Under the pieces are notes generated by a model that saw only the letters and a program-made list of their open reading frames with translations, made no database searches and had not been told where the DNA came from. DNA of 32,068 bases from assembly GCA_015233145.1 (NCBI GenBank), contig JADFYI010000014.1, positions 1 through 32,068 on the forward strand, written 5' to 3'. This document shows positions 1 through 32,068 of this stretch, piece after piece (position 1 is the first letter of the stretch; the number at the start of each line of letters is the position of its first letter). A program made the translations under genes and the position numbers. Source of the stretch: Candidatus Omnitrophota bacterium (GTDB lineage Bacteria > Omnitrophota > Gorgyraeia > Zapsychrales > Fredricksoniimonadaceae).

Positions 1-1188
1 AAGCTGCCCGATATGGACCGTCTTAAGGTCAAGCAGGGCACGGTGCGCGGCGCCCAGTTTTTGCAGCCTTTGTTCGAGTTCTCAGGCGCCTGCGCCGGTT
101 GCGGTGAAACGCCATATATCAAGATCGTCAGCCAGCTTTTCGGCGACCGGGCTATCATTGCCAATGCTACCGGCTGTACCTCGATCTATGGCGGCAATCT
201 TCCGACCACGCCTTATACCAAGAACATCCTGGGCCGCGGTCCGGCCTGGTCGAACTCGCTTTTTGAAGACAATGCTGAGTTTGGTCTTGGGTTCCGTCTT
301 GCCATTGATAAGAAGGCAGAGAATGCATCCGAGATCCTGAAGAGGATGGAAGGCTCCATAGGCGCTGAACTTGTCAATGCCATTCTCAGCGCGAAACAGA
401 ATGATGAGGCAGAGATCTTTGAACAGCGTAAACGTATCGATACCCTTAAAGAGAAGCTCAATGCGAACTCGTCTTTTGAAGCCAGGAATCTTTTATCTTT
501 GGCCGATTATCTGGTCAAAAAGAGCGTCTGGATCTTTGGCGGCGACGGTTGGGCTTATGACATTGGCTTTGGCGGTTTGGATCATGTGCTGGCCACTGGC
601 CGCAATGTCAATGTACTGGTACTGGACACGGAAGTCTATTCCAATACCGGCGGGCAAGCCTCGAAGTCAACGCCGCGCGGCGCAGTTGCCAAATTCGCGG
701 CCTCAGGCAAGAGCATGTCTAAAAAAGACCTGGCCCGCATCATCATGACCTATGGCCATGTTTATGTGGCAACAGTTTCGGTTGGCGCAAAAGACGAACA
801 TACGATCAAGGCGATCATGGAAGCTGAGAAATATCCCGGCGCATCTCTTATCATTGCCTACAGCCATTGTATTGCTCATGGTATCAGCATGGCCAATGGG
901 CTCATGGAACAGAAAGCCGCGGTTGAGTCAGGCCACTGGCCGCTGTTCCGCTATAATCCTGAGCTGATCAAGGAAGGCAAGAATCCTTTGACCCTGGATT
1001 CGTTAGCGCCTAAGCTGTCGTTTAGGGATTATGCATATCATCAGACGCGCTTTAAGTCCTTGACCAAGACAAAGCCTGAAGAGGCTGAGCGCCTGATCAA
1101 GCTGGCCCAGGAAGACGTGAACCAGAAATGGGCTATTTACGAAGCCCTCGCAGCCCAAACAGGCGCGATGGTAAAGCCTGCGGCATAA
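1..1188 (+). CDS. nifJ: Pyruvate:ferredoxin oxidoreductase, C-terminal part (5' truncated by window edge)
   Basis: The frame is open from base 1, so only the last 395 residues or so of a much longer protein are present. This part corresponds to the thiamine-pyrophosphate-binding end of the single-chain pyruvate:ferredoxin (flavodoxin) oxidoreductase, which converts pyruvate and CoA to acetyl-CoA and CO2 and reduces ferredoxin in the cytoplasm. Diagnostic stretches are CAGCGETPY (conserved Cys near the cofactor), ATGCTSIYGG, GDGWAYDIGFGG and the TPP/Mg motif VYSNTGGQASKSTPRG. The tail ends normally with TAA. The nitroreductase starts 5 bases downstream, which suggests co-transcription. The enzyme implies anaerobic or microaerophilic metabolism. 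Family assignment is very secure; other 2-oxoacid oxidoreductases of this single-chain type usually prefer pyruvate. Confidence 0.95.
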   Translation, partial: KLPDMDRLKVKQGTVRGAQFLQPLFEFSGACAGCGETPYIKIVSQLFGDRAIIANATGCTSIYGGNLPTTPYTKNILGRGPAWSNSLFEDNAEFGLGFRLAIDKKAENASEILKRMEGSIGAELVNAILSAKQNDEAEIFEQRKRIDTLKEKLNANSSFEARNLLSLADYLVKKSVWIFGGDGWAYDIGFGGLDHVLATGRNVNVLVLDTEVYSNTGGQASKSTPRGAVAKFAASGKSMSKKDLARIIMTYGHVYVATVSVGAKDEHTIKAIMEAEKYPGASLIIAYSHCIAHGISMANGLMEQKAAVESGHWPLFRYNPELIKEGKNPLTLDSLAPKLSFRDYAYHQTRFKSLTKTKPEEAERLIKLAQEDVNQKWAIYEALAAQTGAMVKPAA

Positions 1189-1193
1189 CAGGT

Positions 1194-1715
1194 ATGATCC
1201 AGACGATCCTAAATCGCCGGAGCGTGCGTAAATTCACGGGTGACCGTGTTAAACGGGAGGACCTTGAGACCTTGGTCCGCGCCGGTATGGCGGCCCCTAC
1301 TTCCAGGGACACAAGACATCTGCATTTTATAGTCATTGATGATCCGCTCCTCATACCTAAGATGGCTGAAAACCTGGCCAATGCCCGGATGATCCTTACG
1401 GCCAAACACGCGATCATAGTTGCCTGTGATACGGCTGTGGCCTATGGAGGAACTGAGGTCGGCTATTGGATCCAGGACACTTCAGCCGCGGCCCAAAATG
1501 TGCTTTTGGCAGCGCACGCCCTTGGGCTTGGCGCCTGCTGGACAGTCATTTATCCCCGGGCAGAGCGCGTTACTTTCCTAATAGAGCTTTTCAAGATCCC
1601 ACAAAACGTAATACCGCTCTGTGTCATCGCGGTCGGTATATCTTCCGGAGAAGAAAAGCCCAGGGATAAATATGACCCAACACACGTCCATTGGAACCAG
1701 GGAGGATGGTCATGA
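1194..1715 (+). CDS. Nitroreductase-family FMN oxidoreductase
   Basis: This 173-residue protein belongs to the FMN-dependent nitroreductase family of cytoplasmic NAD(P)H oxidoreductases. The N-terminus MIQTILNRRSVRKFTGDRV carries the typical RRSVRxF signature, which contacts the FMN phosphate. It is followed by AGMAAPTSRDTRHLHFIVI and the central AAQNVLLAAHALGLGACW helix seen throughout the family. ATG 1194 is chosen because it falls exactly before this signature; the frame extends further upstream but only inside the preceding gene. The stop overlaps the rubrerythrin start (ATGA-type overlap at 1712), so the two are likely translated together. The natural substrate cannot be deduced. Pairing with rubrerythrin and PFOR fits a redox or oxidative-stress operon. 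Confidence 0.88.
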   Translation: MIQTILNRRSVRKFTGDRVKREDLETLVRAGMAAPTSRDTRHLHFIVIDDPLLIPKMAENLANARMILTAKHAIIVACDTAVAYGGTEVGYWIQDTSAAAQNVLLAAHALGLGACWTVIYPRAERVTFLIELFKIPQNVIPLCVIAVGISSGEEKPRDKYDPTHVHWNQGGWS

Positions 1716-2329
1716 AAGCAGAACTGAGAGAACGTTTTGCGGCATACCGCAACGGGAAAAGCATCAAGGGTACGGAAACCGAGAAGAACCTCCTGAAAGC
1801 CTTTGCCGGTGAATCCCAGGCCCGGAACCGTTACGAAATGTTTGCCGAGAAATCGAGAGAAGAAGGTTATAACCAGATAGCTTCCGTTTTTACCGAGACC
1901 GCTCATAATGAGAAGCACCATGCCCAGATCTATTTCGCTTTCCTTGAAGGCGGCGCTGTCGAGATCACCGCAACATATCCTGCCGGTTTGGTAGGGAACA
2001 CCTTTGACAACCTCATGGCCGGTGCTATGGGCGAGCATGAAGAGTCTGTTGATATTTATCCCAAATTCGCCGAGGTTGCGGAAAAGGAAGGCTTTATCAA
2101 GATCGCCAACCAGTTCCGCATGATCGCCAAGATCGAAAAAGAGCACGAAGAGCGTTATCGCAAGCTCGCGGATAATGTAAAGAATTCAAAGGTTTTTGCC
2201 AAAGACGAGGAAACGGTCTGGGTCTGCCGCGAATGCGGGCACATCCATTTTGGCAAACAACCGCCTAAAGCCTGCCCGACCTGCCAGTACCCGCAGGCCG
2301 TGTTCGAGGTCAAGGCGAAGAATTATTGA
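1712..2329 (+). CDS. rbr: Rubrerythrin
   Basis: A 205-residue rubrerythrin, a non-haem diiron peroxidase that reduces hydrogen peroxide with electrons from rubredoxin or ferredoxin in the cytoplasm of anaerobes. The ferritin-like four-helix domain (about residues 15-150) contains the expected ligand patterns FAGESQARNRYEMFAEK, ETAHNEKHHAQIYF, GEHEES and KIEKEHEERY. The C-terminal rubredoxin-like domain has the pair CREC...CPTC at roughly residues 172-191. The start at 1712 is supported by a GGGAGG ribosome-binding site about 8 bases upstream and by overlap with the preceding stop; upstream in-frame codons have no such site. It is probably the last protein gene of the PFOR-nitroreductase unit and runs into tRNA-Ser 12 bases downstream. 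Confidence 0.95.
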   Translation: MKAELRERFAAYRNGKSIKGTETEKNLLKAFAGESQARNRYEMFAEKSREEGYNQIASVFTETAHNEKHHAQIYFAFLEGGAVEITATYPAGLVGNTFDNLMAGAMGEHEESVDIYPKFAEVAEKEGFIKIANQFRMIAKIEKEHEERYRKLADNVKNSKVFAKDEETVWVCRECGHIHFGKQPPKACPTCQYPQAVFEVKAKNY

Positions 2330-2341
2330 GCTATAAATATT

Positions 2342-2430
2342 GGAGAGGTGGCCGAGTGGTTTAAGGCGCACGCCTGGAAAGTGTGTGACTGCAGAAATGT
2401 AGTCCGAGGGTTCGAATCCCTCCCTCTCCG
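2342..2430 (+). tRNA. tRNA-Ser (anticodon GGA)
   Basis: The 89-nt sequence folds as a class II tRNA. The acceptor stem pairs GGAGAGG with CCTCTCC and is followed by discriminator G. The D-arm GCCGAGTGGTTTAAGGC, the anticodon loop CTGGAAA with GGA, a long variable arm and the T-arm GAGGGTTCGAATCCCTC are all present. The long variable arm and discriminator G are serine identity elements. No CCA is encoded. The first 3' base starts a 13-nt inverted repeat with a segment about 60 bases downstream (see finding), and an AT-rich acyltransferase follows, so this tRNA may mark an insertion boundary. Confidence 0.97.
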
Positions 2431-2436
2431 TTCTTC

Positions 2437-2451
2437 TTCGCCCTTGGCGAA
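2437..2451 (+). terminator. Small hairpin after tRNA-Ser
   Basis: TTCGCC-CTT-GGCGAA forms a perfect 6-bp stem with a 3-nt loop directly after the tRNA, followed by an A/T-rich but not T-only tail. It could end or process the tRNA transcript. Without a clear T-run the terminator reading is tentative. Confidence 0.3.
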
Positions 2452-2462
2452 CTAAATAATTT

Positions 2463-2530
2463 CAGTGGGGCTTCGAAGCAACTATGTTCTTTTGTGGGGC
2501 GAAGAAGAACGTTGCTGCGTAGCTCCACTG
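2463..2530. repeat. Long imperfect hairpin (inverted repeat) downstream of tRNA-Ser
   Basis: Arms 2463-2482 and 2511-2530 are complementary at 17 of 20 positions. Inside them GTTCTT (2486-2491) pairs with AAGAAC (2505-2510), giving a 68-nt structure. In addition 2498-2510 is the exact reverse complement of 2430-2442, at the tRNA 3' end. The rest of 2531-2659 holds no gene I can support. The structure could be a remnant of a mobile element, an integron-like or phage-type end, or a structured RNA; nothing identifies it further. Confidence 0.55.
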
Positions 2531-2659
2531 GAGTTATTTTGTTGGTAAGAGCGTAGCAGAGCCTTGATTCTCAGTTTTATTTTGAAGTGAACCCTGTCGA
2601 TGGCAGGCGAACCTGATTCCATCTTGAGTTGTTGATGCGAAGCCGGGAGGATATAATAC

Positions 2660-3775
2660 TTGCGCTTGATTCAGTTGGATATTTTAAGAGCGTTTGCTGT
2701 ATTAATGATCATGGGCGCACATATCCCTCAATGTCTTTTCGAGCGGCCATCTATTTTTACCAGAGGACTAAACCTGTGGATGCAATGTGGATGGACAGGT
2801 GTGGATCTTTTTTTTGTTATCAGCGGTTTCTTGGTTTCAGGTCTTTTGTTTCGGGAGTATAAAGAATGCGGCAATATCAATCTCTGGAGATTTTTTATTC
2901 GGCGGGGATTAAAAATTTATCCTGCATTTTATGCATTTCTTTTCTTAACAACACTATATTTGATTCTATATAACTACCCGGTTCCCAGTTTATCTAAATA
3001 CATGGGCGAATTATTATATATTCAAAGTTACTGGCCACATATTTGGGAGCATTCGTGGTCTCTTGCGGTTGAAGAACATTTTTATTTATTTATAGGGTTG
3101 TTTGTTCTCTATAGAGTGAAATGTTCAGGAAGTGACCCGTTTAGAATTTTCATTCCGCTGACTATTCTCATCTCTGTAGAGTGCCTTTTCTTTAGAGTGT
3201 TAAATGCGTACTTTTTCCCGTATACACATCAAAGCCATCTTTTTCCAACGCATTTGAGGATTGACAGTCTTTTGTTCGGTGTCATGTTGTCGTATTTGCA
3301 CCATTTTAGACAAGATAAATTAAAATGTTGGGTCAAAGAACGAGCAAGTATTATCGGCATTCTAAGCACAGTTCTTATTATGACAAGTTGGCGCTGGTCT
3401 TTGTTTGATCCATTTATGCATTCTTTTGGATTTACTTTTCTATATATTGGATTTGGCGGTTTTCTCCTTTTATTCCTGTATCATTTTAATATGGAGAAAA
3501 CAAATGAAAACTGGATTCTTAAAGGAACCGCTTTTATAGGAGTTTATTCCTATTCAATTTATCTCTGGCATATTCTTTTTTCTAGATGGTTCCCGTATCA
3601 TGTTTTTTCGCGCGTTCCCAATTACCTTCTTTTTTCTTTTGTGTCCCTTTTTATATACGTTTTTGGCTCCGTGAGCGTTGGGATTCTAATGTCCAAGTTG
3701 ATTGAAATACCCGTATTAAATTTTCGCAACAAATTCTTTGTTTCCCGTAGCGGAATTTTAGAAGTGAAGTCTTGA
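2660..3775 (+). CDS. Acyltransferase family 3 (OafA/YrhL-like membrane O-acyltransferase)
   Basis: A 371-residue polytopic membrane protein of the acyltransferase-3 family, which transfers acetyl or other acyl groups to sugars of surface polysaccharide or lipopolysaccharide at the inner membrane. The N-terminus reads LDILRAFAVLMIMGAHIP, matching the family's LDxLRAxAxxxVxxxH motif with the essential His. WTGVDLFFVISGFLVSGLLF follows as the second family hallmark (GVDLFFVISGFL), and SWSLAVEEHFYLF supplies the SLxxExxFY motif. About ten hydrophobic segments can be seen. TTG 2660 is chosen because GGGAGG lies 10 bases upstream and translation then begins just before the first motif. The gene is visibly more A/T-rich than its neighbours and lies behind a tRNA, so acquisition by transfer is plausible. 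The substrate is unknown. Confidence 0.9.
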   Translation: MRLIQLDILRAFAVLMIMGAHIPQCLFERPSIFTRGLNLWMQCGWTGVDLFFVISGFLVSGLLFREYKECGNINLWRFFIRRGLKIYPAFYAFLFLTTLYLILYNYPVPSLSKYMGELLYIQSYWPHIWEHSWSLAVEEHFYLFIGLFVLYRVKCSGSDPFRIFIPLTILISVECLFFRVLNAYFFPYTHQSHLFPTHLRIDSLLFGVMLSYLHHFRQDKLKCWVKERASIIGILSTVLIMTSWRWSLFDPFMHSFGFTFLYIGFGGFLLLFLYHFNMEKTNENWILKGTAFIGVYSYSIYLWHILFSRWFPYHVFSRVPNYLLFSFVSLFIYVFGSVSVGILMSKLIEIPVLNFRNKFFVSRSGILEVKS

Positions 3776-3849
3776 GTTTTTTTGATTGATTTAAAGGATG
3801 GTGTTAATGCCGTTCCTCAAGAAGCGTCTGCTACCAAAGAGCTAGAATA

Positions 3850-4692
3850 ATGCCTAGGCGAAAGAGCACGAAAAAAAAGATTCCTCAAAAAAATGCTGAA
3901 GACTGGCATTTGAAGGTTGCCTTTGCCCTGGGAAGGACTGTCAAGAAGGCCTCGCAGAAAATAAGCAAGGCCAAGGCTTCATCCAAAGGTCGTTTAAAAA
4001 GGAAGCGAAGTTCACAAAAAAGCATAACCATCCATCGCCCTGATCCGTTTTCGGACATTCCCCAGGGGCCCATGTCGCCCATTCTTAAGGAACTGAAGGC
4101 CATCTTTGATGTGAGCGGCCTTACCAGAGCTGTTGAGGAAATGAATGAGATTGGCCTCAAGCATTCGAGCCATCCGGTTGTTAACCGTTTGGTCGAAAAG
4201 CTTCAGCAGTTGTCGCCGGGCGAGCAGGAGGCGCTTTCGAGGAGATTCATCGCGAGGCTTCAGGAGTCTCCCTATTTTAATAATGCGATCTTTGCCATGC
4301 CGCCTAAGGCCAAAATGACAGAAGAGGAATGCCAGAAAATATCAGATGCTTTTATTGAGTGTGTCACCGGAACGCTCGAAGATATCGGCATGACCCGGGA
4401 AGAGGGCGCATTCCTTAAAGAATTTTCAGATGATGTGACGCGGCCTCTTAATGATCTTTTGCAATTTTATCTGCATCCCAAAACGTTTGGCCAAAAGGTC
4501 AAGAGGTTGTGGCGGATGCAGAGAATTGTCATAAAAATTATTAAGATCATTCACATCAGCAATCGCCTGGCCCGGGAGAATGTCGATTTTGTGAGTAACG
4601 CTCGTGTTGCCCCAGCCGCAGCCCTTTCAGATTATTGGCAGAATATCGGAAGCCAGCCGATAGTGATAAAAGAAAAGTCCCTGAAGATTTAA
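3850..4692 (+). CDS. Unrecognised protein with lysine-rich N-terminus
   Basis: I do not recognise this 280-residue protein. The first 75 residues are strongly basic (runs such as MPRRKSTKKKIPQK and KGRLKRKRSSQKSITI), while the remaining 200 residues are mostly helical-looking and amphipathic. No signal peptide is evident; one moderately hydrophobic patch, RIVIKIIKIIHI, lies near residue 230. The basic N-terminus ends in KSITI, a pentapeptide also found at the end of the basic part of the next protein (4882-5232), so the two may be distantly related or bind the same partner. Codon usage is like the magnetosome genes and unlike the acyltransferase before it. The start ATG 3850 has no strong ribosome-binding site. 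It lies 190 bases ahead of the first magnetosome operon and may belong to it functionally. Confidence 0.7.
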   Translation: MPRRKSTKKKIPQKNAEDWHLKVAFALGRTVKKASQKISKAKASSKGRLKRKRSSQKSITIHRPDPFSDIPQGPMSPILKELKAIFDVSGLTRAVEEMNEIGLKHSSHPVVNRLVEKLQQLSPGEQEALSRRFIARLQESPYFNNAIFAMPPKAKMTEEECQKISDAFIECVTGTLEDIGMTREEGAFLKEFSDDVTRPLNDLLQFYLHPKTFGQKVKRLWRMQRIVIKIIKIIHISNRLARENVDFVSNARVAPAAALSDYWQNIGSQPIVIKEKSLKI

Positions 4693-4796
4693 GAAAGTTG
4701 TTTTTTCCATCATTAAGAATTCCCGTCGTATTTTATTTCTCCAATATAAATTGTTCTGAGTTTTATGCCCAGATTTTCCTGCTTGTTTTATTTTGC

Positions 4797-4824
4797 TTGA
4801 TTTGCGGGGGGGGGGGGGTATAAA
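4797..4824 (+). promoter_or_regulatory. Putative phase-variable promoter with G13 spacer
   Basis: TTGATT (4797-4802) and TATAAA (4819-4824) are spaced by 16 bases, and 13 of those 16 are an uninterrupted G tract (4806-4818). Both hexamers resemble sigma70 -35 and -10 elements (4/6 and 5/6 matches). A transcript starting near 4831 would reach the GTG start at 4882 with AAGGGGAG 6 bases before it. Homopolymer tracts inside promoter spacers are a known cause of phase variation through slippage. The role is inferred from sequence only. The rest of the 4693-4881 interval is A/T-rich and shows no other feature. Confidence 0.5.
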
Positions 4825-4881
4825 CTAGTATACAAAAATTTAGATTAAGGCCTGTGACCGGGGCAACAAGGGGAGAATCAA

Positions 4882-5232
4882 GTGGCCAAAGCAAAGAAAA
4901 AAGTTGCGGCAGTCAATAAGGTTACGTTAAAAAATTCTCTCAAAGTGAGCGCGGCCAAGGAAGTCCTTAAAGAAGTTTCTTATGGAGCCGGGGTTTTGGC
5001 TCACAAGGTCAGCAAGGTTGGTAAAGTTGTCCATTCCGGAATTTGGAAAGATGCCCGGAGCGTTGTGCAGAAAAAAATTAATGCCATCAAGGGTTCATTT
5101 GCCAGGCAGATGAAATTCATACCCGCAAAAAAGAGTATCACAATTCCAGAAAAATTATCCCAAGAGCCAAAGGCAGCGCCGGTTGCCCGCGCAAGGTCCC
5201 GGAAAAAGAGCCCAACCCGTAAAGGAGGATAG
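4882..5232 (+). CDS. Unrecognised lysine-rich small protein heading a magnetosome operon
   Basis: A 116-residue very basic protein with no family I recognise. It starts MAKAKKKVAAVNKVTLKN, has a central helical region (about residues 20-75) and ends in a Pro/Ala/Arg/Lys-rich tail, ARSRKKSPTRKGG. No membrane segment or signal peptide is visible. The GTG start is supported by AAGGGGAG 6 bases upstream. The pentapeptide KSITI near residue 87 also occurs in the preceding 280-residue protein. It is followed after 4 bases by the 30-residue membrane peptide and then by MamA, so it is probably co-transcribed with magnetosome genes. A nucleic-acid-binding or acidic-membrane-binding role would fit the charge but is only a guess. 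Confidence 0.75.
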   Translation: MAKAKKKVAAVNKVTLKNSLKVSAAKEVLKEVSYGAGVLAHKVSKVGKVVHSGIWKDARSVVQKKINAIKGSFARQMKFIPAKKSITIPEKLSQEPKAAPVARARSRKKSPTRKGG

Positions 5233-5236
5233 GAAT

Positions 5237-5329
5237 ATGGAACCTATTTCATTGTCAACCGCGGCAATTATCCTGGTGTCTATGGCAGCGGGAGCGTGGA
5301 TTTCGGATCGCTTTAAAAAGAAAACATAG
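5237..5329 (+). CDS. 30-residue single-pass membrane peptide (micro-paralogue A)
   Basis: A complete 31-codon frame with GGAGG 5-9 bases before ATG 5237. The product begins MEPISLSTAAIILVSMAAGA and ends WISDRFKKKT: a hydrophobic helix (about residues 6-21) followed by a basic tail. It is clearly a paralogue of the next gene, whose N-terminus is MEPISLSMAGLILVSMAAGA; 16 of these first 20 residues are identical, and the DNA also remains similar. The conservation of the helix at the protein level in both copies argues for a real gene despite its size. It sits between the lysine-rich protein and MamA in a tight operon. Tiny membrane proteins are common in magnetosome clusters, but I cannot match this one to a named Mam protein. 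Confidence 0.75.
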   Translation: MEPISLSTAAIILVSMAAGAWISDRFKKKT

Positions 5330-5347
5330 TAACAGAAGGGAAAAAAT

Positions 5348-5533
5348 ATGGAGCCGATCTCATTGTCCATGGCCGGACTTATTCTGGTATCTATGGCCGC
5401 AGGCGCGGCGCTTTCAAATTTCTTTGGAAAAAAGAAGTCATGTGCTGCCGGGGCTTCTGATGAGTCTGCCCAGGTTTCTGTTGATGAGGATAAGGAAAAA
5501 GCTATTAATGATCTCGTGTCGGGAAAGAAGTGA
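5348..5533 (+). CDS. 61-residue single-pass membrane protein (micro-paralogue B)
   Basis: A 61-residue protein that shares its N-terminal membrane helix with the 30-residue peptide directly upstream (MEPISLSMAGLILVSMAAGA). It then continues with a short basic stretch, NFFGKKKSC, and an acidic tail rich in Asp, Glu, Ser and Lys. The GAAGGGAAAA sequence upstream of ATG 5348 can serve as a ribosome-binding site. The stop overlaps the start of mamA (GTGA at 5530), which suggests translational coupling. The helix would place the acidic tail on one face of the membrane. A magnetosome-membrane location is inferred from position only, and no named family is recognised. Confidence 0.8.
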   Translation: MEPISLSMAGLILVSMAAGAALSNFFGKKKSCAAGASDESAQVSVDEDKEKAINDLVSGKK

Positions 5534-6213
5534 ATATCTCCACCTCCCCTAAAATGCGCTCCCGGATCCGCAAGGAATTAAAGTTTGCGCCGGTTGCTTT
5601 TCATTCCACGGCCATCCGGATTGTTGACAGGCTTACGAACGCCTACCAGAAGGCGTTTGTTTCCCCTGAAAAGATCCAGGTTGATGTTTACAAAGAACAG
5701 GGTTTTTCTGATTTTCAAAATGGCGATTACATCAAGGCCAGGGATTCTTTTTTTCGTTATCTTGACGAGACCAATGATCTGGACCCCAGCGTTCTTTATA
5801 TGCTTGCCATGTGTTACAAGAACATGGATGAGGACAAAGAGGCGATCGAGTTTTTGAAAAAAGCGGAAAGCCACGCCAAGAACGACCCCGACATCATCAA
5901 TGCACTCGGCGAGTGCCTGTATAACATTGAAGAATATACTGAGGCCATCACCTTCCTTGAAAAAGCCAGGAGGATTTCGCCTGCCAAGGCGGGCATTTAT
6001 TACCGGCTTGGCATTTGCCATGAGAAGATAAACGAGTCTCAAGAAGCCGAACAGTTTTATAAAAAAGCCATTGCCCTTGATCCAGGCAGGATCGAGTATC
6101 ATGAAACCCTGGGATTCCTTTATCAAGCCGAAGACCGGCATAAGGATGCGATTTCCTGTCTCAGGGACGCTTTGCATTCCCAGTGGCGTCAGAAACGAGG
6201 GGCGGGTGTCTAA
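5530..6213 (+). CDS. mamA: MamA-like TPR magnetosome-associated protein
   Basis: A 227-residue soluble protein made of about five tetratricopeptide repeats from residue 50 onward. Typical units are DFQNGDYIKARDSFFRYLDE, MLAMCYKNMDEDKEAIEFLK, ALGECLYNIEEYTEAITFLE, RLGICHEKINESQEAEQFYK and TLGFLYQAEDRHKDAISCLR. MamA coats the cytoplasmic side of magnetosomes and self-assembles as a scaffold for other proteins. Size, soluble all-TPR architecture and operon position fit MamA; TPR proteins are widespread, so the name rests partly on context. The GTG at 5530 overlaps the previous stop; ATG 5563 (MRSRIRKEL) is an alternative start. A receiver-domain gene follows 9 bases later. Confidence 0.75.
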   Translation: MNISTSPKMRSRIRKELKFAPVAFHSTAIRIVDRLTNAYQKAFVSPEKIQVDVYKEQGFSDFQNGDYIKARDSFFRYLDETNDLDPSVLYMLAMCYKNMDEDKEAIEFLKKAESHAKNDPDIINALGECLYNIEEYTEAITFLEKARRISPAKAGIYYRLGICHEKINESQEAEQFYKKAIALDPGRIEYHETLGFLYQAEDRHKDAISCLRDALHSQWRQKRGAGV

Positions 6214-6222
6214 TGAGGTTAC

Positions 6223-6744
6223 ATGATTGCAAAGATTCTTGTTGTTGACGATGAAAAAATGCTGCGCGAGAGGCTGAAAGGCCTTCTTGAGCTTGAGGAG
6301 TATGAGGTTTTTCTGGCCGAGAGCGGTAGAGAGGCGCTGGAGGTTTTGCGGGACAAAAAGCCGGAGATCGTTGTGACAGACATCCGCATGCCTGGCATGG
6401 ACGGGATCGAGCTTTTGGATAAAATCAAGGCCTTGAGCGCTGATACCGAGGTCATCATGTTGACCGGGCACGGAGACATGGAAAGCGTTGTTTTCGCACT
6501 CAGAAAAGGCGCGTTTGATTATATGCCCAAGCCCCTCAATTTTGATGAGCTTTGCATTGCCATTCAACGGGCGCTGGCACTTTCGAAACAGCGCCAGAAG
6601 CTTGTCGGGGTTGAGAAACTCATAGCGATCGCTGCCCAGCTTGAGACGTTTTTGATGGATGAGACTGTTTCCCAGAACCCCTTATTGAAAGCCAAGATTA
6701 TAGAGATCAAAGACCAGCTCACAGGGCTGGGGAACCGTTCTTGA
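6223..6744 (+). CDS. Single-domain response regulator (receiver) with helical tail
   Basis: A 173-residue CheY-like receiver protein. The phosphoacceptor is Asp53 in VVTDIRMPGMDGIELL, the acidic pair is Asp9/Asp10 in ILVVDDEK, and the switch residues are Thr81 (MLTGHGD) and Lys103 (MPKPLNFDEL). Residues 120-173 form a helical, amphipathic tail without a recognisable DNA-binding or enzymatic output domain. It would therefore act by protein contact once phosphorylated by a sensor kinase; no kinase gene is in the window. It follows mamA by 9 bases and is the last gene before the strong promoter at 6755, so it probably shares the mamA transcript. A receiver gene in a magnetosome operon is unusual and may link magnetosome positioning or synthesis to signalling. 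Confidence 0.9.
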   Translation: MIAKILVVDDEKMLRERLKGLLELEEYEVFLAESGREALEVLRDKKPEIVVTDIRMPGMDGIELLDKIKALSADTEVIMLTGHGDMESVVFALRKGAFDYMPKPLNFDELCIAIQRALALSKQRQKLVGVEKLIAIAAQLETFLMDETVSQNPLLKAKIIEIKDQLTGLGNRS

Positions 6745-6754
6745 AATATAATAT

Positions 6755-6783
6755 TTGACCAGCGCGCGTTTTTTGTTTATACT
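6755..6783 (+). promoter_or_regulatory. Sigma70-type promoter for the HTH-headed magnetosome operon
   Basis: TTGACC (6755-6760) and TATACT (6778-6783) are separated by the optimal 17 bases. Transcription from about 6790 would give a leader of about 155 bases before ATG 6946, containing a terminator-like hairpin at 6860. The third operon is headed in the same way (TTGACA-N18-TATACT at 24913). Confidence 0.65.
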
Positions 6784-6859
6784 CCCCAATGAATTGCGAG
6801 AAAGGGCTGAAGACGCAAGTTTATTGATTTTTGTTGCAGGAAAATTTTTTTAAAATACT

Positions 6860-6885
6860 ATGCCGACGGGAGGCATTATTTTTTT
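6860..6885 (+). terminator. Terminator-like hairpin inside the operon leader
   Basis: ATGCC and GGCAT (6860-6875) form a 5-bp stem around a 6-nt loop and are followed by TATTTTTTTT. The stem is short, so this is a weak intrinsic terminator or attenuator. It lies between the 6755 promoter and the HTH gene and could make expression conditional. A second -10-like TATAAT (6897-6902) lies just after it but has no clear -35. Otherwise 6745-6945 is A/T-rich and empty. Confidence 0.35.
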
Positions 6886-6945
6886 GCCTTTAAATGTATA
6901 ATATGTTGAATAAGTGTAATATGTAGAATTAGGGGCGGGGCGCGT

Positions 6946-7350
6946 ATGAAAGAATACTTTTCAACAGTTGAGGCTGCAAAGATTTGCAGTGTCACACGAT
7001 TTTCTGTCATTAACTGGACCAATAAGGGGATTCTTAAAACCACAAAAACACCCGGAGGGCACCGCCGTATCCACCGGGCTGACCTTGTTGCCTTCATTAA
7101 AACGTATAAAATCGGCCTTAATGCTTTTAAGTCGGAAGAGCTCGTAGGCTCGGGATCTGATTTTTTACGCTGCTGGGAATATCACCAGTCGTCAAGGAAG
7201 AAGGGTGTGCATAATTGCAAGTTATGCGTTGTTTTTCTTTCTGACACCAAGAAATGCTACACGCTCCGGGCGCATGTGAGCCATCAGAAGATATTCTGTA
7301 AGACTTCGTGCGTGGCTTGCGAATATTACAAAAAGATACATTTTGATTAG
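6946..7350 (+). CDS. Excisionase/MerR-type HTH regulator with Cys-rich C-terminal domain
   Basis: A 134-residue protein. Residues 1-60 form a MerR/excisionase-type winged helix: FSTVEAAKICSVTRFSVINW is the helix-turn-helix and PGGHRRIHRADLVAFI is the wing and second helix. The C-terminal part (about residues 83-130) holds seven Cys and several His, with patterns C-W-E-Y-H, CKLC, KCY, FCKTSC and CEYY, suggesting a metal- or Fe-S-binding sensory domain. It heads a long magnetosome operon behind a strong promoter. The paralogue at 25080-25445 heads the other large magnetosome operon with the same HTH (TRFxVxNW, GGHxRI) but a different tail. A cytoplasmic regulator of magnetosome genes responding to iron or redox state is a reasonable inference, not shown. 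Confidence 0.85.
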   Translation: MKEYFSTVEAAKICSVTRFSVINWTNKGILKTTKTPGGHRRIHRADLVAFIKTYKIGLNAFKSEELVGSGSDFLRCWEYHQSSRKKGVHNCKLCVVFLSDTKKCYTLRAHVSHQKIFCKTSCVACEYYKKIHFD

Positions 7351-7361
7351 ACCTCCGTTAA

Positions 7362-8072
7362 ATGACTAAGAATAAAGAAATTTTATTTCTTGTGATGCTC
7401 ATTGCCGTGTCCGGCCTTGTTATCGGACGGGCGTTTTACGAGATAGACAATCCTCTGGTTTTAAGCGGGAAAAAAGCTGTTGTGATTGCCATAGCAGCCA
7501 CGGGAAGGGATATTTCAAGCCCGGTTTCCTATCTTTTCGGCAGGGCGCCTTTCTATATTATTTGCGATCGCGCTAAAAAAACCTACAGGGCTGTTCCTAA
7601 TAAATATATGGATAGCCAGCATGCCGCGGGGTTACGCGCGGCGCAGATGCTGGCCAAAATGAACGTTGATGTGGTTTTGGGAAACAATATCGGGTTTGAG
7701 CCGTTTCGGGTTTTCAGCCAGGCGCGTATTGAAATGTATACGGATGTCCATGGCACAGCCTGGCAGGCGCTCGGTGATTTTCCGGATGGGTTAACCAAGC
7801 TTACCGAACAGAATGTCCCGTCTCACTTTGGCATCACGGGAAGTAAAACGCCCGTGGCCTGCAGTTCTTTTGATACGCAGGCGAACTTGGGAAGGATTGT
7901 CCAGGGGAAATATTATGTTTGTTTTAACTGCAATTACCGTATTTCACAGAAAGCAGCCGCTGGCGCTGTTGCGGCGAAATGTCCCAAGTGCGGCGGGGAC
8001 ATGCATGAGGTGGTCGCTGTCGCGTCTCCCATGGATACGGGTGCTGTGAAGCCGAAGGTGAGGGTATTTTGA
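7362..8072 (+). CDS. Membrane-anchored NifX/NafY-like domain protein with zinc ribbon
   Basis: A 236-residue protein with one N-terminal membrane helix (about residues 7-24) and a domain at about residues 38-150 of the dinitrogenase iron-molybdenum cofactor-binding (NifX/NafY/MTH1175) type. Features of that fold are VVIAIAATGRDISSPVSYLF, FYIICDR, the helix GLRAAQMLAKMNVDVVLGNN and a final VHGTAWQAL segment. A zinc-ribbon-like end has Cys187/Cys190 and Cys207/Cys210 (CFNC...CPKC). NifX-type domains bind Fe-S clusters or metal cofactors, so an iron-handling or chaperone role on the magnetosome membrane is conceivable. The related protein at 28101-29546 joins the same domain to zinc ribbons and a magnetochrome. 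No nitrogenase genes are nearby. Translation is coupled to the next gene (TTGA overlap). Confidence 0.75.
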   Translation: MTKNKEILFLVMLIAVSGLVIGRAFYEIDNPLVLSGKKAVVIAIAATGRDISSPVSYLFGRAPFYIICDRAKKTYRAVPNKYMDSQHAAGLRAAQMLAKMNVDVVLGNNIGFEPFRVFSQARIEMYTDVHGTAWQALGDFPDGLTKLTEQNVPSHFGITGSKTPVACSSFDTQANLGRIVQGKYYVCFNCNYRISQKAAAGAVAAKCPKCGGDMHEVVAVASPMDTGAVKPKVRVF

Positions 8073-8425
8073 TTGTCAGCGATAAATTTACTTTAAACGA
8101 GACCGATCGATACGCACTTTTGATTATGGGAGCGATTTTTGCCGGATTTTTGTCAGTCTATATCGCCTATTCCGCGGGGAAGTTCAAGGCACTTAAAGCG
8201 CGTTCCCTTATCAAAAGTAATGTTGTAATGAAGGTGATCCAGCATAACGTGCACGCTGTTTGTCCGCGGTGCGGGTCTAAGGGCATTCCGCTTTGTCCGG
8301 TGTGCAAGGTTCCGATGTTCTGGAACGGTTATGTCGGGACATTTGTCTGCCCGGCCTGCGGCAAGACCGGGTTCCCGGCTTGTCCGCGCTGCAAAGAGCT
8401 GATGAGTTGGGTTGAAGTGCAATAG
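8069..8425 (+). CDS. Single-pass membrane protein with double zinc ribbon
   Basis: A 118-residue protein with a membrane helix at about residues 15-35 (YALLIMGAIFAGFLSVYIAY). A C-terminal Cys cluster arranged as two zinc ribbons follows: Cys65/68 with Cys76/79 (CPRC...CPVC) and Cys94/97 with Cys105/108 (CPAC...CPRC). The TTG start at 8069 overlaps the preceding stop and has a purine-rich site (GGTGAGGG) upstream; no in-frame ATG precedes the helix. It is one of four zinc-ribbon proteins in the magnetosome operons here. The ribbons might bind Zn, Fe or protein partners at the magnetosome surface. No more specific family is recognised. Confidence 0.8.
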   Translation: MIVSDKFTLNETDRYALLIMGAIFAGFLSVYIAYSAGKFKALKARSLIKSNVVMKVIQHNVHAVCPRCGSKGIPLCPVCKVPMFWNGYVGTFVCPACGKTGFPACPRCKELMSWVEVQ

Positions 8426-8449
8426 AGCTGAAAGCTGAAAAGGAGTTTT

Positions 8450-8581
8450 ATGACGAAGAAGGTTGTCATCGTACTTTTCCTTGTATTCATTCTTTTTCTG
8501 ATAGGCGACAGCGCCAACGACGCTCTTGAGATACAAAACAACGGTGCCACCATGTGCATGGCCTGTATCGGATTGGAGTAA
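8450..8581 (+). CDS. 43-residue membrane peptide with CMAC motif
   Basis: A complete small frame with AAGGAG 6 bases before ATG 8450, ending 4 bases before the NapH-like gene. The product has a hydrophobic N-terminal helix or signal anchor (VVIVLFLVFILFLIG, residues 5-19) and a short tail carrying MCMACIGLE with a CxxC pair at residues 36-39. The ribosome-binding site, tight spacing and sensible amphipathic layout support it as a real gene. The CxxC could bind a metal or act in thiol redox next to the NapH-like ferredoxin. It matches no family I know. A fragment of the intergenic heptamer repeat (GAGCTGAAAGCTGAAA) lies immediately upstream. Confidence 0.65.
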   Translation: MTKKVVIVLFLVFILFLIGDSANDALEIQNNGATMCMACIGLE

Positions 8582-8585
8582 CAAG

Positions 8586-9422
8586 ATGGATCTTCAAAAC
8601 CTGAGAGCCGCAACCCAATGGTGCTCGGCGGTTCTGATGAATATGTATTTTGGTTTTTTAAAAACCAAACAAGTCTATCAGGGGGAGCTTAAAAGCGCGT
8701 GCGTGCCTGTTCTTAATTGTCACAGTTGTCCGTCGGCATTCTTTTCCTGCCCGATCGGGACGATGCAGCATTTTATGACTATTCACAAAATTCCTTATCT
8801 TCTTTTGGGTTATCTCACCGCGATCGGCATCGCTGTTGGCGCGCTGGCCTGCGGATGGTTGTGTCCTTTTGGGCTTCTTCAGGACCTTCTTTATAAAATA
8901 AAAAGCATCAAGATTCGCTTGCCGGAAAAGCTGGCCGTTTCAAGATATCTGATCCTGTTTCTTCTTGTGATCCTTTTTCCTTTAGTAACCCAGGAAACAT
9001 GGTTTTCAAAAGTCTGCCCCATAGGAACCATTCAGGCCGCGATTCCCTGGGTCCTTTGGAATCCGGTTATCCCGGTTTATGGCGAACCCGCGGTTTCTGT
9101 CCAGACACTGGGTTTCCTTTTTGTCATCAAAATTTTGATTGCGGCGTTGTTTATCACTTTTTTTGTTCTTGCGAAAAGGCCTTTTTGCAGGCTGGTGTGT
9201 CCGCTGGGGGCGATATTCGGGCTTTTCAACAAGCATAGCCTGTTGCAGTTGGATGTGGATACCAAGAAATGCAAAGATTGCCAGAAATGCAGGGACATTT
9301 GTCCTGTGGACATCAATATCAGCGACAACCCGGGCAATTCGACGTGCGTGCGGTGTTTCGGTTGTTTGAAATGCGACAGCGTGAAAGTGCGTCTTGGCAA
9401 GAAGAATGCAAGTAATGGATGA
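8586..9422 (+). CDS. NapH/YccM-like polyferredoxin membrane protein
   Basis: A 278-residue membrane iron-sulfur protein of the NapH/NosR-C/YccM type. It has about four to five membrane helices, two CxxxCP loops typical of the family (CHSCPSAFFSCPIG near residues 45-58 and CGWLCPFGLLQD near 89-100, with a further VCPIGTIQ and LVCPLGAIF), and a C-terminal pair of 4Fe-4S motifs: CKDCQKCRDICP and CVRCFGCLKC. Such proteins pass electrons between the quinone pool and periplasmic or membrane redox partners. In this operon the likely partners are the magnetochrome proteins that follow. ATG 8586 is used because the preceding small gene ends at 8581 and an upstream start would read through it. The stop overlaps the next start (ATGA). 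Confidence 0.88.
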   Translation: MDLQNLRAATQWCSAVLMNMYFGFLKTKQVYQGELKSACVPVLNCHSCPSAFFSCPIGTMQHFMTIHKIPYLLLGYLTAIGIAVGALACGWLCPFGLLQDLLYKIKSIKIRLPEKLAVSRYLILFLLVILFPLVTQETWFSKVCPIGTIQAAIPWVLWNPVIPVYGEPAVSVQTLGFLFVIKILIAALFITFFVLAKRPFCRLVCPLGAIFGLFNKHSLLQLDVDTKKCKDCQKCRDICPVDINISDNPGNSTCVRCFGCLKCDSVKVRLGKKNASNG

Positions 9423-9874
9423 GAATAATGCCTCAATTAGGTTGTGACAGAAAAGATGATAATAATCGTTCGGTTATTAATATGATCGGGATGCTGATCC
9501 TGATCACGCTCGTTTTCATCTTTTTTGTTTGGGAAAAGGGAGAGAATTTCGGGATCAAGGCTATTGATTCGCGGCTTTGGCTGGGAGTGGAAACGATCGA
9601 GCTGACGCCGGATGTAAAGGCGCAGTACGATCTTCTGGACTCTAACGGTATCCTGGTCGCAAGGACGTTCGTGGGATCGCCGGCCCAGCTTGCCGGGATC
9701 ATGGAGGGAGACGTTATTCAGCGCTGGAATGGCATCAGCATCACGAGCCAGGAGCAGTTTCAGCAACTTATTCAGACGTCTGATCTGAATGATCGCATCA
9801 CTTTTACGGTCGATCGTCAGGGGCAACAGGCTCTCGTCTACGGTCAGGTCGGGATACGCCCCGGCGGAGTTTGA
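9419..9874 (+). CDS. Membrane-anchored PDZ protein (magnetosome cluster)
   Basis: A 151-residue protein with one membrane helix (about residues 20-38, NMIGMLILITLVFIFFVWEK) and a single PDZ domain (about 50-145). The PDZ signature is GILVARTFVGSPAQLAGIMEGDVIQRWNG, followed by the usual helix and last strand RITFTVDRQGQQALVYGQVG. There is no CxxCH, so it lacks the haem part of MamP. Three other proteins in the window share the pattern of a WLG(M/V/L)E strand opening the PDZ (here LWLGVETIEL), so they form a local family. It probably binds C-terminal tails of magnetosome membrane proteins. ATG 9419 overlaps the previous stop. Confidence 0.85.
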   Translation: MRIMPQLGCDRKDDNNRSVINMIGMLILITLVFIFFVWEKGENFGIKAIDSRLWLGVETIELTPDVKAQYDLLDSNGILVARTFVGSPAQLAGIMEGDVIQRWNGISITSQEQFQQLIQTSDLNDRITFTVDRQGQQALVYGQVGIRPGGV

Positions 9875-9901
9875 GCTATTAATTAAGGAAAGGATGCATT
9901 T

Positions 9902-10591
9902 ATGGAAGATGGCGCAAAGAAAGAATCAATAGGTAGAAAGGTGTCTTACACCAGCACTAATACAAAAAGCGTATGGATGGCCGGGGGTGCTGTCATTGTG
10001 TTGGTAACCCTGTTCTGCTTGGCCATGTTTAAAACCACAGATAATTCCTGGCCTGTTCAGGATGCTGGGCAAGGGGGGATGGGTTTTTCTGGCGGAGGCC
10101 AACAGGTAGCGTTCGCGAATCCAAATTGTGCGACATGTCCGAGCGTTGCTCAATGTTTTCCGCAGGGAACCGGAAGCGCTCAGCAAGTTGCCTTTACGAA
10201 TCCGAATTGCGCAACATGTCCGAGCTTTACGCAATGTTTTCCACAGGGGACAACGGGCGCTCAACAGGCAGCTTATACTCCGGGTTGTGCTCAGCAGGTT
10301 GCCTTTGGCAGGCCTGTTTGTCCCATAGGGTCTCAGCAGAGGGGCATGGGAAGGATGCTAATGGGAGGCCAGGCTAATGGTGGTTATAAGAATATTGCAT
10401 TCACACAAACAACGCCTGCACCGATATTCCGGGATGCTGTTATGCCGCATGAGTATCGTGGGGTGTGTGAAAATTGTCATATTGTTAAGCCGGATATTTC
10501 TATACAGGCTACGGCTCAGATGCCGCATGAATATCGTGGTGTTTGTTCGAATTGCCACGTCATACTTGGTCTAAACTCCAGAGCTCAATAA
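9902..10591 (+). CDS. Double-magnetochrome protein with Cys-rich repeats
   Basis: A 229-residue protein with a membrane anchor at about residues 25-42 and two C-terminal c-type haem motifs in magnetochrome context: PHEYRGVCENCHIV (Cys189, Cys192, His193) and PHEYRGVCSNCHVI (Cys215, Cys218, His219). Magnetochromes are small haem domains specific to magnetosome proteins such as MamP, MamE, MamT and MamX and are linked to iron redox control. Between anchor and haems lie two near-identical repeats of about 27 residues containing NPNCATCP and QCFPQGT plus degenerate copies (GCAQQVAF, RPVCPIG), giving additional CxxC pairs. The two-haem layout resembles MamT/MamX, but the repeat region is distinctive. 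AAGGAAAGG upstream of ATG 9902 is a good ribosome-binding site. Confidence 0.85.
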   Translation: MEDGAKKESIGRKVSYTSTNTKSVWMAGGAVIVLVTLFCLAMFKTTDNSWPVQDAGQGGMGFSGGGQQVAFANPNCATCPSVAQCFPQGTGSAQQVAFTNPNCATCPSFTQCFPQGTTGAQQAAYTPGCAQQVAFGRPVCPIGSQQRGMGRMLMGGQANGGYKNIAFTQTTPAPIFRDAVMPHEYRGVCENCHIVKPDISIQATAQMPHEYRGVCSNCHVILGLNSRAQ

Positions 10592-10604
10592 AGTGAGGGA
10601 AAGT

Positions 10605-11489
10605 ATGATGGCCAAGAAATCCCGGGATCCAGTCAAAGATAATAAAGAGCAGGCCGCTTATGTCCTGTTTTATATTTTTATATTATTTTTTCTGCTCAAC
10701 ACGATTTTTGGGCTTTTGTCTGCCTCAAAATGCCTGCTTGTCTCAGGGGCCTTCGCGCTTTTTGGTGTTTTTATTGCGGTGGTGGCCTTACTTCGCATTG
10801 GCCGTTCGCATCCGGCACGTCCAGGCCGGCTTTATTTTAATCCGGACAAGCTTGAATTTATCATTATTCTTGGAACATCAGCGATCATTACCCTGGGCAC
10901 AAGCGTTCTTTTTTTCTCGATCGGCCACATGGTTTTTTTTCATACGATTTATCCACCGGAATTGTCAGCAGCCTGGATTGCCATGATAACAGCTGCGTTG
11001 AGTTTGGGGCTTATGGTTCTTGTGAAGGACAGGGCTATGGACCTGCCTGAGATTGACGCCTGCGAGATCGGTTTTATCCTGAACGCGTGTTTCCTCTTAT
11101 CTATTTTGACCATGATTACCGTCGTGATTGCCCGGATAGGGGGGCCACTCTTGGATTACGCCTGTGCGATTCTGGCCGCTTTTTTCCTGATTCTTCACGG
11201 TATCAGGTTTTTGTCTTCGTCGTTTAAAGGGCTCATGGATGCCTCGTGCGATAAAGATACTATCGCTGAGGTGGAAAAACTGATGAAAAAGATACGCTCT
11301 GATGTGGCCTTGAAGGAGCTGCGGGTGAATGAGGCCGGTCACATTCTTGAAATCATTGCGACTTTTGCGATGACTGGCGAAACGTCGATGCAGGATGCCG
11401 TAATGGCCACGGAGAATATCAAAATTTTGTTCGAAAAGAAGTTTTCAAGGCCGCATGAACTTTTTGTAGGGATCAAGGAGCAAAAATGA
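10605..11489 (+). CDS. CDF-family pseudo-transporter (MamM/MamB-like, metal site lost)
   Basis: A 294-residue membrane protein with about six helices and a C-terminal cytoplasmic domain, collinear with the cation diffusion facilitator MamB encoded next. SASKCLLVSGAFALFGV aligns with the TM2 region of MamB, and FKGLMDASCDKDTIAEVEKL matches the conserved junction into the CDF C-terminal domain. In that alignment the four TM2/TM5 metal-ligand positions read Phe, Gly, Gly and Asn, so the transport site appears destroyed. A scaffold or regulatory subunit forming a heterodimer with MamB is the likeliest role; MamM stabilises MamB in magnetospirilla. GTG 10593 is an alternative start, but GAGGGA sits properly spaced before ATG 10605. 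The stop overlaps the mamB start. Confidence 0.72.
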   Translation: MMAKKSRDPVKDNKEQAAYVLFYIFILFFLLNTIFGLLSASKCLLVSGAFALFGVFIAVVALLRIGRSHPARPGRLYFNPDKLEFIIILGTSAIITLGTSVLFFSIGHMVFFHTIYPPELSAAWIAMITAALSLGLMVLVKDRAMDLPEIDACEIGFILNACFLLSILTMITVVIARIGGPLLDYACAILAAFFLILHGIRFLSSSFKGLMDASCDKDTIAEVEKLMKKIRSDVALKELRVNEAGHILEIIATFAMTGETSMQDAVMATENIKILFEKKFSRPHELFVGIKEQK

Positions 11490-12394
11490 TAGAAAAAGCG
11501 ATGTGCCCGTCGACTGACCTGGAAGATTGCAGGGCGTGTTCCAAAAAGATTCTCGGTTGGACTGTTGTGGGCAACACTTTTCTGGCAGGCCTTAAAATTG
11601 CCGGCGGTGTATGCACCAACAGTTCCGGGCTGCTTGCCGATGGCTTTCAATCCATTTCTTGTGTTGCGACGAGCATCTTGATTATGGTGAGCCTGGGGTT
11701 CTCGCAGCGCAAGTCCGATGAGCGTTTTCCTTATGGATACACTAAGATCGAGTTTATCGCGGCGCTGTCGGCGTTCAGTATTCTGATCGGGATCGGTTTA
11801 TTTGTGGTCCTCTCCAATCTTCTGGGGATATTAAGGCGGGAGTTTGTCCAGCCAGACATTATGGCGCTTCCGGTTGTCATGATTTCCGCATTTTTAACGT
11901 ACATGATGTACCGGTATAACTTTTGTGCTGGCACTAAATTGGACAGCCCGGGAATGGTGGCCAACGGTTGCCATGCAGGCGCAGACCTTTTCTCATCAGG
12001 CGCGGTTATTGTGGCGATCATCCTTTCCCAGTTTGGCCCGTCGTTCGCGATCTGTGACAAACTTGCGGCCATGATTGTCGGCATTATTATTATCAGAGAC
12101 TCTCTGGCGCATTGGAATGGTAATTTACAGATCATCCTTGATCAGGTTCCTGGCCCGGGATTTCAGCAAAACATAGAACAGGTGATAGCCGGTGTCAATC
12201 CTGAATATCACATGAGCAGGATGAAATTCAGACGGGTTGGCAAAAAGTTCTGGATAGGCTTGAGCCTTCGCTGCCCTATGACCGGTACGGTTCAACAGAA
12301 CGATGTCTTGATGAGCCGCCTGCGCCACGCTATTATTGAGGCTATGCCTGAGATCAGCGATATTATTTTTTTTATTGAAGCAGCAAAGGAGTAG
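11486..12394 (+). CDS. mamB: MamB, magnetosome cation diffusion facilitator
   Basis: A 302-residue CDF transporter. It shares several positions with MamB of magnetospirilla as I recall that sequence: an N-terminal DCRAC motif, LLADGFQSIS, DERFPYGYTKIEFI, MMYRYNFCAGTKLDSPGMVA and the C-terminal CDF domain ending near residue 298. MamB imports Fe(II) into the magnetosome vesicle and is needed for vesicle formation. Metal-site positions here are Gln55 and Cys59 in TM2 (usually His/Asp) and His163 and Asp167 in TM5, an unusual ligand set. ATG 11486 overlaps the stop of the CDF pseudo-transporter, which suggests stoichiometric synthesis of the two. The short NapH-like gene follows 3 bases after the stop. 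Confidence 0.85.
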   Translation: MIEKAMCPSTDLEDCRACSKKILGWTVVGNTFLAGLKIAGGVCTNSSGLLADGFQSISCVATSILIMVSLGFSQRKSDERFPYGYTKIEFIAALSAFSILIGIGLFVVLSNLLGILRREFVQPDIMALPVVMISAFLTYMMYRYNFCAGTKLDSPGMVANGCHAGADLFSSGAVIVAIILSQFGPSFAICDKLAAMIVGIIIIRDSLAHWNGNLQIILDQVPGPGFQQNIEQVIAGVNPEYHMSRMKFRRVGKKFWIGLSLRCPMTGTVQQNDVLMSRLRHAIIEAMPEISDIIFFIEAAKE

Positions 12395-12397
12395 GGT

Positions 12398-12877
12398 ATG
12401 CAAGGAAAAATATCTCAATGGATCATGATTTGGCTGTTGCCGGTCATTGTTATTGGCGGGCTTTTTGTGCCGTTATTAGGTTATCTGGTCGTTGGCATGA
12501 TGGCTTTCTTTCTCGTGCTGTCATTTTTTAAGCCAAGGTTTTGGTGTTGGAATCTTTGCCCCCGGGGTTCTTTTCTGGACATTGCCCTTTCCCGCGTCAG
12601 CGCGAATCGGCCGATGCCAAAAATTTTTTTGAAGCTCTGGTTCCGCTGGCTTGTATTTGCGTTTCTCATGACTTTTCTCATGTGGCGGCTGACTGTTGCG
12701 GGAGCGTCGCTCATGGCTGTGGGCAAAGTTTTTGTGATCATGTGCGTTGTTACGACGGTGATCGCCATGGTCTTGGGCACGATCACCAAGCATCGTGCCT
12801 GGTGCATGATTTGTCCGATGGGTCTCCTTCAGGAGCAGATTGGCAAGTGCAATAAAAAGACAGGGCCGAAGAAATAA
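12398..12877 (+). CDS. Short NapH/NosR-like membrane protein with two CxxxCP loops
   Basis: A 159-residue protein with about four membrane helices and two cysteine loops of the NapH/NosR family: FWCWNLCPRGSFLD (about residues 49-62) and AWCMICPMGLLQEQ. It lacks the C-terminal 2x[4Fe-4S] ferredoxin part seen in the larger homologue at 8586, so it is a minimal version rather than a truncated pseudogene: start, stop and spacing are all intact. The loops lie on the same membrane face and could bind a cofactor or relay electrons. It directly follows mamB and overlaps the methyltransferase start by one base (TAATG). A role in electron supply to magnetochrome proteins is inferred from position. Confidence 0.8.
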   Translation: MQGKISQWIMIWLLPVIVIGGLFVPLLGYLVVGMMAFFLVLSFFKPRFWCWNLCPRGSFLDIALSRVSANRPMPKIFLKLWFRWLVFAFLMTFLMWRLTVAGASLMAVGKVFVIMCVVTTVIAMVLGTITKHRAWCMICPMGLLQEQIGKCNKKTGPKK

Positions 12878-13500
12878 TGAAGACACGAAATTTTGATAAA
12901 GATGCTCAGTCGTGGGATGATTCGCCGCTGAGGACAGGGCTGGCGAGGGATGTGGCTACGGCCGTATCAAAACAGGTTGAATTAAGTAAGGACATGGATG
13001 TCCTTGATTTTGGCTGCGGAACCGGGCTTTTAGCATTTCACATCCTCCCGCATGTGCGCTCTATTACTGGTGTGGATACCTCCAAAGGCATGCTTGATGT
13101 GTTCCTTGCCAAGGCTCGCCAGCAGAAGGCCGATAATGTGAAGGCATATCTTTTGGATTTGGCTTTGGATGATGGTTTGGCGGGGCCGTATCATTTCATT
13201 ATGAGCAGTATGACGCTTCATCATGTTCAGGATACCCGGAAACTGTTGGAGCAGTTTTATAAGGTTCTTAGGCCAGGAGGCCAGATTGCTATCGCAGACC
13301 TGGATGAAGAAGGCGGCCGTTTTCATGACAATAGTGACGGCGTCTTCCATAACGGGTTTGACCGGGAGAAGCTTGGCCTTGTATTTCTAGAAGCAGGATT
13401 TGTGAATATTACTTCCATTGCTGCCGCACAAATCAACAAGCCAGATTCAGAGGGGCGCGAGAGAGCCTTCAGTGTTTTTCTGATGACAGGAAGAAAATAA
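12877..13500 (+). CDS. Class I SAM-dependent methyltransferase
   Basis: A 207-residue cytoplasmic methyltransferase of the type-11 (UbiE-like) group. Motif I is MDVLDFGCGTGLLAFHI (about residues 46-62), the acidic end of strand 2 is GVDTSKGM, and MSSMTLHHVQDTRKLL plus LRPGGQIAIADLDEEGG form the post-motif region. Nothing shows the substrate; small molecules and lipids are common for this group. It is the last gene of the operon starting at 6946, sharing TAATG with the previous gene. The intergenic region after it has two small hairpins (TTGAG/CTCAA at 13511-13526 and AAGCC/GGCTT at about 13535-13559) that may end the transcript. Methyltransferase genes are not core magnetosome genes, so its role there is open. 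Confidence 0.88.
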   Translation: MKTRNFDKDAQSWDDSPLRTGLARDVATAVSKQVELSKDMDVLDFGCGTGLLAFHILPHVRSITGVDTSKGMLDVFLAKARQQKADNVKAYLLDLALDDGLAGPYHFIMSSMTLHHVQDTRKLLEQFYKVLRPGGQIAIADLDEEGGRFHDNSDGVFHNGFDREKLGLVFLEAGFVNITSIAAAQINKPDSEGRERAFSVFLMTGRK

Positions 13501-13564
13501 CAACCAATCGTTGAGCATTGCCTCAATATCTCCCAAGCCAGGACTTAAGGACTGGGCTTCTATT

Positions 13565-13592
13565 TTGGCTGGACATTTATTCTAAATAGAAT
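13565..13592 (+). promoter_or_regulatory. Candidate promoter for the sulfate transporter operon
   Basis: TTGGCT (13565-13570) and TAGAAT (13587-13592) are 16 bases apart. The -10 lies inside an inverted repeat ATTCT-AAAT-AGAAT (13579-13592) that could also be an operator. GGAGAT precedes the sbp start at 13631. Confidence 0.4.
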
Positions 13593-13630
13593 AAAATTAT
13601 GCTTCATATAATTAAAAATAGGAGATATCA

Positions 13631-14647
13631 ATGAGAATAAGAAGATTATTTATTTTTGTAATGACTTTTGTTTTGGGAGTGGCCTTGATCGCTCCGGCGA
13701 TGGCCGAAGGCAAGGTCACGCTGCTTAACGTCTCTTATGACCCGACACGCGAGTTCTATCAGGGGTTTAACAAGGCCTTTTGTGACCATTGGCTCAAGGA
13801 AACAGGCACAACGGTTGAGGTCAACCAGTCTCATGGCGGCAGCGGCAAACAGGCCCGCGCTGTCATTGATGGGCTTGAGGCCGATGTTGTGACCCTGGCT
13901 CTGGCCTATGACATTGACGCTATTGCCCAGAAGACCAGCCTTATCCCCAAGGATTGGCAGGCAAGGCTTGCGTATAACAGCGCGCCCTACACCTCCACCA
14001 TTGTTTTTCTGGTGCGCAAGGGGAACCCCAAGAATATTAAAGACTGGGATGATCTTGTGAAACCCGGCGTTGCTGTGATTACGCCGAATCCAAAGACCTC
14101 TGGCGGCGCCCGCTGGAATTATCTTGCGGCCTGGGGTTACGCGCTCAAGAAATGGAATAACGATGATAATAAGGCCAGGGAGTTTGTGACCGCCCTTTTT
14201 AAAAACGTGCCGGTCCTTGATTCCGGTGCGCGCGGTTCGACCACAACATTCGTTGAGCGCAAGATCGGGGATGTGCTTATTGCCTGGGAGAATGAGGCGT
14301 ATCTTGTGGTGAAGCAATTGGCCCAGGGAGAGTATGAGATTGTCACGCCGTCTTTAAGCATTCTTGCGGAGCCGTCAATCGCTTTGGTTGACGGTAATGT
14401 TGACCGCCACGCTACGCGCAAGGTGGCCCAGGCTTATCTGGAATACCTGTATTCTCCCGAAGGCCAGGAGATCGCGGCTAAAAATTATTACCGTCCCCGC
14501 CTGAAAGCGGTTGCGGATAAGTATGTTTCACAGTTCCAGAAGGTGGAGTTGATCACGATTGATGAGGTCTTTGGCGGCTGGCAGAAAGCGCAGAAGACTC
14601 ATTTTGCGGATCAAGGGACCTTTGATCAAATCTATCAAGTAAATTGA
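13631..14647 (+). CDS. sbp: Sulfate-binding periplasmic protein of ABC importer
   Basis: A 338-residue periplasmic solute-binding protein. A signal peptide of about 25 residues ends at APAMA-EG. The mature part starts [19 protein letters not shown] and contains [20 protein letters not shown] and the later [24 protein letters not shown], all typical of the Sbp/CysP sulfate/thiosulfate family. It captures sulfate and hands it to CysT/CysW. The gene is followed by a heptamer-repeat element and then the two permease genes and the ATPase, completing the importer. Sulfate import could serve assimilation or dissimilatory sulfur metabolism; no reductase genes are in the window. Confidence 0.95.
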
Positions 14648-14649
14648 GG

Positions 14650-14744
14650 AGCTATCAGCTTTCAGCTATCAGCCTTCAGCTTTGCAGGACAATTAGCGCT
14701 AATTATCCTACTGCTGATGGCTGACAGCCGATAGCTGACAGCTA
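14650..14744. repeat. Heptamer inverted-repeat element with palindromic core (copy 1)
   Basis: The left arm is built from AGCTATC/AGCTTTC-like heptamers (14650-14684), the core is AGGACAATTAGCGCTAATTATCCT-like (14686-14709, central AATTAGCGCTAATT perfectly palindromic), and the right arm is the complementary heptamers (CTGATGG CTGACAG CCGATAG CTGACAG). The whole element folds as one large imperfect hairpin filling the sbp-cysT gap. Confidence 0.85.
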
Positions 14745-14749
14745 GATAT

Positions 14750-15586
14750 ATGTCAAGACACTTCGTCAAACAAAGCATCCTACCCGGATTCTCGCTCTCT
14801 TTGGGGTTCACGATATTTTATCTGAGCCTTATCGTTTTAATTCCATTATCCATGATTTTTTTTAAGACCGCTTCCATGGGGTTTCCTGATTTTGTTCATG
14901 TCATCACTGCGCCGCGCACCCTGGCCGCTTACCGGTTGAGTTTTGGGACCGCGTTTGTGAGCGCGTGCATCAATGCCGTGTTCGGAGTCATTGTCGCGTG
15001 GGTTCTGGTGCGCTATTCTTTTCCGGGGAAAAGAATTGTTGACGCGCTGGTTGATTTTCCGTTAGCCCTTCCGACGGCTGTTGCAGGTATCGCGCTGACC
15101 GAACTCTATACGCCCACAGGATGGGTTGGGCAATATTTACAGGCCGCAGGGATCAAGGGCGCGTTCACTCCTTTTGGCATCACTATCGCGCTCACCTTTA
15201 TTGGCCTGCCGTTTGTGGTCAGGACCATTCAGCCGGTCTTGGAGGATATTGACCCCCAGATCGAAGAAGCCGCAGCCTCTTTGGGAGCCAACCGCTGGCA
15301 GACACTCACAAAGGTCATTTTTCCGGTGATCGTTCCGGCAGTTTTGACAGGAGTGACCCTGGCCTTTGCCAGGGGCATTGGCGAATACGGTTCAGTCATT
15401 TTTATTGCCGGGAACATGCCCATGAAGACCGAGATCGCGCCGCTTCTTATCATGACCAAACTCGAACAGTATGACTACACGGGCGCAACAGCCATTGCCA
15501 TCGGCATGCTCGTGATTTCATTTTTGCTTTTAGCGGCCGCGAATTTTTTTCAGTGGTTAACGTCCAGGAATTTAGGGAAAGCGTAG
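14750..15586 (+). CDS. cysT: Sulfate ABC transporter permease CysT
   Basis: A 278-residue inner-membrane permease with six predicted helices. The ABC permease EAA loop reads EEAAASLGANRWQTLTKVIF (about residues 172-191), and the end GEYGSVIFIAGNMPMKTEIA is characteristic of CysT/CysU. Together with CysW it forms the sulfate channel energised by CysA. The first start codon after the repeat element is ATG 14750; no strong ribosome-binding site is present because the repeat runs to within a few bases. CysW follows after 7 bases. Confidence 0.95.
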   Translation: MSRHFVKQSILPGFSLSLGFTIFYLSLIVLIPLSMIFFKTASMGFPDFVHVITAPRTLAAYRLSFGTAFVSACINAVFGVIVAWVLVRYSFPGKRIVDALVDFPLALPTAVAGIALTELYTPTGWVGQYLQAAGIKGAFTPFGITIALTFIGLPFVVRTIQPVLEDIDPQIEEAAASLGANRWQTLTKVIFPVIVPAVLTGVTLAFARGIGEYGSVIFIAGNMPMKTEIAPLLIMTKLEQYDYTGATAIAIGMLVISFLLLAAANFFQWLTSRNLGKA

Positions 15587-15593
15587 GGATATC

Positions 15594-16418
15594 ATGAGTG
15601 CGCGTACAGAACCCAGGATTGTCAGGTATTTTTTGATCTCGATAGCCCTGGCTTTTTTTGGCCTTTTTATTGTTCTGCCCCTGATTTGCGTTTTTCATAA
15701 TGCGTTTGCCAAGGGCTGGGTATTTTACCTGAAGACCTTGGAGCAGCCGGATGCGCTCGCGGCCATGAAAATGACCCTGATTGCGGCTGCCGTGGCTGTG
15801 CCTCTTAATTTGATATTCGGGGTGGCTGCCTCCTGGGCAATCGCCAAGTTTGAGTTTAAAGGCAAGGGGCTTCTTTTGTCGCTCATTGACCTTCCGCTTT
15901 CCGTGTCGCCCGTGATCGCGGGGCTTATTTTTATCCTGCTATTCGGCGCACAGGGGTTTTTAGGGCCTTGGCTCATTGCGCATAATATCCGGATCATTTT
16001 TGCCATGCCGGGGATTATTTTGGCCACAATTTTTGTCACATTTCCCATGGTTGCCCGCGAGCTTATTCCTGTCATGAAATCGCAGGGTAATGAAGAAGAA
16101 GAAGCGGCCATCACCCTGGGCGCCAGCGGGTGGAAAACGTTTTGGATGATTTCAGTCCCCAATATTCGCTGGGGGATTCTGTATGGAATCATCCTGTGCA
16201 ATGCGCGTGCCATGGGGGAGTTTGGTGCGGTCTCGGTAGTCTCTGGCCATATCCGGGGGCTCACAAATACCTTACCGTTACACGTTGAGATTTTGTATAA
16301 CGAATATCAATCCGCCGCAGCCTTTGCCACAGCATCGGTCCTGGCGCTTTTGGCCATTATCACCTTGATTGCCAAAAGTGCGGTCGAGGCGACCATTCGA
16401 CAGGGGCAGCGGCAGTAA
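15594..16418 (+). CDS. cysW: Sulfate ABC transporter permease CysW
   Basis: A 274-residue inner-membrane permease, partner of CysT. Its EAA loop is EEEEAAITLGASGWKTFWMI, and the C-terminal stretch ARAMGEFGAVSVVSGHIRG followed by LPLHVEILYNEY is the usual CysW signature. Five to six membrane helices are evident. GTAGGGAT before ATG 15594 can act as ribosome-binding site. It is separated from cysA by a short core-less heptamer repeat (16426-16479). The two permeases plus Sbp and CysA make a complete importer. Confidence 0.95.
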   Translation: MSARTEPRIVRYFLISIALAFFGLFIVLPLICVFHNAFAKGWVFYLKTLEQPDALAAMKMTLIAAAVAVPLNLIFGVAASWAIAKFEFKGKGLLLSLIDLPLSVSPVIAGLIFILLFGAQGFLGPWLIAHNIRIIFAMPGIILATIFVTFPMVARELIPVMKSQGNEEEEAAITLGASGWKTFWMISVPNIRWGILYGIILCNARAMGEFGAVSVVSGHIRGLTNTLPLHVEILYNEYQSAAAFATASVLALLAIITLIAKSAVEATIRQGQRQ

Positions 16419-16425
16419 AAATGCA

Positions 16426-16479
16426 GAGCTGACAGCTGAAAGCTGACGGCTGATAGCTTCTTTGCTGAAAGCAGAAAGC
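16426..16479. repeat. Heptamer repeat element, core-less (copy 2)
   Basis: Runs of AGCTGACAGCTGAAAGCTGA type heptamers fill the gap between cysW and cysA. It resembles the right arm of the other copies and lacks the AATTAGCGCTAATT core and a full left arm. Confidence 0.8.
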
Positions 16480-16483
16480 ACAT

Positions 16484-17551
16484 ATGGGTATCGAGTTAAA
16501 AAATGTATACAAAAAATTCGGCGACTTCAAGGCTTTGGATGATGTGAGCCTCAAGGTCGATGACGGCGAATTGCTGGCGCTGTTAGGGCCTTCCGGTTCT
16601 GGAAAAACCACGCTGTTGCGCGTTGTTGCGGGCCTTGATTTTTTTGATGAAGGCCAGGTCCTTTTCAGCGGCCGCGACGCGCAGAATCAGAAGGCGCGTG
16701 AGCGCGGGGTCGGGTTTGTTTTTCAGCATTATGCCCTTTTCCGGCACATGACGGTTTTTGATAATATCGCTTTTGGGCTGAACGTTCAGCCGCGCAAAAC
16801 ACGGCCTTCACGCCAGGAGATCAGGGCCAAGGTCATGGAGCTCTTGAAACTGGTCCAGCTCGAGTGGCTGGCTGAGCGTTACCCCTGGCAGCTCTCCGGC
16901 GGCCAGCGCCAGAGGATTGCGCTCGCAAGGGCCCTGGCGGTTCGGCCCAAAGTCCTTCTCCTCGATGAGCCGTTCGGGTCGCTGGACGCTCAAGTCAGGA
17001 AAGAACTTCGTGCCTGGTTAAGGCGTTTTCATGACGAGTTTCATATCACAACCATTTTTGTCACCCATGACCAGGAAGAGGCCCTGGAGGTTGCAGACCG
17101 GATTGTGGTCATGAATAAAGGCAGGATTGAACAGGCCGGAACTCCCGAGGATGTTTATCATAATCCGGTCAATGCCTTTGTCCTCAGTTTTTTGGGGAAT
17201 GTCAATTTTTTCCACTGCCGGCTGGAAGAGGGAAAGGCTGTGATCGGCAACACCACCCTGGAGGTCCCTGGCTTGTCTGTCGACAAGCCGCAGCCAGCCA
17301 AGCTGTATGTGCGTCCGAATCAGTTCAAGGTCTCTCGGGTCTTTTCAAAGGCAGCGTTCAAGGCTGTTGTTGAGTACGTGAATCCGGCCGGGACCATTGT
17401 GAAGATTAACCTCAAAACCGAGTCAGGCGAGCGGATCTATGTGGAAATAACTCAGGAAGAGCTGAAACAGCTTAAGATCCGAAAGCAGGAAAAGGTTTAT
17501 GTGAGCCTCAAGGACGTTTCTTATTCAGAATATGTCAAAGATAATTCGTAG
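16484..17551 (+). CDS. cysA: Sulfate ABC transporter ATP-binding protein CysA
   Basis: A 355-residue cytoplasmic ATPase. Walker A is GPSGSGKTT (residues 35-43), the ABC signature is [15 protein letters not shown], Walker B is [16 protein letters not shown] and the switch His is in [10 protein letters not shown]. The C-terminal third (from about residue 235) is the regulatory TOBE-type domain of the CysA/MalK group ([13 protein letters not shown]). It powers the importer formed by CysT and CysW. The gene ends directly in another heptamer element, which separates it from the signalling genes. Confidence 0.95.
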
Positions 17552-17608
17552 CTATCGGCTTTCAGCTATCAGCTGTCAGCTCTCAGCTGCTGAAGGCTGA
17601 CAGCTAGT
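17550..17608. repeat. Heptamer inverted-repeat element, core-less (copy 3)
   Basis: Left-arm units AGCTATC GGCTTTC AGCTATC AGCTGTC AGCTCTC face right-arm units GCTGAAGGCTGACAGCT. It starts on the last bases of the cysA stop codon and fills the gap to the phosphatase gene. Confidence 0.8.
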
Positions 17609-17619
17609 ATAGGCTAATT

Positions 17620-19482
17620 ATGTACCAGAAAATATTATACATTTTGACCCTGGCAACAGCAGTTGTTCTTCTGTTATGCGGCTCCTGGTTCCATGCCTTT
17701 GAGAAAAATGAGCTCGACACACTGGATTTGAGATTCCATCTGCGCCCAACGATCGCCAGAACCGACAAGGTTGTTATCATTGAGATTGATAACAACACCA
17801 TCAAAAAGATCGGCCAGTTTCCTTTTCACCGCGGTTATCATGCCAAACTCATTGATGCCCTTTCCGGCGCTGGCGCAAGGGCCGTTGTCTTTGATATTTT
17901 CTTCAGCGAACCCCAGAAAGGTGATGCCGACCTTTTGGCAGCCATGCGCGCGGCAGGGAATGTTTATCTGCCTTATGTTTTTGAACTGGCCCCTTATGAG
18001 GGCCGCGGGATGGCCCATGCTGTCAAATATTCCGCACAAAACCTTCCAGAGCTCACAAGCGCTGCCAAAGCCACAGGGTATATCAATGTCATTGCTGATG
18101 CTGATGGGAAATTCAGGAGGGTGCCGCCTTACGTCCAATATGAAGGCAGGAAATATCCGGCCATGGCCCTTTTGCTCAGTTCAGATTATCTGGCAACAGA
18201 CTTGAGCCATCAAAAAATACCGCTTGATGAGAACGCGAACCTGATTATTAATTTTGCAGGCAAGTGGGTGGATGCGTATCAGCATTATTCTTTTGGCGAT
18301 ATTCTGCAATCCTATGAGGCGTTGTCCAAGGGGAAAAAACCTGTGCTGGATTTAAATATTTTTAAAGACAAGGTCTGCCTTGTCGGATATACGGCCGATG
18401 GGACCACAGACCTGCATCCGAGCCCGCTGGAGCCGCTGTATCCTTCCATCGGGATTCACGCGGATATTTTCAATTCCATCCTGTATAAGAAATTTATTAC
18501 CCAGGCCTCCAGGGGGATAAACCTGGTTATTCTTATTGGCCTCTCGTTATTGATCCTGGCCTCCTCGCTCAAGGCCGCGCCCTTGCAGGCCTTTGGGCTT
18601 CTTGTGGAGATCAATGCTGTTTTTTTGCTCGTGAGCGTCACGTTTTTTAACAGGCTTGGCGTCTGGGTGGATGTGTTCTATCCTCTTTTGGTCACAACCC
18701 TTTTGTATCTTTTCTGCACGCTCTACAGGTCTATTCTTCACTTCAAGGAACGGATCACTCTGGAAAGCGAACTGAAAATTGCCAAACAAATCCAGGAAAG
18801 CTTTGTGCCAAAGGCCTTGCCGGAAGTCAATGAAATTGACATCGCGGCCACCATGCTCACAGCCCGTGAGGTTGGGGGCGACCTTTACGATGTCATTAAA
18901 TTCGATAATAACAAGGTCGGCATCATGATTGGGGATGTGATGGGCAAGGGCATCCCGGCCAGCCTTTTTATGGCCATGGCCGCAACGTCCTTCAAGTTTT
19001 TTGCCAAGCCAGAGATCCTTCCAAACCAGACATTATTGGATTTGAATGAAAAGATCATCCGCGAAACTCCGTCTGACCGTTTTGTCACGCTTTATTACAG
19101 CCTGTTTGACTTTAAAAATCGCGTCATGTTTTATGCGAATGGCGGGCATTTGCCTGTCTTGTACCTGGCCAGAGGTGAGAAAGCCCTCAGCCTTGATGTT
19201 GATGACGGCCTGCCTTTGGGCATGATGAAGGGCCCTTATTCAGGCCGTGAGATAAAATTTGACCGCGGAGACATCTTTATCTATTATACGGACGGCATTA
19301 TTGAGGCAAAAAACGCCAGGTCAGAAATGTATGGTGTTCTCAGGCTCTCCGCTTTTGTAGAAATGAACAGGAGCCTCACGGCAAAGGAATTGCGCGACGG
19401 TGTGGTCAATGATGTGATGAAATTCCTGGGCAAACAAAAGCCCCAGGATGATATTACCCTTATCACTATTAAGGTTGTCTAA
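17620..19482 (+). CDS. CHASE2-SpoIIE/PP2C-type serine phosphatase (membrane sensor)
   Basis: A 620-residue membrane protein. After an N-terminal helix (about residues 3-20), a CHASE2 extracytoplasmic sensor domain spans about 30-290 (TDKVVIIEIDNNTIKKIGQF, RAVVFDIFFSEP, GRKYPAMALL, DKVCLVGYTADGTTDLHPSP). Three further helices (about 295-375) lead through a short coiled-coil linker (RITLESELKIAKQIQESFVP) into a PP2C/SpoIIE phosphatase domain (about 400-620) with metal-binding Asp421 in EVGGDLYDV and Asp439 in IGDVMGKGIPASL, plus YANGGHLPVLY and YYTDGIIEAK. Such phosphatases dephosphorylate STAS anti-anti-sigma proteins in response to a periplasmic signal. The adjacent STAS gene (AAGGAGG spacing, 13 bases downstream) is its probable substrate. 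Confidence 0.92.
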   Translation: MYQKILYILTLATAVVLLLCGSWFHAFEKNELDTLDLRFHLRPTIARTDKVVIIEIDNNTIKKIGQFPFHRGYHAKLIDALSGAGARAVVFDIFFSEPQKGDADLLAAMRAAGNVYLPYVFELAPYEGRGMAHAVKYSAQNLPELTSAAKATGYINVIADADGKFRRVPPYVQYEGRKYPAMALLLSSDYLATDLSHQKIPLDENANLIINFAGKWVDAYQHYSFGDILQSYEALSKGKKPVLDLNIFKDKVCLVGYTADGTTDLHPSPLEPLYPSIGIHADIFNSILYKKFITQASRGINLVILIGLSLLILASSLKAAPLQAFGLLVEINAVFLLVSVTFFNRLGVWVDVFYPLLVTTLLYLFCTLYRSILHFKERITLESELKIAKQIQESFVPKALPEVNEIDIAATMLTAREVGGDLYDVIKFDNNKVGIMIGDVMGKGIPASLFMAMAATSFKFFAKPEILPNQTLLDLNEKIIRETPSDRFVTLYYSLFDFKNRVMFYANGGHLPVLYLARGEKALSLDVDDGLPLGMMKGPYSGREIKFDRGDIFIYYTDGIIEAKNARSEMYGVLRLSAFVEMNRSLTAKELRDGVVNDVMKFLGKQKPQDDITLITIKVV

Positions 19483-19495
19483 GGAGGAAGCAATA

Positions 19496-19828
19496 ATGGA
19501 TATCAAGGTCGAGAAGATCAATGATATTGCGCTTGTCACACTGTCCGGTGAGCTAAACATGGACAATTCCAATACCTTGCGCGAGGCCTTTAAGAAGATT
19601 TTAAAAGAAATGAATACAAAGGTCTTGGTGGATTTTGAAAAGCTTTCTTTTATTGACAGTTCGGGGATAGCGACGCTTATCGAGATGTTCCAGAACCTTG
19701 AGAAGGTTAAGGGGCGCCTATGCCTGTGTCAGGTTAATAAAAGAATTATTGGAATTTTTGAGATCACAAAAGTCCACAAACTTTTCGGCATATTTGAGAA
19801 CCGACAAGAGGCTTTAAGGAGTTTTTAA
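19496..19828 (+). CDS. STAS-domain anti-sigma factor antagonist (copy 1)
   Basis: A 110-residue SpoIIAA/RsbV-like STAS protein. The conserved phosphorylation loop is LSFIDSSGIATLIE with Ser55/Ser56, and the N-terminal strand is IALVTLSGELNMDNS. In partner switching such proteins bind the anti-sigma kinase when dephosphorylated. ATG 19496 is preceded by AAGGAGGAAG and fits the family start; longer in-frame extensions enter the phosphatase gene. It is a close paralogue of the STAS protein at 22624, with the same length and same ending (EALRSF). It lies directly before mlaE, so it could instead or also play the MlaB role, a STAS subunit of the Mla ABC transporter. Confidence 0.92.
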   Translation: MDIKVEKINDIALVTLSGELNMDNSNTLREAFKKILKEMNTKVLVDFEKLSFIDSSGIATLIEMFQNLEKVKGRLCLCQVNKRIIGIFEITKVHKLFGIFENRQEALRSF

Positions 19829-19830
19829 AG

Positions 19831-20652
19831 ATGAGCGAGCAGCGCGGGTTTTCCATTTTCAAGAAATCAGAAGAGATCGGCACCCTTGTTTTGAGCGCTT
19901 GGCGTGTGTTTACGGAAGGCGCGGGCCTTTTTTTAGAAACGCTTTATTGGATTTTTATCGGCCCCTTTAAGGGCAAGAGTGTTGATTTCAAGGCGCTTTT
20001 CCAGCAAATGGTTTTCATGGGGTACGAATCGGTCAAGATCGTGTTTTTTGTCACTTTTTTTACCGGCATTGTGTTGGCCATGCAGTCAGCGCATCAGTTA
20101 AGCAAGATGGGCGGAACTATTTATGTGGCGAGCCTTGTGACAATTTCGCTTTGCCGCGAGCTGGGCCCGGTTTTGACAGCCCTGGTCCTGGCCGGGCGTA
20201 TCGGGGCTTCAATCACTGCAGAGATAGGGTCCATGAAGGTCAACGAACAGATTGAAGCGCTCGACACCATGGGGATCAATCCGGTCCGCTATCTGGTTGT
20301 CCCAAAGTTCTTGGCGCTATTGTTCATGCTGCCGATTTTGACGGTCTTAGGGGACGCCTCAGGGATGCTGGGCGGTTACATGATCGGCGTTTATAATTTA
20401 AAAATCAATGCCGGGCTTTATGTGCAGACAGCGTTTAAATTCTTGACGATCAAGGATATTTACACCGGCCTTTCCAAAAGTTTGGTTTTTGCCATCATCA
20501 TCACCATGGTAGGGGTTTATCAGGGGTTAAAAACCAATGGCGGCGCGGTCGGGGTTGGCCGGGCCACAACGATCAGTGTGGTGGTCAGTTTTATCATGAT
20601 CATCCTTGCCGATTGTGTCATGACTGGAATTTATTTTTTTGTGAAGATGTGA
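19831..20652 (+). CDS. mlaE: MlaE-type ABC transporter permease (lipid transport)
   Basis: A 273-residue inner-membrane permease of the MlaE/YrbE family. Typical segments are TFFTGIVLAMQSAHQLSKMG, SLCRELGPVLTALVLAGRIG, ITAEIGSMKVNEQIEALDTM and INPVRYLVVPKFLALLFMLP, which form the reentrant and EAA-like core. With MlaF and MlaD it moves phospholipids or other lipids between inner and outer membranes, implying a Gram-negative envelope. It starts 2 bases after the STAS stop and ends 1 base before mlaF, a tight operon. The N-terminal 40 residues are an amphipathic extension. Confidence 0.94.
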   Translation: MSEQRGFSIFKKSEEIGTLVLSAWRVFTEGAGLFLETLYWIFIGPFKGKSVDFKALFQQMVFMGYESVKIVFFVTFFTGIVLAMQSAHQLSKMGGTIYVASLVTISLCRELGPVLTALVLAGRIGASITAEIGSMKVNEQIEALDTMGINPVRYLVVPKFLALLFMLPILTVLGDASGMLGGYMIGVYNLKINAGLYVQTAFKFLTIKDIYTGLSKSLVFAIIITMVGVYQGLKTNGGAVGVGRATTISVVVSFIMIILADCVMTGIYFFVKM

Positions 20653-20653
20653 T

Positions 20654-21421
20654 ATGGCCAATTCATCCGATATTATTCTTTCTGTCCGCCAAATCGAGAA
20701 GACTTATCACGGCCGCCGTGTGCTCGAGAATGTGTCCTTTGACGTGCGCCGAGGCGAGGTTTTTGTCATCATGGGCGGTTCAGGCTGCGGAAAAAGCACA
20801 ATGCTGAGGATCATGGCCGGCGGGGTGCCGCCGACTTCAGGCAAGGTTTTTTTTAACGGCCAGGATATGAGCGCTGTCAAAGGTGAGGCGCGGGAAAAAA
20901 TCCGCCGGCGCTTTGGCATGAGTTTCCAGTCTGCCGCGCTTCTGGATTACCTGACTGTGGAGGAAAACGTCAGTTTGCCGATCAAGGAGCACACCAGGCT
21001 CGCGGCCAATATTATCAGCATCATGGCGCAGACGAAATTGAACTTAGTGGGCCTTCAGGGGTTTGCCAAATTCCTGCCGGATGAGCTTTCCGGCGGCATG
21101 CGCAAGCGCGCCGGCCTGGCCCGGGCCATTGCCATGGACCCGGAGATCGTTTTTTATGATGAGCCGACAGCAGGCCTCGATCCGGTTGTTTGCGCGGTCG
21201 TAGACCAGTTAATCCTGGACTTGACCAAAAAACTTCAGATTACCTCCATTGTTGTCACGCATAATATGGAAAGCGTGTTTCGGATTGCTGACCGCGTGGC
21301 CATGCTTTATCAAGGCCGGCTTTTGCAGGTTGGCACGGCTGAGGAGATTAAAAATACGGCTGACCCTGTTGTCCAGCAGTTTATCCGCGGCAACATTGAA
21401 GGCCCGATTCAGATGTCATAA
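20654..21421 (+). CDS. mlaF: MlaF-type ABC transporter ATP-binding protein
   Basis: A 255-residue cytoplasmic ATPase. Walker A is GGSGCGKST (about residues 40-48), the signature is LSGGMRKRAGLARAIA, Walker B is EIVFYDEPTAGLDPVV and the switch His is in VVTHNMESV. The GGMRKR signature variant is typical for the MlaF/Ttg2A group. It energises the lipid transporter with MlaE. The C-terminus (IEGPIQMS) is close to the end of standard family members. mlaD follows after about 20 bases. Confidence 0.95.
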   Translation: MANSSDIILSVRQIEKTYHGRRVLENVSFDVRRGEVFVIMGGSGCGKSTMLRIMAGGVPPTSGKVFFNGQDMSAVKGEAREKIRRRFGMSFQSAALLDYLTVEENVSLPIKEHTRLAANIISIMAQTKLNLVGLQGFAKFLPDELSGGMRKRAGLARAIAMDPEIVFYDEPTAGLDPVVCAVVDQLILDLTKKLQITSIVVTHNMESVFRIADRVAMLYQGRLLQVGTAEEIKNTADPVVQQFIRGNIEGPIQMS

Positions 21422-21441
21422 TTTGAAAAAAAGGAATGGGT

Positions 21442-22170
21442 ATGCGGATTAATAATGAGACAAAAATCGGGTTAATGGTGATTGTGGGTGCTGTTATTTT
21501 GCTCGGCATCACGGTCAAGGCCGGAAATTTTAAATTCAAGAAAGACGGCTACCGGATTGTAACAGCTTTTAATGATATTGACGGCGTCAGCCGTAACTCG
21601 CCGGTCATGCTCAATGGGCTGGAAATTGGGGTTGTGGAGGATATCCAGATTAAATACGGGCCAGACCAGACGGCCATGGAATTGACATTATGGCTGAATA
21701 ATACAGCGAAGCTCAAAGACGGGGCCAGGGCCATGATCAAGAACCTTGGGTTTATGGGCGAAAAATACATTGCCCTCACAGCGGGTGACCCGCACGCCGC
21801 GTATCTTCAGCCAGGAGCCACAATCCCTGGCCAGGCGCCAATAGATTTTAATCAGCTGATGAACGATGGCCATGAATTTTTGGGCAAAGCCAATGAAATC
21901 GCTTCCAATATCGATCAGCGCTTAAAAACGAATCAAAAGAACATTGACGATAGCCTGGCCAATCTTAACGTGACCATGACGCATATGTCGTCTTTGACAG
22001 AGCATCTCGACAAGATTGTGTCTGTGCATGAAGCTAATATTGATAACATTTTAACCAATTTCGATGCCATGTCGCTTCATTTGAAGGGCGCTTCGGGCAA
22101 TCTGGAAGAGATGTCGGCTGATCTCAAAAGAAATCCATGGAAGCTCTTGTTCCGTGCCAAGGAAAAATAG
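21442..22170 (+). CDS. mlaD: MlaD-type MCE-domain lipid-binding protein
   Basis: A 242-residue protein with an N-terminal membrane anchor (about residues 8-26, KIGLMVIVGAVILLGITV). An MCE domain follows (about 35-115: YRIVTAFNDIDGVSRNSPVM, LNGLEIGVVEDIQI, KNLGFMGEKYIALTAG), then a long helical region ending near the C-terminus. MCE proteins form hexameric lipid-binding rings on the periplasmic face of the inner membrane. The start at ATG 21442 is preferred over ATG 21436 because AAGGA lies 6-7 bases before it. It completes the MlaEFD transporter; MlaB would be supplied by one of the STAS genes, while MlaC and MlaA homologues are not in the window. Confidence 0.93.
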   Translation: MRINNETKIGLMVIVGAVILLGITVKAGNFKFKKDGYRIVTAFNDIDGVSRNSPVMLNGLEIGVVEDIQIKYGPDQTAMELTLWLNNTAKLKDGARAMIKNLGFMGEKYIALTAGDPHAAYLQPGATIPGQAPIDFNQLMNDGHEFLGKANEIASNIDQRLKTNQKNIDDSLANLNVTMTHMSSLTEHLDKIVSVHEANIDNILTNFDAMSLHLKGASGNLEEMSADLKRNPWKLLFRAKEK

Positions 22171-22200
22171 TGGCCACAAGCGGAATAATATAAAGGAAAT

Positions 22201-22611
22201 ATGACTGTTACAAAGATTGTTGATGATAATATCCCTTCAAAACTGGACCTTGTTCCAGGGTTTATCACTGCAGTTCTTGAGAAGTTGCAGGTTTTACATC
22301 TGGATGAGGATGAGGTTTTTGCCTTAAAGCTTTGCCTGTATGAAGCCCTTGTGAATGCCATTAAGCATGGTAATAAAGAGAAGAGCGATCAGGCGGTGCA
22401 TGTTATTGTCAAAACAAATAAGAAAAAAATCATCCTGGAGGTGACAGATCAGGGCCATGGCTTTGATTTTACCAGGATCCCCAACCCGACCACAGAAGAA
22501 AATATCGGGAAGTTTCATGGCCGGGGCGTGTATTTGATCCAGAATTCAATGGATTCTGTTAAGTTTCTTAACGGAGGGCGGACCATTCAAATGGTCAAGG
22601 TGATAAAGTAG
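22201..22611 (+). CDS. RsbW/SpoIIAB-like anti-sigma ATPase (serine kinase)
   Basis: A 136-residue GHKL-ATPase of the anti-sigma kinase type. The N box is LYEALVNAIKHGNK (about residues 48-61), the G1 box VTDQGHGFDF and the G2 region GKFHGRGVYLIQNSMD. Such proteins hold a sigma factor or other target inactive and phosphorylate a STAS partner. It sits between mlaD and the second STAS gene and 12 bases before the latter, which together with the SpoIIE phosphatase makes a complete partner-switching module. No sigma factor is encoded in the window, so the target is either elsewhere or not a sigma factor. Confidence 0.92.
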   Translation: MTVTKIVDDNIPSKLDLVPGFITAVLEKLQVLHLDEDEVFALKLCLYEALVNAIKHGNKEKSDQAVHVIVKTNKKKIILEVTDQGHGFDFTRIPNPTTEENIGKFHGRGVYLIQNSMDSVKFLNGGRTIQMVKVIK

Positions 22612-22623
22612 GAGGCAGTGAAA

Positions 22624-22956
22624 GTGGAAATCAGTCTTGAAAAAATTAACGACATTACGCTCGTTTCTTTGAACGGCGAGCTGAATCTGGATAATACCCA
22701 CCGGGTTCGGGAGGCGTTTAAGAAGATATTAAAACAGAGGAAGGCCAAGGTCCTGCTTGATTTTGATAATGTTCCTTTTATTGACAGTTCCGGGATTGCC
22801 CTCCTTATCGAGATTGTCCAGGCTTTTGGGAAAAGCAATGGCGCCATGTGCTTGTGCCATGTGAACAAAAAGATCCTTTCTGTCTTTGAGATCACGAAAG
22901 TCAGCAAGTTATTCAACATTTTTGACAGTCATGAAGAAGCATTAAGGAGTTTTTAA
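22624..22956 (+). CDS. STAS-domain anti-sigma factor antagonist (copy 2)
   Basis: A 110-residue STAS protein closely related to the one at 19496: MEISLEKINDITLVSLNGEL aligns with MDIKVEKINDIALVTLSGEL, and the phosphorylation loop PFIDSSGIALLIE has Ser55/Ser56. GTG 22624 is selected because it aligns exactly with the paralogue's start and is 8 bases after GGAGG; GTG 22618 would be only 2 bases from it. It is the likely phosphorylation substrate of the RsbW-like ATPase directly upstream. Two STAS copies suggest one serves the sigma-type switch and the other the lipid transporter, but which is which cannot be seen. Confidence 0.92.
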   Translation: MEISLEKINDITLVSLNGELNLDNTHRVREAFKKILKQRKAKVLLDFDNVPFIDSSGIALLIEIVQAFGKSNGAMCLCHVNKKILSVFEITKVSKLFNIFDSHEEALRSF

Positions 22957-22957
22957 G

Positions 22958-23728
22958 ATGACACAGGAGAAAAAGTCAACAGAGCAGCAGGCCCATGACC
23001 TTCTTGCGGAAGAGAAGTACCAGGACGCGGCAGAATTGTATCTTCAGGCAGCCAAAGGTTTTCAAAGGCAGGAAAAGCATGACCGGGCCGCAATCTGCCT
23101 GGCGGCTTCGGCCAGCAGCCGTGCGCTCATATTGGGAGAAAGGACATTTCATCGTGTGGCCTCTCTTTATGAGGAAGCAGCCCAGGAGGCAGAAACGGCC
23201 AAAGACCTTGAGTATGCCTCCATGCTCTACAAATATGCCGCGATTGCTTATGAAAGGGATAATGATAATAATGCCTTATCAGAGTGTTTTTTCAAGTCCA
23301 GGGAGGCGTACCGGAGGTTTCTGATCCAGGACTTGTTCCATATTGAAAGGGCCAAGGGCAATACCTGGATTGGGCTTAACTTCAGGCAAATTGGAAAAAG
23401 GATTGTTCCTCTTATCACAGCAACCATTGCTTCTCTTTTATGGGGGCATGGTGAGCGGCCTCAGCGGATCATTCTTTTTGGCCTGGGCCTGATTCTTATC
23501 TTTGCGTTATTTTATATGCATGGACATTTGAGCAAGGATAATATTGCTATTAAGCCGAGTTTTATCCAGGCCGCTTATTTCAGTTTTACGGCTTATACAA
23601 AAGTGGGGACTGAGAACATGAGCCCTATCGGATTCAATAAAGTGATTGCTCTTATTGAAACGTTCATCGGTATTTTCACGATTCCGCTTTACTTGACTGG
23701 GCTTTGCCGTAAGTATTTGAGGTACTAA
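22958..23728 (+). CDS. TPR-like protein fused to a pore-loop (Ion_trans_2-like) membrane domain
   Basis: A 256-residue protein. Residues 1-130 are helical repeats of the TPR/alpha-SNAP sort (AEEKYQDAAELYLQAAKGFQ, RVASLYEEAAQEAETAKDLE, YASMLYKYAAIAYERDNDNN). Then come two membrane helices (about 138-158 and 163-184), a pore-loop-like stretch FSFTAYTKVGTENMSPIG (about 200-217) and a last helix (about 220-245). The second half resembles two-TM potassium channels, whose filter reads T-x-V/T-G-Y-G-D; here it reads TKVGTEN, so selectivity is probably altered or conduction lost. It begins 1 base after the STAS gene and ends the signalling operon. Function is unknown. Confidence 0.75.
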   Translation: MTQEKKSTEQQAHDLLAEEKYQDAAELYLQAAKGFQRQEKHDRAAICLAASASSRALILGERTFHRVASLYEEAAQEAETAKDLEYASMLYKYAAIAYERDNDNNALSECFFKSREAYRRFLIQDLFHIERAKGNTWIGLNFRQIGKRIVPLITATIASLLWGHGERPQRIILFGLGLILIFALFYMHGHLSKDNIAIKPSFIQAAYFSFTAYTKVGTENMSPIGFNKVIALIETFIGIFTIPLYLTGLCRKYLRY

Positions 23729-23730
23729 GG

Positions 23731-23846
23731 AGCTTTCAGCTTTCAGCCTTCAGCTATCAGCAGTAGGACAATTAGCGCTAATTATCCTACAAAGCTGACA
23801 GCTGATAGCTGATAGCTGATAGCTTTTTTGCTGACAGCTGAGAGCT
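23731..23846. repeat. Heptamer inverted-repeat element with palindromic core (copy 4, longest)
   Basis: The left arm of AGCTTTC/AGCCTTC/AGCTATC heptamers is followed by the core TAGGACAATTAGCGCTAATT-ATCCTA (23764-23789) and a long right arm of GCTGACA/GCTGATA heptamers interrupted by a TTTTTT tract. It fills the gap before apbE and could act as a terminator-like hairpin. Confidence 0.85.
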
Positions 23847-23848
23847 AA

Positions 23849-24823
23849 ATGAAATCAACGTTTTCAACAATTTCAAACAATAAGAAATCAAAAGGCCTCA
23901 AAGAATATTATGAGGTGAGGTCTTTTTTTGGGACCAGTGTCTGGATCCATTGTTTTTATGATGTTGGGGCTGATATTGCCCAGGCAACCAGGGCGTGCTG
24001 GCAAAAAGCAGAGCGCATACAGTCTTACATGAATGTGTATGACGAGGCCCGGGAAGGCAACTTAAGCTGGCTCAACAGGGCTGGATATCAGGGTGTCCGG
24101 GTTGAGGAAGATATCTTTAAAGTCCTCAAACATGCCATGGAGTATTCACGGCTGACAGGCGGGGCGTATGATGTGACAATATTTCCGCTCGTCCAGTTGT
24201 GGAAAAACGCGGCCCAATCCGGGCAACTTCCGGAAAAGGACCTGTTGGCACGTGTCAAAGATTTGGTGGGTTATCAGCATGTTCTTTTGCAGGAGCCTGA
24301 TCTTGTGTTTTTTATGAAAAAAGGCATGATGGTGGATTTGGGGTCACCGGCATCGGGGTATTTTTGTGATGAGGCGGCCTTGATTCTTAATGCCCATAAT
24401 ATCAGGCATTTCATGGTGGATGGTGGCGGTGAGATTTTCTGCCATGGAAAAGATAAGGGCGAAAGCCCCTGGCGTGTAGGTGTCCAGGACCCCTTTGATA
24501 AGGCCAGGATACTGATGGATATCGAATTAGAAGATAAGGGCATTTCCACTTCCGGGAATTATGAAAAGTTTTCAACCATTGGCACTGAAAAGTTTGCGCA
24601 TATTATTGATCCCAAAACCGGTTATCCGCAAAAGCAGGCCGCCAGCGTGACCGTGATTGCCAAAACAACCCAGGCCGCTAATGAACTTTCAACCGCGTTA
24701 TGCGTGATGGGAGGGCGGAAGGGCCTTGGGTTTGTGCGTTCGCTTAAAGATGTTGAAGCCTTAATCATTGAAAATGATAATGATAAAATTGTTGAATATC
24801 GAACGGGCGCATTTCAAAAATAA
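23849..24823 (+). CDS. apbE: ApbE-family FAD:protein FMN transferase, apparently cytoplasmic
   Basis: A 324-residue ApbE-like protein. ApbE transfers FMN from FAD to Thr/Ser of flavoproteins such as Nqr/Rnf subunits or FMN-binding-domain proteins. Family stretches seen are YMNVYDEAREGNLSWLNRAG, TGGAYDVTIFPLVQLW, MMVDLGSPASGYFCDEAALI, HFMVDGGGEIFCHG, GISTSGNYEKF and AHIIDPKTGYPQ. Unlike most ApbE proteins it has no signal peptide or lipobox, and the usual VDLGGIAKGYAVD reads VDLGSPASGYFCD, so a conserved Lys is absent. It stands alone between a repeat element and the third magnetosome operon. It could flavinylate a redox protein serving the NapH-like proteins, but no FMN-acceptor protein is visible here. 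Confidence 0.88.
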   Translation: MKSTFSTISNNKKSKGLKEYYEVRSFFGTSVWIHCFYDVGADIAQATRACWQKAERIQSYMNVYDEAREGNLSWLNRAGYQGVRVEEDIFKVLKHAMEYSRLTGGAYDVTIFPLVQLWKNAAQSGQLPEKDLLARVKDLVGYQHVLLQEPDLVFFMKKGMMVDLGSPASGYFCDEAALILNAHNIRHFMVDGGGEIFCHGKDKGESPWRVGVQDPFDKARILMDIELEDKGISTSGNYEKFSTIGTEKFAHIIDPKTGYPQKQAASVTVIAKTTQAANELSTALCVMGGRKGLGFVRSLKDVEALIIENDNDKIVEYRTGAFQK

Positions 24824-24912
24824 AGAATAAATATCAGTTTTTTTGTTCCCGCCGGAGTTTTGTTCAACAATTTCAACAATATTATTTTTCCTGTCCCCTC
24901 CAGAATAATTCC

Positions 24913-24942
24913 TTGACATATTTTCAGCTCGATTGTTATACT
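24913..24942 (+). promoter_or_regulatory. Sigma70-type promoter for the mamI-mamE operon
   Basis: TTGACA (24913-24918) and TATACT (24937-24942) are 18 bases apart, a near-consensus promoter. The transcript would have a leader of about 130 bases, A/T-rich and without an obvious ribosome-binding site before ATG 25080. The same arrangement (strong promoter, long leader, HTH gene) precedes the operon at 6946. The rest of 24824-25079 holds no gene. Confidence 0.7.
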
Positions 24943-25079
24943 TGACCACACTTAAGAAAAAATTAAATAATTTTATAAATAAAGTGATTTTTTTTCGAGA
25001 CGTTTAAGTATTGAGTTTATTGCAGATAAGCTCGTTCAAGGCATTTTATAATATAACCTTTTATTACTATTTTTCACTT

Positions 25080-25445
25080 ATGCCCAATCAGTATTTCACA
25101 ACGTCCCAGGCTGCCAAGATCCTCCATGTCACACGTTTTACTGTCCTTAACTGGATCAAACAGGGCAAGATAAAGGCTGTCTCCACCCTTGGCGGACACC
25201 AGAGAATTCCCAAAGATTCGATTGAAACCCTTCTTAAGCAAGATCAACTGACAAAGCCGGTGTCTGCGGCATCCAGCGCCAAAACTCCCATGTCTCCTAG
25301 TGAGGAGTTAAAGGGAGTTCTTTCCCAAAGAGCGGTTCTGGCTGCGCAGAAGGCCAATATTTCTCGCATGCTCAAAAGAAGCGCTTACGCATCCGGAAGA
25401 TATATCGCTTCAATCAAGAATGAGGTTTCTCATATTTTGGCTTGA
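25080..25445 (+). CDS. Excisionase/MerR-type HTH regulator (paralogue heading mamI-mamE operon)
   Basis: A 121-residue protein whose first 55 residues are a MerR/excisionase-type winged helix: YFTTSQAAKILHVTRFTVLN is the helix-turn-helix, followed by LGGHQRIPKDSIETLL. The remainder is a Ser/Ala/Lys-rich linker and a basic helical tail with no Cys, unlike the paralogue at 6946. ATG 25080 is used because the domain starts immediately after it; a TTG at 25011 would add 23 hydrophobic, aromatic residues without family support. The gene is expressed from the 24913 promoter and lies 60 bases before mamI. It may autoregulate the operon or act with the first regulator. Confidence 0.85.
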   Translation: MPNQYFTTSQAAKILHVTRFTVLNWIKQGKIKAVSTLGGHQRIPKDSIETLLKQDQLTKPVSAASSAKTPMSPSEELKGVLSQRAVLAAQKANISRMLKRSAYASGRYIASIKNEVSHILA

Positions 25446-25505
25446 AGAATGTATTGTTAAACGAACAAAAAAAGTTGTGGTCAATATACGGAAGGAGAAA
25501 GTGAA

Positions 25506-25676
25506 ATGGTACATATTATCGGTGGTGGTGTTGCAGCATTACTGGGGCTTATCGGGATCATCGGCTGGTGGGATAATTTTGGCGATTTTCTGCGCGGAGG
25601 CTTGCCGCTCGTGCTTTTTGTCGGTGGACTTATCGCTGTTAATACCGGTTTGAAATTCCTGAAGGACAAGAAATAA
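25506..25676 (+). CDS. mamI: MamI, small magnetosome membrane protein
   Basis: A 56-residue two-helix membrane protein. It has the MamI pattern as I know it from magnetospirilla: a glycine-rich first helix (GGGVAALLGLIGIIG), a WW pair with an acidic loop (WWDNFGDFLRGGLPL) and a second helix (VLFVGGLIAVNTG) ending in Lys residues. MamI is required for magnetosome membrane invagination and for crystal nucleation. ATG 25506 is preceded by GAAGGAGAAA, a good ribosome-binding site; GTG 25501 is in another frame. The stop codon lies inside the stem of a hairpin (25671-25689). Confidence 0.82.
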   Translation: MVHIIGGGVAALLGLIGIIGWWDNFGDFLRGGLPLVLFVGGLIAVNTGLKFLKDKK

Positions 25677-25703
25677 GGTCTCCTTATTTTGGGGTATTTT
25701 TTT
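25671..25703 (+). terminator. Hairpin at the mamI stop followed by T-run (possible attenuator)
   Basis: AAATAAGG and CCTTATTT form an 8-bp perfect stem with loop TCT (25671-25689), and seven T residues follow at 25697-25703. The stem is A/T-rich and the T-run is 7 bases away, so termination would be partial. It may raise mamI transcript relative to downstream mamE. Confidence 0.4.
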
Positions 25704-25774
25704 AAGCATTTTCCCAAAGTGGGCCGGGGTTAAACCTGTCACACTTTAAGATGCAGGATAATATGTGAGGCGTC

Positions 25775-25990
25775 ATGATCGGTAAGAAGCAGCAAAAATG
25801 TTTCAGTCCATGGTTCGGATACCTGGTCATTCTTGCGGTTTGTGCCATTATCGCAAGCGCGATCTTTTTTGAATCCAAAGGCAGCCGCCGGCATCGCAGG
25901 GCGGTTCACAGGGTGCCGGTTCAGAAAGCCGCAGTTCAGGCGGCGTTCCCGAGTACGCCAGGCGCAACAGACGAAAAACTGGCTTTTTAA
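25775..25990 (+). CDS. Small single-pass membrane protein in mamI-mamE operon
   Basis: A 71-residue protein with one membrane helix (about residues 14-31, FGYLVILAVCAIIASAIFF), then a very basic stretch GSRRHRRAVHRVPVQK and a short polar tail. A small TM protein with a basic tail is reminiscent of MamL, but the sequence does not allow me to assign it. GTGAGGCGTC before ATG 25775 includes a weak ribosome-binding site. It ends 14 bases before the mamE start, so it is likely co-translated with it. The motif QAAFPS near residue 50 also fits the AAF(A/G) segments found in linkers of other magnetosome proteins here. Confidence 0.7.
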   Translation: MIGKKQQKCFSPWFGYLVILAVCAIIASAIFFESKGSRRHRRAVHRVPVQKAAVQAAFPSTPGATDEKLAF

Positions 25991-26004
25991 GCCGCGGAGT
26001 GGAT

Positions 26005-27393
26005 ATGCCGGAAGAAAATAAACCGGAAGATGTTAAAGACGAATTTTGTAACCAGCCCATAGGCCCCTGGATCATTGGCGTGGTTGCCCTTTCGGTCATG
26101 TCAGTTTTTTGGGTCGTGATGAAGCGGGATGATATTCTTCAAGGGGTTGGCGAGGTAGAGCCGCCCAAGGTCAAACTGCCCATTCCCGGTGAACCTTCTT
26201 TCCCCAAAGGCGTTATTCCTGCGGCCATGCCGGTGGTCCAGGCAGACCCGAATTACAAGGTCGCTGGCATTACCAAGGCCACACCCAATGGCGGCATGCA
26301 GCTTGTGGCCAACCAGACCAATACTGGTTTTCAGGATTCCTTGAAGTATGCTGTTAACGCTATTATTCCTTCCGTGTGCGATGTGCATGCCCGCCATGTT
26401 GTCCGGACACCTGTCAGGCGGCAGGCTGTTGATGCCCAGAATATGCAGTTTGTCCCTCCTTTTAGCGGCGTTATTGATAAATTTATTGAAAATAAGGGTT
26501 TTGAAAATATTGGCGCAGGCATCATTGTTGATGAGCGCGGGTATGTTTTGACCAATTCCCACGTGACATTTGAAGCAACTGATATTGTTGTCACGGTTTT
26601 TGGAACGCCAGCCCGTGATTACCATGCCGACCTGGTGGCGCAGGATCCCAATACAGACTTGGCTATTCTTAAGCTCAGGGCTGACGGCCCGTTTCCTGAA
26701 GCCACAATAGGCGATTCCAGTTTTACCCAGATCGGTGATTATGTCATTGCTGTCGGCAGCCCTTTTGGCATTGAACAGACCGTGACGAGCGGCATTGTGA
26801 GCGGCATACGCAAGTCTGTTGTCATTGAAAGTGTGCAGTATAAAAATCTTTTTCAGACAGACACGCCCATCAACCGCGGCTCATCCGGCGGCCCTTTGGT
26901 CAACCTTAAAGGGGAGGTCATTGGCGTCAGCACTGCGATCTACGCACCCACAGGTGTTTTTAGCGGCACTGGCTTTGCTATTCCCATTAATGATTGTAAA
27001 AATTTTCTTTCCAAAAACCTGGGCAAGAACTATTCGTTCCCTGTGGATAAAAAAGGGATGCTGGCCGCGCCTGTGATTGATATCCAAAATGTCAAAAGAT
27101 CTCCGGTTCCGATTCGCTTTGGTCTTGAGGTTATGCCCATGGATTCTGTTATTGCCCAGCAATTCGGGCTCAGGGACCGCCAGGGCGTTTTGGTCAACAG
27201 GGTCATGGATGGCTCACCGGCTGATGTGGCCGGTATCCAGCGCGGAGATGTTATTATTTCGGTGGCTGGCATCACAATTACGGATAAAGATGAAATTCCG
27301 AAAGTTGTTGCGAATTTCAGGGCTGGGGAGAATGTGAATGTGCGTTTCCTGAGAAATGGCAAGATTGATGAAGTGCTGGTGAGGCTGCAATGA
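26005..27393 (+). CDS. mamE: MamE-like HtrA serine protease with PDZ, lacking magnetochromes
   Basis: A 462-residue membrane-anchored trypsin-like protease. One membrane helix (about residues 20-40, PWIIGVVALSVMSVFWVVMK) is followed by a linker and a protease domain (about 110-345) with an intact triad: His186 (LTNSHVTF), Asp218 (NTDLAILKL) and Ser294 (NRGSSGGPL; the usual GNSGG Asn is Ser). One C-terminal PDZ domain (about 375-460) contains GVLVNRVMDGSPADVAGIQR. MamE processes magnetosome proteins and switches on crystal growth. Magnetospirillum MamE has CxxCH haem motifs, which are absent here; the haems are on separate proteins. ATG 26005 is chosen over GTG 25999 because GGAG is then 5 bases upstream. 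It overlaps the next start by ATGA. Confidence 0.82.
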   Translation: MPEENKPEDVKDEFCNQPIGPWIIGVVALSVMSVFWVVMKRDDILQGVGEVEPPKVKLPIPGEPSFPKGVIPAAMPVVQADPNYKVAGITKATPNGGMQLVANQTNTGFQDSLKYAVNAIIPSVCDVHARHVVRTPVRRQAVDAQNMQFVPPFSGVIDKFIENKGFENIGAGIIVDERGYVLTNSHVTFEATDIVVTVFGTPARDYHADLVAQDPNTDLAILKLRADGPFPEATIGDSSFTQIGDYVIAVGSPFGIEQTVTSGIVSGIRKSVVIESVQYKNLFQTDTPINRGSSGGPLVNLKGEVIGVSTAIYAPTGVFSGTGFAIPINDCKNFLSKNLGKNYSFPVDKKGMLAAPVIDIQNVKRSPVPIRFGLEVMPMDSVIAQQFGLRDRQGVLVNRVMDGSPADVAGIQRGDVIISVAGITITDKDEIPKVVANFRAGENVNVRFLRNGKIDEVLVRLQ

Positions 27394-27980
27394 AAAAGAA
27401 ACCGACATCAACGGTTGTCTATGAAAAATTTTTGAAACAGGTCAAAGAGTTTGCTGTGGCCCAGCCCGTGCTCTTTTTCGGGCTCCTGGTTGCGGCCGTG
27501 ATTTTTATGTTCTGGTTTATTTCTTCGCTGGAGATTTTACCTGAGGCCCGGGAGCCAAGGGCTGTGCAAAGAGGTGTTGTCATTGAAAAAGGCGATAGCG
27601 CGCTGTGGCTCGGCATGGAAGTGGCGCAGGTCTCACGGACGATCAGGAAGGATTTTAAAATCCCTGGCAACATCAAGGGCATGTTTGTTGTCAATGAGGG
27701 CAAAGAATTGGCCTTGAAATACGGCGTCAAGACAGGGGATGTCATCACCTCCATCAGCCGTAAACCCGTGAGAACATCCGCAGAGTTTATCAAGGTGGTT
27801 AATGGCGTTCAATTCCGCGAAGGGATCCTTTTGGAAATTTTTCGGGATGGGAAGAGTTTTTATCTGACTATTCCTTTTGAGTATCAGTACGGCCCGCTCA
27901 TGGGGCCGAACAGGGGAAGCTGGCAGCTCGGGTCACCGCTCATGGGACAGGGCATCCAGTACGGACCGGTATTTAGATAA
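27390..27980 (+). CDS. Membrane-anchored PDZ protein following MamE
   Basis: A 196-residue protein: an N-terminal cytoplasmic segment, a membrane helix (about residues 26-46, PVLFFGLLVAAVIFMFWFIS), a PDZ domain (about 70-165) and a Gly/Met/Pro-rich tail (YGPLMGPNRGSWQLGSPLMG). The PDZ opens with ALWLGMEVAQVSRTIRKDF and has the loop LALKYGVKTGDVITSISRK. No CxxCH is present. The opening strand and the layout match the PDZ proteins at 9419 and 29899. ATG 27390 overlaps the mamE stop, so it may be a partner or adaptor of MamE. The tail resembles a MamP-like linker without its haems. Confidence 0.82.
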   Translation: MKKKPTSTVVYEKFLKQVKEFAVAQPVLFFGLLVAAVIFMFWFISSLEILPEAREPRAVQRGVVIEKGDSALWLGMEVAQVSRTIRKDFKIPGNIKGMFVVNEGKELALKYGVKTGDVITSISRKPVRTSAEFIKVVNGVQFREGILLEIFRDGKSFYLTIPFEYQYGPLMGPNRGSWQLGSPLMGQGIQYGPVFR

Positions 27981-28062
27981 AGCTTTCAGCTGTCAGCTAT
28001 CAGCTGTCAGCTTTGAAGGGCAATTAGCGCTAATTGTCCTACCGCTGAAAGCTGAAAGCTAG
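27981..28062. repeat. Heptamer inverted-repeat element with palindromic core (copy 5)
   Basis: AGCTTTC AGCTGTC AGCTATC AGCTGTC left arm, core GGGCAATTAGCGCTAATTGT-CC (28018-28039, palindromic except the outer pair) and right arm CCGCTGAAAGCTGAAAGCT. The core differs from copies 1 and 4 by compensatory-looking changes (GGAC/ATCC versus GGGC/GTCC flanks). It begins directly after the stop of the PDZ gene. Confidence 0.85.
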
Positions 28063-28100
28063 TAGGGCGTTAATTAAATTTTTTTAATGAGGAGACTGAA

Positions 28101-29546
28101 ATGGTAAAGAAGCCGCAAGGGAAAGGCATTGAAAAATCCTTTGAGGAATTCATGGCGCGTTTTAAGGATGCTGACCTGAACACTTATTTTATTTTTGGCG
28201 CGATTCTTCTCATATTGATCGTCGGCGTTTATGCTTTATTTTCGCCTGAAGCCAAGAACGCAAGGCAGGGGAATCCTGCCTGCGGCATGATTGTTATTGC
28301 AACTGATGGCTCAGCTTTGGCATCTGGTGTCGCCACGACTTTAAATGAGGCGCGTTATTTCCTGGTGGTTAATCCTTTGTCAGGGAAACTTGTTGAGGCC
28401 ATGAAAAACCCCTATCGCGGGCCGGATGTTAATACGCAACTTGTTTATCTGATCGCCAGTAAGGGCGAAGAAGCTGTTATTGTCGGGAATATCGACCAGC
28501 AGAGTTACAGCATTTTGATGCAGTTCGGCATTCGGGTATTCGGCGGGTATCAGGGCCGGGCGCAGAAAGTTGTCAAGCTTTACCGCCAGGCCAGGATTTC
28601 AGCGTCTCCGCAGCCAGTGGATAACACGGCGCAGACGTATGTCACAGCGCAGACGCCTCAGCCTATGGGCAATACCCAGGCTGCTTTTGGCCAGCCAGGT
28701 CAGTATATGCAGGGCCCGGGGATGAACAATTCTTACTGTCCGATCCCTAACAGGATGCAGCCGGCAGGTATGCCGATGAACGCCGTGCCAGCAGGCGCGG
28801 GAATGAACCAGCGTTATTGCCCTTTGCCCGGCAGAATGCAGGGGATGGTGAATAATTTTGCTCAAGGAACCCAGGCTGCTTTTGGCTGGGGCCAGCAGGC
28901 TTTTGTGTGCCCGGTGTGCAATTGGCGCATGAAGGCGGCCCGTCAGGGTAATAATTTCCCGACTTGCCCGAATTGCGGGGCTTCGATGGCTCTTGATATG
29001 TCGAACCAGAATAAGGATACATTCTGGTCTGAGGGCATGTGGGCGGCCAACCAGACAGGGATAAACCCGCAACAATATTATCAGGCACCTTCTCAGGGGA
29101 ACTTTGGGCAGGGCGCTGATATTAATCAGCCGTTCCTTTGCCCCAATTGCAACTGGCGTATGTATTCACAGCAGGGGATGAATGAGTTTCCCCGCTGCCC
29201 TAATTGCGGCCAGGTCATGGCGCGTTGCAACAATAATTTCCAGAATCAAAATTTCCAGAATCAGAATTCTCAATATAACGCCGCGCCCAACGGATATTAC
29301 GGCAACGGGAATTTTGGCAACCAGGTTGCCATGACGCAAGGGACTGCAACACAGGCGCCGCCGATCACGCGCGATGCCATGATGCCGCATGCTTACCGGG
29401 GAGTCTGTTCCAATTGCCATCAGATATTAGATGCTTCCGCGGGTGTGCAGAACAACGCTGTGAATGTGATTCCTAATAACCAGGTGCAGAATGTGGTACC
29501 GCAACAGGATCCAAATTCAGCACATATCGCCATTGGCGGGAAATAA
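28101..29546 (+). CDS. NifX-like domain, double zinc ribbon and magnetochrome fusion protein
   Basis: A 481-residue membrane-anchored protein. A helix (about residues 32-51, FIFGAILLILIVGVYALFS) precedes a NifX/NafY-like metal-cofactor domain (about 60-160: CGMIVIATDGSALASGVATT, AVIVGNIDQQSYSILMQFGI). A Gln/Asn/Gly/Met-rich linker has two YCP(I/L)P(N/G)RMQ repeats (about 200-255). Two zinc ribbons follow (FVCPVCNWRM...CPNC near 268-297 and FLCPNCNWRM...CPNC near 347-376). The C-terminal magnetochrome reads PPITRDAMMPHAYRGVCSNC with Cys436, Cys439 and His440. The domain combination links iron-cofactor-binding folds with the magnetosome haem domain in one chain. It is probably exposed to the magnetosome lumen or periplasm, where haem c is attached. 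GAGGAGA before ATG 28101 is a good ribosome-binding site. Confidence 0.82.
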   Translation: MVKKPQGKGIEKSFEEFMARFKDADLNTYFIFGAILLILIVGVYALFSPEAKNARQGNPACGMIVIATDGSALASGVATTLNEARYFLVVNPLSGKLVEAMKNPYRGPDVNTQLVYLIASKGEEAVIVGNIDQQSYSILMQFGIRVFGGYQGRAQKVVKLYRQARISASPQPVDNTAQTYVTAQTPQPMGNTQAAFGQPGQYMQGPGMNNSYCPIPNRMQPAGMPMNAVPAGAGMNQRYCPLPGRMQGMVNNFAQGTQAAFGWGQQAFVCPVCNWRMKAARQGNNFPTCPNCGASMALDMSNQNKDTFWSEGMWAANQTGINPQQYYQAPSQGNFGQGADINQPFLCPNCNWRMYSQQGMNEFPRCPNCGQVMARCNNNFQNQNFQNQNSQYNAAPNGYYGNGNFGNQVAMTQGTATQAPPITRDAMMPHAYRGVCSNCHQILDASAGVQNNAVNVIPNNQVQNVVPQQDPNSAHIAIGGK

Positions 29547-29609
29547 GCTTTCAGATGTCAGCTATCAGCTGACAGCTGCTGAAAGCTGAAGGCTGAGAGC
29601 CGAAAGCTC
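29547..29609. repeat. Heptamer inverted-repeat element, core-less (copy 6)
   Basis: GCTTTCAGATGTCAGCTATC left arm and CTGACAGCTGCTGAAAGCTG-type right arm form an imperfect hairpin directly after the stop of the fusion protein. No AATTAGCGCTAATT core. Confidence 0.8.
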
Positions 29610-29628
29610 AAAAAAAGGAGTGAGTGTT

Positions 29629-29889
29629 ATGGTTAAGCCAATAGTTTGCACACATTGTAACGGTGAAATGCAGCAGTATTCAGGGCCTCGCTACAACCGC
29701 AGGGCCGCAGGGTTTTTTATCATCGGCGGTATCTTTGCCACGCTTTTTTGGATCGGCGCGGTTCTGGGTATCCCGCTCATTGTGATTGGCCTTTATATGC
29801 TTGGATCAAAACGCGATCTTTGGGTCTGCAAAGACTGCAATACGGCACTTGAACGGTTTAATATCGATTCCCAAAAGCTTGGAAAATAG
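29629..29889 (+). CDS. Zinc-ribbon membrane protein split by two helices
   Basis: An 86-residue protein with a CxxC pair at each end (Cys7/Cys10 in VCTHCNGEM and Cys67/Cys70 in VCKDCNTAL) and a hydrophobic hairpin between them (about residues 28-58, FFIIGGIFATLF and LGIPLIVIGLYMLG). Folding as a helical hairpin would bring the two pairs together as one zinc-ribbon-like site on the cytoplasmic side. ATG 29629 is chosen because AAGGAG lies 8 bases upstream; the GTG at 29620 overlaps that site. It sits between two magnetochrome genes and ends 9 bases before the next. No named family recognised. Confidence 0.78.
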   Translation: MVKPIVCTHCNGEMQQYSGPRYNRRAAGFFIIGGIFATLFWIGAVLGIPLIVIGLYMLGSKRDLWVCKDCNTALERFNIDSQKLGK

Positions 29890-29898
29890 CGGAGCCTT

Positions 29899-31071
29899 AT
29901 GGCCATTGAACTTGAAAAAATGCGTCAACAAAGGAGGCAAAGGCTTCTTATTGTCCTTGTGCTTTTGGGCCTCGGCCTTTTCTTTTTCTCCGCACTCATG
30001 CATGTTGGCGCCGGTGATGCGGAATGGGGCGGGATGTCGGTGTCTAATGTGACGCCTGCGATGAGGATGGAATTCAGTATCCCCAAGGATGAACTCGGTG
30101 TTGTTGTGGATTGGGCCGAAGACCCGGCCTATTCAGCCGGTGTTCGGAGCGGCGACCTTATCAAGGCCATCAATAATCAGAAAATATATACTTTAAAAGA
30201 TTTTTTAAGGATCACGCACACTACAAGCCTGCAGCCGGGAGTCCTTCTGGATATCCTTCGCAACGGCCAGCCTCTTTATATCACCATGGAATATAAGATG
30301 GGTTTCCATGACAAGATGAAAAAGGCGCTTGGCGTTGATCCAGGGGCAACTGGTGAAACAGGCACGTCTGCGCCTGTGGCTAACGCCAGTCCGGTTGCTT
30401 CCTCGGGCCAGGGCATGGTGCCGGCCGCATTCGCGAATCGTTCGCCTGCAGAAACAGCTGAGGCCGGAGCCGCACCAGCAGTTGCGAATACGCCGCAGAT
30501 CAAACTTCCCACACCCAAAGAACAGGGCGCTGCACAAAAAGAACTGATTGAAGGCCACTGGCTGGGGTTAGAACTTATTCCACTGACAACAGAGCTGGCC
30601 AAGGAATATAAGGTCCCTGCGGATATTAAAGGGCTTCTTGTTGATGAGATATGCCTTGAGTCTGCTGAATCCGGGATATTGGCTGGTGACATGGTTGTTG
30701 CAGTGGATGGTTTTGCTACGCCGGATCTGGTGGCATTTACCGAAGCCACCAGGCGGGTCAAAAACAGGCATAAGGCCGACATCCTTGTTTCCCGGCGCGG
30801 ACAGTTGATGGAATTCACGGTTTCCTCAGTGAGGACTATGGGATTTTCGCAAAATGAAGCCGCCCAGCCCATTACGCCAGGCGCTTTGAGCCCTCACCGC
30901 AGCAGGAATAAACCCTGCACGAGTTGCCATATTATTATGATCACCGGCGGCCAGCTTCCCACGGATGCGGGCGATATATTGCCCAATGCGCCTCCGATCA
31001 CCAGGGGCGCTGTCCCTCCGCATGAGAATCGCGGTCAGTGCAAAAATTGCCATGTTATCTTGAAGAAATAA
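29899..31071 (+). CDS. MamP-like protein: two PDZ domains and two magnetochromes
   Basis: A 390-residue protein with an N-terminal membrane anchor (about residues 12-34), a first PDZ domain (about 40-135, AEDPAYSAGVRSGDLIKAIN), an Ala/Pro-rich linker, and a second PDZ domain (about 215-315, HWLGLELIPLTTELAKEYKV and ESGILAGDMVVAVDG). Two C-terminal magnetochromes follow: GALSPHRSRNKPCTSCHIIM (Cys340, Cys343, His344) and GAVPPHENRGQCKNCHVILK (Cys381, Cys384, His385). MamP of magnetospirilla has one PDZ and two magnetochromes and is an iron oxidase that shapes the Fe(II)/Fe(III) ratio for magnetite; this protein has an extra PDZ. It is the last magnetosome gene before the tetrapyrrole genes. Confidence 0.85.
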   Translation: MAIELEKMRQQRRQRLLIVLVLLGLGLFFFSALMHVGAGDAEWGGMSVSNVTPAMRMEFSIPKDELGVVVDWAEDPAYSAGVRSGDLIKAINNQKIYTLKDFLRITHTTSLQPGVLLDILRNGQPLYITMEYKMGFHDKMKKALGVDPGATGETGTSAPVANASPVASSGQGMVPAAFANRSPAETAEAGAAPAVANTPQIKLPTPKEQGAAQKELIEGHWLGLELIPLTTELAKEYKVPADIKGLLVDEICLESAESGILAGDMVVAVDGFATPDLVAFTEATRRVKNRHKADILVSRRGQLMEFTVSSVRTMGFSQNEAAQPITPGALSPHRSRNKPCTSCHIIMITGGQLPTDAGDILPNAPPITRGAVPPHENRGQCKNCHVILKK

Positions 31072-31079
31072 CAGGAAAT

Positions 31080-31114
31080 AGCTTTCAGCCAGCAGCTGTC
31101 AGCTGAAAGCTGAA
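31080..31114. repeat. Heptamer repeat element, short (copy 7)
   Basis: AGCTTTCAGCCAGCAGCTGT followed by CAGCTGAAAGCTGA forms a short hairpin (AGCTTTCAGC pairs with GCTGAAAGCT) between the MamP-like gene and the precorrin-2 dehydrogenase gene, followed by AAAAAAAG. Confidence 0.75.
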
Positions 31115-31119
31115 AAAAA

Positions 31120-31596
31120 GTGATTCGGACAAGAAATAGAAAGCCAACAGACGGATATATGCCGGCCTGCCTTCATGTGGGGGGCCAGGAATGCCTTGTT
31201 GTCGGCGGCGGAAAAGTGGCGCTGAGAAAGATAGAAGTTTTAATCAAGTTCGGCGCCAAGGTGACGTGTTTAAGCCCGGTGTTTGTTCAGCCGCTTGAGC
31301 GTTTGGGGAAAACAAAAAAGATCAGATGTCTCAAAAAGCGTTATCCCCGGATGCTGTCTTTAAAGAAATATACGCTGGTGACTGCCGCAACAGATGACCG
31401 GGCTGTGAATGCAAGGGTTGCCCGTGATGCCTGCCGTGATAAAACTTTGGTTAACGTTGTCGATGACAGCGCGGCAGGGACAGTCATTATGCCGGCGATA
31501 TTGAAACGCAAAGGGCTTTTGATCTCAGTATCAACCGGCGGACGAGATCCTTCTTTCGCCAAAAAGATAAGGGATATCCTGCGTCATGCTTTATAA
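31120..31596 (+). CDS. Precorrin-2 dehydrogenase / sirohydrochlorin ferrochelatase-like (Met8, CysG-N type)
   Basis: A 158-residue protein matching the NAD-binding N-terminal part of sirohaem synthase. ECLVVGGGKVALRKIEVLIK is the Rossmann glycine motif, YTLVTAATDDRAVNARVARD and VNVVDDSAAGTVIMPAILKR follow, and LISVSTGGRDPSFAKKIRD is the family's C-terminal landmark. It oxidises precorrin-2 to sirohydrochlorin in the cytoplasm, toward sirohaem or, in some anaerobes, haem. The chain is shorter than Met8 or CysG proteins and lacks a methyltransferase part. GTG 31120 allows the full family N-terminus (DGYMPACLHVGG); ATG 31159 is the alternative. The stop overlaps the next start by 11 bases. Confidence 0.85.
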   Translation: MIRTRNRKPTDGYMPACLHVGGQECLVVGGGKVALRKIEVLIKFGAKVTCLSPVFVQPLERLGKTKKIRCLKKRYPRMLSLKKYTLVTAATDDRAVNARVARDACRDKTLVNVVDDSAAGTVIMPAILKRKGLLISVSTGGRDPSFAKKIRDILRHAL

Positions 31597-32068
31597 CACC
31601 ATGTTTTTTTATATATGTGTATTTTTTTATCTTCTCGGAACAGCGTTCTCGGCGGCCTGGTTCGTTAAGAAAGAGCCATTGCTTTTTTCCCACTCCAAAC
31701 AATGGCTTTCGGTGGGGTTTATTGCCGGTATTCTTTTTTTTATCATCCGCTATCGGGAGCTTTCGTATCTTCCCATAGTTTCGCTCTTTGATATTACGTT
31801 CTTTTTTGCATGGCTCTTGAGCGCCGGGTACATCCTGTTCGTCAAGGAAGGGATGGGGCGGTTGGCCCATGTTTTGGCACTCACCATCGTCAACGGAATA
31901 TTTATTAGTGACCTCTTTCTGGATAAGGCCGTGCATCCTTTAAATCCGTTATTGAACAGCTACTGGCTAGGGATCCATGTGCCGGCGGTCATTCTTGCTT
32001 ATAGCGCTTTCGGCATATCCTTTGCCATCAGTGTTTATTACATTATTGCCGATACTAAGCGCACCCCC
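31586..32068 (+). CDS. CcsA/HemX-type cytochrome c assembly membrane protein (3' truncated by window edge)
   Basis: An open frame starting at ATG 31586 inside the end of the previous gene and running off the window, giving 161 residues. It is strongly hydrophobic, with about five helices. The stretch LNPLLNSYWLGIHVPAVILA followed by YSAFGISFAISVYYIIA matches the CcsA/ResC/HemX family, where the same L-x-S-x-W-L-x-I-H-V region precedes the later WWD haem-handling motif (outside the window). CcsA with CcsB attaches haem to apocytochromes c in system II; HemX homologues sit in haem-biosynthesis operons. Next to Met8 and the magnetochrome genes, either role would supply haem c for magnetosome cytochromes. 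Confidence 0.8.
   Translation, partial: MLYNTMFFYICVFFYLLGTAFSAAWFVKKEPLLFSHSKQWLSVGFIAGILFFIIRYRELSYLPIVSLFDITFFFAWLLSAGYILFVKEGMGRLAHVLALTIVNGIFISDLFLDKAVHPLNPLLNSYWLGIHVPAVILAYSAFGISFAISVYYIIADTKRTP

Follow-up and report, generated by a model that had tools for sequence, protein, structure and literature searches.

A poly-G promoter spacer ahead of a magnetosome operon in Omnitrophota as a probable phase-variable switch

Introduction

Phase variation through the slippage of simple repeats is best known from the surface structures that host-associated bacteria carry. In the porA, fetA and opc genes of Neisseria, it relies on homopolymers located between the -10 and -35 elements, i.e., a pure G or C tract separates the two hexamers, its length differs between strains, and the resulting spacing sets the strength of the promoter (PMC2791445; PMC5320596). 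A similar arrangement was reported for a lipid A gene, where a homopolymer, in this case poly(A), occupies the -35/-10 spacer and a mixture of tract lengths was found at the level of reads (PMC4514472). Phase variation can also affect the protein itself, as in Neisseria gonorrhoeae, where a repeat tract alters the last residues of the product (PMC5320596).

Here we describe a locus that places the promoter-spacer design on genes of an intracellular organelle and an actin filament, in uncultured environmental bacteria. The locus lies in a 32,068-nt stretch of DNA from a Candidatus Omnitrophota genome (contig JADFYI010000014.1 of assembly GCA_015233145.1; this whole stretch is hereafter the window, and its genome is G000). 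A first-pass annotation of the window had noted an unbroken run of 13 G in the spacer of a promoter preceding a magnetosome operon, and had raised the possibility that the operon is phase variable. We favor the same reading, to which we assign a probability of roughly 0.75, namely that positions 4797-4824 form a switch of the porA/opc/fetA type, driven by slipped-strand mispairing in the promoter spacer and acting on an operon for magnetosome organisation. This function is deduced from sequence.

The Neisseria genes encode surface antigens of host-associated bacteria and are supported by experiments on slippage and expression, whereas the evidence for the magnetosome operon of this uncultured environmental phylum is comparative only. 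The lipid A system likewise differs in that it concerns poly(A) and rests on reads, while the Omnitrophota tract is poly-G and known from assemblies. As for the gonococcal C-terminal variation, its parallel is found in the mamA genes of the relatives, whose 3' tracts would act in the same manner, and not in the window promoter. On the functional side, the closest counterpart is Desulfovibrio magneticus RS-1, in which a set of coiled-coil and actin-like proteins (mamK, mad20, mad23, mad25, mad26 and mad28) controls magnetosome positioning (PMC12748827). The poly-G operon of the relatives carries a comparable pair, a coiled-coil-like protein and MamK. The two systems differ in that the available part of the RS-1 source describes no switchable promoter, and in that neither the first gene of the Omnitrophota operon (orf116) nor its coiled-coil gene was matched to any Mad protein.

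Literature searches combining magnetosomes with phase variation returned only passing mentions, with no paper devoted to the subject by title or abstract, and searches combining magnetosomes with bet-hedging likewise returned only passing mentions. As far as could be found, the mechanism is known, yet its use on magnetosome genes does not appear in the literature searched, in line with the first-pass annotation, whose author knew of no magnetosome operon described as phase variable.

Results and discussion

The promoter consists of a -35 element, TTGATT (4797-4802, plus strand), a 16-nt spacer (4803-4818) composed of TGC (4803-4805) and the unbroken G13 homopolymer (4806-4818), and a -10 element, TATAAA (4819-4824), both hexamers being read from the sequence. 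The first-pass annotation had given this arrangement with exact coordinates, and had also correctly read the genes behind it as one with a ribosome-binding site, two small membrane-protein ORFs and mamA. Taking a sigma-70-type promoter to be a -35 and a -10 hexamer 16-18 nt apart, the window element qualifies, with hexamer matches of 4/6 and 5/6 at 16 nt; the hexamers of the orthologous promoters are better. A simple, strict promoter scan did not list the 4797-4824 element, because its -10 ends in A, without the T at position 6.

The operon opens with orf116, whose product is a small, lysine-rich protein of 116 aa (4882-5232, plus strand; GTG start at 4882, ribosome-binding site AAGGGGAG), for which no match was found in Pfam or NCBIfam and whose presence marks the poly-G promoter among the relatives. 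It is followed on the same strand by ORFs for a 30-aa small membrane protein beginning MEPISLS (5237-5329) and for a 61-aa one, mini2 (5348-5533), homologues of which lie 3' of mamK in two relatives (G011 and G030) and ahead of mamA in a third (G014). Next comes a gene for a MamA-like TPR protein (5530-6213, plus strand), the 3' end of which is G-rich (CGAGGGGCGGGT) without containing a pure tract. The response regulator located immediately 3' of mamA (6223-6744, plus strand), which is a mamA neighbour in G014 as well, possibly shares the operon transcript.

A magnetosome gene cluster, with MamB/MamM-type transporters and MamE/O-type proteases, fills the remainder of the window. The magnetochrome domain (PF18509) scored above the Pfam cutoff in three window proteins, meeting our criterion for such a cluster, and the matches to MamA, MamB, MamM and MamP were under their NCBIfam cutoffs. 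Among the relatives that have a name, those with a clear match to mamA all belong to Candidatus Omnitrophota, and a plasmid search with the window region gave no match. Genes for a complete sulfate ABC transporter and for Mla-type lipid transport also lie in the cluster (13631-17551 and 19831-22170); Mla genes and cysA are retained in the cluster of G030 (L076), and a sulfate transporter adjoins mamA in G029 (L073).

Within its own genome the tract is exceptional. G13 is the sole run of G or C longer than 8 in the 1.81 Mb of G000, G-rich debris at one contig end excepted; the remaining runs are all of 8, and the other G8 runs lie in long stop-free frames, apart from one close to a contig end. 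Under a first-order Markov model, 0.002 runs of at least 13 would be expected in the window and 0.12 across the whole genome; the model in fact over-predicts runs, with ~70 of at least 8 expected vs. ~10 seen. The debris occupies contig C2 from its start to about base 160 (L001:1-160), and is possibly a place where the assembly hit another long G tract.

The first-pass annotation had called for a comparison of tract length in related genomes. Running an orf116 profile against 384 genomes from the class and 81 from the order yielded clear homologues in seven genomes (G000, G003, G011, G014, G026, G027 and G029) and a short homologue in an eighth (G030). All eight, representing seven genera of one family, carry a G tract just 5' of the -10 element. 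The tract is pure in seven of them, with 8, 9, 10, 10, 11, 13 and at least 17 G, whereas in G026 it is G-rich but interrupted, and lies where a contig ends. Weak orf116-like matches in G298, G320, G047 and G192 (E ~1e-5) had no G8 run in their 1.5-kb flanks and were not counted.

The spacer measures 16 nt in the window (TTGATT-TGC-G13-TATAAA) and in G014 (TTGACT-TCC-G10-TGG-TATAAA), 15 nt in G003 (TGGACT-TCGC-G11-TATAAT), 14 nt in G027 (TTGAAT-TCCGC-G9-TAGAAT) and 13 nt in G030 (TTGACT-TC-G8-TGA-TATAAA); G029 reads G10-TGG-TATATAAT, with several -35 candidates, and G011 reads G17-TATATAAT, at a contig start. A pure homopolymer of at least 8 between the -35 and -10 elements, which we required of a candidate switch, is thus found as G13 in the window, as G8-G11 in five other promoters and as G17 at the contig start. 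The -10 element of the relatives (TATAAA, TATAAT, TATATAAT or TAGAAT) either abuts the tract or lies 3 nt beyond it, and most orf116 promoters have a TTGAYT-like -35 element 5' of the tract. Hence the tract is retained in eight of eight genomes while its length varies among them and takes the distance between -35 and -10 across the critical range.

This conservation does not extend to the surrounding DNA: upstream of the tract, from base -100 to base -16, similarity was at the shuffled level in most pairs, yet the tract and the TTGAYT-like element persisted. Moreover, runs of at least 10 G with TATAWW within 5 nt occur only five times in the 384 class genomes, and four of the five are orf116 promoters. 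The idea that G8 followed by TATA is a common promoter type in the class was rejected, as real and reversed patterns were about equally frequent and only the long runs described here exceeded the control. Several aspects limit these comparisons. They were made between different genera and not strains, and the -35 calls are weak in places (4/6 in the window; in G030 an alternative TTGCTT at 17 nt vs. TTGACT at 13; G029 ambiguous). In addition, tract lengths are those of the assembly consensus, and long tracts at contig ends (the G17 above and a G23 described below) are unreliable.

The main rival to the switch is a static conserved element, i.e., a stretch that tunes the promoter or binds a regulator by acting as a stiff G-rich spacer, as a binding site or through a tendency to form G-quadruplexes, with drift in length being tolerated and no switching taking place. 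Such an element would account for the conserved position directly 5' of the -10 in eight genomes, and also for the G10-TGG variant shared by two genera (G014 and G029), as might be expected of a fixed element. However, it leaves unexplained why seven of the eight tracts have stayed pure when any one point mutation is enough to break a G run, and why tract length and the spacer (13 to 16 nt) vary as they do. We regard this explanation as unlikely.

Additional evidence on this point comes from the operons themselves. In the relatives, the gene order is orf116, a 155-aa coiled-coil-like protein, MamK, and then a small membrane protein and/or mamA. MamK of G029 scored 429 bits against NF040964 (cutoff 400), and MamK lies behind the poly-G promoter in G003, G011, G014, G026 and G030 as well. 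Given that the positioning of magnetosomes in Desulfovibrio magneticus is carried out by MamK together with coiled-coil Mad proteins (PMC12748827), an operon of this composition is a plausible target for a switch. The window operon is without these middle genes, and no MamK was detected in G000 (80% complete), so the presence of MamK downstream of the poly-G promoter, another of our criteria, was not met in this genome. Consequently, it is mainly from the relatives that we infer an effect on magnetosome organisation, and the phenotype is less clear for the window genome. The tract is likewise absent from two mamK operons that have no orf116; at the equivalent place, these have ordinary promoters, TTGATT-16-TATAGT in G016 and TTGACA-17-TATAAA in G320 (spacing counted from the sequence). 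Since these homologous operons keep the canonical spacing with no tract, the promoter and its spacing are the constant part and the tract the optional, variable part, in disagreement with a static element.

Mutation alone could also produce long G tracts. In GnT motifs, T:A to G:C rates are up to >1000-fold higher (PMC12344412), and a G run followed by T could thus grow by T-to-G substitution and slippage as a neutral hotspot, without any selected function. In agreement with this, a T follows every intact promoter tract in the orf116 set. A hotspot would, however, act on any G run, yet runs of at least 9 G are rare (0-9 per genome in the mam-bearing set), and 16 of the 63 found in 14 mam-bearing genomes are located at an orf116 promoter or no more than 150 bp from mamA, where 0.05 are expected. 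Although these targets were picked after the pattern had been seen and the runs were tallied manually from tables, neither could account for an excess of this size. The class-wide G8 and TATA comparison mentioned above speaks against a hotspot too, as the only runs exceeding the reversed control are those of the orf116 promoter. GnT mutation may well help the tracts to grow, but it leaves their concentration at orf116 and mamA unexplained, and as the whole explanation we find it distinctly improbable.

Finally, the tracts could be artefacts of sequencing or assembly, such as dark-cycle G calls or contig-end debris. The ~160 bases of debris with which C2 starts are of this kind, and several tracts do lie at contig ends. 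The window tract, by contrast, is internal to a 32.6-kb contig, as are those of G014, G003, G027 and G030, which come from several projects, and independent assemblies would not share an artefact at the same orthologous promoter. HiSeq 2000, 2500 and 4000 instruments are four-colour machines. MAGs with names such as nXX and nDJH derive from a survey sequenced on these instruments (PMC7602337). Several relatives bear names of that survey, which disfavours a two-colour poly-G artefact; this candidate was rejected. We give artefact as a whole very little credence. The two alternatives that the first-pass annotation had left standing, a neutral tract and a base-calling artefact, therefore fit less well than the switch.

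Differences in tract length were also observed within a single assembly. In G026, the end of contig C97 and the start of C140 are identical to either side of a tract with 9 G in one and 10 in the other, and C208 and C162 have common sequence 3' of a tract with 10 and 23 G, respectively. The orf116 promoter tract of G029 is itself a junction between two contigs, each of which has G10 there, and several contigs terminate at G tracts. Assembly breaks at tracts are expected from mixed lengths, yet they are also expected from sequencing trouble at long G runs, and the lengths that differ between overlapping contigs belong to G026 tracts other than that at 4806-4818.

Taken together, these comparisons support the phase-variable reading: the tract and the -10 are kept in eight genomes of seven genera despite diverged flanks, length and spacer vary, tract-less operons hold to 16 and 17 nt, and other tracts differ between overlapping contigs. 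In the switch that we propose, 4797-4824 would be the core promoter of the magnetosome-organisation operon, with a hypermutable G tract for a spacer. Slipped-strand mispairing at replication would add G's to the tract or remove them, and the changed distance between -35 and -10 would set transcription to high (about 16-18 nt), low (15 nt) or off (14 nt or less), so that the cells of a population would come to differ in magnetosome organisation. The spacers of 16, 16, 15, 14 and 13 nt look like snapshots of different states of this switch. Slippage at 4806-4818 in a living population, its effect on transcription and the phenotype of the cell are inferences. If they hold, magnetotaxis would be hedged at the population level, magnetically collected samples would be biased to cells in one state, and the presence of the genes alone would not predict ordered magnetosomes in a cell.

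Poly-G tracts were also found at other magnetosome genes. Nine mamA genes, two each in G014 and G298 and one each in G023, G027, G029, G030 and G047, have G8-G12 near their 3' end (L024, L030, L031, L033, L034, L035, L036, L140 and L145), with the G on the sense strand in every case, such that one G more or less alters the protein tail. In four of the nine, the tract ends 7-9 nt 5' of the next ATG, and we infer that at this distance it could pair with the anti-Shine-Dalgarno sequence. A conserved glycine tail was rejected as the cause of these tracts, as the tails are not conserved and tract-less mamA genes end in unrelated residues. Tracts were also found toward the 5' end of mamA: that of G016 (G8, L079:9836) is in frame from the homologous start, and that of G027 (G10, L070:14189) is out of frame and would need 9 or 12 G. 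Judging by these frames alone, the 5' tract is likely a translational switch. The occurrence of tracts at other positions that control expression, one of them frame-shifting, is a further point against a static promoter element.

A G9-G10 tract also lies ~20-26 nt 5' of the start of orthologous double-receiver histidine kinases in G027 (L072:9719) and G026 (L276:3924 / L287:26), proteins of 542 and 547 aa that share 77% identity. The tract has 9 vs. 10 G on the two overlapping G026 contigs, and may represent a second contingency locus.

These tracts raise a broader hypothesis, which we hold only tentatively and at slightly less than even odds: that a group of mutually independent poly-G contingency loci controls magnetosome formation in these Omnitrophota, as bet-hedging for magnetotaxis. 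The set would include the orf116/mamK promoter spacer, the frame-shifting tract at the 5' end of mamA and the tail-changing tracts at the 3' end of mamA paralogues, some of which lie at ribosome-binding distance from the next start, and perhaps also the leader of a hybrid histidine kinase. If so, a population would hold many combinations of organelle states, and this would be, to our knowledge, the first phase-variable bacterial organelle of such a kind.

One more long run was seen at a contig end: contig C47 of G011 (L077:19980-20000) ends in 21 C, corresponding to 21 G on the sense strand, shortly 5' of mamA.

Follow-up and report, generated by a model that had tools for sequence, protein, structure and literature searches.

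Within the window analysed here, a stretch of 32,068 nucleotides from an Omnitrophota bacterium, eight consecutive plus-strand genes interleave a partner-switching set with an Mla lipid transporter (Table 1), which raises the question of what the kinase, the phosphatase and the two STAS proteins control at this locus. The reading we favour, which we hold a little likelier to be right than wrong, is that STAS acts as a phospho-switched MlaB-like subunit, which RsbW would phosphorylate and CHASE2-SpoIIE would dephosphorylate, thereby gating lipid transport. The module in the window would then be a remodelled version of one that occurs across Omnitrophota.

Every gene of the cassette (17620-23728) scored above the Pfam cut-off, which bears out the order given in the initial annotation (CHASE2-SpoIIE, STAS, MlaE, MlaF, MlaD, RsbW, STAS, TPR/pore protein), as well as its short gaps of 1-30 bases (13, 2, 1, 14, 30, 6 and 1, in that order). 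The cassette continues into the ApbE gene at 23849. The phosphatase sequence contains the metal-binding Asp motifs of a SpoIIE/PPM catalytic domain (GGDLYD, GDVMGKG and DDITL). The RsbW-type kinase has an intact N-box and glycine boxes, with E48, N52, G85, G87, G107 and G109 invariant among its relatives; the genome contains no other full match to this kinase type. The three protein classes, the DSSG phospho-site and the folds are those of the Bacillus SpoIIAB-SpoIIAA-SpoIIE and RsbW-RsbV-RsbU systems; in contrast to these, the phosphatase of the module bears a CHASE2 sensor, no sigma gene was found beside the module and its usual neighbour in the phylum is a lipid transporter. Likewise, a cognate sigma gene in the same locus, as at sigma-B and sigma-F loci, was not found among the window genes scanned, in agreement with the initial annotation, and the sigma genes of the genome lie on other contigs. 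On the transporter side, the window encodes the components that define Mla, namely MlaE, MlaF and a MlaD with a single MCE domain, together with a linked STAS, as in E. coli MlaFEDB with its MlaB. Unlike in E. coli, the STAS is of the longer SpoIIAA type with serine in place of threonine, a kinase and a phosphatase are linked, the MlaF of the window is tail-less and no homologue of the periplasmic E. coli MlaC (PF05494) was found in this 80% complete genome. STAS domains also regulate SLC26/SulP transporters (PMC7367683); there the domain lies within the permease itself, whereas the module encodes its STAS as a protein of its own, linked to kinase and phosphatase genes.

Table 1. The partner-switching/Mla cassette and flanking genes of the window.
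Feature	Position	Strand	Evidence
Sulfate/molybdate-type ABC importer (binding protein, CysT, CysW, CysA), 5' of SpoIIE	13631..17551	+	ORFs; synteny
CHASE2-SpoIIE, membrane sensor with PPM-type Ser/Thr phosphatase	17620..19482	+	Pfam CHASE2 1.4e-53, SpoIIE 6.6e-47
STAS1, adjoins MlaE	19496..19828 (ATG 19496)	+	Pfam STAS 3.9e-22
MlaE permease	19831..20652	+	Pfam MlaE 1.4e-76
MlaF ATPase, operon-type helical subdomain, without C-terminal extension	20654..21421	+	Pfam ABC_tran; best PDB matches are MlaF structures
MlaD, one MCE domain and C-terminal region of ~125 aa	21436..22170	+	Pfam MlaD 4.3e-17, residues 37-117 of 244
RsbW/SpoIIAB-type kinase homologue	22201..22611	+	HATPase_c_2 1.5e-23
STAS2, adjoins RsbW	22618..22956 (GTG 22618)	+	Pfam STAS 2.8e-22
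TPR plus two-TM pore protein	22958..23728	+	TPR-like; Ion_trans_2 1.8e-6
ApbE family protein, usual cassette neighbour in magnetosome clusters	23849..24823	+	Pfam ApbE 4.1e-71; synteny
MamE-like protease, PDZ protein, magnetochrome protein, small protein, MamP-like	25999..31071	+	Pfam Trypsin_2/PDZ/MCR; MamP NCBIfam 1e-63, below equivalog cut-off

The search for the same gene order in other genomes, proposed in the initial annotation, found it across Omnitrophota. RsbW-STAS-MlaE was present in 105 out of 149 RsbW loci read, covering 26 family-level groups, and the full order RsbW-STAS-MlaE-MlaF-MlaD in 97, with SpoIIE next in 63; median gaps were 11-36 bases, overlaps were frequent and the CHASE2-SpoIIE architecture recurred in operons of distant families. 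By our estimate, chance would place roughly 0.3% of RsbW genes at such a short distance from a MlaE gene, and the observed linkage is far above that. Among the best 73 non-Omnitrophota RsbW loci, the order was found in none. Moreover, STAS adjoined MlaE only where RsbW did too (4/4 versus 0/26). The pore protein was seen in the operon in several loci where the sequence was read far enough: L342, L343, L344 and L350 have the order RsbW-STAS-MlaE-MlaF-MlaD-(FecR-like, beta-barrel)-SpoIIE-TPR/pore, with both middle genes read in three of the four, and L351 has the same order without them. Relatives with unlinked gene sets, which the initial annotation would have counted against gating of lipid transport by STAS phosphorylation, do exist, but in most of the phylum the sets are linked. 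That Mla is very often encoded with its own kinase, phosphatase and switch protein suggests that lipid traffic in Omnitrophota may be toggled by phosphorylation.

The phosphorylatable Ser of DSSG was kept by the operon STAS in 104 out of 105 loci. At its C-terminus the operon STAS is of the long SpoIIAA type and does not match the minimal MlaB form, which lacks the last strand and helix; the window STASs can be aligned with SpoIIAA through this C-terminal part and, as expected of a MlaB-type protein, are encoded with MlaE and MlaF. In one locus (L282) an RsbW-STAS fusion, whose halves match SpoIIAB and SpoIIAA, lies directly 5' of MlaE. Its model (pLDDT 92.7, pTM 0.58), based on an alignment of 19 rows in which the stop separating the two genes was read through, is confident for both domains but not for their mutual placement; the STAS part has the fifth strand and last helix and superposes on SpoIIAA (1th8_B) with Z 19.6 and rmsd 1.4 over 111 residues. 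The window STASs align over an equal length. The two STASs of the window, described in the initial annotation as nearly identical, share 69 out of 112 residues (62%) and belong to different parts of the STAS tree: STAS1, with SpoIIAA proteins as its closest solved relatives, groups with other Mla-adjacent STASs, and STAS2 falls into a separate clade (support 98/98). They look specialised, one with Mla and the other with RsbW and the channel. The predicted phospho-sites are Ser55 of STAS1, the first Ser of DSSG counted from ATG 19496, and Ser57 of STAS2, counted from GTG 22618.

Housekeeping MlaFs end GPITEDENLVFGHVK, most operon MlaFs like GPIKFFQQKDDYLEQLTK. In the latter, a Tyr and a Leu are spaced as are Tyr261 and Leu265 of E. 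coli, two residues that dock into the interface between MlaF and MlaB. Across the phylum, ~78 out of 100 linked MlaFs carry this MlaB-gripping C-terminal extension, and STAS-less Mla copies have a MlaF without it. In the MlaB-binding subdomain, 98-100 out of 100 operon MlaFs have hydrophobic residues at positions 123/124/127, versus 0 out of 19 housekeeping ones, and both MlaB-contacting elements of E. coli MlaF, tail and subdomain, are common to most operon MlaFs elsewhere in the phylum. The MlaF of the window has lost the tail (it ends GPIQMS), which is missing from all operon-type MlaFs inspected in its order. Six operon-type MlaFs in this order have no adjoining STAS, and in five of these cases the genome lacks free-standing STAS proteins altogether; thus, the transporter can exist without STAS. 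In E. coli, removal of the tail abolishes function, with MlaB binding retained.

The proposed module would comprise the RsbW kinase, the STAS switch, MlaE-MlaF-MlaD, the CHASE2-SpoIIE phosphatase and the TPR/K+-channel-like protein, and in its common form the single STAS protein would have two jobs. In its unphosphorylated state, STAS would attach to the helical subdomain of MlaF in the manner of MlaB and keep the ATPase on the transporter. Phosphorylation by RsbW of the DSSG serine, which corresponds in position to Thr52 of MlaB at the interface with MlaF, would loosen this grip, and CHASE2-SpoIIE would dephosphorylate STAS upon an extracytoplasmic signal, so that partner switching would gate lipid transport instead of acting via a sigma factor. 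Phosphorylation of MlaB was proposed before (Thong 2016, Kolich 2020). E. coli MlaB Thr52Glu weakens MlaF binding, but Thr52Ala still binds and is inactive, which disagrees with simple phospho-regulation. Covariation (MI with APC) among RsbW, STAS, MlaE, MlaF and MlaD over 97 loci gave similar scores for all pairs, with a slight RsbW-STAS excess, indicating that phylogeny swamps the signal.

The gene content of the window marks it in its entirety as a magnetosome gene cluster, and the Mla/partner-switching set sits inside it. Magnetochrome proteins are encoded at 9902, 28101 and 29899 (MCR above cut-off) and MamP-like, MamE-like, MamA-like and MamB/M-like CDF genes are present, MamP, MamA and MamB/M being among the best NCBIfam names for window genes, below equivalog cut-offs. 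The surroundings of the module thus share MamA, MamB/M, MamE, MamP and magnetochrome homologues with the magnetosome clusters of deep-branching magnetotactic bacteria. The sulfate/molybdate-type importer is part of the conserved block and precedes SpoIIE with an identical gene order in L045, L046 and L301. Neither the magnetosome context nor the phylum-wide operon figured in the initial annotation, and we found no description of a partner-switching cassette or Mla transporter in magnetosome clusters in the open-licence literature. In the lineage of the window, the module would have joined the magnetosome cluster and its STAS been duplicated, STAS1 staying with Mla and STAS2 with RsbW and the channel protein. 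The channel reading of the latter follows from the Pfam match and the filter of its relatives: the K+-channel filter is degenerate in the window (TKVGTENMSP) and intact (TVGYGD/TVGFGD) in most relatives read outside magnetosome clusters. Its structure model (pLDDT 79.5) retrieved TPR and Kir/Kv pore chains in a fold search, none at E below 0.001.

Control of lipid transport has to be weighed against other arrangements. STAS1 could be a constitutive MlaB-like subunit and RsbW, STAS2 and SpoIIE a separate switch on the TPR/pore channel or magnetosome functions, with Mla merely a neighbour. Such split roles, which we regard as rather unlikely, are in line with the retention of STAS1 and STAS2 as separate paralogues in several genera and with one genome (G027) where MlaE-MlaF-MlaD-STAS lies on one contig and SpoIIE-RsbW-STAS-TPR/pore-ApbE on another. 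Furthermore, several sister magnetosome clusters have the kinase-STAS-phosphatase cassette without adjoining Mla, ~10 cassettes that combine RsbW-STAS with the TPR/pore protein are not directly flanked by Mla and full-length TPR/pore proteins co-occur with RsbW in 44 out of 49 genomes (Fisher 7e-16, a value that ignores relatedness). Nevertheless, STAS1 has retained the DSSG motif, and in most of the phylum a single STAS lies between RsbW and MlaE and would thus have to serve both.

Less probable still is classical control of a sigma factor encoded elsewhere, with the mla genes just sharing the operon or regulon. RsbW and STAS are indeed closest to SpoIIAB/RsbW and SpoIIAA, and in most genomes of the order a second, region-3-containing sigma factor of ~285 aa is present. 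The latter was rejected as the cognate RsbW target since it is equally common in genomes without RsbW; the genome of the window (80% complete) yielded, apart from a truncated RpoD, no second sigma factor whose region 3 has the ordinary size. None of the 149 loci had a sigma factor nearby in an ECF-based scan, which could miss SigB/SigF types, and the MlaB-type MlaF tail, confined to these operons, would be left unexplained. Linkage without functional meaning, inherited from one ancestor, is very improbable. All genomes belong to one phylum and the loci are therefore not independent, and in G014 actin-like genes and a response regulator take the place of STAS-Mla, so the site accepts different inserts. 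However, gene order generally decays over such evolutionary distances, and here it persists over 26 families while RsbW scores drop from ~200 to 40 bits, accompanied by conservation of the DSSG motif and the MlaF tail. The phylum-level data (105/149 linkage, MlaF tail) argue strongly against chance neighbours. Gating of lipid transport by reversible STAS phosphorylation, as put forward in the initial annotation, thus gained strong comparative support across the phylum (conserved operon, near-invariant phospho-site, MlaF tail, no adjacent sigma factor found, RsbW-STAS fusion 5' of MlaE), but is weaker at this locus, with its tail-less MlaF, diverged STASs and sister cassettes without Mla.

The question of MlaB phosphorylation dates from 2016, and neither Thong 2016 nor Kolich 2020 names a kinase. 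More than 100 genomes encode Mla together with a kinase, a substrate-like STAS and a sensor phosphatase, which makes this question directly testable with purified proteins of one operon. If the phospho-switch holds, an ABC transporter would be controlled directly by partner switching, not through transcription. In magnetotactic Omnitrophota, the cassette may have been fixed in the magnetosome cluster and, in some, gate a dedicated Mla that supplies or remodels magnetosome-membrane lipid upon an extracytoplasmic signal; we consider this extension unlikely, and if it were true, the lipid supply of an organelle membrane would be phospho-switched. The regular place of the cassette in magnetosome clusters makes it a candidate signalling module for magnetosome biology.

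The eight genes initially annotated as partner-switching signalling interleaved with an Mla lipid transporter (CHASE2-SpoIIE phosphatase, STAS1, MlaE, MlaF, MlaD, RsbW-like kinase, STAS2 and a TPR/pore protein, STAS1 being the copy beside MlaE and STAS2 the copy beside RsbW) were confirmed in place on a single strand, each with Pfam support, and are separated by 13, 2, 1, 14, 30, 6 and 1 bases, in order. The best start of STAS1 places its predicted phospho-serine at Ser55, and that of STAS2 is Ser57, numbered from its GTG. The two STAS proteins, described as nearly identical, share only 62% identity (69/112). The window as a whole is an Omnitrophota magnetosome gene cluster with three magnetochrome proteins, a context absent from the initial annotation: MamA-like and MamB/M-like CDF genes and one magnetochrome gene lie upstream, and past the eight genes the block runs on with ApbE, an HTH protein and MamE-like, PDZ, magnetochrome and MamP-like genes. 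The Mam names derive from NCBIfam matches scoring below the equivalog cut-offs; the magnetochrome domain exceeds its Pfam cut-off. Directly upstream of SpoIIE lies a sulfate/molybdate-type ABC importer, a frequent member of the magnetosome-linked block. The window genome (1.8 Mb, 58 contigs) holds one full HATPase_c_2 gene, two MlaE genes and three STAS genes, the third within a SulP-sized open frame of 555 aa; MlaC was not found in this 80% complete assembly.

Positions of features in the window and in loci of other Omnitrophota genomes
Feature	Sequence	Position
Magnetosome gene cluster	window	1-32068
Sulfate/molybdate-type ABC importer	window	13631-17551
STAS1 start (ATG)	window	19496
STAS2 start (GTG)	window	22618
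TPR/pore gene, degenerate K+ filter	window	22958-23728
FecR-like and beta-barrel genes	L342	4094-5954
FecR-like and beta-barrel genes	L350	5198-7027
CHASE2-guanylate cyclase and GAF-SpoIIE	L223	2717-6001
Genes between SpoIIE and RsbW in G014	L046	12822-16056

The same gene order was then sought in other genomes. RsbW-type kinases were present in 145 of 384 Omnitrophota genomes (E <= 1e-12), and annotation of 149 loci (131 from the phylum, 17 from the window genome's own order, plus the window itself) used models derived from the window and its close relatives. RsbW-STAS-MlaE occurred at 105 of the 149, with full MlaE-MlaF-MlaD in 97 and SpoIIE next in 63 of these; MlaD lay upstream of RsbW-STAS at five further loci, including the window, and an RsbW-STAS fusion preceded MlaE at one. 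Linked loci cover 26 family-level groups by hand count, their operon gaps have medians of 11-36 bases with common overlaps, and the rough chance expectation for RsbW-MlaE linkage is 0.3% per locus. Among the 80 best RsbW loci of a named-genome collection, all of them close relatives, six of the seven from Omnitrophota and none of the other 73 had this order, which may still occur in further phyla. Longer stretches from four genomes read RsbW-STAS-MlaE-MlaF-MlaD, FecR-like and beta-barrel genes (or space for them), SpoIIE and TPR/pore; a fifth lacks the FecR-like and beta-barrel genes. Of the 384 genomes, 49 encode a full-length TPR/pore protein, and RsbW is present in 44 of these, counting genomes as independent. 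All eight genes initially annotated therefore belong to one phylum-wide module. In several operons MlaD and SpoIIE are separated by the FecR-like and outer-membrane beta-barrel pair, which might form the outer-membrane end of a transporter lacking MlaC. One distant family has CHASE2-guanylate cyclase and GAF-SpoIIE upstream of RsbW. Fusions in the phylum include RsbW-STAS, STAS-RsbW and RsbW-SpoIIE in either order (L282, L308, L038, L207, L218, L251, L267); because the L282 fusion retains a Met where its two halves meet, it may reflect a lost stop or an assembly error.

Several features bear on whether the STAS protein is an MlaB-like, phosphorylated subunit. The DSSG serine is present in 104 of 105 operon STASs (threonine in the other), and among 30 loci read in the order STAS adjoins MlaE in exactly the four with RsbW. 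In E. coli, Tyr261, Leu265 and Leu266 of the MlaF C-terminal extension sit in the MlaF-MlaB groove (PMC7367683). Tails of MlaFs from RsbW-STAS-MlaE operons share this spacing (e.g. GPIKFFQQKDDYLEQLTK), with Tyr and a hydrophobic residue in 72 of 100 by script, about six more by eye and a different hydrophobic tail in another 13; housekeeping MlaFs, from STAS-less Mla copies, end in GPITEDENLVFGHVK in the order. Hydrophobic residues occupy positions 123, 124 and 127 of the MlaB-binding helical subdomain in 98-100 of 100 operon MlaFs versus 0 of 19 housekeeping ones, and in the former alone the similarity to E. coli MlaF is greater here than in the rest of the protein. Since six operon-type MlaFs without adjacent STAS also keep the hydrophobic face, while their tail is absent, this signal is partly phylogenetic.

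At the window's own locus the strongest rival is a division of roles, STAS1 serving Mla and STAS2 serving RsbW and the channel. The STAS2 clade (window, L044, L043, L047, L045) is supported at 98/98, and the Mla-adjacent STAS1s (window, L044, L039 and the G027 STAS after MlaD) are set apart from it, their own grouping being weakly supported; a duplication that several genera have kept, each copy serving its own partner, fits this tree. The window MlaF carries I, M and T at positions 123, 124 and 127, is no closer to E. coli MlaF in the helical subdomain than elsewhere and ends in GPIQMS, the Tyr/Leu tail being gone from all operon-type MlaFs inspected in the order. In E. coli, tail removal abolished function and left MlaB binding in place. 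Control of a sigma factor by the RsbW kinase is less likely, because the distribution of a second region-3 sigma factor does not track RsbW. Apart from this question, very long open frames (3581, 2571 and 2143 aa) with several copies of sigma-70 regions 1.2, 2, 3 and 4 occur on two contigs of one genome (G000:C23, L055; G000:C32, L060), and similar frames with region 3 in G026:C20 (5044 aa) and G002:C167 (3915 aa).

Within the order, 9 of the 11 magnetochrome-bearing genomes have SpoIIE-RsbW-STAS or RsbW-STAS, against 0 of the 44 lacking the domain (Fisher 9e-9, genomes counted as independent); the cassette lies mostly on the same contig, upstream of mamE. In the phylum sample, a single contig also carries both RsbW and magnetochrome in each of G200, G228, G331 and G373; in two magnetochrome genomes from another order, the two are on different contigs. 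The usual block is CysTWA-SpoIIE-RsbW-STAS-TPR/pore-ApbE-HTH-MamE-PDZ-magnetochrome-MamP, with gaps in some assemblies. In the window and G030 this block encloses STAS-Mla, as it probably does in G028, where the contig ends in MlaD; in G023, MlaEFD is about 3 kb upstream of the block. The place of STAS-MlaE-MlaF-MlaD is taken in G014 by a response regulator, a small protein and two actin-like proteins. G026 has MlaEFD-RsbW-STAS, with a second STAS and TPR/pore together on a separate contig, and magnetochrome was not found there. The TPR/pore K+ filter (TVGYGD or TVGFGD) is intact in most relatives read outside magnetosome clusters (L350, L351, L342-L347) and degenerate in many magnetosome clusters.

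In the open-licence literature we found no paper joining MlaE with RsbW, or relevantly joining magnetosomes with SpoIIE, STAS or Mla, and Mla is absent from the main text of the 2023 Omnitrophota survey; as far as could be checked, the components are of known kinds and the combination is new. MlaB phosphorylation at Thr52 was suggested as possible by Thong 2016 and Kolich 2020, Thr52Glu binding MlaF more weakly and Thr52Ala binding it but being inactive. We infer a scheme in which unphosphorylated STAS would be bound to MlaF, phosphorylation by RsbW would release it and CHASE2-SpoIIE would return it; STAS-MlaF binding, phosphorylation, the direction of control and the signal are all putative. 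The operon is a source of candidate kinase and phosphatase genes.
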